A DNA stretch of 39,741 bases, from positions 1-39,741 of IMG/VR virus record IMGVR_UViG_3300022696_000062. One strand, written 5' to 3'. Below the pieces are notes generated by a model. It was not told the origin of the DNA. It did not search any database and was given only the letters and a program-made list of their open reading frames with translations. The stretch comes from a virus. Below, piece after piece: positions 1 to 39,741 of this stretch. The position numbers were made by a program, and so were the translations under genes. Each line of letters starts with the position of its first letter. The stretch's first letter is position 1.

Positions 1-99
1 TGAATACGAAACTAGCGCCCCTACCGTCCCATCAGTTCGATAGTACAGACCGGCGTAAAGATCTAGCACGATTCTACGTTGGACTTGGACAGAATACTC
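1..99. repeat. Terminal direct repeat (circularisation overlap)
   Basis: These 99 bases are identical to the last 99 bases (39643-39741). The genes read cleanly across the join, because the spanin-like gene needs sequence from both ends. The simplest reading is overlap left by assembling a circular or circularly permuted molecule, rather than biological terminal repeats. An odd length such as 99 also fits an assembler k-mer, but that is inference. Confidence 0.9.
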
Positions 100-390
100 A
101 GGCTGCCACTGAGGAAACTCGACGCCGAGACCTACTGACCACTCGCGAGAAGGAGATAGTACAAGCTTTTCTTGCTCGCTTCGGGAGTCAGTCTGACGAT
201 TCTCAACGATAACAGTCTCTTTAGTACCATCGGGCCGTTCTATAATTCTAGTGTCAACGCGTACCCGTTCTTGGACTTCAGTTACCGTCTTAGTCTTGAT
301 CTTCTCCGGCTTTAGGTGCCACGTTACTAGAGCCCCTAGGATAATTGCTAGTGCATAGCTCGACAAACGTATTAAGAGGGATTGCGACAT
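1..390 (-). CDS. Spanin-like inner-membrane-anchored protein (crosses the junction)
   Basis: Leftward gene starting at ATG 390 and running through position 1 into the other end of the circle. It stops at TAA 39637-39639, giving 131 aa. The AAGGA ribosome-binding site lies 8 nt before the start. Residues about 9-23 form one hydrophobic segment (YALAIILGALVTW), followed by a charged region rich in T, E, V and R. The C-terminus has alternating hydrophobic residues and ends in SYSF, like an outer-membrane beta strand. Its place at the end of the amidase-holin operon and its N-in/C-out topology suggest an inner-membrane spanin or a single-protein spanin linking both membranes. There is no lipobox, so it is not a classical u-spanin. 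The first 100 nt overlap the nuclease gene 3' end in another frame. Confidence 0.7.
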   Translation of the reverse strand, partial: MSQSLLIRLSSYALAIILGALVTWHLKPEKIKTKTVTEVQERVRVDTRIIERPDGTKETVIVENRQTDSRSEQEKLVLSPSREWSVGLGVEFPQWQPEYSVQVQRRIVLDLYAGLYYRTDGTVGALVSYS

Positions 391-679
391 AAGCCTGTTC
401 CTTATTTTTTGTAAATGCTACAGCAGGGAGGTGGCCCCCGCTATTTTCTCTGGCCTGCTCGATGGCCTTCCAGATATTAAGTTTCTCTACATTTTTACAC
501 TCGAAGCTGAACGGGTAGATCTTGCGGGCAAGTGGGCTCATTAAGAGGTCCTCACCCGGAGCGCCCATCGATGTCGAGCGTATATCGTCCGGCTCAAGTA
601 AGTCAGATGCCTTCACCAAAATATCCCGAACCAACTGTTGAAATCTCCGACCCTTCGCCTTTGCGCTCTTCGGCTTCAT
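290..679 (-). CDS. PD-(D/E)XK-type endonuclease-like protein
   Basis: Small protein of 129 aa. A basic N-terminus (KGRRFQQLVRD) is followed by GED at residues 42-44, then FECK at 59-62, giving the D/E...ExK pattern of PD-(D/E)XK nucleases, with Q75 in a following helix. That fold includes Hjc-type and other phage resolvases, so a Holliday-junction or branched-DNA role is possible but not shown. The start at 679 is chosen because AAGGAG sits 7 nt upstream; a longer frame from 736 lacks such a site. It overlaps the coiled-coil gene upstream by 77 bp and the spanin-like gene downstream by about 100 bp. It is unusual for a nuclease to sit inside a lysis operon. Confidence 0.7.
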   Translation of the reverse strand: MKPKSAKAKGRRFQQLVRDILVKASDLLEPDDIRSTSMGAPGEDLLMSPLARKIYPFSFECKNVEKLNIWKAIEQARENSGGHLPAVAFTKNKEQAYVAIPLNTFVELCTSNYPRGSSNVAPKAGEDQD

Positions 680-881
680 CTTGCATCTCCTTGATTTCTT
701 TCTTAAGCTTCCTATGCTTTTTCTGTGTTCGCTCAAAGTCCTTCTGATCCCAGAGGGCAGCTTCCATTCGATTGGCCAGCGTCTGAGCTTCTTCTATAAG
801 CCCCCCAAGATAAGAAAAGTTACGAGTCTTATAGCACTCCCGCATCTCATCTAGCACTGCACATAAAGTTCTGTTAGGCAT
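603..881 (-). CDS. Small coiled-coil protein in the lysis operon
   Basis: Product of 92 aa starting at MPNRTLC; GGTGG four bases before the ATG supports this start over an upstream one that would add an odd hydrophobic stretch. Residues about 25-70 are rich in E, K, Q and A with heptad-like spacing (EEAQTLANRMEAA, QKKHRKLKKEIKEMQ), predicting a soluble coiled coil. I recognise no enzymatic motif. It lies between the holin-like gene and the nuclease, and its 3' end is overprinted by the nuclease start. Function unknown; possibly a lysis accessory protein. Confidence 0.65.
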   Translation of the reverse strand: MPNRTLCAVLDEMRECYKTRNFSYLGGLIEEAQTLANRMEAALWDQKDFERTQKKHRKLKKEIKEMQDEAEERKGEGSEISTVGSGYFGEGI

Positions 882-937
882 AAAACCACCATATAAATAA
901 AAATACAAAGTAACCAATACTAAAGTATAATATAAAA

Positions 938-1201
938 TCAAACATCATTTCTATTAATGATCTTCGCGACATCTTCAAACTTCTTATTCTTTATCCAGTC
1001 TTTTCCTAGGTTAATCAAATGCTCGCCGATGTTAGTGCTAAAGAAAGCGACGGTCCCAGTTGTAATATGACCTAACCAGTCTTCGCCCGGAATAATCCCC
1101 GTAAGTAAGAGAACAATCGCGACAGCCAGGTAGATCGACCAGGCGATGAATTTTCGGAGGCCGACGAGGAGGAACTTAAGGGTACCGAAGGATTCTTTCA
1201 T
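938..1201 (-). CDS. Holin-like small membrane protein
   Basis: 87 aa with a hydrophobic segment at about residues 18-38 (FIAWSIYLAVAIVLLLTG) and a weaker one at about 45-62, then a charged C-terminal tail (KDWIKNKKFEDVAKII). Size, topology and position directly after the amidase, with the ATG overlapping the amidase stop (ATGA), fit a phage holin that permeabilises the inner membrane. The family cannot be fixed from sequence alone; a pinholin or a non-holin membrane protein is possible. Confidence 0.65.
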   Translation of the reverse strand: MKESFGTLKFLLVGLRKFIAWSIYLAVAIVLLLTGIIPGEDWLGHITTGTVAFFSTNIGEHLINLGKDWIKNKKFEDVAKIINRNDV

Positions 1202-1656
1202 TTAAATAACCCCTTAACTGATTCTTTTACATCTTCGTACTTAACAAATAGCAGGTCGCCACGAAACTTAACCATACTAAGGTTGGGACAGGTCTTAAGA
1301 TGATCGAGTTCTGTGTGCCCCAACACGTTTTCGATGTCTATATTGTGTCGATTGATGATGGTGCGAGTAAGGGCAAGTAGGCTTTTGTACTGCTCACGAC
1401 TGGGGTCTTTGCGCCCCACCCAAACGATGCCGATACTATCTCGGTTGTGGCCCTTGACGTGTGCCCCCCGCTCAATCTCAGGCCGTCCCGCCTCGATCTT
1501 ACCGTTTCTTCGTATTACGTAGTGGTAGCCGCACGAGATTCCGCTTGGGGATAGCCAGCCCCGCTCCTTGTGCCACTCGTTTATTTCCTTGAATCCGATG
1601 TCTAGGCTGTCGTCGCTATCGGTGCAATGGATCACTATTTTCTTAATATTTCGCAT
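1198..1656 (-). CDS. N-acetylmuramoyl-L-alanine amidase (endolysin, T7 lysozyme type)
   Basis: Endolysin of 152 aa, close to the length of T7 lysozyme. It cleaves the bond between N-acetylmuramic acid and L-alanine in peptidoglycan. Amidase_2 motifs are in order: IVIHCT with H10, GYHYVI with Y44/Y46, GAHVKGHN at 64-71, GHTELD with H114, and KTCP with K121 and C123. H10, H114 and C123 match the zinc ligands and K121 the catalytic lysine of the family. No signal peptide, so release depends on the holin-like protein. The start at 1656 has AGGAGG four bases upstream; an in-frame ATG at 1671 has no such site. First gene of the leftward lysis operon. Confidence 0.93.
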   Translation of the reverse strand: MRNIKKIVIHCTDSDDSLDIGFKEINEWHKERGWLSPSGISCGYHYVIRRNGKIEAGRPEIERGAHVKGHNRDSIGIVWVGRKDPSREQYKSLLALTRTIINRHNIDIENVLGHTELDHLKTCPNLSMVKFRGDLLFVKYEDVKESVKGLFK

Positions 1657-1673
1657 AGCGCCTCCTGCCATTA

Positions 1674-1710
1674 ATTGTTCAAAATCAGTAACTTACTGAA
1701 ATTGAACAAT
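1674..1710. promoter_or_regulatory. 37-bp palindrome between the lysis and virion operons
   Basis: Two 18-bp arms around a central C at 1692: left arm 1674-1691 (attgttcaaaatcagtaa), right arm 1693-1710 (ttactgaaattgaacaat), pairing at 16 of 18 positions. A good -10 hexamer, TATACT at 1712-1717, immediately follows on the + strand, but I see no matching -35 at 17 bp. The palindrome therefore occupies the -35 region of the rightward virion promoter, as an activator or repressor site would. The amidase gene begins 18 bp to its left, so both operons could be controlled. Bases 1691-1710 recur at 35219-35238. Confidence 0.7.
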
Positions 1711-1736
1711 ATATACTACGGCCCGGGAGGTTCCCT

Positions 1737-2162
1737 ATCGCTAAAAAAGCTACAAAACGTGAACTTCTAGAGCGTGAAGAGTTTATTCTTAACGGTTTAG
1801 AGGAGTCTTGGTCGCGAAAAAAGATATGCGAAGAGATTAGTAAACGTTGGCGCGTGTCCTACAGAACGGCAGAAAAACAGTACCTTGACTGCATCAAGAA
1901 GGTTGAGGGTGAAATGTCTAAACATCGCGAAGAGATTGCCGTTAGTATTTGGAAGCGAAAGGACCTTTTGTACCGTAAGTGTGTTGCCGAACGTAAATAC
2001 AAAACGGCACTCGACGCGCTAGTAGCGATGGGTCGTATGGCAAGTCTGTACGACGGCAAGTTGTCTGAAGAGAAACAGCCAGAAGTCATCCGCGTGACCG
2101 AGAAGGATTTCGGTAACCTAAAAGCCGTGGGAGATGACAGTGGCGAAGCTTCGGAAAGCTAA
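1737..2162 (+). CDS. Terminase small subunit (probable), apparent AUC start
   Basis: Open frame giving 141 aa. The N-terminal part (KKATKRELLEREEFILNGLE, then SWSRKKICEEISKRWRVS) reads as a helix-turn-helix DNA-binding domain, as in phage TerS proteins that recognise packaging sites. A helical middle and an acidic C-terminus follow. The first canonical in-frame start is GTG 1854, which would remove the whole HTH. The frame is coding from about 1737, where ATC follows GGGAGG by exactly 6 nt, with no in-frame ATG, GTG or TTG nearby. I therefore place the start at ATC, tentatively. It overlaps the terL start by 29 bp. Confidence 0.7.
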   Translation: MAKKATKRELLEREEFILNGLEESWSRKKICEEISKRWRVSYRTAEKQYLDCIKKVEGEMSKHREEIAVSIWKRKDLLYRKCVAERKYKTALDALVAMGRMASLYDGKLSEEKQPEVIRVTEKDFGNLKAVGDDSGEASES

Positions 2163-3345
2163 CCTAGAACTCTCTAAAGCGCAGATCGAGTTCTTGTATT
2201 CTGAAGATCAGTACACTCTCTTCGCTGGAGGACTAGGGTCCGGTAAGACATACGCCGGAGCGGTTTGGGCCGTACTAATGGCCATCGAGAACCCCGACAC
2301 GGTGGGAATCATCACCGCCAACTCCTACTCCCAGCTAAAAAAGGCAACGCTCGCTAAGTTTTTTGAAATTTGTGACAGTCTTGGATTGCGGTACGTTTAT
2401 AAACAACAAGACGGTGTTATCTTACTAGGAAAGTCCACGATCTACACTATCTCCATGGAGAAGTATGATCTATTACGCGGGATTGAAGCGGGTTGGGCCT
2501 GGTCGGACGAATGCGCTTTCTATAAAGAGGAAGCTTTCAACGTCCTGATCGGTCGGATTCGAGACCCTAGAGGGACGTGCCAGTGGAAGGGAACAACAAC
2601 TCCGAACGGCCTTAATTGGGTCTATGAGATGTTCGTCGAAAACCCTAAACCCGGCACTCACGTAGTTAGAGCGAGGACGAAAGAAAACGTCGCTAATCTT
2701 GGCGCTAACTATCTTAAGACCCTCATGAGTCAGTATGACAGCAAGCTTGCACAACAGGAACTTGACGGACAGTTTGTTAACCTCAATAGCGGTAGTGTGT
2801 ACCACGCGTTTGATAGATTCAAGCACACTCGCAAGTTCGAGGAAAACTTTAACGTCCCATTATTTGTGGGCCTAGACTTTAACGTAAACCCTTTGTGCGG
2901 AGTATATGTTTACATCGTTAAGGGTGTTATCTACGTTGTGGACGAGTTGTACCTAGAGCATAGCAACACCGCCGAAGCCTCTAAGGAAATACTTAAAAGG
3001 TTTCCGTTTAGAGAAATTAAGGTTGTAGCCGATCAGTCGGGAGCAACCCGGAGTACCAAGGCATCTGTAACAGATCACGAGATACTACGTCGTCGAGGAC
3101 TGGACGTCCTAAAGTTTAGTAACCCAGAGATTAGAGACCGTTACAATAATATTAACCGATTACTAGAACATGGAAAGTTAGTTATCAGCCCCCGATGTAA
3201 AAAACTGATTGCGGACCTTGAGAAACTAACATTTGATAATAAAGACCCCATGCTATCACACATCTCTGATGCACTCGGCTACGCTTGCTGGCACCTCGAC
3301 CCACTCAAAAAGCCAAAGCGAAAAGCCTCGGTTAGCTATAGATAA
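2134..3345 (+). CDS. terL: Terminase large subunit
   Basis: Packaging motor of 403 aa. The ATPase domain has Walker A GGLGSGKT at residues 32-39 and a Walker B-like segment GWAWSDE near 125-131. The C-terminal RNase H-like nuclease domain shows VGLDFNV (about 247-253), VVADQSG (about 294-300) and HISDALGY (about 373-380), supplying the three acidic metal ligands. It cuts concatemeric DNA and pumps it through the portal. The start could be ATG 2134 or GTG 2140; GGGAG lies six bases before the GTG. Confidence 0.95.
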   Translation: MTVAKLRKANLELSKAQIEFLYSEDQYTLFAGGLGSGKTYAGAVWAVLMAIENPDTVGIITANSYSQLKKATLAKFFEICDSLGLRYVYKQQDGVILLGKSTIYTISMEKYDLLRGIEAGWAWSDECAFYKEEAFNVLIGRIRDPRGTCQWKGTTTPNGLNWVYEMFVENPKPGTHVVRARTKENVANLGANYLKTLMSQYDSKLAQQELDGQFVNLNSGSVYHAFDRFKHTRKFEENFNVPLFVGLDFNVNPLCGVYVYIVKGVIYVVDELYLEHSNTAEASKEILKRFPFREIKVVADQSGATRSTKASVTDHEILRRRGLDVLKFSNPEIRDRYNNINRLLEHGKLVISPRCKKLIADLEKLTFDNKDPMLSHISDALGYACWHLDPLKKPKRKASVSYR

Positions 3346-3370
3346 CCATAACTACATATATTGGAGAATT

Positions 3371-4948
3371 ATGGGTACCCAAAAACCGCTAGTTGAACTC
3401 ATCCCGGATATTCTTAAGCACATCACAGATCATCACGACTACCTAGAATTCAATCAGCGGCTATACAGAGTTGCTGAAGGTCAGGTTAAGGACGAGGTAG
3501 AGAAGTCTCTAGCTAAAGAGATTATCTCCCCGGCGGCGTACCGTCGCGCCAAAGAGCGTATCCCATCTATTAATATGATCAAGAAGGCCGCCGACAAGCT
3601 GTCTAAAGTGTACATTGAGCCCCCCAAACGGCTTACAGATCGCCCAACAGATCAGACAATAATGGAGAACATAGCATCCGAGTCTATGATCGACCGGAAG
3701 ATGAACGCCGCCAACTGGGTTCTTAACGTGCATCACACTTTCGCGCTAGAGCCGTACATAGAAAATCGGAAGCACCGCGTTAGAGTACTGCCGGGGCACC
3801 AGTTTCTGCCCTACTCCGACGACCCCGTAGACCCGAACCGAATGACCGTATTCATCAAACTTCTTGGCATAGAGTTCGAGCGCAAGGGCGCGGTATATAA
3901 TGAAAACGGAGACCTAGTAGAAAAAGACGAGATCCGCGAGATCAGCCTTTTTGCACTATACTCCGACGACGAGTGGGCCATCATCGATAACGGCGGGACA
4001 GTGCGCACCGACAAGATGGCCGAAATGGGAGTCGATGGGCTTGTTCCGGGGATGCCTGCGGTTAATCCGTTTGGCCGCATCCCATATGTTCACGGAAAGG
4101 TGAGTTCGTTCGAGCTTATTCAGTTTCCTAACCAACAGGGCTTTGACATATCAGTCCTAATCCCCAAACTACTAACCGACCTGAACTACGCCGCACAGTT
4201 TGCCACACACTCAATTATCTGGTCTAAAAACGCAGACCTTTCCGACGCGGAGTTTAACCCCGACGCGGTCGTAGACCTGGGCGAGTCGAGCGACGGTTCC
4301 GACCCAGAGATCGGCGTACTAAAGCCGGAAGTGGACATCCCCGAGACCCTAAAGCTTATCGAGTTTGAGGCCGAAGGGTACTTCTCAAGTCTGGGCATCA
4401 AGGTATCAACTGGGCAGACCATGGCCAACGGTCGGGACGCTAGCGCGCTGGCCAAGGCCCTTGACGAGGGCGATGTAACCGGTGAACGCAAACGCCAGAC
4501 CGAGTTTTTTCGTGGAATCGAGCTTCAACTTTGGGACCTGATCGCCGACATGCAGCCTGTATTCGCGGCGACTGGAGCGGTGGACGAGTCTCGCACTTTT
4601 TCTTCAACATTTACCGACTCATTCCGCGTTGTATACCCAGAGATGCGCCCGGTCAAGACTTTTAATCAGAAGATCGAGGAAGTGCGCGGCCTAAGAGACC
4701 TTAAGATGATCACTCGCAAGCGGTCCCTCCAGATGCTAATGCCCGAGATGACCGAAAAGCAGATCGACGAGTGGGTTCAGGAACTAGACGACGAGGCAAT
4801 AGAGTTTCAACAGAAGATGCTAGACTTTGGAGTTAACCTAGGTCCAGAGAGACAATCCGACGGCACGTTCGTCGAGGGTAACCAAGCTGCCGCCGAGCAA
4901 GACGAAACTAGTAAAGACGAAACGGATATGGATGAGAGAGTTAACTGA
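3371..4948 (+). CDS. Portal protein
   Basis: 525 aa, directly after terL and before scaffold and capsid genes, as expected for the dodecameric portal ring. Features typical of SPP1-like or anchor-type portals include an N-terminal helical region, YRRAKERIP, a central beta region with YSDDP, and a long C-terminal helical part ending in an acidic tail. There are no catalytic motifs. The start at 3371 has GGAG four bases upstream; an upstream extension of the frame only overlaps terL. The 3' end overlaps the next gene by 17 bp. Assignment rests on position, length and overall character. Confidence 0.85.
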   Translation: MGTQKPLVELIPDILKHITDHHDYLEFNQRLYRVAEGQVKDEVEKSLAKEIISPAAYRRAKERIPSINMIKKAADKLSKVYIEPPKRLTDRPTDQTIMENIASESMIDRKMNAANWVLNVHHTFALEPYIENRKHRVRVLPGHQFLPYSDDPVDPNRMTVFIKLLGIEFERKGAVYNENGDLVEKDEIREISLFALYSDDEWAIIDNGGTVRTDKMAEMGVDGLVPGMPAVNPFGRIPYVHGKVSSFELIQFPNQQGFDISVLIPKLLTDLNYAAQFATHSIIWSKNADLSDAEFNPDAVVDLGESSDGSDPEIGVLKPEVDIPETLKLIEFEAEGYFSSLGIKVSTGQTMANGRDASALAKALDEGDVTGERKRQTEFFRGIELQLWDLIADMQPVFAATGAVDESRTFSSTFTDSFRVVYPEMRPVKTFNQKIEEVRGLRDLKMITRKRSLQMLMPEMTEKQIDEWVQELDDEAIEFQQKMLDFGVNLGPERQSDGTFVEGNQAAAEQDETSKDETDMDERVN

Positions 4949-5375
4949 TATTGCGACAAAAGTTGCGCGTATCATATTTGACACCGCTCGCAATAAAGAA
5001 GTTCTACGCGAAGCAGGCGAGACGGCAAAAAAGATCATCTTCGACAGAACGAAAGCTGGCATCGGAGTTAAGAATAAGAAAAGGGCCCCGCTCGGTAAAC
5101 TGGCACAATCCACAGTTCGCCGCAGACGACTTAAGGACCTAGCCAGCGACACTACCCCCGGTAAGAGTAATTTTACTGAAACCGGCAGAACGCTAGACAA
5201 TCTAGAGGTGGACGTTGCCGCGCAGAGTGTAACCGTCAGCGTAGACCGTCGAGACGAGAAGAAAATCAAAGACGGGTCTCGAAATTTTATGGCTTTGACA
5301 AGAGATGAAGAAACTAAAATCGCCGAGGTAGTTGGAGACGCGGTGGCCAAGGCGATACAAAATAAACTAAAGTAG
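4932..5375 (+). CDS. Virion morphogenesis / tail-completion-like protein (tentative)
   Basis: 147 aa, basic and largely helical. A central KRAPLGKLAQSTVRRRR segment and a C-terminal NFMALTRDEETKIAEVVGD recall the end of Mu gpG-like virion morphogenesis proteins, which have a phenylalanine or leucine, then GLT-x-D-E, then a helix. It overlaps the portal gene by 17 bp and precedes the scaffold, so a head-assembly or head-tail joining role is likely. The family match is by eye only. Confidence 0.55.
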   Translation: MRELTDIATKVARIIFDTARNKEVLREAGETAKKIIFDRTKAGIGVKNKKRAPLGKLAQSTVRRRRLKDLASDTTPGKSNFTETGRTLDNLEVDVAAQSVTVSVDRRDEKKIKDGSRNFMALTRDEETKIAEVVGDAVAKAIQNKLK

Positions 5376-5395
5376 CTGTGCTACAGGAGGATTAT

Positions 5396-6016
5396 ATGTC
5401 TGAAGAACAAAACTCGCCTAGTCAGGAGGAGAATGTTCAGGCTGTCGCGAGCAGTGGCTCCGATAGTTCAAATGAGGACGAGTTCGTTCCAAAAAATGCT
5501 TACTTGGACGTCACCCGTGACATGCATAAATATAAGTCCGAGAAGAAGGAACTCAAAGCGAAACTTGCGGAGTATGAAGCTAAGGCCAAGGCCGAGGAAG
5601 AAGCCCGCATGAAGGAGCAAGAGAATTGGAAGGCGCTCGCCGAAAAGTTAGAGTTAGAGAGGCAGCAGGCAATTGAGGCTAGCCAAACTCTTAAACAACA
5701 AGTAATTCGCGAGAAGAAGTTGCAAGCGTTGAAATCAGAAATCGGCAACATCAAAGACGACTATCTAATCTTTGCGAATCTTGATGCGATAGAAGTTGAC
5801 GAAAACGGTTCACTTAGCTCTGAGAGTGTCCGCGAAGTAGCCAACGCCTTTCGAGAGAGTCATGGTGAACTCATTCCACAGTCTAACTCGGCTAACATCA
5901 CATCGAGATCTGCTTCCTCAACAGGGCCAGTGGCTCCCAACTCGGACCGTCGTCTGAGTGAAATGACATTTGAAGAACGCGCCCGACTTCTTTCTGAGAA
6001 GAAAAGCGCACGATAA
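5396..6016 (+). CDS. Capsid scaffolding protein (probable)
   Basis: 206 aa, very charged and predicted coiled coil. Residues about 40-120 are almost entirely E, K, A, Q and L (SEKKELKAKLAEYEAKAKAE), followed by a short less ordered part and a C-terminal ERARLLSEKK helix. This pattern, immediately before the major capsid gene, is that of phage scaffold proteins, which direct capsid assembly and leave the prohead. The start at ATG 5396 has a strong CAGGAGG site 5 bases upstream. No protease motif is visible. Confidence 0.85.
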   Translation: MSEEQNSPSQEENVQAVASSGSDSSNEDEFVPKNAYLDVTRDMHKYKSEKKELKAKLAEYEAKAKAEEEARMKEQENWKALAEKLELERQQAIEASQTLKQQVIREKKLQALKSEIGNIKDDYLIFANLDAIEVDENGSLSSESVREVANAFRESHGELIPQSNSANITSRSASSTGPVAPNSDRRLSEMTFEERARLLSEKKSAR

Positions 6017-6034
6017 CCTTAATAGGAGTTTAAA

Positions 6035-6913
6035 ATGGCTGATCAACCGGTAACCAGTGCGTTCGCAACATCAGCAACCGAAAATGACGTCATTCTGTCG
6101 ATTGTACAGGATGAACTACTTCGGGAAGCCAAGTTGCGACCGACTGTAATCGACCTTTCATCACAAGTTTCTAAAGGTGACAAATCTGTAAGTGTTCCTA
6201 AGTTCTCTGCTTCTTTTGCGGGACCTGCTGCTCAGAACCCTGACGGATTAACTGCCACCGAGTATCAATCACCCACTTTCGACGTTGACACTATCGACCT
6301 CGACAAGTGGCAAACCTTGCCTTATCGCGTTCCAGATCGCGTTTCTATGCAAACTAAAATGCCTCTTGAGGCCGAGCTTGCACGATCTGCCGGACAGCAA
6401 ATGGGTATCTACGTAGATGATCAAATCATCGCGCAACTTCGACTTGCTAGCACCGCCACTCCAGATCACAATATCGATCTTGACGGTTCCGCAGCTTCAG
6501 GTTCCGCCACGGCTTTGACTCTAGAGGGTATCTCTAAGGCCCGCGAACTTCTGAACAGACAGAATTTGCCTTCCTCTGACCGATGGCTTGTTATCCCGCC
6601 TGAATTAGAGAAAGACCTTATTGACCTCGACCAATTCCGTAACGCCGACAAGTATGGCTCTCGTGAAGCTATCCTTGAAGGGGAAATTGGTAAAATCTAC
6701 GGTTTCCGCGTAATGGTCCACAACGGACTTAACGCTAACGAAGCATGTGCTTATCACCGTTCTGCGGTTGGTATCGCAATGCAAATGGAAATCAAGTTCG
6801 AAACTCAACGTGCTGAAGTAACTCTCCAGGCTACTGACTATGCGTTCAGTCTTGGAATGGGTGACACTGTCATGGACGGTGGTCGACGACAAGTCTACAT
6901 GGTAGGCGCATAA
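6035..6913 (+). CDS. Major capsid protein
   Basis: 292 aa, preceded by AGGAG, in the fixed position after the scaffold gene. It starts MADQPVTSAFATSATENDV and shows alternating beta-rich and helical segments expected of an HK97-fold coat protein: LREAKLRPTVIDLS near 30-43, YGSREAILEGEIGKIYGFRV near 207-226 (a typical P-domain motif in coat proteins of this size), and a C-terminal DTVMDGGRRQVYMVGA. Codon use is regular and it is followed by a hairpin, both consistent with high expression. The exact capsid subfamily is not identified. Confidence 0.88.
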   Translation: MADQPVTSAFATSATENDVILSIVQDELLREAKLRPTVIDLSSQVSKGDKSVSVPKFSASFAGPAAQNPDGLTATEYQSPTFDVDTIDLDKWQTLPYRVPDRVSMQTKMPLEAELARSAGQQMGIYVDDQIIAQLRLASTATPDHNIDLDGSAASGSATALTLEGISKARELLNRQNLPSSDRWLVIPPELEKDLIDLDQFRNADKYGSREAILEGEIGKIYGFRVMVHNGLNANEACAYHRSAVGIAMQMEIKFETQRAEVTLQATDYAFSLGMGDTVMDGGRRQVYMVGA

Positions 6914-6920
6914 TTTTAGT

Positions 6921-6942
6921 GGGGGTCATTCTCGTGGCCCCC
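6921..6942 (+). terminator. Hairpin after the capsid gene
   Basis: GGGGGTCA and TGGCCCCC pair as an 8-bp stem (one G-T) around the loop TTCTCG, 8 bp after the capsid stop. There is no T-run, so it is likely an attenuator or RNA-stabilising hairpin more than a full intrinsic terminator. Such hairpins are common after capsid genes and would lower expression of the accessory genes that follow. Confidence 0.55.
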
Positions 6943-6962
6943 GCTGCTTTCAATGAGGTAAT

Positions 6963-7175
6963 ATGGAAGGCAACGCTAATCACCCGCCATCGTATATAGA
7001 GGCGGACTCAAAGGACGAACTTAGGCTTGTGATGTTGGCCAATAACCGACGCCACAATCGTAGGTTTTCATACTTTGACATCCAGTTTGCTGAAGGTAAA
7101 TGGGTAGCTTGGTTTGAAATATCAATACAGGATAAAGAAGTTAAAGAGGCGTTAGATGGCAATAAGCAATCATAA
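6963..7175 (+). CDS. Hypothetical protein
   Basis: 70 aa with a GAGGTAAT ribosome-binding site directly before the ATG. Compact and mixed charge, with an aromatic middle (RRFSYFDIQFAEGKWVAWFEI) suggesting a small beta domain. I recognise no family. It is the first gene after the capsid hairpin and overlaps the fibre gene by 20 bp, so it may be translated together with it. A head decoration role is possible but unsupported. Confidence 0.6.
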   Translation: MEGNANHPPSYIEADSKDELRLVMLANNRRHNRRFSYFDIQFAEGKWVAWFEISIQDKEVKEALDGNKQS

Positions 7176-8337
7176 GCGCGATAGAGACCGGGCAGCATTT
7201 AGAGAAAATCCGAACGACGCCGGCACAGATCGACGAGTTGCCGATTTAGAAGCACACGAAAAACTTGATACCGCCAATGCCACCATAACACTTAACTCGG
7301 ACGGCAACCCATCACAACGGGTTATTATAACCGAACCAAGTCTAGCCGAGGTCCCCGGCCCCACCGACTTAACTTTAACTAAATCTGAAATACAGGAAAC
7401 CGCTTCAATCGGTACTACAATCGGAAACATTATACCAACTGGAGGCCTGGGTCCTTACACATTTACGATTACAGACGACCCAGATTCAAAGTTTGCGATA
7501 ACTGGAAACAACCTTGAGGTAAACGCCGCACTAGACTCGGACGCTTCTAATCAACACAGCGTTACAATTGAAGTTGAAGATACGAACAGCAATACTTTTG
7601 TTAAATCTTTTATAATTGATATATTACCACCAGATGCGCAGTCGGACTATATAGTTAAGCTAAATGGCATAGACGAGTCTCTCTCTACCGCAAACATTCC
7701 AGAGCTATCTTCAAATGTTGCGTGGTCAATATGTTTTACTATAATTCCTAGAAATATTAATCGCAAACAAATAATTTTTTCACAACAATCACAGTTTAGC
7801 ACAAAACGCGGACTTGAAATATACATTAATGATAATGGCAGATTAACCGCTGAATATATAGATAGCGAAACCAGCAATTTAAAATTATCTCGTAGGGTAA
7901 ACGGCATTTTAACCCCCAATGTCGCGCAATTTGTTGTTATAACATACGACGGTACCGAAGATGCGTCGGGGTTTAGCTTTCGTATTGATGATGCTGGTGG
8001 TGGTACAACAATTGTTAACAATACCGGCACGAATTTTAGTTCGTCAGATAATTTTCTTATTGGAGAAGGCAATAACAATCGCAATTTTTTGCAGGCTGAC
8101 TTAAATAACCTTTTAATTTTTAACGGAGTACTAAGTAATTCACAAATAACGACCCTGTATAACTCTGGAAGTCCGCTTGAGGATTTGTCTGGAAATCCAG
8201 GCTTGCAGCTATTTAACATACTACACGCCCCAATTACGGATATAGACGTGTACCCCACAATTACAGATCTTCGAGGAAATTACGATCTAACGATGAACGC
8301 AAATATGACGCAAAGCAATTTGGTTGAAAATATATGA
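7156..8337 (+). CDS. Cadherin-like and LamG/ConA-like lectin domain protein (head fibre candidate)
   Basis: 393 aa. Residues about 75-155 (GTTIGNIIPTGGLGPYTFTITDDP, then FAITGNNLEVNAALDSD) form a cadherin-like Ig repeat. Residues about 165-393 look like a concanavalin A-like/LamG jelly roll, with AWSICFTIIP, IYINDNGRLTAEY, FVVITYDGTEDASGFSFRIDD and a late LNNLLIFNGVLSNSQITTLYNSG, the usual LamG end. Such proteins bind glycans and decorate phage heads or fibres. The sequence is distinctly more AT-rich than the capsid gene, and placement in the head module suggests a later insertion. Confidence 0.75.
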   Translation: MAISNHKRDRDRAAFRENPNDAGTDRRVADLEAHEKLDTANATITLNSDGNPSQRVIITEPSLAEVPGPTDLTLTKSEIQETASIGTTIGNIIPTGGLGPYTFTITDDPDSKFAITGNNLEVNAALDSDASNQHSVTIEVEDTNSNTFVKSFIIDILPPDAQSDYIVKLNGIDESLSTANIPELSSNVAWSICFTIIPRNINRKQIIFSQQSQFSTKRGLEIYINDNGRLTAEYIDSETSNLKLSRRVNGILTPNVAQFVVITYDGTEDASGFSFRIDDAGGGTTIVNNTGTNFSSSDNFLIGEGNNNRNFLQADLNNLLIFNGVLSNSQITTLYNSGSPLEDLSGNPGLQLFNILHAPITDIDVYPTITDLRGNYDLTMNANMTQSNLVENI

Positions 8338-8957
8338 AGTTTGTTATACTAGACAGTAGATCAATTACCGATAAAATTAAAGCTGGACAAGAGCCGGTGC
8401 GTTTTAACGAGTCTCAGTCAATATTAAGAGTTAACGACAAAAACGCAGACCTTTTGGTTAATTATAAAAAATATACCGACGACGAGATTTTAACACTAGA
8501 CCGTAACGTTTTAGCTGAAAGTCTAAGGCCGGTAGTAAGTACGTCAAACCCGTTACCATTTGCGTCTAAAGTGTTAGAAAACGGCAAGCGATTGTTTCAG
8601 CGAGTAGAGGGTAAAGAGTTTCAAGTTACTGTATCGGAAACCCCGAAAGTTTTAGATTTTCAGGTCCCGTATTCTGTAGTAAAATTTAACGAAATCGAAA
8701 TTATCGGCGCCGAGGCTGGAGATAAGATTAAACTTAACATTTTAGACGACGACAACGGCACCATAACCGGCGTTCCGAAATTTAACTTAAATACGTTTGG
8801 CGGAAAAACCTCACTAGTTAATCTTGCGCCGGGATTCTATAAACGAAAGTCGGCTTATGACGCAGATCTAAATGGCAATATGTATATATCTATAGAATAC
8901 GAAACTGTGTCAGACAAGACCGTATATGTTAATTACATTCTGCACGAGATTGTTTAA
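8334..8957 (+). CDS. Hypothetical structural protein
   Basis: 207 aa, start overlapping the previous stop (ATGA). The N-terminal third is mixed; the C-terminal part from about residue 100 is beta-rich (FQVPYSVVKFNEIEIIGAEAGDKIKLNILDDDNGT), ending in aromatic strands (MYISIEYETVSDKTVYVNYILHE), like a jelly roll or carbohydrate-binding fold. AT-rich like its left neighbour. The coupling suggests it works with the LamG protein, perhaps as its anchor or partner. Family not recognised. Confidence 0.6.
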   Translation: MKFVILDSRSITDKIKAGQEPVRFNESQSILRVNDKNADLLVNYKKYTDDEILTLDRNVLAESLRPVVSTSNPLPFASKVLENGKRLFQRVEGKEFQVTVSETPKVLDFQVPYSVVKFNEIEIIGAEAGDKIKLNILDDDNGTITGVPKFNLNTFGGKTSLVNLAPGFYKRKSAYDADLNGNMYISIEYETVSDKTVYVNYILHEIV

Positions 8958-9442
8958 TGAAAGTGGAATATTTGTTTAGCCGAAACGATAAACTAGGATC
9001 GCGACTTATCTGCTGGGCCGCCAAATATGAAGAGCTAGAATTAGCGCAACCCCCAAGCCATATAGGCATTTTAATTAACGACACTTGGGTAATAGAGTCT
9101 ACCTTTTTTACTGGGGTTAGAATTATACCTTATTGGAAATGGCGCCAGAAGAATTTACAGCTACACAGAATACCATGCTGGCAAACAAATAGGCGATCCA
9201 AAGAGGTTTTAGCTACGCTGCTAAACGTCTGGGGCAAGGGCTACGACTGGAAGGGTATTACGTATTTTGCGTACAAGTACCTTCGGCTGATCCTTTTTGG
9301 AGAAAAGCTCCCAAAGCAAAATAAATGGCAGCGCCCAAACAAATATTTTTGCACTGAGTATGCGGCATTGCTCACCGGGGAAGATTTTGCCATGAAGAGC
9401 CCGGCTAAGATCTGCAACGAGTGGCTAAAGGAGTTAGTGTGA
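8957..9442 (+). CDS. NlpC/P60-like (YiiX-type) cysteine hydrolase
   Basis: 161 aa. SHIGILI with H35, VIES with E47 and KYFCTEYAALL with C132 give the His...Cys order of permuted papain-like (YiiX/NlpC-P60) enzymes, which cleave peptide or other acyl bonds in cell-wall material. No signal peptide, so it would act from the virion or in the cytoplasm. It sits between head-fibre-like genes and a membrane coiled-coil gene, not near the endolysin. Either virion-borne wall degradation at entry or an accessory function is possible. TAATG overlap with the previous stop shows coupled translation. Confidence 0.72.
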   Translation: MKVEYLFSRNDKLGSRLICWAAKYEELELAQPPSHIGILINDTWVIESTFFTGVRIIPYWKWRQKNLQLHRIPCWQTNRRSKEVLATLLNVWGKGYDWKGITYFAYKYLRLILFGEKLPKQNKWQRPNKYFCTEYAALLTGEDFAMKSPAKICNEWLKELV

Positions 9443-9675
9443 ACGCGGAAGACAAGATCGAGATACTTCAGGCAATACATGAAATACACATCGACCAGGT
9501 TAAAATGGCGGGCGTATTAGAGGAAAACGCCAAGGATATCCAGGAACATATTCGGCGAACAAACCTTCTCGAAAAAAAGGTAAGCAAGGTGTTTATGTTT
9601 GCGATTTTTAGTGCCGGAGTAGTGGCCGCCAGATACAGTCCCGAGATAATTAAAATATTAGGAGTTTTACTGTGA
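9439..9675 (+). CDS. Small membrane-anchored coiled-coil protein (XhlA-like)
   Basis: 78 aa from GTG 9439, which overlaps the previous stop and has GGAG at good distance. Residues about 5-50 form a helix with heptad pattern (DKIEILQAIHEIHIDQVKMAG); residues about 53-76 are a transmembrane segment (VFMFAIFSAGVVAARYSPEIIKILGVLL). A long helix followed by one C-terminal membrane span is the layout of XhlA-type phage proteins, which help holins or endolysins at the membrane. Pairing with the adjacent cysteine hydrolase is plausible. Family assignment tentative. Confidence 0.6.
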   Translation: MNAEDKIEILQAIHEIHIDQVKMAGVLEENAKDIQEHIRRTNLLEKKVSKVFMFAIFSAGVVAARYSPEIIKILGVLL

Positions 9676-10502
9676 TAGACCCGCGAACAAAACTTACGGT
9701 AATTCATGACGACAATGGTGTATTCGTTGACCATACGCAAAATGCCGCCGACTATCTAAGAGACACGTTCGACATTGAACTAATTGCCGCCGAAGATTAC
9801 CTATACGTAGGATTCGATAAACCCTTTGGGGCTATATACACCCACGTTACTGTTGCAAATACAAACGCTAGCGTCTTTGCTGCCGAGGTATGGGACGGGG
9901 CGGCCTGGGTTGCGGTTGAGTTAACAGACGAGAGTAACGGTCTAGCTCGATCAGGATTTATGTTCTGGGACAAAACCGGCATGAATTCGACTGACGTCAA
10001 CGGGCAGACTAAATACTGGATTAGGTTTCGCCCCGACGTAGACCACAGTGCCACAACGGTCCGGGGAATTAATCTTATCTTCGCCGACGATGCAATGCTA
10101 AAATCTGAGTTCTTCGAGATCGACAACAGCAACCTACTGCCCCCCGGCGAGACATCCCACCTTGTCCATCACGTATCCGCCCGTAATAATATCGTACAAC
10201 ACTTGCGCAACCAGGGCTACAAAATCACCGACGCCGACGGGAACAAGAGACCCGCCGACCAGTGGGACCTTATTGACGTATTTGAAATTAGACAAGCTTC
10301 TGTATTCTTGACACTAGCCAAGATCTTCTTTAACCTGTCGGATGGGGACGATCATTGGTGGCTGAAGTACCGGGAATACGCCGCTAAACATAAAAGAATC
10401 ATGGAAGGACTAACCGAGCTATCCTTCGACGCTAACGACGACGGTGTCGACGATAATAACGAAGTACAAGCTCGCAAGAAGGTACAGAGATGGCGACGGT
10501 AG
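9672..10502 (+). CDS. Head-tail connector / neck structural protein (tentative)
   Basis: 276 aa from GTG 9672, overlapping the previous TGA. The N-terminal 130 residues are beta-rich with repeated W and D (VFAAEVWDGAAWVAVELTD). The C-terminal part is helical (NIVQHLRNQGYK, then WWLKYREYAAKHKRIMEGL), ending with an acidic loop DANDDGVDDNNE that resembles a calcium-binding motif. Position between the capsid/accessory genes and the tail terminator suggests a head-closure or adaptor role. The family is not recognised. Confidence 0.5.
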   Translation: MIDPRTKLTVIHDDNGVFVDHTQNAADYLRDTFDIELIAAEDYLYVGFDKPFGAIYTHVTVANTNASVFAAEVWDGAAWVAVELTDESNGLARSGFMFWDKTGMNSTDVNGQTKYWIRFRPDVDHSATTVRGINLIFADDAMLKSEFFEIDNSNLLPPGETSHLVHHVSARNNIVQHLRNQGYKITDADGNKRPADQWDLIDVFEIRQASVFLTLAKIFFNLSDGDDHWWLKYREYAAKHKRIMEGLTELSFDANDDGVDDNNEVQARKKVQRWRR

Positions 10503-10939
10503 TACAGGACATCGTAGACGGCATAAACGCCGAGATACAAGCCGAGTTGCCCACATGGAAGCCCCTTGCCTACTTGCAGGACGTCCAAAAAAATAGTTAC
10601 AGAACCCAATCGGACCGTTTTGGTGTCAGAGCCCTCGGCGCGATCGAGAGAGAAACGGTAACAAAACGACTGACAATCGATCATACGTTTGAGGTGGTTT
10701 TAACGAAAGGGTACCAACAGTCCAACATTGATGACTCAGAGCAGATTCAAGCCGGACTAGACCTCAGAGCTATTATGCTAGACCTAAAGGTTCGCCTGAC
10801 AGATACAAATGCAGGAGCCCCAGGTGTAGTGATTCAGGTTCAGAACTTAGCGATGGAACCCGTTGAGTATCTGGAAGAAGATAAGGTAGCCGTGCTACGG
10901 TCCACAATGGACATTACTTATAGACTAATTTTAAGTTAG
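10490..10939 (+). CDS. Tail terminator / tail completion protein (probable)
   Basis: 149 aa directly before the tail tube gene, where lambda-order genomes keep the tail terminator. It begins with a helix (VVQDIVDGINAEIQAELP), then alternating strands (DHTFEVVLTKGYQQ, then VAVLRSTMDITYRLILS), consistent with the small alpha/beta fold of gpU-type terminators that cap the tail tube. No diagnostic motif is visible, so the call depends on order and size. Overlaps the upstream gene by 13 bp. Confidence 0.6.
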   Translation: MATVVQDIVDGINAEIQAELPTWKPLAYLQDVQKNSYRTQSDRFGVRALGAIERETVTKRLTIDHTFEVVLTKGYQQSNIDDSEQIQAGLDLRAIMLDLKVRLTDTNAGAPGVVIQVQNLAMEPVEYLEEDKVAVLRSTMDITYRLILS

Positions 10940-10949
10940 GAGATTAATT

Positions 10950-12143
10950 ATGGCAATTGCTGTTAGAGACAATACAGTAGTGGCTGTGGAAATTGAGGTC
11001 ACCGAAGGAACATATGTTGCTCCTTCAGCCGCCGACAAATACGTGCAGACGTTAGCCGACGGTTTTGAACTCACTCCCGCGAAGGAACTCCTTGAGAGAA
11101 ACATTTTTAATGGTTCAATCGGTAAGTCTACCCCGCGAACTGGTATTCGAAGTGTGTCAGGTTCAATCCCGACAGAGTTTCGCGCCTCTTCGACTGAGGG
11201 TGGAGCCCCCGAGTATGACGCTCTTATGCGTTCCGCTCTGGGCTCTCGTCGACAAACCGCATCGACCCTAGCAGATGACACAGACTCAGGAACTCCCCAC
11301 ACTACTAGTAGAATTTACCTTTTAGATGCTGACGCTGGGACTTTCCAAGTTGGCGACATCGTAACCGTTAAGGTTGCCGGGGACTATCACACAAGCCCAA
11401 TTACAGCGGTTAGTGACGTAGTCGGAGATGTCTATGTTGATCTGCTCGTGCCCGCCGGTTCAGCTTTTACTGACGGAGACGAGATCGCTCCCGCAACGCA
11501 TTACAATGTCGCCGAGTCTGGGCAGCCCACTCTGTCTATTTCCAAGTATATCGAGAACGCAGTACTTGAGCAAGCCACTGGCTGCCGAGTCAACTCTCTT
11601 TCTCTTGAGAACTGGACTACTGGGCAGCTTGCGAACTGGAACTTCGGGTTCGACGGCCTCGACTTTGATCGAAGCTTAACTCCAAATCCGTTTACCGCAG
11701 CGTTTGACTCTGCCCTTCCGCCGATTATTTTGCAAGCCTGCGTTTATCAGGACGACACTAGAATCGACGTAAACGAGGTTAGTTTTACAGTTGAGAATAC
11801 AATCGGGTTTGCGACCTCTACTTGTAGCGAGAACGGGCGACTAAGCTCTCGTATCTCTGAGCGTACCATTACCGGCTCGTTCAATCCCTACAAAGAGGAC
11901 GACAACATCGATCAGTTTAACAAGTTTAAGAACAACGTAGAGTACAGCATCTTTGGGTTCGCATACGTCCCAAGCTCTACTACTGGCGAGTATTCACAAG
12001 TTTGTTCTTTCTACTTACCAAACTGTATCTCTACTGAGCTTGCGGAAGCCGATCAGGACGGGTTGATCCAAGAAGAAGTTAGCTTCTCTGCGGGTCGTGG
12101 TGCTGACGGTACTGAAGACGAGATCTTTATTTCATTTACTTAA
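10950..12143 (+). CDS. Major tail (tube) protein
   Basis: 397 aa with a strong AGGAGA site, starting MAIAVRDNTVVAVEIEVTEGTYV. The early segment with TPAKELLERNIFNGSIGKS and a GIRSVSGSIPTEFR strand is the typical N-terminal part of siphophage tube proteins that use a long beta-barrel subunit. Residues about 125-175 (VGDIVTVKVAGDYHTSPI) look like an inserted SH3- or Ig-like domain. It polymerises into the tail tube around the tape measure. Position before the frameshifted chaperone pair supports the call. Confidence 0.85.
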   Translation: MAIAVRDNTVVAVEIEVTEGTYVAPSAADKYVQTLADGFELTPAKELLERNIFNGSIGKSTPRTGIRSVSGSIPTEFRASSTEGGAPEYDALMRSALGSRRQTASTLADDTDSGTPHTTSRIYLLDADAGTFQVGDIVTVKVAGDYHTSPITAVSDVVGDVYVDLLVPAGSAFTDGDEIAPATHYNVAESGQPTLSISKYIENAVLEQATGCRVNSLSLENWTTGQLANWNFGFDGLDFDRSLTPNPFTAAFDSALPPIILQACVYQDDTRIDVNEVSFTVENTIGFATSTCSENGRLSSRISERTITGSFNPYKEDDNIDQFNKFKNNVEYSIFGFAYVPSSTTGEYSQVCSFYLPNCISTELAEADQDGLIQEEVSFSAGRGADGTEDEIFISFT

Positions 12144-12164
12144 TCTTACAATTGAGGAGACGGC

Positions 12165-12599
12165 ATGAGTAAGATATATCGGATGAGCGACCGTATTCGC
12201 TTAAAGGTGGACGATCTAGAAATTAAGATTGCCCCCTTGAGTATTCATCAGAAAGCCGAAGTCGAGGAGGCAGCTAGTAAGGGCACTTCCTCGGCTCTTT
12301 TAAAAGCCACAACCTCTGCTATATCCTACGCGCTACGCGATGTAAAGGGTTTAGTAGACGCAAGCGGCAACCCTTACGAACTCGAATGGGACGAGTCGGG
12401 CAAGCTAACCGAGGACTGCATCAGTGAGTTATTTAACCTGAAGGCGTCCGAGAAGCTTAGTACCATAGCCCTGTCGCTGATTAACGGCATCCCGGATGAG
12501 TTTACTAGTCCTATTACGGGCGAAAAACTTGAAGGCGTAGAGTTTATTGTAGAGGGGAAGCCGTCTACAGGAAAAAAGACTCGAGCCTCTGGCAAGTAA
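12165..12599 (+). CDS. Tail assembly chaperone, short product
   Basis: 144 aa with GAGGAG upstream. It lies between the tail tube and tape measure genes, where lambda gpG and its relatives lie. A short beta N-terminus (IRLKVDDLEIKIAPLS) is followed by helices. The lysine-rich 3' end carries the heptamer A AAA AAG in the reading frame (12572-12578), so a share of ribosomes should slip -1 and make the longer fused chaperone described at 12578-13039. The two products together load the tape measure during tail assembly. Confidence 0.85.
   Translation: MSKIYRMSDRIRLKVDDLEIKIAPLSIHQKAEVEEAASKGTSSALLKATTSAISYALRDVKGLVDASGNPYELEWDESGKLTEDCISELFNLKASEKLSTIALSLINGIPDEFTSPITGEKLEGVEFIVEGKPSTGKKTRASGK
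12572..12578 (+). promoter_or_regulatory. -1 ribosomal frameshift site (slippery AAAAAAG)
   Basis: In the zero frame the codons read GGA AAA AAG; the last A of GGA plus the next two codons make A AAA AAG, one of the most efficient -1 slippery heptamers in bacteria. Five bases downstream, AGCCTCT (12584-12590) can pair with AGAGGCT (12634-12640), a possible stimulatory stem. After slipping, the -1 frame is open to 13039. This is the expected arrangement for siphophage tail chaperones. Confidence 0.85.
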
Positions 12600-13039
12600 G
12601 CTTTCTCTGGTTATATGTCTATTATAAGGTGCTAGAGGCTTCCCGGTTATCCATGTATGATTATGCGTGTTTAATCGGGCACTACAATGCGGTACGGCTG
12701 GGCAAAAAGACTGACCCGAGACTGCTTGAACGGGGCTACAGCGAAGAAGCCCTAGAGATGATGCGCAGTAAGATGAAGCGCAAAATCGAAGAATGCACGT
12801 CCCTGAATGTAAAGTTTACTCGCGCCCTTAGTGAGTTTCAGTATCCATACCTGGGGTATGTGCTGACGCTCCACAGGTCCTACACGGACAACGGTTGTAC
12901 GCCCTTCAGTGGCCCCCCTTCCGATCAGCCGGCACAGATAATGGACATATTTAACACTCTTGATGCCCTAGAAGATGAGTTTAGGCAGCAAGAAATCGAT
13001 AAACAGAAACGAGAACAAAAGCGAAATGGCAGACGTTAA
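12578..13039 (+). CDS. Tail assembly chaperone, frameshift extension (gpT-like)
   Basis: Read by -1 slippage from the short chaperone; the fused product would be 291 aa (138 + 153). A GTG at 12629 could also start this frame but has no clear ribosome-binding site. The extension is helical and charged (SEEALEMMRSKMKRKIEECTS, then ALEDEFRQQEIDKQKREQKR), as in gpGT-type extensions that contact the tape measure. It overlaps the tape measure start by 14 bp. Confidence 0.8.
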   Translation, partial: DSSLWQVSFLWLYVYYKVLEASRLSMYDYACLIGHYNAVRLGKKTDPRLLERGYSEEALEMMRSKMKRKIEECTSLNVKFTRALSEFQYPYLGYVLTLHRSYTDNGCTPFSGPPSDQPAQIMDIFNTLDALEDEFRQQEIDKQKREQKRNGRR

Positions 13040-15383
13040 CGTAAGAATTAATCTGATAACTAAAGAAGCTACCGCCCAACTTAAGGCGTTCCGTAGCCAG
13101 TTAAGTAAAGCTCAATCCCAGCTACCAAAATTTGGGGACGCGGGCGAACGTGCCGGCAATCGTGTCAGCGGTTCATTTAAACGTATTCGGGACATCGCCG
13201 TAGGTATTATTGCGTCGCGAATCTTTACCACATTAATCAGTCAGGTTATTCAGTTTGGCAAAGAGGGAGTCCGGGCAGCTTTTGCTTTTGAACAGGCCCT
13301 GGCCGGCGTAGAAAAAACTACAAATATTACAGGAGCCTCGCTTGAGGTTTTGGGTGATGAGTTTCAAAGGCTATCAGAAGAAATTCCAATAGCCGCAGAC
13401 GAGCTTGCCGGGATTGCACAGATTGGCGGACAGTTGGGCGTGCGCGGGGTCCGTAACCTTACTAAGTTTACTGACACTGTAGCAAAACTTACAGCGACCA
13501 CAGATCTTAGCGCAGAGTCTGCCGGGCTTGCGTTGTCTAGAATTCTAAACCTTACTAACGAACCTATAGAAAATATTGACCGAGTTGGTGCCGCCGTTGT
13601 TGATCTTGGTAACAACTTTGAGACTCTTGAAAGTGAGCTATTAACCGTCACCAACGAAGTGGCTAGATCTACGCAGGGCTTTGGTTTAAATGTTCAGCAG
13701 TCTCTAGCGTTAGGTACGGCCCTAAAATCATTGGGTGCCCGGGCGGAAGGGTCTGGTACTGCCGTCGGACGATTCTTTAAAGTAGTAGATACTGCACTCG
13801 CTGACAACGGTCCCCGACTACAAGAATTTTCAGAATTAACAGGGTTGACTGCCGAACAACTTCGTAAGGACTTTGCCGAAAACGCGCTTGGTGTATTTCA
13901 AAAATTCCTTGAGGGGGCCGCTAAATCGGGAGATTCGGTTAGCGCAGTACTCAGAAGGGTTGGCCTTGACCAAGATCGCACTTTTAAATCGCTAGCGCCC
14001 CTAATTGAATCATATCCTAAGCTGGCGGCAACTTTACGGGCAGCAAGTAATGCATACAAAGAAAACACCGCCCTAAACGCTGAGGCCTCTAGACAGTTTG
14101 ATACCACGAATGTAAGCATTGATCTTTTAAATAATACTATTCAAAACTTAATTACAGACAGCCTTCTAAAACTAGGTCCCCAAATAATTAAAATAACTAG
14201 GTTTTGGAGAAACTTTATTAACGAGGTTGAAGGATCTAACTCGATACCTGAAGCTGAACGAAATGTCGAGCAACTTAGAAACCGACTGGATGAGCTAAGA
14301 GCGGCGAGTGATAGAGCAGAGCAGTCGGCCAAAACTGCGCGTGAAGAAGAGGCCAAACGCGGGCGGGGCATATTAGGAAATCTAAGCGCGACTAATCGCC
14401 GTAGAGAGGCCGAAGAAAGATTCGGCGAAGTCTTAGACAAGATTAGAATTACAACTAACCAGTTACGCGAAGCTGAAGAAAGACTTAAAGCTTTAAGGGG
14501 CGAGCCGGAAACCGAAAGCGGGCAAACCGGAGGGGCCTCTGGCGAAGACTCTAGAATTACTAAAGAACAAGAAACTTTAAATAAGCTTGCAGAACTTAGA
14601 AAAGTATTTAGACAAAACCAAGCCCAAGTAGAGGCCGATAACGCCACCAGAGAAGACGAGATTGCGGAGTTTAGAAAAACCGAAGAGTTTGAAAGATTAG
14701 CCAATCAATTGGGCGAAGAAGAAGCCATACGAATAGCCGCCGACACTAAACGCAAACTTAACGCGGCAAAAACAGAAGATGAGATAACTAAAATTAAAGC
14801 AGATGCCGCGAAACAAGTAGCGGAAGGCGAAAAACGAGCCGCACAACAACAGCTACAGTTTGATCAAACAGTTGGTCGACAAAGGGCTCAAATTGTTGGG
14901 CAAACCGGACAGTTGATTGCCTCACTAGCTAAACAGGGATCTAAAGAACAATTTTTGATTAGTAAAGGGTTTGCATTCGCCGAAAACCTTTTAATGACAG
15001 AACTTGCAGTGTCCAGACTTCGAGCAAGCCCAATTGCGCTACTCGGCCCAAAGGCGTTAGCGGCGGCTGAAGCCAACGAGAGAATTCTTGGTGGATTACG
15101 CGCAGCTACGATCCTGGGGTCAGCAATTCAGGGCTTTCAAAACGGAGGCGTCGTGCCCGGGGCAAGCGTTCAGGGCGACAGAGTACTGGCTCGTGTAAAT
15201 AGCGGCGAGATGATCTTAAACCGACAACAACAAACCGAACTATTTAACTTAGCTAATGGCGGAGGCCCCACAACAAGTTCAGAGGTTATAGTTAAAAGCA
15301 CGGTCGAGATTGACGGAGAAGCTATCGGTAAGGCAGTGTCCCGACAAGTAGCTGACGGACTCGCGTTAGGAGAAAACGTATGA
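13026..15383 (+). CDS. Tape measure protein
   Basis: 785 aa, the longest helical protein here. Residues about 1-50 are helical (KEATAQLKAFRSQLSKAQSQL). About 50-75 contains a hydrophobic stretch (IAVGIIASRIFTTLISQVIQF). About 75-300 reads as the phage tail tape measure core domain (AFEQALAGVEKTT, AADELAGIAQIGGQLGVRG). About 400-660 is coiled coil, and the end has GGVVPGASVQGDRVLARVNSGEMIL, a common tape measure ending. At about 0.15 nm per residue this predicts a tail near 120 nm, an inference. The start ATG 13026 has only a weak upstream site, fitting coupling to the chaperone. Confidence 0.93.
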   Translation: MADVNVRINLITKEATAQLKAFRSQLSKAQSQLPKFGDAGERAGNRVSGSFKRIRDIAVGIIASRIFTTLISQVIQFGKEGVRAAFAFEQALAGVEKTTNITGASLEVLGDEFQRLSEEIPIAADELAGIAQIGGQLGVRGVRNLTKFTDTVAKLTATTDLSAESAGLALSRILNLTNEPIENIDRVGAAVVDLGNNFETLESELLTVTNEVARSTQGFGLNVQQSLALGTALKSLGARAEGSGTAVGRFFKVVDTALADNGPRLQEFSELTGLTAEQLRKDFAENALGVFQKFLEGAAKSGDSVSAVLRRVGLDQDRTFKSLAPLIESYPKLAATLRAASNAYKENTALNAEASRQFDTTNVSIDLLNNTIQNLITDSLLKLGPQIIKITRFWRNFINEVEGSNSIPEAERNVEQLRNRLDELRAASDRAEQSAKTAREEEAKRGRGILGNLSATNRRREAEERFGEVLDKIRITTNQLREAEERLKALRGEPETESGQTGGASGEDSRITKEQETLNKLAELRKVFRQNQAQVEADNATREDEIAEFRKTEEFERLANQLGEEEAIRIAADTKRKLNAAKTEDEITKIKADAAKQVAEGEKRAAQQQLQFDQTVGRQRAQIVGQTGQLIASLAKQGSKEQFLISKGFAFAENLLMTELAVSRLRASPIALLGPKALAAAEANERILGGLRAATILGSAIQGFQNGGVVPGASVQGDRVLARVNSGEMILNRQQQTELFNLANGGGPTTSSEVIVKSTVEIDGEAIGKAVSRQVADGLALGENV

Positions 15384-16153
15384 GTGGTATAAACTTCTTA
15401 TCTGAAAACCTAGTCGACGGGGCTGCCCTAACACTGACAACCGGAACCGAGGACGCACAGTTCCCGCTTTCGAACTTGCAGAATGACAGCCCGTCTATTA
15501 AGTTTCGCTCAACAGGCAATACCTGCGTTATTGAGTTTGACCTAGGGCAGACCCGCGACATCGACACCGTCGCCATAGCCGGAGACCCGACCGAGACCCT
15601 AGGCATTACGGCTGCCAGTATTAAGACTAGCGTAACTAGTGACTTTACTCTCAGCACCCCAATCCCTATCACACTGTCCTCCGAGTACGGAATAGGTATC
15701 GAGTACATAACAGAAGTTAACCATCGCTACGTCGAGCTTACCCTAACTGGTAGCGGATCGTTCTGCGAGCTTGGTAACCTATTTATAGGAAAGCGCCTAA
15801 ACCTCCCGCTTAACAGTTTCTCGGTTAGCAGTTTTCGCTATCGCAACGATGATAACAGTAAGGTAGCCTTTAACGACTTTCGACAACGGTTTATAGATAG
15901 CTACCCCTACGTCAAGCGGTTAGTGGGAACCATCGAGTTCTGCACCAAGACCGAGCAAGAGGACCTAGACACTATGTTTCTTCGCCATGGAAAACAAAAG
16001 CCTCTATGGGTTATCGTAGACCGTGACGGGGCAGCAATGACCGACGGCGAGTGGAAGCTTACAATGTACGGCTATATGGAAAAGATGCCCACATGGCGAG
16101 CGGTAGGCGGACAGTTATACAACACATCAATCGAACTGGACCAAGCTATATGA
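15380..16153 (+). CDS. Distal tail-like structural protein
   Basis: 257 aa with AGGAGA upstream and ATGA overlap with the tape measure. The N-terminal half (NLQNDSPSIKFRSTGNTCVIEFDLGQTRDIDTVAIAGD, described by key residues D, F and G) is like a discoidin/galactose-binding fold. The second half (GTIEFCTKTEQEDLDTMFL, then KPLWVIVDRDG) is like the dock domain of distal tail proteins. First gene after the tape measure, so probably a ring at the tail end. Confidence 0.6.
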   Translation: MSGINFLSENLVDGAALTLTTGTEDAQFPLSNLQNDSPSIKFRSTGNTCVIEFDLGQTRDIDTVAIAGDPTETLGITAASIKTSVTSDFTLSTPIPITLSSEYGIGIEYITEVNHRYVELTLTGSGSFCELGNLFIGKRLNLPLNSFSVSSFRYRNDDNSKVAFNDFRQRFIDSYPYVKRLVGTIEFCTKTEQEDLDTMFLRHGKQKPLWVIVDRDGAAMTDGEWKLTMYGYMEKMPTWRAVGGQLYNTSIELDQAI

Positions 16154-16611
16154 GTACGCTACTTATTGACGAGCTATACCCGGGCGTAGAATTTGAGCAG
16201 GTTATACGCATAACCCGCGACACCAACTTGCCCCACGTACGTCTTTGGATATACAAAGAAGGGACACTTGTCGACGGGGACCTAACCTGCGAAGTTCTAG
16301 AGGGGGCGACCGTCCTAGCCACTGCCCAAATTAGCTATGAGGACATAAACCTTAACATCACGCAGAACTACGCCCACGGCTATATCAGGTTTGACTTCGA
16401 CAGCCTAGAGCTTAACATCCCCGAGAGCCAGACCACAGCCGACTACACCCTTCGTTTTACAATGCAGAATCATACTCGCGACGAGTCAAACTATGTAGCC
16501 GTATCGCGCGACTGGGAGCGCAACAAGTACCCCCTATTTGACACTAAACCTAATGACTCAGTATCCCCAGCAGGGATTGAACTCTACGAAATAAGGATGA
16601 GAGATGTCTAA
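16150..16611 (+). CDS. Tail structural protein, unknown family
   Basis: 153 aa from ATG 16150, which overlaps the previous stop (ATGA). Beta-rich throughout, with regular strands such as HVRLWIYKEGTLVDGDLTC and TADYTLRFTMQNHTRDESN, suggesting an Ig-like or carbohydrate-binding module. It lies between the distal tail-like protein and the fibre, so a baseplate component or fibre attachment protein is likely. No family recognised. Confidence 0.55.
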   Translation: MSTLLIDELYPGVEFEQVIRITRDTNLPHVRLWIYKEGTLVDGDLTCEVLEGATVLATAQISYEDINLNITQNYAHGYIRFDFDSLELNIPESQTTADYTLRFTMQNHTRDESNYVAVSRDWERNKYPLFDTKPNDSVSPAGIELYEIRMRDV

Positions 16612-19381
16612 GAAGATTGATTTTTTTGACGGTTCACAGACAAGCACCGCCCCAACTCTAGGTAATATATCGGCCACAGACCTAGCCGACTACGCCTCAG
16701 ACGCCGCCTACGAGGCCGCAAATGCCGGGGCCCCCTCTAGTGGCAACATCTACCATAGAACCACTGACGGGGCTATCAGGCACTATAACGGCTCTGCATG
16801 GGAGACTGTGGCAGTTCTACCCATCGATCTAACCGATACCGTAAACGACCCGGCGGGCTCCACACTCGTCGCGACTACTGGTCAGGCCGCAGTCGACGAG
16901 CTTGATGGAAAGGTAGAAACCAATGAAACAAATATTGCAACCAATGCGTCGGACATTGCGACGAATGCTGGCGATATTGACGATCTTGAAACTCTCAGCG
17001 GAAGTCCTGGTGCTACGGATCACGGCACTTTTAGCGGAGCTACAATCCCCGATAACTCCACAACAAAGGCAGCGCTACAGTCACTTGAGACGGAAGTCGA
17101 GGCTAAGGTTGACTCTTCGTCTGTGGGAGCGGCGAATGGCGTGGCGAGTCTTGATGGGTCGGGAAAACTCCCAGTCTCACAACTCCCAGACTCGGCCCTA
17201 GAATACCTTGGTAGCTTCGACCCGACCGGTCCTACACCCAATCTACAAAACGGAACTGGAAACACTGGAGACTTCTACCGAGTATCGGTTGCGGGGTCTC
17301 ACGACTTCGGAGCGGGGTCCGTCTCTCTTGCACAAGGAGATTCTGTTATCTATAACGGCTCTACCTGGGATAAGTACGACGAGCAGACGCTTGCCGACAC
17401 CGACGCGTTGCCCGAGGGCTCAACTAACCTATATAATCAAACTCACACCGGAGAGGTAACTGGAGCTACAGCACTAACCGTTGATCCGGCAGCAATTACT
17501 AACAAAACAACGACCACTCCCGAAAGTGGAGACTTCTTTCTATTTAGCGACACCTCCGACTCCGGTAATCTTAAAAAGGCAAATTTCGACGATCTCGGGA
17601 GCGGCGGCGGCTCTGGGTCCGGCAGATTGAATTTTGTTCTTAACCCCGACTTTACCGACGACATTAATGAAGTTGTCGGCTATGACGATGCGGCAGGTAC
17701 ACCGGTTGACGGCGATGGGGGCTCATTAACAAACCTTGCGATTTCGCATGAAACAGTAAGTCCACTTTCCAAGGGCGGCTTTCTTCGCATTGCGCGATCT
17801 GCTGACTCCCAAGGTGAAGGTGTTCGCTTAAACCTAGACACGGTAGGTGACAATGTTCGTGAAGGTTTAGTTGAAATTGAATTTGACTACCGAGTTGACG
17901 CAAATATTCTTGACGGGGACTTTGGCGTCTATGTATATGACGTTTCAAACGCAACAATGACAAAGGTCATCAATGACGATGAAGGTGACATCTTAGCAAG
18001 CAACAATAAGTTTCGTGGCGTTTACTACGCAACAACGTCTGGTTTATACCGGCTTCTAATTCACGCGCAAACGACTACGGCTACCAGTGGAAACCTAGAC
18101 ATTGATAACGTAGTTTTTGGGCCTTCGGTAAGTGTGCCTAGAACTATCCCAAGACATACCGAGCCTGTCGACGCAACCGTCGCCTTTACCAACAACACCG
18201 CTACATTTAACGTGATAGAAGCTAAGTTTTGGAGAGAAGGTAATCAACTTAGGTACCGGGGACGCGTTGATTTTACCAGTGCGGGTTCTGGTGCCGGTAG
18301 TTTTCGTTTGAACATGCCAGCAGAAGTAACCGCCGAGTTTGGGACATTAACATTTTTATCGCAACAATACAACGGAAATGCTACTTTTTATAATTTAGAC
18401 ACACACATTAATATTTTTAGAAATAACAGCGCGACTTATGACCAAGCTAACTCGGGATGGCAGTTTATTAAAGACGAGTCTGGCGGAGTTGTTCAAGGCG
18501 TATCTATCAGGAACCTGACCCAGTTTTACTTTGATTTACACGTTCGAGTTCAAGAGTGGGAAGATCAAAAAGATGCTCTTATTTCTACTACTGAGAATTT
18601 ATTTAAAAACGCATACGCGGATTACGGAAACAGTTCTGCGATTTCATTAACTGCTTTTACAACGCCTATTCCTTTTAATACGGTAAGGCAAGATGATTTG
18701 GGCGTTTGGGACGGCAGTCAGTTTACAGCACTTGCTGATGGTATTTTTATCTTTAACGGCATGGTTGTTTTAAGCGCTGTAAATAGTAATCTTTTACTTA
18801 CATACGTTGACGGCGCAAATCAGCACGGCGCTGGCAGCTTTGACAATAGAAGCGTGGCAGCCTTTAATGACATAAGAAAAATGAAAAAGGGCGAAACCTG
18901 GGATATTCGCGTTAATAATGCTGCTACTTCTGCAAATAATAGTATTAACCAGCTAAATATCTCTGGCATTCCAGACACTTCAGCGTTTGGAGTTTTTGGC
19001 AAGACTGCACTATATGAAAGTGCCGTTGCAACCGCCGTTTGGAGTCCCGGCATTAGCGTATGGGGAGATGTTACGTCAATAACTGTGCCCCCGGGTGAAT
19101 ACGATTTGGTTTTTAACGCTTTTGTAAATAATGCAAGCGGGAACTCGGCAACGTGGTCTATAGGTATAGATGAAACCTCTGGAAACAGTGCGCCCGGTTC
19201 CGGGATTAATGGCGTTGATTCTTTTGACCTTAGTTTAACAACCGGATTCAACGGCACTATAGTTGCCCACAAGCCCGGAGTGGTTGTAACTCAAACTACA
19301 ACCTTTTATGCAAAAGCAAGGTTTAACACATCGAGCGGAGGAATTATAGGCGGCAGAATTTACGCAAGGAAGGTTAAATGA
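16604..19381 (+). CDS. Tail fibre protein (mosaic)
   Basis: 925 aa. The N-terminus (about 1-80) has the ASDAAYEAANAGAPSSGNIYH region seen in fibres that display hydrolysable or attachment modules. About 105-135 has short repeats with N, T and A (NETNIATNASDIATNAGDI), a probable triple coiled coil. About 340-350 is a GSGGGSGSG linker. The remaining 575 residues are beta-rich, and the last 140 (about 785-925) look like a C1q/jelly-roll-type tip. The DNA becomes visibly more AT-rich after the linker (about 17640), consistent with a swapped receptor-binding half. Probable host-recognition protein. Confidence 0.75.
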   Translation: MSKKIDFFDGSQTSTAPTLGNISATDLADYASDAAYEAANAGAPSSGNIYHRTTDGAIRHYNGSAWETVAVLPIDLTDTVNDPAGSTLVATTGQAAVDELDGKVETNETNIATNASDIATNAGDIDDLETLSGSPGATDHGTFSGATIPDNSTTKAALQSLETEVEAKVDSSSVGAANGVASLDGSGKLPVSQLPDSALEYLGSFDPTGPTPNLQNGTGNTGDFYRVSVAGSHDFGAGSVSLAQGDSVIYNGSTWDKYDEQTLADTDALPEGSTNLYNQTHTGEVTGATALTVDPAAITNKTTTTPESGDFFLFSDTSDSGNLKKANFDDLGSGGGSGSGRLNFVLNPDFTDDINEVVGYDDAAGTPVDGDGGSLTNLAISHETVSPLSKGGFLRIARSADSQGEGVRLNLDTVGDNVREGLVEIEFDYRVDANILDGDFGVYVYDVSNATMTKVINDDEGDILASNNKFRGVYYATTSGLYRLLIHAQTTTATSGNLDIDNVVFGPSVSVPRTIPRHTEPVDATVAFTNNTATFNVIEAKFWREGNQLRYRGRVDFTSAGSGAGSFRLNMPAEVTAEFGTLTFLSQQYNGNATFYNLDTHINIFRNNSATYDQANSGWQFIKDESGGVVQGVSIRNLTQFYFDLHVRVQEWEDQKDALISTTENLFKNAYADYGNSSAISLTAFTTPIPFNTVRQDDLGVWDGSQFTALADGIFIFNGMVVLSAVNSNLLLTYVDGANQHGAGSFDNRSVAAFNDIRKMKKGETWDIRVNNAATSANNSINQLNISGIPDTSAFGVFGKTALYESAVATAVWSPGISVWGDVTSITVPPGEYDLVFNAFVNNASGNSATWSIGIDETSGNSAPGSGINGVDSFDLSLTTGFNGTIVAHKPGVVVTQTTTFYAKARFNTSSGGIIGGRIYARKVK

Positions 19382-19635
19382 CGAGACGATGGTATTATGT
19401 TCTTAATAACTACGATCAATGGATAATGGTTTACAGTAACCAAAGGCCCGATAAAGTTAAGGAGTGCTATGAGATAGAACCTCAGCTAGGTTGGCCTGTC
19501 TATGATGTCATCAAGGAAGAAGATGGAACCTGCGTGGCACTATTAAGCGAAACTAAATTAGCAAATTTTATAGATGAGCAAAGACGAATTGCTCGGGAGC
19601 AAGGATGGGTTTTCAATCTCGATCTGAATTTATAA
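19378..19635 (+). CDS. Small protein after the tail fibre (possible fibre chaperone)
   Basis: 85 aa, ATG overlapping the fibre stop. Aromatic and acidic (MTRRWYYVLNNYDQWIMVYSN), ending in a helix (LANFIDEQRRIAREQGW). Small genes placed just after a phage fibre gene often encode assembly chaperones or tip-binding proteins, which is the only basis for the suggestion. AT-rich like the fibre C-terminus, so it may have been exchanged together with it. Confidence 0.55.
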   Translation: MTRRWYYVLNNYDQWIMVYSNQRPDKVKECYEIEPQLGWPVYDVIKEEDGTCVALLSETKLANFIDEQRRIAREQGWVFNLDLNL

Positions 19636-22376
19636 ACTCGCAGGCGTCCCAGAAAACTATAGCGGCTTGGGTCGAGGGAGTAGAGCGCCTTCACATATGG
19701 TCACTAGACGCAGGGGCAATCTACGTGCGCGACGTCGACCACTGGGTTGTGGGGCTTAAGCAGGGCCAAGACGAGCTTGTAGAGGCCGCAGACCGTCCCT
19801 CATTGGGCGAGGGTGAGTGGTTCTATGACAAGACAGAGAGCAAGCTCTACGTCTGGCCTACAGGCTCTACGAACCCACAGACCGATGAAGAGATGATCGC
19901 ACGGTACAGATTCTTCTTTGCCAATCACAACTTCGCGGCCCCATACAACTTTGAGGACGGCGCCCCCCACGCCCAGTATGTAGGGCGCATCGACTTTCAA
20001 CCCCCGTATAAGCATAAGATCGGGGTCGAGCAGGGGTTAACCTCCCTAATTGGTAACGGGACGCTGCGCCTTATTAATACCGACGGCGGCCTTGACGAGA
20101 TCTTCGACACGATTATCTTCGAGAACAAAGACGTAACCATCTTTAGCTGGAACCGCGATCTCGACTATTCCGACGCCCGAGTTATATTCCGGGGACTGGT
20201 TACAGAGAAGATCTTCACCCCAGACAACGTGTCGTTCAAGGTTAAGGATTTACTCTTTGCTTTGGAGCAGGAGGTCCCCCAAAACGTATTTGACGAAAAC
20301 GACGACGTTAACGAAAGTATTCAGGGGAGACAGAAACGCTGGATTTTTGGCCGAGTAGCTGGGCTCCAATTGCAAAGCACCCAACAGACATCTGACGGGG
20401 TTGCACTTACCGGCACAGTCTCAGCCGCCCCAAGTAATACTACGCTTACCGGGACCGGCACATCCTTTCTTTCTGAGCTATCACCTAACGATACAATAAC
20501 AATAGGGACTCAGGAATTTAACATAGAGTCAATAGAGAGCGACACTAAGCTTACCCTCGACGATCTGCCGACGTTTGCGTTTACCGCGCAGACCGCAACC
20601 TACATCCCCGAGCGTCCCTTGCGCACACAAAACCGCGAGTTCCTAGTGGCCGATCACGCCTGCGCTAAACTTACAAAAACTGTTGTGCGAGTAATACAGT
20701 TTAACCGAGTCGAGCTAAACGACACCACCGGCATCGAGGCTGGGGACTTTCTAGAGTTTTCTACAAGCGAGCGGGTCGAGGTTAGAAACGTAGCCCCCGG
20801 CAATATCGTAGTCCTGAGGCAGAACCTAATCCTTATCCCATCTGTAAGCTCAAGCGTTGTAAGACAACCTATCCAGAAGGTCTTCGTAGAGTCGGACGAC
20901 GTTCGCGACGCAGACTTTACAATTAGTAACGTGGTCGGAGAAACTAAGGTTACACTATCAGACGACGCGGAGTTTAACATTGCGCGGGCCAAGAATACGG
21001 GCATCGACCTTACCTTCACCAACGGCAGTCGAAGAGTCACCTACGCGGGCACAGAAAACCTTGAGGACATCCTAGAATCCAGGGATTTTATTCGGCCCAT
21101 CGACATCACTTTCTCGACATGGTACGAGATATTGTCTGTCGGCCAGGGCTTTACTCTTACCGGAACTATCGCGTCTACTAATACTAGCACCGCGCTTACC
21201 GGGACTGGAACTCTCTTTCTGTCCGAGGTTAGCCCGGGCGATACTATTCGCGTTGGAGAGATCGACTTTACCGTCGACACCGTTAACAGCAACACGTCCA
21301 TAACACTAGACGCTCCCGCCGAAAACACAATATCCGGCGAGGTGGGCCGAATCGAGGACGAGAACACAATAGAGCTTCGCGTACCGTTTGCAGATCCTAA
21401 CCATACCGGAGGCGTCGAGGCCAAACGTCCCAACTACATCAGCGACTCTACCAAGGTTAGCGCCGAGGTTCTAGGGCGTACAGTAGACGGACAGCCCGAA
21501 GGAGACTGGATACAGACAGCCGCCGAGGCCATCCGCGATTTGCTATCGGAACTCAACATTAGTCAGGTTAACGAGGGGAGCTTTACACAAGGCAAACTAG
21601 ATAACCGGGCGCTCGTGTCGGTGGCCGTGCCTTTTAGCCCTTCCGACTCTGCTATCAAGACTAAGGATGTAATCGACGCAATTGCCAAGTCGACCTTTTC
21701 AAGCGTTACTCTAGACAACGACCTTAAGATCAAGTTTCAAGACCTAACGCCCGACGTCCCGAACGACCTAGTTACTATTAGGGACGAGGATGTGGTGAGC
21801 TGGTCGATCAGTACAGTAAACGGCAAGAACATTCGCAACACAATCATCGAGTATCAGCATCAAGACCTAGGGCGCTATACGCAAGAAGAGGCTGTCCGTA
21901 CTAAGACTTTTACAAGCAGTTTTGTTAGAGACTACGTCGAAACCAATAAGACTAGCCAAGAAGATGCGTATATCTTTGACGAGTTCGACGCCAACATCCA
22001 TAGTCAACGCGTCGCCTACTACCGTTCCCTAAGCCGAGCCGACATCACTATAACTTCGGACCTGCGGCTTGAGAATATTGAGATTGGCGACACCGTAGAG
22101 CTTGACTTCCGCAGACTCTATAAGCGGTTTGGGGACTCAACTAGCCGAAAGAAGCTCGCTACGGTAATCGGTAAAAAGATAACCGGCGAAAAAACGGTAC
22201 TAGAGCTTACCGACTTCGGTAACGTATTTAATCGGACGTGCTACATCACAGACAACTCCGCCCCCGACTATTCGGCGTCCTCTGAAGAAGAAAAACTAAT
22301 ATACGGCTACATCACCGAAAATAACGGTATCGTAGACGATGATGAAGAAACTGATAACATTAATTTGATAAGCTAG
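19605..22376 (+). CDS. Tail hub / tip protein
   Basis: 923 aa, the largest late tail protein apart from the fibre. The N-terminus (SQKTIAAWVEGVERLHIWS) and a middle region with DRDLDY- and RVIFRG-type strands fit hub or tip proteins that end the tube and hold the fibres. Two copies of a 45-50-residue repeat (LTGTGTSFLSELSPNDTITIG near 285 and LTGTGTLFLSEVSPGDTIRVG near 530) resemble small beta modules. The C-terminal 250 residues include VSWSISTVNGKNIRNT and an acidic tail. GGGAG precedes the ATG. Overlaps the preceding small gene by 31 bp. Confidence 0.7.
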   Translation: MGFQSRSEFINSQASQKTIAAWVEGVERLHIWSLDAGAIYVRDVDHWVVGLKQGQDELVEAADRPSLGEGEWFYDKTESKLYVWPTGSTNPQTDEEMIARYRFFFANHNFAAPYNFEDGAPHAQYVGRIDFQPPYKHKIGVEQGLTSLIGNGTLRLINTDGGLDEIFDTIIFENKDVTIFSWNRDLDYSDARVIFRGLVTEKIFTPDNVSFKVKDLLFALEQEVPQNVFDENDDVNESIQGRQKRWIFGRVAGLQLQSTQQTSDGVALTGTVSAAPSNTTLTGTGTSFLSELSPNDTITIGTQEFNIESIESDTKLTLDDLPTFAFTAQTATYIPERPLRTQNREFLVADHACAKLTKTVVRVIQFNRVELNDTTGIEAGDFLEFSTSERVEVRNVAPGNIVVLRQNLILIPSVSSSVVRQPIQKVFVESDDVRDADFTISNVVGETKVTLSDDAEFNIARAKNTGIDLTFTNGSRRVTYAGTENLEDILESRDFIRPIDITFSTWYEILSVGQGFTLTGTIASTNTSTALTGTGTLFLSEVSPGDTIRVGEIDFTVDTVNSNTSITLDAPAENTISGEVGRIEDENTIELRVPFADPNHTGGVEAKRPNYISDSTKVSAEVLGRTVDGQPEGDWIQTAAEAIRDLLSELNISQVNEGSFTQGKLDNRALVSVAVPFSPSDSAIKTKDVIDAIAKSTFSSVTLDNDLKIKFQDLTPDVPNDLVTIRDEDVVSWSISTVNGKNIRNTIIEYQHQDLGRYTQEEAVRTKTFTSSFVRDYVETNKTSQEDAYIFDEFDANIHSQRVAYYRSLSRADITITSDLRLENIEIGDTVELDFRRLYKRFGDSTSRKKLATVIGKKITGEKTVLELTDFGNVFNRTCYITDNSAPDYSASSEEEKLIYGYITENNGIVDDDEETDNINLIS

Positions 22377-22384
22377 GAGAACTA

Positions 22385-22897
22385 ATGGCTTACACCGCAA
22401 TAAACACGACGGACATTGAAGTCGGAAAGCCTGTAAAGAAGGAAATATTCGACACGATCCGCGCAAACCAAGAGTCGTTCAATACGGACATTGAGGCGCT
22501 GAAACAGACTAGTACGATCGACATATTTAATATGACCTTTACTGGGTCAATCGATCAGTACCCTCTGTCCGAGGTATCGGCGCGGGTTCCGCACTTTGAG
22601 GCCCCGGTCGCCGCGACTATCGTAGGTTTTAGCATGACACTACTTGAGGCTTCTACTTCCGGGACGCTTGAGATTGAGATTGAAAAGTCAACCGACAACG
22701 GGGTAAACTGGACGCCGCTTCTTAATAATCCCGTTGAGCTTACAGGCACAACCGTCGGTAGTATCAGTGGAACCGTCGACTGGGTCAGCGTTCCCCTACA
22801 GTCTTTTAATCAAGGTGACTTGTTGCGAGTATCCGTTGTCAACGTACAGGTAGATCAAGGCAGCTTTCAACTTCATATTTACGGAGAAGTATCATGA
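22385..22897 (+). CDS. Tail-tip associated beta-rich protein
   Basis: 170 aa with a good AGGAGA site. A short helical N-terminus (EVGKPVKKEIFDTIRANQESF) resembles attachment segments of phage tip proteins. From about residue 45 it is a beta sandwich (ATIVGFSMTLLEASTSGTLEIEIEK) that resembles a galactose-binding-like or jelly-roll fold. Placed between the hub and the glycine-rich adhesin, it probably connects the adhesin to the tail tip. No family assigned. Confidence 0.55.
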   Translation: MAYTAINTTDIEVGKPVKKEIFDTIRANQESFNTDIEALKQTSTIDIFNMTFTGSIDQYPLSEVSARVPHFEAPVAATIVGFSMTLLEASTSGTLEIEIEKSTDNGVNWTPLLNNPVELTGTTVGSISGTVDWVSVPLQSFNQGDLLRVSVVNVQVDQGSFQLHIYGEVS

Positions 22898-23682
22898 GCG
22901 GTAGTGTTATTCATTTTGGAACTAAAACTAAATCTGTAACCTTAAATTCATCACAAACCTACAATCTCCCAGACGGAATTGATGAAGTATTTGTTTTGGG
23001 AGCCGGAGGTGGCGGTGGCGGTGGAGGCGGTAGCGTATATGGAGCGGGCTCGTCTGCCGGCGGAGACCAAGGGTCCGGCGGATCTGGCGGCGCGGGAGCC
23101 CCTGTGTGTCTTGCGAGACTTAAAACCTCTCAGGGAGCGGCCCTAACAATTACTATAGGCGTCGGTGGTGCTGGGGGCGCTGGGGGATTCGGAACCTCAG
23201 TAAATTCTGCAACTAACGGCTCCGACGGGACTAACACTACGGTTAGTGACGGTAGCACTACTCTGACGTTTATTGGCGGGGCCGGTGGTCAAGCTGCTGA
23301 GGCAACTCTTGGCGGACCTCCGGGGTTGTCAGTTGTTACAAAAGCCAGTCCCTACATTGGTGCGGCTAGTGGTGACGGCAAAGTCCGGGGCGGATTAGCA
23401 GCAAACATCGGGGACCCCGGAGAGTCAACAATATATGCATCCGGCGGGGCCGGTGGTGGTAGTTTTCTCGGCGGAGGTGCTGGGGGTGGAGGAGCGTCCT
23501 TTGGTGACGGTGGAGCCGGTGGTGCCGGAGGCCCTTTCGGCGGGGCAGGACTTAACGGAGCGTCGGCATCCGCAAATTCTGGCGCCGGAGGCGGCGGCGG
23601 TGGAGGTGGAAACACTACAGGCGGCGCAGGTGGTGCGGGCGGATCTGGGCAAGTCACGTTAATATGGTATCAGCCCGAGTAA
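22894..23682 (+). CDS. Glycine-rich tail adhesin (receptor-binding candidate)
   Basis: 262 aa, last gene of the virion operon, ATG overlapping the preceding stop. After a beta N-terminus (TKSVTLNSSQTYNLPDGIDEVFVLGAG) the protein carries many glycine-rich runs (GGGGGGGGG near residue 38, then GGAGGAGG, GGAGGGSFLGGGAGGGGAS). Such tracts form polyglycine-II lattices in the gp38-type adhesins of T4-like phages, whose loops between runs contact outer-membrane proteins. The ending, GSGQVTLIWYQPE, is common in this kind of tip protein. The similarity is by composition, not full-length homology. Confidence 0.7.
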   Translation: MSGSVIHFGTKTKSVTLNSSQTYNLPDGIDEVFVLGAGGGGGGGGGSVYGAGSSAGGDQGSGGSGGAGAPVCLARLKTSQGAALTITIGVGGAGGAGGFGTSVNSATNGSDGTNTTVSDGSTTLTFIGGAGGQAAEATLGGPPGLSVVTKASPYIGAASGDGKVRGGLAANIGDPGESTIYASGGAGGGSFLGGGAGGGGASFGDGGAGGAGGPFGGAGLNGASASANSGAGGGGGGGGNTTGGAGGAGGSGQVTLIWYQPE

Positions 23683-23740
23683 ATTAATAACCCAGTTTAA
23701 TTCATAAGGAAACATAAGCAAAGAAAACATAATATCGTAG

Positions 23741-24130
23741 CTATGCGCCCCTCGGTGGAACATCCGTCTCCTGTTCTGCTGGGGGGTTTTTTTCTGTCAA
23801 GTAAACTTTACAATCTTTAAGACAGCGACGAACGAACACTTCATCGTTCAAATGCCTATTCAGTGGGGACGGGTGGGGCATTCTGAAGAAGTCCTCGCGA
23901 AACTGCCGAACAAACTTCTGAGCTACCCGTCCCAGCGCGATAACCTTGTCGGCCTGCATTATCTGATCATAAGCCCAAGGGTCTGTAGTGTTACAAGTCA
24001 GGCACTCACTAATATCCACGTCCATTATGTATATCCATTCTAGTAACCGCCTGTAAGAGGGCGTCCCAACGAAAGCTACATACTTACTCTTGTTCCGACT
24101 TGATGGTCTGTCGCCTACGAACACTATCAT
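23741..24130 (-). CDS. Uracil-DNA glycosylase-superfamily-like protein
   Basis: 129 aa, last gene of the leftward early operon. FVGDRPSSRNKSKYVAFVGT at 4-23 resembles the glycosylase motif 1 region, and MPHPSPLNRHL near 87-97 matches the HPSxxN motif 2 of the UDG superfamily. VIALGRVAQKFV fits the strand between them. Usual UDGs are about 200 aa or longer, so this is a shortened version, perhaps a base-sensing protein without classical activity. No acidic catalytic residue can be confirmed. It overlaps the 71-aa gene upstream by 47 bp. Confidence 0.6.
   Translation of the reverse strand: MIVFVGDRPSSRNKSKYVAFVGTPSYRRLLEWIYIMDVDISECLTCNTTDPWAYDQIMQADKVIALGRVAQKFVRQFREDFFRMPHPSPLNRHLNDEVFVRRCLKDCKVYLTEKNPPAEQETDVPPRGA
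23748..23793 (+). terminator. Possible terminator of the virion operon
   Basis: CCCC (23748-23751) and GGGG (23781-23786) enclose an inner stem GAACA (23758-23762) / TGTTC (23772-23776), followed by seven T residues at 23787-23793. The hairpin is interrupted by internal loops, so strength is uncertain. It lies inside the 3' end of the convergent UDG-like gene, which would let it stop rightward transcription before it runs into the early block. Confidence 0.4.
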
Positions 24131-24299
24131 CGGTCGCCTCCACTACTATGTATCCCTGAGAGTTTAAAAATTTCACCACTACTTCCAACCATATTCTGCC
24201 CCCGAGTTCCCCCCGGTCGTTCCATAGTTGTTCGTAAATCCGTCTCATCACTGCCCAGTCCTGCTGACTGTAATACAGTATGTCTTTGTACAATCTCAT
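24084..24299 (-). CDS. Hypothetical protein overlapping the polymerase 3' end
   Basis: 71 aa in a different frame from the polymerase, sharing 173 bp with it. The translation (MRLYKDILYYSQQDWAVMRR, then WLEVVVKFLNSQGYIVVEAT) has normal composition with helices and a strand, whereas the polymerase tail in the same bases is low in hydrophobic residues and rich in G, T and S. Both may be made. No family recognised. It also overlaps the UDG-like gene by 47 bp, so three frames are tightly packed here. Confidence 0.5.
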   Translation of the reverse strand: MRLYKDILYYSQQDWAVMRRIYEQLWNDRGELGGRIWLEVVVKFLNSQGYIVVEATDDSVRRRQTIKSEQE

Positions 24300-26427
24300 C
24301 TAACTTTCCTTTGTTTTTCTTAAGTTTGTAATTCGGAAACCTTTTGATGTCGAGGATTGGGGAGAGGATTTTAACCGTATCGAATAGTTTTTGGTATAGT
24401 TTATCCGAGTCATACTCCCCGTCGAACATCTCTGCAAGCGCAAGCTCGTCCTTTTTTCGAAAGAATACATTTATTTTGTCTCCCTCTTGGACTCGGCGTC
24501 CCGATCTATGAATTGCATCGAGTATTCTTTGCTCATTAGTACGTGCCGGATGTAGGACTTTTTTGGTGACAGTTTTTTTACTGCACCATTGGCGAATATC
24601 AGAATTAATAGTGGCAATGTTACCGACAAGAGTGTTATAAAGTAGATCAAGATCGCCATCATTTCCGTTAAGTATAATATGGATTGCATTTTTAATAAAC
24701 TCCTTTAGGGCGGGTTCCTTCATTGTGGCTTTGAGCGCCGAACCCTTAATAGTTAATTTACCGTCGTCTCGACGCATGACATAATTCTTAGCTTTTACCA
24801 CGATAAAATCGGTAAAGAACCCGTCGTCCTCCCACACGATACCTTTAGGAAACTCAGAGTTTAGAAGCTCAATAAACGAGTAGTGTCCCGCCTTATCAAG
24901 TGAAAGGTCGTCCCTAGTATAAGATATGGAGTCAGTGTCCCCGTTAACGATCGTAAGACCGTGCTTCTCGGCAAGCTCTACCGCCTTTTCTACGACACCC
25001 CGACCAAGTTTTGTCACAAGGGCCGCCTTCATCGGGGAGTTAAAGTTAAGCCCCGGCGCTCCCATGAATCCGTATGCCGAGTTAATAATAATCTTCTGGG
25101 CCTGCTCCACGTCCCGATACCCGCGCTCTCCCGTCTCGTTGGCAAGTCGTTTATTCTCTAGTCGCTCCTTGGTGAATATGTCAACCATCTTTAGGAAATA
25201 CGCCTTGGGGTCTTTGTCCGGGTCGAAAATTCGGTGCTGTAGTATTAGGGACGGGTAGAGTGACGCCACGTCAGCCTTGCCTACATTGTTGTAGCGACCG
25301 GGATTACCAAAACTAATCGCCCCCTGGTAATGTTTTGCGTCCGAAGCTTGGGGTATGCTGTGCCCCTCGGAAAGATAAGACCTAATCAGAAACGAGTTAA
25401 TCTGACTACCAGACGCCCCGTTGACGATCTGCTGAAAAGTTTTTGGAATAGACTGGGTGTAATAGAAAAACGATGGGGCCATGAGATCGAATAGTGCCAG
25501 CGAATCATCCGCATCGTCCACGCAGTAACGCTTAATCTTCTCCATCTCGTCAGGGTCTTGATAGTTATCCCGGATACTACCGGCATCGTAAAACTCTCGA
25601 CCTTCCCGAGTGAGTCCCTCGTGGTCAATGATCGCCTTGAGGCCATAGCTAGGGTAATTGCGGCCCACGTCGTACTTGATCGATAGGAAAAAAGTATCGA
25701 TGACTTCCCGACCGGGAATCGTAATGTTTTGATAGTCATAGGACTGGCTCCCGTCTTTGCGGAACTGTGAAACATATTTAGAAAATAATGCGGCTGAACC
25801 GTCTCGACCTAGCAAAAGGTCGTCGTCGAGGCAGTGGCGGAGATAGGGTAGGTCAAAGCCCAGGATATTGTGACCGAGGATTATAGAGGGGTTGACTACA
25901 CATACCCAGTCTACCCAAGCCCGAATCATCTCCTTATCGGAATCATATTGGTCCACCGAGAAGAGTCGACGTTGAAGGGAGTGGCCCAGCCGCACAGTGT
26001 TACTAATTAATATTACCTTAGAGTTATCATCGTGAGTAAGGCCCGTGGTCTCGATGTCAAAAGACAAGACCGACACGTCCTCAAGTTCCATGTTATTATA
26101 GTATGTGACGCCGGAGCGAATCATGTACATCTCGGCTGAGTTGTAAGCTACATAGTGGTCAACTTTCTGAGCGCGATAGGACCATCTCGCTTGATTGTAG
26201 GACTGCATGGTGTGATACTTCTTGGCGAACTTATAGTGTAGCTCCCCGTCCAACCGAATGCACTTGCCGTCGATGTCGTAAGGAAAAAGAATCCAACCCT
26301 CAAACGGGCGGCTATCCATCTGAATGCCCTTATTGTTCTCCGTATAAATGTCAACCGTTTCGTTATTGACGGTAACATTAACGACTCTCTTGGTGTCGTC
26401 CTGTCCGTACACAAACTTACCATTCAT
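24127..26427 (-). CDS. DNA polymerase, family B
   Basis: 766 aa replicative polymerase with proofreading. Exonuclease motifs are DIETTGL at 124-130, GHNILGFDLPYL at 185-196 and YCVDDADDSL at 301-310. Polymerase motif A is DVASLYPSLI at 386-395, motif B KIIINSAYGF at 445-454 and motif C GDTDS at 496-500; then a K-G-SALK segment. All catalytic acids are present. Shorter than T4 gp43 and without a TPR insertion like phi29, so primed from the neighbouring primase more likely than from a terminal protein. TAGGAGA precedes the ATG. The last 60 residues overlap another gene and may be dispensable. Confidence 0.95.
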   Translation of the reverse strand: MNGKFVYGQDDTKRVVNVTVNNETVDIYTENNKGIQMDSRPFEGWILFPYDIDGKCIRLDGELHYKFAKKYHTMQSYNQARWSYRAQKVDHYVAYNSAEMYMIRSGVTYYNNMELEDVSVLSFDIETTGLTHDDNSKVILISNTVRLGHSLQRRLFSVDQYDSDKEMIRAWVDWVCVVNPSIILGHNILGFDLPYLRHCLDDDLLLGRDGSAALFSKYVSQFRKDGSQSYDYQNITIPGREVIDTFFLSIKYDVGRNYPSYGLKAIIDHEGLTREGREFYDAGSIRDNYQDPDEMEKIKRYCVDDADDSLALFDLMAPSFFYYTQSIPKTFQQIVNGASGSQINSFLIRSYLSEGHSIPQASDAKHYQGAISFGNPGRYNNVGKADVASLYPSLILQHRIFDPDKDPKAYFLKMVDIFTKERLENKRLANETGERGYRDVEQAQKIIINSAYGFMGAPGLNFNSPMKAALVTKLGRGVVEKAVELAEKHGLTIVNGDTDSISYTRDDLSLDKAGHYSFIELLNSEFPKGIVWEDDGFFTDFIVVKAKNYVMRRDDGKLTIKGSALKATMKEPALKEFIKNAIHIILNGNDGDLDLLYNTLVGNIATINSDIRQWCSKKTVTKKVLHPARTNEQRILDAIHRSGRRVQEGDKINVFFRKKDELALAEMFDGEYDSDKLYQKLFDTVKILSPILDIKRFPNYKLKKNKGKLDEIVQRHTVLQSAGLGSDETDLRTTMERPGGTRGQNMVGSSGEIFKLSGIHSSGGDR

Positions 26428-27970
26428 TATTACTATCTCCTAAAGTATAGGTTTCAGTTTCTCTGTCAAATAATAGTTCTTGATCGATTAGTGGGGACCC
26501 GCCGCGCTGACTAGTCTCTACAAACCGTTTCTGTCCTTCGCGTCTGAAGATCATAGCACAGTCAACCGCCCCGTGGGTAGCCGTTGAGCCGAGGATTGAC
26601 CCCGTCCCGACTCCGCCCTTATTGGCGTGGTGAATCATGCATATATGCGCCTCCGACTCACGGGCCAACTCCCTCAATTGGGATAGCGCCTCGTTGATCG
26701 GGCCATAGTCGTTTACGTCTTTGATCTGTGCGAATAGTATCATGGTGTCTATAATAATAAGACTTGGGCGCTCTGTCAAGACATATTCTCGTAAATCTTC
26801 AACTACAGTAGGACCGAATACGCCGCCGATGTGGAGCTTGATCGGGTCCTCTGGTGTCATTCCGAGACGTTGAAATTGCTCGAATAACAATTCGGGCTGT
26901 TCCTCAAGTGCCAGATATAGCACCCTTCCTGCCTGCACGTCACGTCCAAGGAACTGCTCTCCGCGACATACACTCTTGGCCAACTGCCGGGTAAGGGTTG
27001 ACTTTCCCGATTTCGGGGGGCCTGACAAAAGCGAAAGTCCTCCGACCGATAGTAGCCCGTCCACAAGCCAATTGATTTTAGGCATGTCTTTAAACATCTG
27101 GTCAAGCGACGTAAAGTTGAACGTAGTCCGCTCCGTAGACTTACATCGGTCAGGCCCAAGTCGTTCGCAATAATCATGTAGCCAGGTGTCCTCGTTACTG
27201 CAAAGGTAAACTCCGCCTTGCCAATTCTCTCCATATATCACCTCAATAACTTCTCGCCACAGCGACTCTTTGTCGTAATCTTCGTTACGGTTCTCGTATG
27301 CGTCTTTACAAATATAGTATGCCTGCGACTTTGTATAGTTAAGCTTGCGAAGGTTACTAGCTAGTGCCATCATCGCCGCATTGCCCTCGCCCTTATCAAA
27401 CTGTCCGTTAGCAATTGCCCATACACAGTTGGACCAGCCGTGCGGTTTCTTATTAAAATCGACGCCTTCCTTGGCTGTCGCAACAGAGGGGGATTCCTGC
27501 TTAATAACAGGGTCGATAAGCTTTCCGTTAGGATTTGAGGAGTAAACATTCTGGCTCGGGTAGTACATCCTTGCTGGGTCCGAGCATTGCTTATCGGCTT
27601 GGGGATATTGTCTAATAAGTTTAGTGACGGTGTTTCGGTAGACTTTCCCGCTAGTAATTGGCGAGCTTAGGAATAGTATTACTCGAAATCTGTCTTGGAC
27701 CTGGCCGCCTTTACTTACTTGGTGGGACCGGGTGGGCGCGATGATGTGCTTATGCTCGGCGAACATCTCTCGGGCCTTATCGATAGATAGCCCCCCGTCA
27801 AAGTCGAGGGCTACCAGTTCTGAATGAATAAAATTATCGTTGGTGCGGTGAGCGTCCTTGAAGACACCACACGAGTATGTACGTTCACAAATCACGTCCA
27901 ACAGCGCGTTAAACCCTTGCACTTCCTGTACAGGGAACCGTGCGTTGTTCTCACCGACCGATACTAACAT
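26417..27970 (-). CDS. Primase-helicase (AEP primase fused to RecA-like helicase)
   Basis: 517 aa. The N-terminal domain has ELVALDFDGG with the D-h-D pair at 56-58, RSHQ at 81-84 and DRFRVIL at 93-99, the pattern of archaeo-eukaryotic primases. Residues about 170-245 (GEGNAAMMALASNLRKLNY) look like a PriCT-type linker domain. The C-terminal part is a RepA/AAA_25-type ATPase with Walker A GPPKSGKST at 317-325 and Walker B LIIIDT at 404-409. It should unwind DNA and lay primers for the family B polymerase, whose gene follows with an 11-bp overlap. Confidence 0.88.
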   Translation of the reverse strand: MLVSVGENNARFPVQEVQGFNALLDVICERTYSCGVFKDAHRTNDNFIHSELVALDFDGGLSIDKAREMFAEHKHIIAPTRSHQVSKGGQVQDRFRVILFLSSPITSGKVYRNTVTKLIRQYPQADKQCSDPARMYYPSQNVYSSNPNGKLIDPVIKQESPSVATAKEGVDFNKKPHGWSNCVWAIANGQFDKGEGNAAMMALASNLRKLNYTKSQAYYICKDAYENRNEDYDKESLWREVIEVIYGENWQGGVYLCSNEDTWLHDYCERLGPDRCKSTERTTFNFTSLDQMFKDMPKINWLVDGLLSVGGLSLLSGPPKSGKSTLTRQLAKSVCRGEQFLGRDVQAGRVLYLALEEQPELLFEQFQRLGMTPEDPIKLHIGGVFGPTVVEDLREYVLTERPSLIIIDTMILFAQIKDVNDYGPINEALSQLRELARESEAHICMIHHANKGGVGTGSILGSTATHGAVDCAMIFRREGQKRFVETSQRGGSPLIDQELLFDRETETYTLGDSNNEW

Positions 27971-28437
27971 TAGAAGTCCGCCCGTACGCTAGAGGCTTTA
28001 GTGGCTTTCTTCGCAACCTTACCGACTACGCTATTAGCGTCATCGTCCTCGGCCTGCATAGACAGGATAGACCCAAGAGTGTAGCGGCGTGCGTATGTAA
28101 TCGCGGCTCCAAGTTTCTGCATGTCGGTGATATTTCCGGGGATAGAGAAGCTGCTAGAGATATTGGTCCCAGTCTCGCTGTCAGTGATCTGCGTCTGCAC
28201 CACGTTAACATAGCCGTTTTGTGAGTTAGCCGCCACGACCGGTTGCGTAAGCACTAGGCCCGCTTCCTGAAGTAGTGGCTCGACCGCCTTAAGGTGACTG
28301 TTTAGGTCGGCATACTTGCTGTTAAAAAATGGATTATTTGAGGATTTGCTTACCGCTCCCATCTGCTTCTTAACCGTGAGTATCTTACTGTATAGTTGCT
28401 TGAACTTCTCAGTGTCACTCATATCTGTTTTACTCAT
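27970..28437 (-). CDS. ERF-family single-strand annealing protein
   Basis: 155 aa. The motif series GAVSKSSNNPFFNSKYADLNSHLKAVEPLLQEAGL (key residues NPFF, KYADL and the following helix) and the later ITYARRYTLGSIL are hallmarks of the ERF superfamily, ring-forming recombinases that anneal complementary strands. It likely works with the Cas4-like nuclease directly upstream, the usual pairing of annealing protein and exonuclease. Start 28437 has AAGGAG four bases upstream and overlaps the nuclease stop (ATGA). Confidence 0.93.
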   Translation of the reverse strand: MSKTDMSDTEKFKQLYSKILTVKKQMGAVSKSSNNPFFNSKYADLNSHLKAVEPLLQEAGLVLTQPVVAANSQNGYVNVVQTQITDSETGTNISSSFSIPGNITDMQKLGAAITYARRYTLGSILSMQAEDDDANSVVGKVAKKATKASSVRADF

Positions 28438-29366
28438 TTTTTCTCCTTTTTCGTTAGACCTGTATGGTCGTTCTTCCAACACGTATTAATATACGGACAC
28501 GGTTTCCCGTACATCCATTTACATCCTGCCAGATTGCGAGGAAAATGTCCGGCGTCAATCATCTTCTGCGTTTCAGCGATAGAGTCCTCGACCATCTGCT
28601 TACGTTCAGGAGTTGCCTGCGTACCTATTAGCTGAATCTCGGGCTTTACAGTTACGTCAATATCCCACGGCCCGCCGCATCTCTTACCTTTCACCTTAGC
28701 GTTGCAAGTCTTGTACCCGCCCCCGACAACCTCGTGGCTACAACGACGGCACTTCTTGCGTTTGATCTTCTTAATGGTCTTTACCATCACAACGAACGCC
28801 ACGTTATCGATCTTTTCGCGGGATGCATAAAATGCTAACTGCGGGCTCAGATCGGCGTCTTCGTCCTTATACGGCATCTTGGACGTCTTGTGGTCTAGCA
28901 GTACGGGGCCGTCAAATCCCAGCATCTCGACAACAGCGTCTAGGAAACCCGGGTTGCCCTCGATCTCCTTCTGTACGTGTATAACTTTTGTAATTAACGG
29001 CAAAATGCGTCGCTCGTACTCTTCAATCAGGACGCGCCCCTTGATGCGCATAGATGCCCAAGCCATGTACTCGAAAGGTTTTCCCTGAAGCTGGGCCGCC
29101 TGCTCGTCTGTAAAGAGGTCCATGTCTAGGTCCTGGCTGTCCCACACGACGTTCTGCATATCCTCGTATTTAAAGTTATCCTGGAATACAGCCACCGGGT
29201 CCTTATGGCCCGTCAGTAGCTGGTTAAGCGCCTCGTCGATGGCCGTACCGAACACAAGGGGGCTACCTATACTCTCGGGTCGTAGTCTGTCTATGTAATG
29301 ATACTTATATAGCTGTGGACAGTCGTGATACTTCTTCCACGCGCTAAAACTAATCTTCTTTTTCAT
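28434..29366 (-). CDS. Cas4-like PD-(D/E)XK exonuclease with Fe-S cysteines and a zinc-binding insert
   Basis: 310 aa. SFSAWKKYHDCPQLYKY (C16) opens the protein and GCKWMYGKPCPYINTCW (C282, C290, C296) closes it, the four cysteines of the iron-sulphur staple of Cas4/AddB nucleases. Nuclease residues are D143, D158 and K160 (LLDHKTSK) and Q176. A Cys-rich insert at 206-230 (CRRC, then C221 and C230) should bind zinc and is not standard in Cas4. Expected role: end resection that feeds the ERF annealing protein, or replication/recombination. No cas genes or array accompany it. Confidence 0.85.
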   Translation of the reverse strand: MKKKISFSAWKKYHDCPQLYKYHYIDRLRPESIGSPLVFGTAIDEALNQLLTGHKDPVAVFQDNFKYEDMQNVVWDSQDLDMDLFTDEQAAQLQGKPFEYMAWASMRIKGRVLIEEYERRILPLITKVIHVQKEIEGNPGFLDAVVEMLGFDGPVLLDHKTSKMPYKDEDADLSPQLAFYASREKIDNVAFVVMVKTIKKIKRKKCRRCSHEVVGGGYKTCNAKVKGKRCGGPWDIDVTVKPEIQLIGTQATPERKQMVEDSIAETQKMIDAGHFPRNLAGCKWMYGKPCPYINTCWKNDHTGLTKKEKK

Positions 29367-29622
29367 ATGGATAATCCTTATAGTAATACATTAAAACAAT
29401 TGCCACGCATATAGTGTTTAGCCCGTAGTTAAAGTGTAGGGGCGCCGCCATGATTCCTTTCATAAACAGGTACATCCAACCTAAAACTTCTCCAGAGAAC
29501 CATACCCATGCGAACCAAACTGGACGGATGGACGTCTTGCCCGTAATAAGACACTCGATAGCAAGCGATAAACCTGTTGCTGTAAGTAGCCCGTTACCTA
29601 AATATCCGATTAACTCTTCCAC
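29350..29622 (-). CDS. Small multi-pass membrane protein
   Basis: 90 aa from GTG 29622, with AAGGA about 8 bases upstream and overlap with the preceding stop. Hydrophobic spans at about 8-27 (LGNGLLTATGLSLAIECLI), 36-55 (WFAWVWFSGEVLGWMYLF) and 65-80 (YGLNTICVAIVLMYYY), with a short charged tail. Placement among replication genes is unusual for a membrane protein; membrane-level immunity, nucleotide transport or replisome anchoring are all possible. No family recognised. Confidence 0.6.
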   Translation of the reverse strand: MEELIGYLGNGLLTATGLSLAIECLITGKTSIRPVWFAWVWFSGEVLGWMYLFMKGIMAAPLHFNYGLNTICVAIVLMYYYKDYPYEKED

Positions 29623-29927
29623 CGATCATCCTTCCCAGTTTTCGTAATCTCGAAAGTAATAAGAAACATAAGCCCGCAAGCTGCATGAGCAAGATGACTA
29701 ATTCCCGATTCAGGATCTCGGCTCTCTCCCCCGAGCCAGGCAAAAATATGACGAAGCACGGCACCACTAACACGAGTCCAATTAAAACCATTTCTCCAGT
29801 TATTGTCAGCGTACTTAGTAGCGCCGAACGCCAAAACTTTTCCAATTTCATTCATCGCCTCCGCCGGTATCAGTTCCATTCTCGGTTTCCCCTGATCGTA
29901 CTTCACCGCTTTGGAAGAATTTTGCAT
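29610..29927 (-). CDS. dATP/dGTP diphosphohydrolase-like protein (DUF5664 type)
   Basis: 105 aa. KYDQGKPRMELIPAEAMNEI and FGATKYADNNWRNGF, then RVSGAVLRHIFAWLGGES and SGISHLAHAACGLMFL, are the conserved segments of the phage family described as dATP/dGTP diphosphohydrolase N-terminal. An alpha-helical, MazG-like fold is expected. Members hydrolyse purine dNTPs, changing the nucleotide pool; related enzymes occur in phages with 2-aminoadenine DNA. No PurZ-like gene is present here. The start may be 29927 or 29945; GAGAGGG nine bases before 29927 favours it. Confidence 0.75.
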   Translation of the reverse strand: MQNSSKAVKYDQGKPRMELIPAEAMNEIGKVLAFGATKYADNNWRNGFNWTRVSGAVLRHIFAWLGGESRDPESGISHLAHAACGLMFLITFEITKTGKDDRWKS

Positions 29928-30096
29928 ACCTTTTTGCCCTCTCATCTAGTAGTTGATCTAGTACTTTTTCAATCTGATCGGCGTTGATGCCGTGTCTTTC
30001 TGCTACTTTTCGGAACTGCCACTTCGTACCGTAAACTTGCTGGCTCTTGACTTGTAACCGTAACCATTGCTCGATTGGCATGTTATGTTTATTCAT
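29848..30096 (-). CDS. Hypothetical small protein
   Basis: 82 aa with GGGAGAA before the ATG. A helical body (MPIEQWLRLQVKSQQVYGTKWQFRKV, described by conserved W, Q and R; then AERHGINADQIEKVLDQLLDERAK) reads like a small helix-turn-helix, followed by a polar tail with G, T and E. DNA binding is possible. The 3' end overlaps the diphosphohydrolase gene by 80 bp. Confidence 0.55.
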   Translation of the reverse strand: MNKHNMPIEQWLRLQVKSQQVYGTKWQFRKVAERHGINADQIEKVLDQLLDERAKRYAKFFQSGEVRSGETENGTDTGGGDE

Positions 30097-30305
30097 TACA
30101 ATTCTCCCAGTTTTGTTAATAAAATTTTGCCCTCTGCAGCATGTTTACGCCAGATTGAAGTGTAATTCATCGCCTCTAATTGTTCTCGATCTAGCCCACA
30201 GTCGACAATCCAAATATTTGTTCCTGGAACGTGCAGCATTATTTCCGTAAATTCTAAAGGCCCGTCAATATCCATATCAAACCACTCTTGTAGGTATACT
30301 TCCAT
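30096..30305 (-). CDS. Hypothetical small protein
   Basis: 69 aa. ATG 30305 is chosen because GGAGG lies six bases upstream; an in-frame ATG at 30356 lies inside the exonuclease gene with no such site. Sequence with MEVYLQEWFDMDIDGPLEF and a C-terminal helix (REQLEAMNYTSIWRKHA), acidic overall. No family recognised. It follows the exonuclease stop by 1 bp, so the two are transcribed together. Confidence 0.6.
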   Translation of the reverse strand: MEVYLQEWFDMDIDGPLEFTEIMLHVPGTNIWIVDCGLDREQLEAMNYTSIWRKHAAEGKILLTKLGEL

Positions 30306-30306
30306 A

Positions 30307-31071
30307 TTAATCCTCCAACGCTTTAGTTCCGGGAAACTGGGACCCGCAGTCGCCACACATATATCTCTGGTATTTCTTTTTTAGCGACCGGCGCGTACCG
30401 TTACGGTGTACGTTGGTAGAGCCGCACGTTCGACATACTATATCCGCATCGGCCCAATGCTCACGGTTAGCCGCCTTGTTGCCCATGTAGGGGCGAAGTT
30501 TCATGTAAATGTCGCGCAAGACCTTTACGTCCTGTTTACAGTAGCGGTCCATAATCTCGAAGTCCTCTTTGGTGGCCTCTTTAAATGCGATGCGTTCCCA
30601 GGTGCCCCACTTATCGGGCCAGTGCATCTTCTCGGCTACCCCGAAAAACTTTGCGACGTTGTCTAGGCTGTTACTGTAGAGACTAAGCTTTGACTTTGCG
30701 ACCTGCTTGGTGTCGACGTGCTTGATCTTGTCATCGACGGGAGGGAAACCGTAGTATGCAAGTCTCGTGTTAAGGACCTTGACGTCGAACGATTTGCCGT
30801 TGTGCGTTACGATCTCGTCGGCATCATTTAGCATTTCCCATGCAAGATGTACAAGGGCGGCGTCGTCTGCCGCATCATCGCTCAACTCCCAGCTGTTAAT
30901 AGACTCTGGTGCGTCCATACCCTCGACCATGTACCCGAAACACATGATAGTCTGAAGCTGCGCCTTGAATGTACGACCGGGCCACGCTCCAATGCTGGGC
31001 AACACTTTATAATTTTCCCTTGGGTCGGGAAGGGTTTCAAGGTCCCAGTAGACCACTTTAGGCTTTTTCAT
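30307..31071 (-). CDS. DEDD 3'-5' exonuclease with C-terminal zinc ribbon
   Basis: 254 aa. ExoI is YWDLETLP with D10 and E12, ExoII HNGKSFDVKVL with D96, and ExoIII DRYCKQDVKVL with Y177 and D181, so the DnaQ-like active site is complete, of the DEDDy kind. Residues 211-243 add a zinc ribbon (CRTCGS at 213-218 and CGDCGS at 239-244), probably for nucleic-acid binding. Since the polymerase has its own proofreading domain, this is an additional nuclease for end processing, RNA primer removal or host-nucleic-acid degradation. AAAGGAAAC precedes the start at 31071; an in-frame upstream start overlaps the previous gene. Confidence 0.85.
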   Translation of the reverse strand: MKKPKVVYWDLETLPDPRENYKVLPSIGAWPGRTFKAQLQTIMCFGYMVEGMDAPESINSWELSDDAADDAALVHLAWEMLNDADEIVTHNGKSFDVKVLNTRLAYYGFPPVDDKIKHVDTKQVAKSKLSLYSNSLDNVAKFFGVAEKMHWPDKWGTWERIAFKEATKEDFEIMDRYCKQDVKVLRDIYMKLRPYMGNKAANREHWADADIVCRTCGSTNVHRNGTRRSLKKKYQRYMCGDCGSQFPGTKALED

Positions 31072-31564
31072 TTTGTTTCCTTTGTTCTCTGTTATATTCT
31101 TTTCGCATTTCATTCATCTTTACATACATACGCGCTAGGATGGCGGGCCACTCTTTAGACCAGTCGGCGTGGGATCTGCGAAGCTCATTCATTGCTTGAA
31201 CTATAATTGTCTGGCTCGCCATTTCGTAGCCCCCGATTTTAAGGGCGTCTCTCCACTCCCACTCGTTAGAGGCATCTTCCATAAACTCTTGATCGTCATC
31301 GGAGTATTCTAGAGTTTTGGTCGCTTCGGCCACCTCGAATATGCCCCGGTATAGTTGGTTATACCTGCGGTAACCCTCGATTAACATATATCCTTCAGTC
31401 TGGATGCGGTCCTCTTCCGGTATCTCTGACATCAAGTTGGCGTAATACTCATGGTAAAACTGCTCTACCCACTCACGCTCACTATCAGACAATTCATCCT
31501 CGTACTCACGGTAGTCCATCTTTTCATAAAGCAATTCGCTTATTTTCTGTTTTTTCTTCGCCAT
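31058..31564 (-). CDS. Hypothetical acidic helical protein
   Basis: 168 aa from ATG 31564, with GGAAGAG upstream. Strongly helical and charged (YREYEDELSDSEREWVEQFY, then EFMEDASNEWEWRDALKIGGYE), with W-rich segments and a basic end (EYNREQRKQNEKA). The charge pattern suggests a soluble partner protein for a replication or host protein. I recognise no family. It overlaps the HExxH gene by 25 bp and the exonuclease gene by 14 bp. Confidence 0.6.
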   Translation of the reverse strand: MAKKKQKISELLYEKMDYREYEDELSDSEREWVEQFYHEYYANLMSEIPEEDRIQTEGYMLIEGYRRYNQLYRGIFEVAEATKTLEYSDDDQEFMEDASNEWEWRDALKIGGYEMASQTIIVQAMNELRRSHADWSKEWPAILARMYVKMNEMRKEYNREQRKQNEKA

Positions 31565-32064
31565 TGTCTCTTCCACTCTTTTTGTTCTTTATTTGTTGGG
31601 TAGTCACCTGTCTGATAGTATCGCAGGTAAACCCACCTATCCAGAGCCATCTCATATTCCAGTTTCCATTTTGGAATATTCAACCTCAACTCCTTATATA
31701 TAACAGCCATGTAATCAATTGCCTTACATTCGCTGTTATAAATATGACGCCGAAGATACTTGGGAGTGGGTTTACTGACCCTAGGCCGGCGCTCCCACTC
31801 TCTTTCCCAAGCTTTATTAAGTAATATAGAATTTCCTTCTTGCATGATATGAACCCAGTCAAGATGATGCCCTAACTCGTGCAGCATTATGAAAATCTTA
31901 CAAGTGTATGACTGACCGGGCCATTCATATAATTCTATAGTTTGCGATTCATGATCGTATGTTCCGCCGGGGTCGTTCCGTTTGTAACGCTTGCGCACGA
32001 CATTGATGCCGAGACCTTTGGCGTACTTAATTACTCTATCGAACTCTTCCTGGCGGATTCCCAT
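31540..32064 (-). CDS. HExxH metallopeptidase-like protein
   Basis: 174 aa. IMLHELGHHLDWVH has the zincin motif with H62, E63 and H66; a downstream SECKAIDYMAV (E112) can supply the third zinc ligand in the style of gluzincins or ImmA/IrrE-like peptidases. Such phage enzymes may cut host regulators or process phage proteins, but no substrate can be read from sequence. Its ATG overlaps the preceding stop (TAATG). The basic C-terminus (WKRQWRRKNRK) could contact nucleic acid. This is one of two HELGH proteins in this genome. Confidence 0.75.
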   Translation of the reverse strand: MGIRQEEFDRVIKYAKGLGINVVRKRYKRNDPGGTYDHESQTIELYEWPGQSYTCKIFIMLHELGHHLDWVHIMQEGNSILLNKAWEREWERRPRVSKPTPKYLRRHIYNSECKAIDYMAVIYKELRLNIPKWKLEYEMALDRWVYLRYYQTGDYPTNKEQKEWKRQWRRKNRK

Positions 32065-32336
32065 TACGATTCCTGTTTCTTCGCAGTTACATTAGCAAGA
32101 ATAAATTCTGGAATTCTGGATTTACGAACTTCGGCTTGCGAGGCATCCAGCTTTCCGGCGGCCACTAGACCATCTACTTCATCTTTGGGGGCGTTAAAGA
32201 ATAAGATATCTGTCCCCAAAACTTGAATTAATTGAGCAGCAATCGCCGCGCCTTCAGAACCCGCTTGTACGCCGGCTCCCAATCGTAGATAACGAGTAGT
32301 ACCGCTTTTTGATACTTGGTATTGACCGATCTTCAT
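32064..32336 (-). CDS. Hypothetical protein
   Basis: 90 aa with GGAG five bases before the ATG. Starts with beta (KIGQYQVSKSGTTRYLRLG), then an alanine/glycine-rich helical part (GVQAGSEGAAIAAQLIQVLG) and a helix rich in A, D and E. No family recognised. The next gene starts on its stop codon, so they are probably co-translated. Confidence 0.6.
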   Translation of the reverse strand: MKIGQYQVSKSGTTRYLRLGAGVQAGSEGAAIAAQLIQVLGTDILFFNAPKDEVDGLVAAGKLDASQAEVRKSRIPEFILANVTAKKQES

Positions 32337-32346
32337 TTATACTCCT

Positions 32347-32607
32347 TTAGTGTATGGTGTCATGTCCACCGTTATTAATAAATTCTTCTTCTTCATACAT
32401 AGCTTGACCCATTGCATAACCGACAACGTACATCACAAGCTCATCGTATTTCAACTTATCTAATATCTCGCCTTCCATAAGCAGGTCTCGAAGCATGTAC
32501 CCTTCCTGTCCGAAATTTAGAGCGTCAACGAACCACTCTTCGGCATCGGTCTTAGGCTCCTCAGTTCCCTGCATTAACGCCGTTAGTCTCTGAATGTCGA
32601 TCTTCAC
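32347..32607 (-). CDS. Hypothetical acidic protein
   Basis: 86 aa from GTG 32607, preceded by GGAAG. Very acidic and helical (EEPKTDAEEWFVDALNFGQEG, by key residues E, D and W; then MLRDLLMEGEILDKLKYDELV), ending in EEEEFINNGGHD. The charge suggests a possible DNA-mimic or inhibitor, but small acidic phage proteins are common and unassigned. Overlaps the thioredoxin-like gene 3' end by 47 bp. Confidence 0.55.
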   Translation of the reverse strand: MKIDIQRLTALMQGTEEPKTDAEEWFVDALNFGQEGYMLRDLLMEGEILDKLKYDELVMYVVGYAMGQAMYEEEEFINNGGHDTIH

Positions 32608-33007
32608 TGGTCACTTCCAATTCTAAAAACATTAAATATAACTGTCTTAATTCTTCTGCATTTGGCGTGCCAAGTGCTATAGTAACTGGGACGTAGTCTA
32701 TGAAAAACATCATGTTAGGAATTTGGTCACTTGTTATATTTAAGACACTAACAACATATGGATGATTACTTAAGTTAATAAATCTTACTGCCACACGGTC
32801 ATCATACACTGACGATAAATGGCGAAGTCTACTGTATGTTATTTGGCATGGGGCCCCGCACTCGTTATCGTACATATAGACGATAACCTTACCGTTTCGT
32901 AATATGTTTTGCATTAGTTGACTAAATTGAGCCTGCTCGTCTGGGGTGCTACTCCACACAGTAAGCCCAATCATTGTCCCCATTACTAAAGTAATTATGT
33001 ATTTCAT
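32561..33007 (-). CDS. Exported or membrane-anchored thioredoxin-like protein (CGAPC)
   Basis: 148 aa. An N-terminal hydrophobic segment (MKYIITLVMGTMIGLTVW) acts as a signal anchor or signal peptide. Then comes a thioredoxin-like pattern: strand VIVYMYDNEC, CGAPC at 50-54 (C-x3-C rather than CxxC), strand VAVRFINLS and the IPNMMFFID strand whose proline fits the cis-Pro of the fold. The protein would act in the periplasm, as a disulphide exchange or redox-sensing protein. The C-x3-C spacing makes standard oxidoreductase activity uncertain. Start at 33007 overlaps the previous stop. Confidence 0.7.
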   Translation of the reverse strand: MKYIITLVMGTMIGLTVWSSTPDEQAQFSQLMQNILRNGKVIVYMYDNECGAPCQITYSRLRHLSSVYDDRVAVRFINLSNHPYVVSVLNITSDQIPNMMFFIDYVPVTIALGTPNAEELRQLYLMFLELEVTSEDRHSETNGVNAGN

Positions 33008-33255
33008 TCGTTCTCCCATACTCCGAACTTGTTAATAATTCTACAACCCTTTCTAGGAATTGCTGTCACTTTTTTACTTCCAGGATAGCTTACAAAAAAA
33101 TGTTTATGCCCAACGCCCTTTAATAGGTAAACCGCGGCTTTGGTAGCAGTGACTCCCTTACTTGTAAACTTAGTTGGGCATATAACCCACGACAAGTTCG
33201 GGGTAGCCCCCGCTGTAGATGGTAAAAACATTACTAAAAACAATAATTTACTCAT
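33004..33255 (-). CDS. Small secreted protein
   Basis: 83 aa with a clear signal peptide (MSKLLFLVMFLPSTAGA, probable cleavage after AGA). The mature part, about 65 aa, is basic, with two cysteines (C in VICPTK and in RKGCRI) that could form a disulphide in the periplasm. It is the gene directly upstream of the thioredoxin-like gene and overlaps it (ATGA), so the cysteines and the redox partner may be linked. No family recognised. Confidence 0.6.
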   Translation of the reverse strand: MSKLLFLVMFLPSTAGATPNLSWVICPTKFTSKGVTATKAAVYLLKGVGHKHFFVSYPGSKKVTAIPRKGCRIINKFGVWENE

Positions 33256-33515
33256 TTACCACTCCTAGTTTTCCAGTTTCTATAATACTTAAACGCCATC
33301 TGCCTTACTCGCTCTCTAGTTACCCTATGGAGTTTAGCAACTCGATCAAGATCTTTAATCTTAATGTAGTCAAAGACCATTATAAGACCCTTTGTTCTTC
33401 TCAGTTCCTTTTCAGAGACCTTAGACATTACATAATAATACAACAATTCTTCTGGATGCGGAATAGATTTGTATTTTCTCCAATACCAGAACTTAAGTCT
33501 ATCTAGCAATGTCAT
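33252..33515 (-). CDS. Sigma-70 region 4-like helix-turn-helix protein
   Basis: 87 aa. Residues about 48-80 (DYIKIKDLDRVAKLHRVTRERVRQM) match the sigma region 4 helix-turn-helix, whose typical wording is 'the regulator finds the gene using V(S/T)RERVRQIE', followed here by a basic end FKYYRNWK. No region 2 is present, so it is not a full sigma factor. Expected role: binding -35-like DNA or the RNA polymerase flap to redirect transcription from early to late genes. It could be the partner of the 20-bp element at 1691-1710 and 35219-35238; that is inference. Confidence 0.72.
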   Translation of the reverse strand: MTLLDRLKFWYWRKYKSIPHPEELLYYYVMSKVSEKELRRTKGLIMVFDYIKIKDLDRVAKLHRVTRERVRQMAFKYYRNWKTRSGK

Positions 33516-33565
33516 CCATCACCTCGCTTGAATGATTCGTAGTCTTTGTTTTGGTCGTCTGTCAT
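33512..33565 (-). CDS. Tiny coupled open frame (17 aa)
   Basis: ATG overlaps the stop of the gene upstream and its own stop overlaps the start of the sigma-like gene (ATGA at both ends), so ribosomes could move through it by coupling. The predicted peptide, MTDDQNKDYESFKRGDG, is polar and unlikely to fold. It also carries the GAGGTGATGG region next to the following ATG. Probably a translation-coupling leader, if translated at all. Confidence 0.3.
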   Translation of the reverse strand: MTDDQNKDYESFKRGDG

Positions 33566-33852
33566 GATTGCTCCTTGATTTTGGTAAGTGCTTTTATGGC
33601 TTCCTCATCACAATCACACCCTAACGTGTATATTTCACAGTCGTCCGTTTTGTTTTTGCTGATTATAGCCAACGCCTCAACCTCCACGGCTAAGTCAGCT
33701 TTAAGCTTCTCCACCTCCGCGCGCTTGGCATCATAAGCCGACTTTTCGATCATTTTAATCGAATCCTCAAAAAGTTTGTTGTGCGAATAAACGCCGGACT
33801 CGTATTTATTTGGGTCACTTATCCATACCTCTCTTGGCTCTTTATCACTCAC
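33562..33852 (-). CDS. Hypothetical coiled-coil protein
   Basis: 96 aa, ATG overlapping the pentapeptide gene stop. Residues about 33-68 are a heptad-like helix (MIEKSAYDAKRAEVEKLKA), followed by a Cys- and Asp-rich loop (DDCEIYTLGCDCDEEA) that may bind a metal, then a final helix. No family recognised. Confidence 0.6.
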   Translation of the reverse strand: MSDKEPREVWISDPNKYESGVYSHNKLFEDSIKMIEKSAYDAKRAEVEKLKADLAVEVEALAIISKNKTDDCEIYTLGCDCDEEAIKALTKIKEQS

Positions 33853-34379
33853 TTATCCTCCCGATCTATAGTATATGCGTGTTTAATACACATTTCAATA
33901 AATTGACCATACATCTGAATTTGTAAATCAGTATAGCCGTTTTCTTTGCCAATATCTTCGAAACAACTTGCCCACTCGTCTAATGTTTTATCTATACAAC
34001 CAATAATTAGACGATGACCCGTGCAATATGCTTGGTGTCTTTGATATCGAAAAATTAATAAGTTAGCCCCACCCAAGTTAGTCCCATGCAAGTTAGCACC
34101 ACGCAAGTTAGCCTCACGCAAGTTAGTCCCATGCAAGTTAGCACCACGCAAGTTAGCCTCACGCAAGTCAGCATCACTCAAGTCAGCCTTACACAAGTAC
34201 GCCCCACTCAAGTCAGCATCACTCAAGTCAGCCCCGTGCAAGTTAGCCTTACACAAGCCAGCCTCGCGCAAGTCAGCATCACTCAAGTCAGCCCCACTCA
34301 AGTTAGCCTTTTTACCACCTTTACCGTCTAACCAATCTTTATGGTCTTTTAGTATTTTATCCAGTTCTTTTTTAGTCAT
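33849..34379 (-). CDS. Pentapeptide-repeat protein
   Basis: 176 aa from ATG 34379, which overlaps the previous stop. About 17 repeats of the A(D/N)LXX type occupy residues about 25-110 (ANLSGADLSDADLREAG and so on), forming a right-handed quadrilateral beta helix. The C-terminal 65 residues (TGHRLIIGCIDKTLDEWASCF) are the domain that commonly follows such repeats in phage proteins. Some pentapeptide proteins mimic DNA and bind gyrase; here that is only a possibility. The DNA itself is a run of nearly identical 15-bp units. Confidence 0.88.
   Translation of the reverse strand: MTKKELDKILKDHKDWLDGKGGKKANLSGADLSDADLREAGLCKANLHGADLSDADLSGAYLCKADLSDADLREANLRGANLHGTNLREANLRGANLHGTNLGGANLLIFRYQRHQAYCTGHRLIIGCIDKTLDEWASCFEDIGKENGYTDLQIQMYGQFIEMCIKHAYTIDREDK
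34075..34310. repeat. 15-bp tandem DNA repeats inside the pentapeptide gene
   Basis: On the + strand the units are of the form CAAGTTAGCMYYRYG or CAAGTCAGC plus six bases, repeated about 15 times. They code for pentapeptide repeats on the other strand. The near identity, including third codon positions, suggests recent expansion or homogenisation by recombination. Confidence 0.8.
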
Positions 34380-34657
34380 TACCACACCGTCCTGATTTCA
34401 AGCACAGCCTTAGACAATTTGGTTTTAGGCTTAATACTAATTATCTCATCAATTTGCGGTAAAATGCCCATGCGTCTAGTCATCGCATCAATCTGTTTAT
34501 TGGTAAGCGGAAAATCGCTAACAATCCTGTACATACAGTGCTTGCTATCATGAGACCAGGCTACCATGTTCCAAGTGCCCGAATTCATAACAAAAGCGTA
34601 CCTTCTTTTTTTCTCAATCATACGCTCGTTATACATGCACCAATCATGCCAACTCAT
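34379..34657 (-). CDS. Hypothetical protein
   Basis: 92 aa, ATG overlapping the lipoprotein stop (ATGA). Short, basic N-terminal part (YNERMIEKKRRYAFVMNSGT), a region with W and H (WNMVAWSHDSKHCMYRIVSD), and a C-terminus with helix then strand. No family recognised. Encoded in the same coupled chain as the lipoprotein and the pentapeptide protein. Confidence 0.6.
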   Translation of the reverse strand: MSWHDWCMYNERMIEKKRRYAFVMNSGTWNMVAWSHDSKHCMYRIVSDFPLTNKQIDAMTRRMGILPQIDEIISIKPKTKLSKAVLEIRTVW

Positions 34658-34965
34658 AATACAACCTCGCCGTTTATAATACTAAAGGGACATTGTTGGC
34701 TATCGGTTGTTACATAATTGCCGTCTTCAATAATTACAAGACCGATGTTGTTATACCACGCCATCAAAGAACCGTCGTTAAGCTCCACAAGAATCTCATC
34801 GGGACCAGGACCGTCGCCGCAAGGGTCAATCGTGCGACTAATAAAAAAGCCCGGAGGGGGCTCAATAATAGTATTGTAATAGTCTCCCGATACAACAGGA
34901 ACTCTGCCGTCCCCACAACCCGTTAGTAATAATAGAGCGATCGTGCTAAAAAATAATACCTTCAT
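34654..34965 (-). CDS. Phage lipoprotein
   Basis: 103 aa from ATG 34965, with AGGAGG upstream and ATGA overlap with the preceding gene. MKVLFFSTIALLLLTGC is a signal peptide with lipobox LTGC, so the mature protein would be lipid-anchored at Cys17. The residue after Cys is Gly, so outer-membrane sorting is expected under the standard +2 rule. The mature part has conserved-looking strands (EILVELNDGSLMAWYNNIGL) and two more cysteines. Early phage lipoproteins often block receptors (superinfection exclusion); this role is inferred from topology only. Confidence 0.75.
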   Translation of the reverse strand: MKVLFFSTIALLLLTGCGDGRVPVVSGDYYNTIIEPPPGFFISRTIDPCGDGPGPDEILVELNDGSLMAWYNNIGLVIIEDGNYVTTDSQQCPFSIINGEVVL

Positions 34966-35132
34966 ATTGCCTCCTGTGTTACGATCCCTTGGGACCCTGT
35001 AATAAGTAGCCAAAGTGCCTGAATACCATCGGGCCCGTCCGCATAAAGGGCGCTACCGATACGGTTACCGCTACGGTCCGCTACGGTAAGCATCCAGCGC
35101 CCGTCGTCTGTTTGTGTAATTTCGTAAACCAT
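34962..35132 (-). CDS. Small beta protein, first gene of the early operon
   Basis: 56 aa, start at ATG 35132 with GGAGGTG six bases upstream. The sequence MVYEITQTDDGRWMLTVADR, then SALYADGPDGIQALWLLITG, reads as a compact beta domain with a terminal helix. It is the promoter-proximal gene of the long leftward operon, placed 20 bp from the -10 at 35153, so it should be made earliest and in high amount. No family recognised. Confidence 0.7.
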   Translation of the reverse strand: MVYEITQTDDGRWMLTVADRSGNRIGSALYADGPDGIQALWLLITGSQGIVTQEAI

Positions 35133-35152
35133 CTTTCACCTCCAATATGTCT

Positions 35153-35181
35153 AGGTTACTAAATCTGGGGGGCTATGTCAA
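35153..35181 (-). promoter_or_regulatory. Probable leftward early promoter
   Basis: Reading leftward, -35 TTGACA (35181-35176) is exact, the spacer is 17 bp, and -10 is TAACCT (35158-35153), a partial match. It lies just upstream of the 35132 start. The 20-bp element at 35219-35238 is about 38 bp upstream of the -35, a usual place for an activator. Confidence 0.65.
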
Positions 35182-35218
35182 CATATTTCTACAATTTTAT
35201 TTCTACCTAATTTCAACC

Positions 35219-35238
35219 ACTTACTGAAATTGAACAAT
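35219..35238 (+). promoter_or_regulatory. Second copy of the 20-bp virion/lysis control element
   Basis: ACTTACTGAAATTGAACAAT, identical to 1691-1710. The other arm of the palindrome seen there is missing; instead TTTCA lies on the left (35211), giving a shorter AATTTCA/TGAAATT dyad. It is followed by AT-rich DNA. It probably binds the same regulator. Confidence 0.65.
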
Positions 35239-35281
35239 TAAATACATATATTAATTTAATACCATTGAATCTGTATACAAC

Positions 35282-35299
35282 ATACTATTTAAATAGTAT
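35282..35299. repeat. Perfect 18-bp palindrome
   Basis: ATACTATTTAAATAGTAT is fully self-complementary (9-bp arms, no spacer), inside the AT-rich part of the candidate origin. Could be a dimeric protein site or cruciform. Confidence 0.75.
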
Positions 35300-35307
35300 A
35301 TCAGTAA

Positions 35308-35361
35308 ATTAATTAATATTTACTATACAGATTACTCTACTACTAGTAAATATTAATTAAT
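35308..35361. repeat. 18-bp perfect inverted repeat, 18-nt loop
   Basis: Arms 35308-35325 (attaattaatatttacta) and 35344-35361 are exact reverse complements around 18 bases. All A/T except one C/G pair, so it melts easily. Typical of a DNA unwinding element or a cruciform near an origin. No U-rich tail, so not a terminator. Confidence 0.75.
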
Positions 35362-35581
35362 ACAAACGGTCCTTCAAAAAAATCGACGGGCGGGCTTACT
35401 CCACCCAATTTCCCAAAGATGTTTCAAAAAGATGTTTTAAAAATATTCTACAAATCCTTCCCAGCACGTTCGTGCCGCAATTTGCGTCACCTTGACTAAT
35501 TTGTAGTCGGTCTTTGGGCTCGGTCATTATTAGTCGGAATTATAGGGAAGGGGGCTCTACTCCATCTCATATCCAAGCCGG

Positions 35582-35621
35582 AATCTCATATTGGGACACT
35601 ATAATGTCCCGATTTGAGACA
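35582..35621. promoter_or_regulatory. Paired 17-bp operator-like sites facing each other
   Basis: Two members of the TGTMTCA-N3-TGAKACA family in opposite orientation: 35582-35598 (AATCTCATATTGGGACA) and 35605-35621 (TGTCCCGATTTGAGACA), separated by six bases. Together they make a larger dyad, 13 of 15 pairs matching. Likely site for a dimer of dimers. Confidence 0.6.
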
Positions 35622-35932
35622 AACCCATCGGGGGGACCACCTCCACACTACCCCTTCAGAGGCCCGTATCGCCCCGTCACGAGGTCCTACCAGTCCACCC
35701 ATACCTAGGTATACCCCCAGTCAATACGTCCAACACGGAGCATTTTCGTAAGCCGTAACATGATGAGACAGCAAGAGTCCCCCGTTATAGGCCCTGACAG
35801 GCTCACCACGATGTTTATATCCTCAACCCACACTAGACCCTAGGTCTGGATATAAGTCCCCGTATAGGCCCGATATGAGCGCCTCACGTCCAATTCTACA
35901 TAACTTATTGAAAATACGTACCACCACCTTTC

Positions 35933-35949
35933 TGTCTCAATATGACAAA
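35933..35949. promoter_or_regulatory. 17-bp operator-like site
   Basis: TGTCTCAATATGACAAA, family TGTMTCA-N3-TGAKACA; left half exact, right half weaker. A further half site TGAGACA lies at 35764-35770. Confidence 0.5.
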
Positions 35950-36035
35950 GTTCTTGCATGGGTATAGGATAGCGTTTAGACGTACCAATAGCCGCCCATA
36001 TACACCGAAACCCGACCACTATACCAGTATTCGGG

Positions 36036-36107
36036 CTATATGGTTAATAGTTCTAGGCAGTCCCCCGAGTATACCCAAGGGACTGGAAGAGCTATTAACG
36101 GCTATAT
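36036..36107. ncRNA. Large imperfect hairpin, possible structured RNA or DNA element
   Basis: GTTAATAG (36043-36050) pairs with CTATTAAC (36092-36099), and inside it CAGTCCC (36058-36064) pairs with GGGACTG (36079-36085), around a 14-nt loop. Outer flanks CTATAT and ATATAG extend the symmetry less exactly. Two co-linear stems separated by internal loops are more than expected by chance. It lies after the 42-aa gene (leftward) and could be a transcript end, an RNA, or part of the origin. Confidence 0.4.
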
Positions 36108-36141
36108 TCTAAAGCTTTATCGTAGATCAGTCGATTTAACT

Positions 36142-36270
36142 TTATGGACTGGTTGACTCGACTTGCCAGCCTTGGTTTTCGAACGTGTCTAGAATCGATC
36201 GTGTATTTATGAAACCGTACGTTTCGCGGTCGGTTAGTGCTTTAGTTTGATCAATTGGATTGATAGACAT
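36142..36270 (-). CDS. Short protein, possibly a truncated DUF932-like N-terminus
   Basis: 42 aa with AAAGGGGG five bases before the ATG. MSINPIDQTKALTDRETYGF, then INTRSILDTFENQGWQVEST. The pattern 'Y-F-I-x-T-x-x-I/V-L-D-x-F/L-x-x-x-G-W' resembles the start of DUF932 phage/plasmid proteins, which are usually about 250-350 aa, so the remainder is missing. Just after the stop, the +1 frame reads on for some residues, but no long continuation exists. It is either a decayed remnant or a genuine small protein. Last gene of its operon. Confidence 0.55.
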   Translation of the reverse strand: MSINPIDQTKALTDRETYGFINTRSILDTFENQGWQVESTSP

Positions 36271-36281
36271 ATAGTCCCCCT

Positions 36282-36773
36282 TTATTGGTTAACAATTGTT
36301 AATTTAGTTTCAATAGTCTCCGGTATCTTTAAAGACTTTAGTCCCGTCGCAAGTTTAGCAAGTTCTAGACCTGTATACCAGTCTGAACTATAACCGTCGC
36401 TTGACACTTCGACCTGTCCCTTTAAATAATGCTTTAGGACTATAAGACATGCGACCACGACCGTGTCGTAGGGCTTTCGTGCCGTTTTACAGAATTCGAA
36501 ACTACTATTTTCCGAGTAGTGCTCTCTTAAAACAAAGTCTTCGTGTCCTAATTCTTTAGTGCCGTTAAAGTTTAGGCCGCCGTATTTTCCGGGCTTCGTG
36601 TGAGCACTATAGCCTGAAAGTCTATCTGGATGCTTTAAGTCTATCATTTTCATTCTATCATTATAGAACTTGACTATTTGCTGGCATTTAACTATAGCCT
36701 TTTGATAGTCGCTTTCAACTCTACTACTGTTACCGTGACTGGTTTTAAATCTTATATAGTGTGTATGGCCCAT
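36282..36773 (-). CDS. Conserved-type phage protein, unknown function
   Basis: 163 aa. The start MGHTHYIRFKTSHGNSSRVE, then a region with FNGTKELGHEDFVL and FCKTARKPYDTVVVACLIVLKH, is a layout I associate with a widespread phage protein family beginning MGHTHYW-like and of unknown function. Mixed alpha/beta with several His, no classical catalytic motif. AAAGGGGGACTAT precedes the ATG, the same leader as the gene to its left. Confidence is for a real gene. Confidence 0.7.
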   Translation of the reverse strand: MGHTHYIRFKTSHGNSSRVESDYQKAIVKCQQIVKFYNDRMKMIDLKHPDRLSGYSAHTKPGKYGGLNFNGTKELGHEDFVLREHYSENSSFEFCKTARKPYDTVVVACLIVLKHYLKGQVEVSSDGYSSDWYTGLELAKLATGLKSLKIPETIETKLTIVNQ

Positions 36774-36784
36774 ATAGTCCCCCT

Positions 36785-36973
36785 TTACGCCGCTTTGGAC
36801 GTGTTAATAGTTTTTTTCACGAAACCGCTTTCATCATGTTTAGCTTTCCCTTTAGCTTTCAATGCAACAATATACCCGCCACGTTTATCTAGAAAGCGCA
36901 AGTCGTGGCTGTCCCCGTTATAAGCGCATAATAAGACCGCCCGAGGATAACCCCCGAGCGGTCCGATATAAGC
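36785..36973 (-). CDS. Coding-like in-frame extension after the metallopeptidase stop
   Basis: The frame of the HELGH gene stays open for 62 more codons after its TAA (36974-36976), up to TAA 36785. The stretch CAYNGDSHDLRFLDKRGGYI, then VALKAKGKAKHDESGFVKKT, looks like real protein. No ATG or GTG starts it; an internal TTG would give about 38 aa. A hairpin (36935-36963) lies between the TAA and this stretch. It could be made by stop-codon readthrough, by a non-standard start, or be a remnant. Translation not established. Confidence 0.4.
   Translation of the reverse strand, partial: AYIGPLGGYPRAVLLCAYNGDSHDLRFLDKRGGYIVALKAKGKAKHDESGFVKKTINTSKAA
36935..36963 (-). terminator. GC-rich hairpin after the HELGH gene
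   Basis: GACCGCCCGAGG (36935-36946) pairs imperfectly with the segment ending in CGAGCGGTC at 36963, about 10 of 12 pairs, around a short loop. No T-run on the leftward strand, so a poor intrinsic terminator. It starts 11 bp after the HELGH stop and may instead affect readthrough or RNA stability. Confidence 0.4.
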
Positions 36974-37639
36974 TTATCGAGTTGCCTTAAGTCTCGCCCG
37001 TCGATTGATGCGAGCGTCGATCGAATCGGACTCGGTCCACCCAACGCTCGGGTTATAAACCAACTCGCCGTTATCGATCATTTGGAGCCTATCAAGACAC
37101 CCTTTGTCGAGGTTTCTTGATAACCGAATAAGCTCACGGTCCCCAACGATAACCCCGTAACGCTCTCCGGTCTCAACGCAAGTCCGTGGTTTATCCTTAA
37201 GGGGCAGTCCTGTAGAGTAGGCCGGTAGACCTAAGCGTCGACGAATTTTATTTTCCATGGCCATTGGTAAAATCTCAAAAAGAGACGATTTTTGTTTCAT
37301 ATACCCGTACTCTGATATAACATAACCGAATTGAGAATCCATCTCGTTTTGATACATCTTAAGCGGTGCATTGGATAAGAATAAGTGTCCCAATTCATGA
37401 ACCGCCGCGTCCGGGTTAGGCTCGAACTCTAGATGACCGGTCCCCCAATCGGGTTTTTTGATAAACTTGCCGGACTTATTCAACTTGCCGGGCGTGACTC
37501 GGGCCGATAAACCGAATCGATCACCTAGATAATTGATAATATGATTTATATGTTTTTGTCTCATATTGGAACGACTTGAGGGGCTCGACTTGGAACCCCA
37601 CACCTGTTTCATTCTGATACGTTTATTTTTGCTCGCCAT
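36974..37639 (-). CDS. HExxH metallopeptidase-like protein (second)
   Basis: 221 aa with GAGGGGG before the ATG. A very basic N-terminus (MASKNKRIRMKQVWGSK), then AAVHELGHLFLSN with H81, E82 and H85. A following helix (SSLFEILPMAMENKIRRRLG) has acidic residues that could give the third zinc ligand. Not similar to the other HELGH protein beyond this motif. Putative zincin; substrate unknown. C-terminal part ends in a basic helix (DARINRRARLKATR). The frame continues as coding-like after its stop. Confidence 0.7.
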   Translation of the reverse strand: MASKNKRIRMKQVWGSKSSPSSRSNMRQKHINHIINYLGDRFGLSARVTPGKLNKSGKFIKKPDWGTGHLEFEPNPDAAVHELGHLFLSNAPLKMYQNEMDSQFGYVISEYGYMKQKSSLFEILPMAMENKIRRRLGLPAYSTGLPLKDKPRTCVETGERYGVIVGDRELIRLSRNLDKGCLDRLQMIDNGELVYNPSVGWTESDSIDARINRRARLKATR

Positions 37640-37640
37640 G

Positions 37641-38027
37641 TTACACCCCCTCGGCTACATAATAACGGCCCGTTGCCGGGTCCAACGTCCATGCGTCTAA
37701 CGCGTCGGCCCGGTCCCTAGACACCTCGACCCACTGCCCAAGCTCGGTCCTTGAACCTGAATCGATATATTCTAAGAACGCAGACCGATCGGGCCTTAAG
37801 AATAAAATTGACTCTTGATAAGCCGCCCGAGCGCATAATAACGCCCGTCTATAATCCTCTAGTGACTTGGTTATAATAAGATAACTGTTTTCAGTCTCAC
37901 CCTTATAAGACCCTATAAGCGCTTTAAAATGATCAATGCCGTACGATCTAATAAACTTATAATCATCCTTATAGGTCCCTTGATTCACTGCTATAATAAC
38001 GCATGGTGGAAAGTTTAATTGTCTCAT
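37641..38027 (-). CDS. Hypothetical protein
   Basis: 128 aa with AAGGGGG seven bases before the ATG. Alpha/beta with a beta start (LNFPPCVIIAVNQGTYKDD), helices (YRRALLCARAAYQESILFL) and a C-terminal segment resembling small domains with DAWTLDPATGRYYVAEGV. No family recognised. Followed within 1 bp by the HELGH gene. Confidence 0.65.
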   Translation of the reverse strand: MRQLNFPPCVIIAVNQGTYKDDYKFIRSYGIDHFKALIGSYKGETENSYLIITKSLEDYRRALLCARAAYQESILFLRPDRSAFLEYIDSGSRTELGQWVEVSRDRADALDAWTLDPATGRYYVAEGV

Positions 38028-38043
38028 AATGATACCCCCTTAA

Positions 38044-38376
38044 TTAACGGTCATAATATAAGTCATGATAATAATCGGCCATGGCAGATAATCGATCGGC
38101 CTCTAGGTCTAGGTAATCAGCGCAATCGGTCGCATAATCCAGCATGGGATCTAAAATCTTCGCCTCAATTTCCCCGTCTAGGTCTTGACCCGTTACAACG
38201 TAGCCGATCGACCCCTCGGGCTCTGCATAATAACCCGGGTCCTCAAACGTATAATAAAACGATAAGATAACCCACACCTCGCCGTTGTCTGGGTTATTAG
38301 AATCATACAGCCGACCCTTAACATACGTTCGATCAACGATTGATAACTCATCAATAATCCAATTATTTTTCACCAT
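38044..38376 (-). CDS. Hypothetical acidic protein
   Basis: 110 aa with GAGGGGG six bases before the ATG. Starts with beta strands (WIIDELSIVDRTYVKGRLYD, EVWVILSFYYTFEDPGYYA) and ends in a helix with many D, Y and L (LDLEADRLSAMADYYHDLYY). Strongly acidic. No family recognised. Transcribed from the 38655 gene downward. Confidence 0.65.
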   Translation of the reverse strand: MVKNNWIIDELSIVDRTYVKGRLYDSNNPDNGEVWVILSFYYTFEDPGYYAEPEGSIGYVVTGQDLDGEIEAKILDPMLDYATDCADYLDLEADRLSAMADYYHDLYYDR

Positions 38377-38449
38377 TATGCACCCCCTCTATAATTAAAT
38401 TAATATAACATAACATTATAAACATGGATAACGCGTATATTATAATCAT
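38363..38449 (-). CDS. 28-aa hydrophobic miniprotein
   Basis: ATG 38449 overlaps the stop of the preceding gene (ATGA) and has AAGGGGG four bases upstream. Predicted MIIIYALSMFIMLCYINLII, then EGVHNGEK: one transmembrane segment with a short polar tail. Its 3' end overlaps the start of the next gene by 14 bp and contains that gene's ribosome-binding site. Short but carries the same signals as its neighbours. Any function unknown. Confidence 0.5.
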   Translation of the reverse strand: MIIIYALSMFIMLCYINLIIEGVHNGEK

Positions 38450-38655
38450 AACGCCCCCTTAATTATGCCTACCTCAACTTGTGACAGTTCAGTTGCGCTG
38501 ATTCGGCTAGCCTTAAGAACCTTAACGTCCCGAACATGTACAGTCTTGCCTTGCGCCCGGTGGTATTGAACGATTAGATCAGCGATTTCATTTTCAACGT
38601 GTAACTGAACTTCGTATGTATCGTTTTGTAGGTCTTGGATTAGTATGTTCTTCAT
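38446..38655 (-). CDS. Hypothetical protein, first gene of the AGGGGG cassette
   Basis: 69 aa with AAGGGGG five bases before the ATG. Helix-rich and acidic start (MKNILIQDLQNDTYEVQLHVENEI), then YHRAQGKTVHVRDVKVLKASRI. No recognised motif. Being the first gene after the 38.7-38.9 kb control region, it should be the earliest expressed in its cassette. Confidence 0.65.
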   Translation of the reverse strand: MKNILIQDLQNDTYEVQLHVENEIADLIVQYHRAQGKTVHVRDVKVLKASRISATELSQVEVGIIKGAL

Positions 38656-38727
38656 TTAGTCCCCCTTGCTTACATATATCTTATCGGCGCGTCGCCCAAA
38701 AACTTAAGTATTTATTTTATTTTTTTT

Positions 38728-38744
38728 TGTATCATATTGATACA
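38728..38744. promoter_or_regulatory. 17-bp operator-like site, perfect palindrome
   Basis: TGTATCATATTGATACA, 7-bp arms that are exact reverse complements around TAT: the best member of the TGTMTCA-N3-TGAKACA family. Lies in the leader between possible leftward promoter and the 38655 start. Confidence 0.7.
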
Positions 38745-38822
38745 TATGCGGCCCGTCCTATATATATATGGGCAGAATTCAGGAGCGATATAGGGCAGGT
38801 GGGTGTATCGTGTGAGAGGTAC

Positions 38823-38875
38823 TGTATCATCTTGAGATTGTCAACCCTTTTCTTCCCAACTCTCACATTGATACA
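38823..38875. promoter_or_regulatory. Two 17-bp operator-like sites and a leftward -35
   Basis: 38823-38839 (TGTATCATCTTGAGATT) and 38859-38875 (ACTCTCACATTGATACA) belong to the family. The first abuts a leftward TTGACA at 38844-38839, which has only a weak -10 at 17 bp (TACCTC), so the promoter may need an activator or be a decoy. A related sequence with a 2-bp spacer is at 38804-38819. Confidence 0.55.
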
Positions 38876-38916
38876 GCCCCGTCCCCCCTGCAAATAGTGT
38901 GCCAACTCCCCTATAT

Positions 38917-38982
38917 ATGCAAGAATCGTGCCAGTATCACAATGAGTCGTATCAAATTGAGAATGAATGCAAGAATCGTACC
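38917..38982. repeat. 16-bp direct repeat around the operator pair
   Basis: ATGCAAGAATCGTGCC at 38917-38932 and ATGCAAGAATCGTACC at 38967-38982: 15 of 16 identical, spaced 50 bp. Could be iteron-like binding sites. Confidence 0.6.
38933..38964. promoter_or_regulatory. Two overlapping 17-bp operator-like sites
   Basis: 38933-38949 (AGTATCACAATGAGTCG) and 38948-38964 (CGTATCAAATTGAGAAT) share two bases, placing successive proteins about 15 bp apart. They lie between two copies of ATGCAAGAATCGTRCC. Confidence 0.55.
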
Positions 38983-39094
38983 GTAAACGTGTGGTGGATT
39001 GGCATGGAAATTGAGGTAGGGCGGCTCTTTCTACTCAAAATCCAAAATCCCACGGTCGAGAGGGGGGCTAATTTTAAAAAAATCGAAAAATCGC

Positions 39095-39123
39095 TTGACT
39101 GGGGCCTAGAAGTGGCCTATAGT
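39095..39123 (+). promoter_or_regulatory. Strong sigma-70 promoter, rightward
   Basis: -35 TTGACT (39095-39100), spacer exactly 17 bp, -10 TATAGT (39118-39123): 5 of 6 and 5 of 6 consensus matches, with an A-rich segment upstream like an UP element. The spacer holds GGCC-TAGAAGT-GGCC, a short dyad that could be an operator. Drives 39265 and 39431 genes and points at the lysis block. Confidence 0.85.
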
Positions 39124-39264
39124 GGGGTCTGAGAGGCCGCATATACGGTCAGACGGGGGGCCAAAGCCACGCAGGTCCCGAGTCGTTTCAATAGTATGCG
39201 TGGCGGATACACGATTACACGCGTTGAGAGGCTGATTTATGGCGATTAAAAAAGGATATTACTG

Positions 39265-39429
39265 ATGTGGACAGCGATAGTGAAAGACCCCGACTTAGGT
39301 TGGTCTACTCTCGGGCCTAGGTTTTTTGATACCATATTAGAGGCCCAGGAATTCGGGAGAAAGTACGCCCGAGGAAGGCGTATGGAAGTGGTGTGTAAAG
39401 CGTTTGTTAATATAATGAGAGAGGTGTGA
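39265..39429 (+). CDS. Small early protein
   Basis: 54 aa starting MWTAIVKDPDLGWSTLGPRF, with AAGGA eight bases upstream. A basic middle (FGRKYARGRRMEVV) and an amphipathic end. Transcribed from the strong promoter 140 bp upstream, so likely immediate-early. No family recognised; host-takeover or regulatory function is a possibility. Confidence 0.6.
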   Translation: MWTAIVKDPDLGWSTLGPRFFDTILEAQEFGRKYARGRRMEVVCKAFVNIMREV

Positions 39430-39430
39430 T

Positions 39431-39628
39431 ATGACAAAAACTGGAGAAATTGTATTTGATGAAGAGGGCAATTTCGTGGAAATTAACGGAAATATCCCGG
39501 ATCGTCGGGCTTTTGAGTTTGTTGAGTTGTCTGAGTATTATAAGGCAATCGATCATCTTCAGATTCGGCTAAATGAAATCGGCGAAAGGGTAAAGGAAGC
39601 CGAGGAAATAATTAAAACTTTAATATAA
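39431..39628 (+). CDS. Small acidic early protein
   Basis: 65 aa starting one base after the preceding stop, probably co-transcribed. A beta-hairpin-like N-terminus (GEIVFDEEGNFVEINGNIPD) and an amphipathic helix (YKAIDHLQIRLNEIGERVKE, then AEEIIKTLI). Acidic; may dimerise by its helix. No family recognised. Ends 8 bp before the convergent spanin-like gene. Confidence 0.65.
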   Translation: MTKTGEIVFDEEGNFVEINGNIPDRRAFEFVELSEYYKAIDHLQIRLNEIGERVKEAEEIIKTLI

Positions 39629-39636
39629 AGGATACG

Positions 39637-39741
39637 TTAAAATGAATACGAAACTAGCGCCCCTACCGTCCCATCAGTTCGATAGTACAGACCGGCGTAA
39701 AGATCTAGCACGATTCTACGTTGGACTTGGACAGAATACTC
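39637..39741 (-). CDS. 3' end of the spanin-like gene (same gene as 1-390)
   Basis: Continuation of the leftward gene that starts at 390. Only 39637-39642 adds new sequence (the last sense codon and TAA); 39643-39741 repeats bases 1-99. It converges with the small rightward gene ending at 39628, with only 8 bp between the two stop codons and no visible terminator between them. Confidence 0.7.
   Translation of the reverse strand, partial: EYSVQVQRRIVLDLYAGLYYRTDGTVGALVSYSF
39643..39741. repeat. Terminal direct repeat (copy of 1-99)
   Basis: Identical to the first 99 bases; see that entry. Confidence 0.9.

Follow-up and report, generated by a model that had tools for sequence, protein, structure and literature searches.

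What is a long palindrome doing between the divergent lysis and virion genes of a phage, and why does half of it recur at the edge of the early genes? We asked this of IMG/VR record IMGVR_UViG_3300022696_000062, positions 1–39,741; the full stretch of 39,741 nucleotides is called the window here. It is a siphovirus-like genome, circularly assembled, and its record ends overlap by 99 bp. The rightward genes encode terminase, portal, capsid, tape measure and tail fibre, the leftward genes encode DNA polymerase, helicase-primase, Erf and nucleases, and the lysis cassette, also leftward, starts with an amidase. Cultured phages are distant from the window (at most 33% identity in TerL, about 30% in DNA polymerase), and its conserved tail protein had no match among them. 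Relatives were drawn from IMG/VR by TerL, mostly at about 49–64% identity; close relatives were absent from the search, the best TerL having about 63–64% identity, and a TerL search of GTDB genomes returned zero relatives. The divergence of amidase (−) and terS (+) is kept across the 21 relatives compared. Their intergenic region is short, and the sequence itself is not conserved. In the window, the locus is laid out as follows.

1198–1656, minus strand: N-acetylmuramoyl-L-alanine amidase, lysis (Pfam Amidase_2 3.6e-20, PHROG 822)
1661–1666, minus strand: Shine-Dalgarno of the amidase gene (from sequence)
1664–1691, minus strand: leftward unit, TTACTGATTTTGAACAAT then TAATGG, predicted promoter of the amidase/lysis operon (from sequence and relatives)
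1674–1710, no strand: 37-bp palindrome, two back-to-back 18-bp half-units (TTACTGAWWTTGAACAAT) flanking C1692 (from sequence and simulation)
1693–1720, plus strand: rightward unit, TTACTGAAATTGAACAAT plus the −10 TATACT, predicted terS/virion promoter (from sequence and corresponding units in relatives)
1725–1730, plus strand: Shine-Dalgarno of terS, GGGAGG (from sequence)
1737–2162, plus strand: terminase small subunit with an ATC start codon (from an alignment of 22 TerS)
2134–3345, plus strand: terminase large subunit, the query for relatives (PHROG 2, 1.8e-44)

The palindrome and its copy at the early divergence

Positions 1674–1710 read ATTGTTCAAAATCAGTAACTTACTGAAATTGAACAAT, a 37-bp palindrome of the form ATTGTTCAAAATCAGTAA-C-TTACTGAAATTGAACAAT, and the 16 of 18 pairs around C1692 that the initial annotation had counted were found again. 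It is the sole palindrome in the window with at least 16/18 pairs and a gap of 0–3. Neither such a palindrome nor a 20-mer repeat of the kind described below arose in 60 genomes simulated with local base composition (local-Markov). The TATACT −10 at 1712–1717 adjoins the right end of the palindrome and predicts a rightward start at about 1724. The leftward −10 is weak in the window (TTAATG) and better in relatives, as in L013 and L044 (ACAGCT-TATAAT and GAC-TATACT, respectively).

The right-hand 20 bp of the palindrome, ACTTACTGAAATTGAACAAT, recur exactly at 35219–35238 on the same strand. Outside the 15-nt tandem repeats (34060–34320) and the 99-bp end overlap, no other 20-mer is repeated in the genome, and a search of IMG/VR for the exact 20-mer found no occurrence elsewhere. 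The copy lies at the divergence from which the early genes run leftward.

35153–35181, minus strand: leftward early promoter, divergent from P2, with TTGACA at 35181–35176, a 17-bp spacer and TAACCT at 35158–35153 (from sequence)
35219–35238, plus strand: P2, the exact 20-bp copy of the rightward half-unit, in the same orientation (from sequence)

P2 has the same orientation as the rightward late promoter and is directed away from the early promoter, whose −35 is 37 bp off. The AT-rich DNA after it holds −10-like words (TAAATA 35239–35244, TATATT 35247–35252); the −10 of P2 is weak. An exact copy adjoining the leftward early promoter had been annotated correctly, but it does not face that promoter. 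The further proposal that it controls early transcription is unsupported, because the copy points away from the promoter; the copies in L013, L022 and L026, described next, are also directed outward and have an outward −10.

For the eight genomes with a locatable early divergence, we judged the longest word common to this region and the terS intergenic region against shuffles. It measured 20 bp in the window, 22 bp in L013 (ACTTTAACAGCTATATATAGTA, arm plus −10), 12 bp in L022 (GACCATAATAAG, −10 included) and 11 bp in L026 (TGGAATATATT, −10 included), with a combined P of 1.6e-6 over the eight genomes. The shuffle test gave no significant second copy in L043 or L044. A look-alike picked out by eye in L007 (TTGACATTAATGAACATATATAAGTATAGGGG) is weaker and not significant (P 0.19), and the nominal match in L029 (P 0.017) does not correspond to an arm. 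The second copy of the window, L013, L022 and L026 is single, runs in the direction of terS and adjoins the early operon. In three of these four (L013, L022 and L026) the −10 is inside the copy and belongs to the outward promoter, while the window's copy consists of the recognition sequence without a −10. Since the second copies are single and three of four carry a −10, the functional unit seems to be the half and not the dyad.

These observations bear on an alternative in which the palindrome is the operator of a dimeric phage regulator, in the simplest case an early repressor that shuts both divergent late promoters. We regard this as possible but doubtful. The near-perfect dyad over 37 bp is what such a regulator would bind, and the copy at 35219 would then be a weaker half-operator. 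In the 37-bp register, the left part of P2 does place AATTTCA opposite TGAAATT and 9 of 18 dyad pairs are retained overall (P about 0.06); this partial symmetry, together with the missing −10, keeps the operator reading in play for the window. The single, −10-bearing second copies of L013, L022 and L026 argue against it, as the dyad is not present at every site. No conserved repressor gene was found among the early genes compared, and no repressor or lysogeny gene was recognised among the proteins scanned. Operators of the lambda OR/OL type are dyad-symmetric sites at divergent promoters, and their specificity varies between relatives; they differ from the present case in that the second copies in relatives are lone halves with the −10 inside.

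Arms in relatives and the −35 position

Many relatives carry inverted arms of their own, unrelated in sequence, between amidase and terS. The arms lie just upstream of, or merge into, an outward TATA-type −10 on both sides.

L013: AGCTGT-25-ACAGCT, continuing as ACAGCT-ATATATAGT on the right and ACAGCT-TATAAT on the left
L004: AGCTAC-25-GTAGCT
L023: ACTGAA-25-TTCAGT
L015: CTGTTC-23-GAACAG
L024: TATAGAAC-22-GTTCTATA
L018: AGGGTC-36-GACCCT
L022: TATTATGGTC...GACCATAATA
L021: TATATAGACTC...GAGTCTATATA
L044: ATAGTATAGTC-9-GACTATACTAT, with the −10 inside the arm

Jointly these inverted repeats exceed shuffles (Fisher P 1.7e-5), most individual loci not being significant. At 8 of 21 loci the arms are at least 6 bp long and span 35–38 bp from outer edge to outer edge (scan-corrected P 0.01), a generous count in that L001, L007 and L022 reach the span via other, inner repeats; the 37-bp spacing recurs in about six loci. 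The most informative pair is L013 and L004, which differ by five substitutions in 37 bp (positions 5, 6, 31, 32 and 33). All five fall in the arms, where they make up two compensated pairs and one newly gained pair, and the inner 25 bp are almost identical. Judged from this alignment, the arms change together. Compensated changes would also be expected of a site for a dimer, and the outer span of 35–38 bp that several relatives share, their arm centres lying some three helical turns from each other, would suit an operator as well; the inner gaps of other relatives, which vary widely (9, 22, 23, 36 and 80 nt), would not. Whatever reads it, the palindrome is a genuine regulatory element and not a chance sequence: it is repeated in the genome, and elements of its type are found again in relatives.

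Upstream of the window's TATACT, the best −35 at a spacing of 16–18 matches TTGACA at 3 of 6 positions, in agreement with the initial annotation, which had placed the element where a −35 should be. The terS promoters with arms have a best −35 of 2–4/6, L012 combining arms with a TTGTCA that reaches 5/6 if a 15-bp spacer is allowed. In contrast, the arm-less relatives L005, L007, L011, L016, L027 and L029 mostly have a −35 of 5–6/6 (TTGACA/TTGTCA). With the two groups assigned by eye, because automatic arm calling was too permissive in AT-rich DNA, and with L019 and L026 left out for want of room for a −35, the difference gave a Mann-Whitney P of 0.0007, or 0.004 without near relatives. A poor −35 alongside arms is the pattern expected if the arms serve an activator or sigma factor that replaces −35 recognition. 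It is unexpected for an operator laid over a sigma70 promoter, since a repressed sigma70 promoter should keep a good −35.

Ordinary bidirectional promoters of the host sigma70, in which symmetric elements would give divergent transcription with no phage factor, are an improbable explanation. Pseudo-symmetric promoters of this kind are common in E. coli, where the symmetry gives divergent transcription from a shared −10 and starts lie mostly 10–23 bp apart (PMC12825309). L019 and L026, with a single palindromic GAATAT(AT)ATTC between amidase and terS, could be accommodated in this way. The window differs in having two separate units with predicted starts about 60 bp apart, and host promoters would leave the lineage-specific arms, the copy at the early divergence and the missing −35 unexplained. 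That the palindrome is instead a nucleic-acid hairpin serving as a replication or packaging signal is very improbable. The DNA beyond P2 does recall a transcription-primed origin, with 130 very AT-rich base pairs that contain inverted repeats and with about 1 kb of non-coding sequence. However, both predicted starts are downstream of the palindrome, which would hence be in neither late RNA, and the single second copies could not form the hairpin.

A proposed late-promoter unit and the search for its factor

We therefore return to the promoter-unit reading, to which we give about an even chance: the palindrome would contain a phage-specific late-promoter unit twice, back to back, each taking the place of a −35, and P2 would be a third copy. 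The sequences compared show directly the palindrome and its copy, the constancy of position, the joint change of the arms and the poor −35; from these we infer promoter function for the units, their recognition by a phage factor and their late use. Of the paired units, one would drive the lysis genes leftward and the other terS and the virion genes rightward, while P2 at 35219–35238 would fire right, away from the early genes. Each would consist of a −10 preceded by a lineage-specific recognition sequence (in the window, TTACTGAWWTTGAACAAT), which would sit where RNA polymerase otherwise reads the −35. Host sigma70 would read the early genes from TTGACA-17-TAACCT. An early phage protein would then bring host RNA polymerase to all three units; it could be an activator or sigma remodeller comparable to T4 MotA, or alternatively a sigma factor encoded by the phage. 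If the specificity of this factor shifted in evolution, all units of a genome would change together and the palindrome would stay symmetric. Because relatives keep the positions and yet each has its own signal sequence, a viral factor probably switches on the late genes. The activator or sigma-like factor that had been suggested for the window is thereby upheld in part, in that the element behaves across the group as a phage-specific promoter or regulator signal common to several units.

There are precedents for such an arrangement. In T4 middle promoters, a MotA box at about −30 replaces the −35 and is paired with a sigma70-type −10 (PMC2988021), the distance to a good −10 being about 12 bp; similarly, the window has a phage-specific element in the −35 region of a good −10 (TATACT, −35 match 3/6). 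T4, however, has about 60 copies of a 9–10 bp box, whereas here there are three long copies, two of them back to back, and the window's element lacks the TGCTT of the MotA box consensus (a/t)(a/t)(a/t)TGCTTtA (PMC2988021). The promoters of phiEco32 and 7-11 that are read by phage sigma factors (phi32_gp36 and SaPh711_gp47) are few and, within a genome, well conserved, and they differ in sequence between the two phages (tAATGTAtA versus GTAAtg-16-aCTA) at similar genome positions (PMC8948821, PMC4331800). The window's group likewise has few conserved copies upstream of late genes, with the position kept and the sequence changing among relatives. Unlike it, phiEco32 and 7-11 are podoviruses with a recognised sigma gene, and palindromic pairing of their promoters is not described in the passages drawn on here. 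By analogy, the system resembles the T4 MotA and phiEco32/7-11 promoters in how it would work.

Which protein could be the factor? The window gave no sigma70-family match (PF04542, PF04545); a strongly diverged sigma factor is possible. The scan of large window ORFs gave matches to DNA polymerase, helicase-primase, nucleases, terminase, capsid and tail proteins, and none to a single-subunit, T7-type RNA polymerase, so host polymerase is probably redirected. MotA and AsiA had no match in Pfam and PHROG scans covering part of the early ORFs. The early genes common to the group encode replication proteins, a dATP/dGTP diphosphohydrolase (29610–29945) and a few unknown proteins, and those compared across the group include no shared regulator gene.

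The initial annotation had put forward one early product as the regulator.

33252–33515, minus strand: 87-aa early protein with a sigma-region-4-like helix-turn-helix, not conserved in the group

Its helix-turn-helix is weakly like sigma region 4.2 (best E 0.19), and all but one of its PDB matches are sigma factors. We rejected this candidate: it had no relative in 12 phage records or in the IMG/VR scan and no Pfam match even at E 10, and its model has a pLDDT of 62. The conserved early protein at 31058–31576 was also set aside, with no PHROG family, no Pfam family above cut-off and a low-confidence model (pLDDT 60). One relative, G005, does encode a predicted phage sigma factor, a 168-aa early protein (L038 8327–8833) that matches sigma70 region 2 in Pfam (E 3.2e-6) and, weakly, region 4; despite this gene, its late promoter has TTGACA and no arms. 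As the arms are lineage-specific, the factor may be fast-evolving.

More tentatively still, and with considerable doubt, we suggest that an apparently uncultured, widespread siphovirus group runs its late genes by fast-changing, divergent palindromic units together with a specificity factor of unrecognised type, distinct from detectable sigma factors, from MotA/AsiA and from phage RNA polymerases. Should the factor prove not to be a sigma, host RNA polymerase would be redirected in a new way. Once it is known, the relatives' paired units would be natural specificity variants for studying co-evolution of factor and site. The scheme offers a concrete and testable outline of transcription in a phage group for which metagenomes are almost the only source here, and the terS/lysis divergence is a marker.

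Start codons, repeats and non-coding stretches

Several observations concern the same regions. The start codon of terS is ATC in the window (1737–1739), L013 (9529), L004 (580) and L022 (4947) and ATT in L001 (3268); the aligned position is ATG in 16 relatives and TTG in one. A Shine-Dalgarno-like sequence precedes each ATC or ATT start by a few nucleotides, and in-frame alternatives are absent except for a TTG abutting the Shine-Dalgarno in L013 and L004. Start codons of the ATC/ATT type are rare (infC, pcnB), and their use may limit terS expression. In L012, L018, L021 and L024 the terS ATG lies 0–8 nt after the predicted −10, a spacing that suggests a leaderless terS mRNA. Upstream of their −10s, distant relatives have direct repeats that recur every 11 bp (ACTTACAC; TTGCA in L001), like tandem activator sites (L013 9448–9510, L038 about 7960–8000, L001 3180–3215).

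Beyond the early-divergence region, five divergent genomes have 0.6–1.2 kb without clear coding potential (window 35239–36281; G001 35820–36660; G005 7275–7913; G004 1–1123; G021 39700–40900). These stretches have no common sequence or RNA fold, and no Rfam match where searched. We considered a structured RNA after P2 and rejected it, there being no Rfam match and a fold z near zero in relatives. In the window's stretch only the two ends fold well; a strong hairpin, GTTAATAGTTCTAGGCAGTCCC...GGGACTGGAAGAGCTATTAAC, lies at about 36040–36110 near the far end (z −4.7 in a 250-nt fold window, plus strand). The AT-rich 130 bp at the start of the stretch are a possible transcription-primed origin.

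Three further genes also deserve mention. A protein of the S-adenosylmethionine lyase family (37641–38027, minus strand; PF23780 7e-12) is encoded in a separate leftward operon (36282–38655) and is likely an early anti-restriction function. The 15-nt tandem repeats at 34060–34320 (minus strand) lie in an ORF (33849–34385) with relatives in G004 and G023, and its repeat pattern is consistent with a pentapeptide-repeat protein. Finally, the lysis operon includes a RusA-like Holliday junction resolvase (290–736, minus strand; PHROG 244, 1e-19), which is kept in most relatives.

Follow-up and report, generated by a model that had tools for sequence, protein, structure and literature searches.

The primary replication origin of phage T7 is intergenic and places a phage promoter beside AT-rich DNA; T7 relies on a single-subunit RNA polymerase of its own. 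In phage T4, oriF and oriG are R-loop origins, in which a phage-class promoter is accompanied by an A+T-rich element within about 100 bp (PMC3016281). No sequence needs to be shared between the T4 origins, and they use MotA middle promoters, which are shut off late (PMC3016281). Other routes by which transcription can open an origin are given for ColE1 and lambda (PMC5043065). For phage ICP1, the published description places the most abundant transcript in a roughly 1-kb space without orfs and reports an orf-less, non-coding transcript of ~800 nt (PMC7567579).

The DNA analysed here (39,741 nt, IMG/VR record IMGVR_UViG_3300022696_000062; hereafter the window) is the 39.6-kb genome of a tailed phage. 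Its ends overlap by 99 bp, and we therefore handled it as a complete genome map of 39,642 bp, either circular or circularly permuted. Among the matches listed, the nearest cultured relatives by TerL are Jersey and Kagunavirus siphophages (about 33% identity), which we take to belong to the subfamily Guernseyvirinae, and the phage collection contained no DNA match to positions 24000–39741 at megablast sensitivity. Leftward genes from 35132 to 24127 encode a PDDEXK exonuclease, an Erf-type annealing protein, an AAA_25 helicase and polymerase B, and from the terminase onward the genes run rightward. The palindromes studied here lie between the head of this leftward replication operon and an ORF-free kilobase (Table 1). 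A sequence-only reading had proposed them as the best origin candidate, in the longest non-coding DNA of a genome with a primase-helicase and a family B polymerase. Both proteins are indeed encoded, the former as the AAA_25 helicase with its primase-like N-terminus, and the palindromes adjoin an ORF-free region that is the longest of the early half of the genome in our own ORF survey and has no equal in the rest of the genome according to the ORF list. Further proteins were noted in the surroundings. ORF 37641–38027 encodes an S-adenosylmethionine lyase family protein (Pfam E 7e-12), which is probably anti-restriction. The early operon contains a pentapeptide-repeat protein (33849–34385) with homologues in L006, L039 and L045 (G027). 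HELGH-type zinc-protease-like motifs were seen by eye in the proteins of 36974–37639 and 31540–32064, which have no significant family.

Table 1. Positions of the features discussed, in window coordinates.
Feature	Position	Strand	Basis or remark
Divergent lysozyme/terminase promoter region, near-perfect dyad; source of the duplicated sequence	1672..1718		
Family B DNA polymerase	24127..26427	-	family searches of encoded proteins
AAA_25 helicase, primase-like N-terminus	26417..27970	-	family searches of encoded proteins
First ORF of the leftward early/replication operon (56 aa, no family; ribosome site GGAGGTG)	34962..35132	-	
ORF-free region upstream of the replication operon	35133..36141		ORF survey
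Putative leftward early promoter, TTGACA-17 nt-TAACCT	35153..35181	-	read from sequence
Duplicate of the late (lysozyme/terminase) promoter sequence, oriented towards the palindromes	35219..35245	+	sequence matching
AT-rich (83%) stretch holding the palindromes; candidate unwinding element	35239..35365		
10-bp inverted repeat around the palindrome, left arm	35268..35277	+	
Perfect 18-bp palindrome	35282..35299		
Perfect 18-bp inverted repeat, left arm	35308..35325	+	
10-bp inverted repeat around the palindrome, right arm	35324..35333	-	
Perfect 18-bp inverted repeat, right arm	35344..35361	-	
Hairpin with T run resembling an intrinsic terminator, for leftward transcription	35378..35407	-	weak: 7 found vs 6.1 expected in the scanned region
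Second ORF-free (divergent) region; GC-skew minimum, most operator motifs; rival origin site	38656..39264		

The perfect 18-bp palindrome and the perfect 18-bp inverted repeat (spacer 18 nt) are present exactly where the sequence-only reading had placed them. An additional perfect 10-bp inverted repeat flanks the palindrome and overlaps the left arm of the 18-bp repeat; due to these overlapping coordinates, the two inverted repeats are mutually exclusive. In the whole window, neither a further inverted repeat with arms of at least 10 bp at a spacer of at most 40 nor a second perfect palindrome of 18 bp or more was found. Among 2000 dinucleotide shuffles of 35146–35372, none contained an arm of at least 18 bp (the longest had 15), and 16 contained a palindrome of the 18-bp size. 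In 30 whole-genome shuffles, the top five palindrome half-sites measured 9–11 and the top five arms 11–14. Based on these local and whole-genome results, we conclude that the 18-bp inverted repeat is beyond chance, while the palindrome alone is not beyond chance genome-wide. As single-stranded DNA, 35239–35365 folds more strongly than its shuffles (z −3.3 and −3.5 for the two strands). Inverted repeats are also found at 36011–36266, where both strands fold beyond shuffles (z −3.2 and −3.4). When viral contigs were searched for exact occurrences of the inverted-repeat pair, no hit was obtained, with records very near the window possibly left out; in the phage collection, the region matched only weakly, to 4 unrelated records.

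Palindromic AT-rich DNA within a non-coding stretch would also suit an attachment site, a hairpin-telomere site or another recombination site, an explanation that we regard as very improbable. The window contains no tyrosine integrase (the control was positive in 14 of 14 genomes), and an attachment site was rejected on this ground. Likewise, no telomere resolvase was matched in the window in a search whose control was positive in 2 of 14 genomes, and the hairpin-telomere site was dropped for want of that match.

New here is the sequence next to the palindromes. A window search gave the first sign of a duplication, as 35219–35238 repeats 1691–1710, which is located within the divergent lysozyme/terminase intergenic region. 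Judged by sequence matching, 35219–35245 duplicates the putative lysozyme/terminase (late) promoter of this phage and is the sole other match to it in the window genome. Its score of 41 compares with maxima of 27 in 8 shuffled genomes and of 31 in a null of 300 AT-matched random window segments searched against the phage's own control region, and was reached in 0 of 200 local shuffles. The −10 stretch reads TAAATAC in the copy and TATATAC in the late promoter. Owing to the dyad symmetry of the late site, an alignment of the copy in the opposite direction is possible too (score 36), so that its direction in the window was assigned from the higher-scoring match and from the relatives. The copy is probably an active promoter, facing rightward in the window. 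At a distance of 38 bp lies the putative leftward promoter, which matches the consensus at 6/6 and 3/6 positions, so that its −10 is weak, and stays below the threshold of the promoter scan; by eye, sigma70-type hexamers occur at the equivalent place in relatives.

Similar to T4 oriF and oriG, the window has a putative phage-class promoter and then AT-rich DNA within about 100 bp: the 100 bp directly downstream of the copy are 82% AT and contain all of the genome's long inverted repeats. In contrast to the T4 origins, the putative promoter is of the lysozyme and terminase class, the AT-rich part carries strong inverted repeats, and the site is a candidate origin. The promoter copy also adjoins intergenic AT-rich DNA in the manner of the T7 primary origin, but, unlike in T7, no single-subunit RNA polymerase gene was matched in the window, in a search whose control was silent too. 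T4 oriF and oriG share this arrangement of promoter and AT-rich DNA, so that a transcription-activated R-loop origin of the oriF kind is the best single reading; we favour it tentatively, as the likeliest role of the site though with less than an even chance. The site would be a divergent control region, in which the sigma70-type promoter would fire leftward into the replication operon and the late-class copy would face right, towards the AT-rich palindromes and then the ORF-free kilobase. RNA started at the phage-class promoter would form an R-loop across the AT-rich stretch, which may breathe or extrude hairpins, and the phage helicase-primase and polymerase B would be served either by the 3′ end of this RNA or by the strand left exposed.

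What stands of the earlier proposal of an origin is the position of the site, which belongs to the replication operon's control region and directly follows a duplicated promoter sequence. Skew, iterons, DnaA boxes, an initiator and conservation do not speak for it. There is no direct-repeat (iteron) array in 35239–35365 and no IHF consensus at the palindrome site; the window has a single exact DnaA box, at 7776, and none occurs at up to 1 mismatch in 35000–36300. No initiator family was detected among the proteins scanned; many small ORFs have no family. Cumulative GC skew, which had been suggested as a check, has its minimum at 38,940 and its maximum at 23,892, and 35,300 is unremarkable. These extremes are the divergence (38,940) and convergence (23,892) points of the gene blocks. 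At four-fold sites of the coding strand, rightward genes gave −0.18 and −0.24, while the three leftward bins gave −0.03, −0.03 and +0.15; the first of these bins (24–29.4 kb) also includes three leftward genes at 0.3–1.7 kb. As no origin-like switch is visible at four-fold degenerate sites, the skew follows gene orientation and locates no origin; it neither supports nor refutes the 35.3-kb site.

Alternatively, the origin may lie elsewhere, most likely in 38656–39264, with the palindromes at 35.3 kb having another role or none, which appears unlikely to us but deserves consideration. This region separates leftward from rightward early genes, contains a T-rich tract and includes the cumulative skew minimum. 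In addition, the motif GTMTCANNNTGAKAC occurs in 8 copies in the window at up to 1 mismatch, against a shuffle mean of 0.25, and five of these are clustered at 38,729–38,963. However, skew tracks gene orientation, with no switch of the four-fold sites at 38.94 kb, and one GTMTCANNNTGAKAC copy, at 38021, extends over the start codon of ORF 37641–38027, which runs leftward, so that a repressor operator suits the motif better than iterons. All 8 copies of the dyad lie in 35.75–38.97 kb, within a cluster noted at 35583–38963, the motif is absent from 35239–35365 at up to 2 mismatches, and exact copies are found in the ORF-free regions of two related genomes (G024 and G027). We regard GTMTCANNNTGAKAC as a repressor-type operator.

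Relatives from IMG/VR share 52–63% identity in TerL. Polymerase B relatives were not obtained from a first scan and were found by alignment; one of them, G030, found via polymerase B, is more distant (TerL 42%). Four genomes with TerL and polymerase B span the region (G007, G024, G027 and G029), with G024 and G027 open there at contig ends. G019 is open over most of the region, and G026 and the contig L008 reach part of it. The ORF-free tract upstream of the replication operon measures 0.9–1.4 kb in four genomes (the window, G007 and, across their contig ends, G024 and G027) and is shorter in G029 (310 nt) and G030 (547 nt). AT-rich DNA is located at the promoter end of the tract in the window, G007, G024 and G027, and long palindromes were found in the window only, with none conserved in the relatives examined. 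The contig ends of G027 (L051, L053) overlap imperfectly within the ORF-free region, which suggests population variation or a repeat there.

The lysozyme/terminase intergenic region was extracted from 20 contigs (the window and 19 loci), and each contig was searched for a second copy. This region differs strongly between genomes, and many examples show, by eye, inverted arms beside a TATATA-like stretch. Strong second copies were detected in 3 of the 20 contigs, namely the window, G007 (score 52, shuffled maximum 30) and L008 at 98–127 (score 55, shuffled maximum 27), and in the latter two, which are distant relatives, the letters differ from those of the window. In G007, one other match exceeds shuffles, a low-complexity T-rich sequence elsewhere on the opposite strand (score 35). 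The best match in G024 is at the expected place and strand, scoring 28 against 26–30 in genome shuffles (not significant) and equalled in 0 of 200 local shuffles; in G027, the match is weak, with 11 matching bases only, equalled in 6 of 200 local shuffles. No match stood out in the remaining 15 contigs, most of which are short and probably do not reach the region. Lack of a copy in G029 and G026, both within this search, and in G030, tested separately, counts against generality. All placed copies are on the same strand in the orientation of the window, and in the window, G007, G024 and G027 the copy points away from the replication operon; the L008 contig stops shortly after the start of the leftward gene. 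The placed copies share only the divergent promoter region and, in three of four relatives, the ORF-free tract. A promoter which diverges between genomes, yet is kept twice within a genome, would be expected for a class read by a phage-encoded factor. G007 encodes a sigma region 2 protein; in the window, a sigma region 4 in ORF 33252–33515 looked likely by eye and was rejected, as neither Pfam nor PHROG gave a match.

DNA after the copy is 54–70% AT in G007, G024, G027 (weak copy) and L008, which makes the pairing of this promoter with AT-rich DNA special to the window phage. Since the downstream DNA is not AT-rich in these four, plain regulation or a long non-coding RNA is almost as likely as the R-loop origin. 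In that case, the site would be a divergent early/late promoter region and no origin, transcription from the rightward late-class promoter would cover the ORF-free kilobase with a long leader or a non-coding RNA, and the palindromes would be regulator sites or 5′-end hairpins; we regard this as a serious possibility. The promoter copy faces an ORF-free region in the window and G007, and more weakly in G024 and G027, and the length of this region in all four agrees with such an RNA. RNA of either strand from 35371–35626 and 36011–36266 folds beyond shuffles (z −2.7 to −3.4). A precedent exists in the ICP1 non-coding transcript (PMC7567579), and, similar to ICP1 and the GOLLD and ROOL RNAs, the window has ~1 kb without ORFs, here downstream of a putative late-class promoter. 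Unlike those RNAs, however, the region has no match in Rfam, GOLLD/ROOL-type large phage RNAs included; together with uneven folding scores, this led us to reject a large structured RNA. Its middle tiles fold at chance level, tiles from G007 and G024 are unremarkable, both strands have similar folding scores, as for inverted DNA repeats, and blastn found no sequence common to this region and that of G007. In L008, the copy precedes an ORF (DUF559), like an ordinary mRNA promoter. Positions 175–1488 of that contig hold DUF559 and HNH endonuclease ORFs downstream of the copy, separated and followed by non-coding DNA; these may be homing genes that invaded an ORF-free tract.

A broader version would combine both roles. 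Many genomes of the group may keep a second, fast-diverging late promoter by the replication operon, feeding 0.6–1.3 kb of ORF-free DNA, as a coupled switch in which non-coding RNA made by the late machinery primes or regulates replication, and the palindromes would be the RNA-initiation element of the window phage. We consider this generalization rather improbable. Overall, the palindromes are real and are located in a control region of the virus beside a second copy of the putative promoter of the packaging genes, a layout which could start DNA copying. If this is true, late transcription would be linked to replication in a lineage without a close cultured relative in the searched collection, and control regions and candidate origins of uncultured phages could be located from sequence alone, by searching each genome for a second copy of its own terminase promoter.
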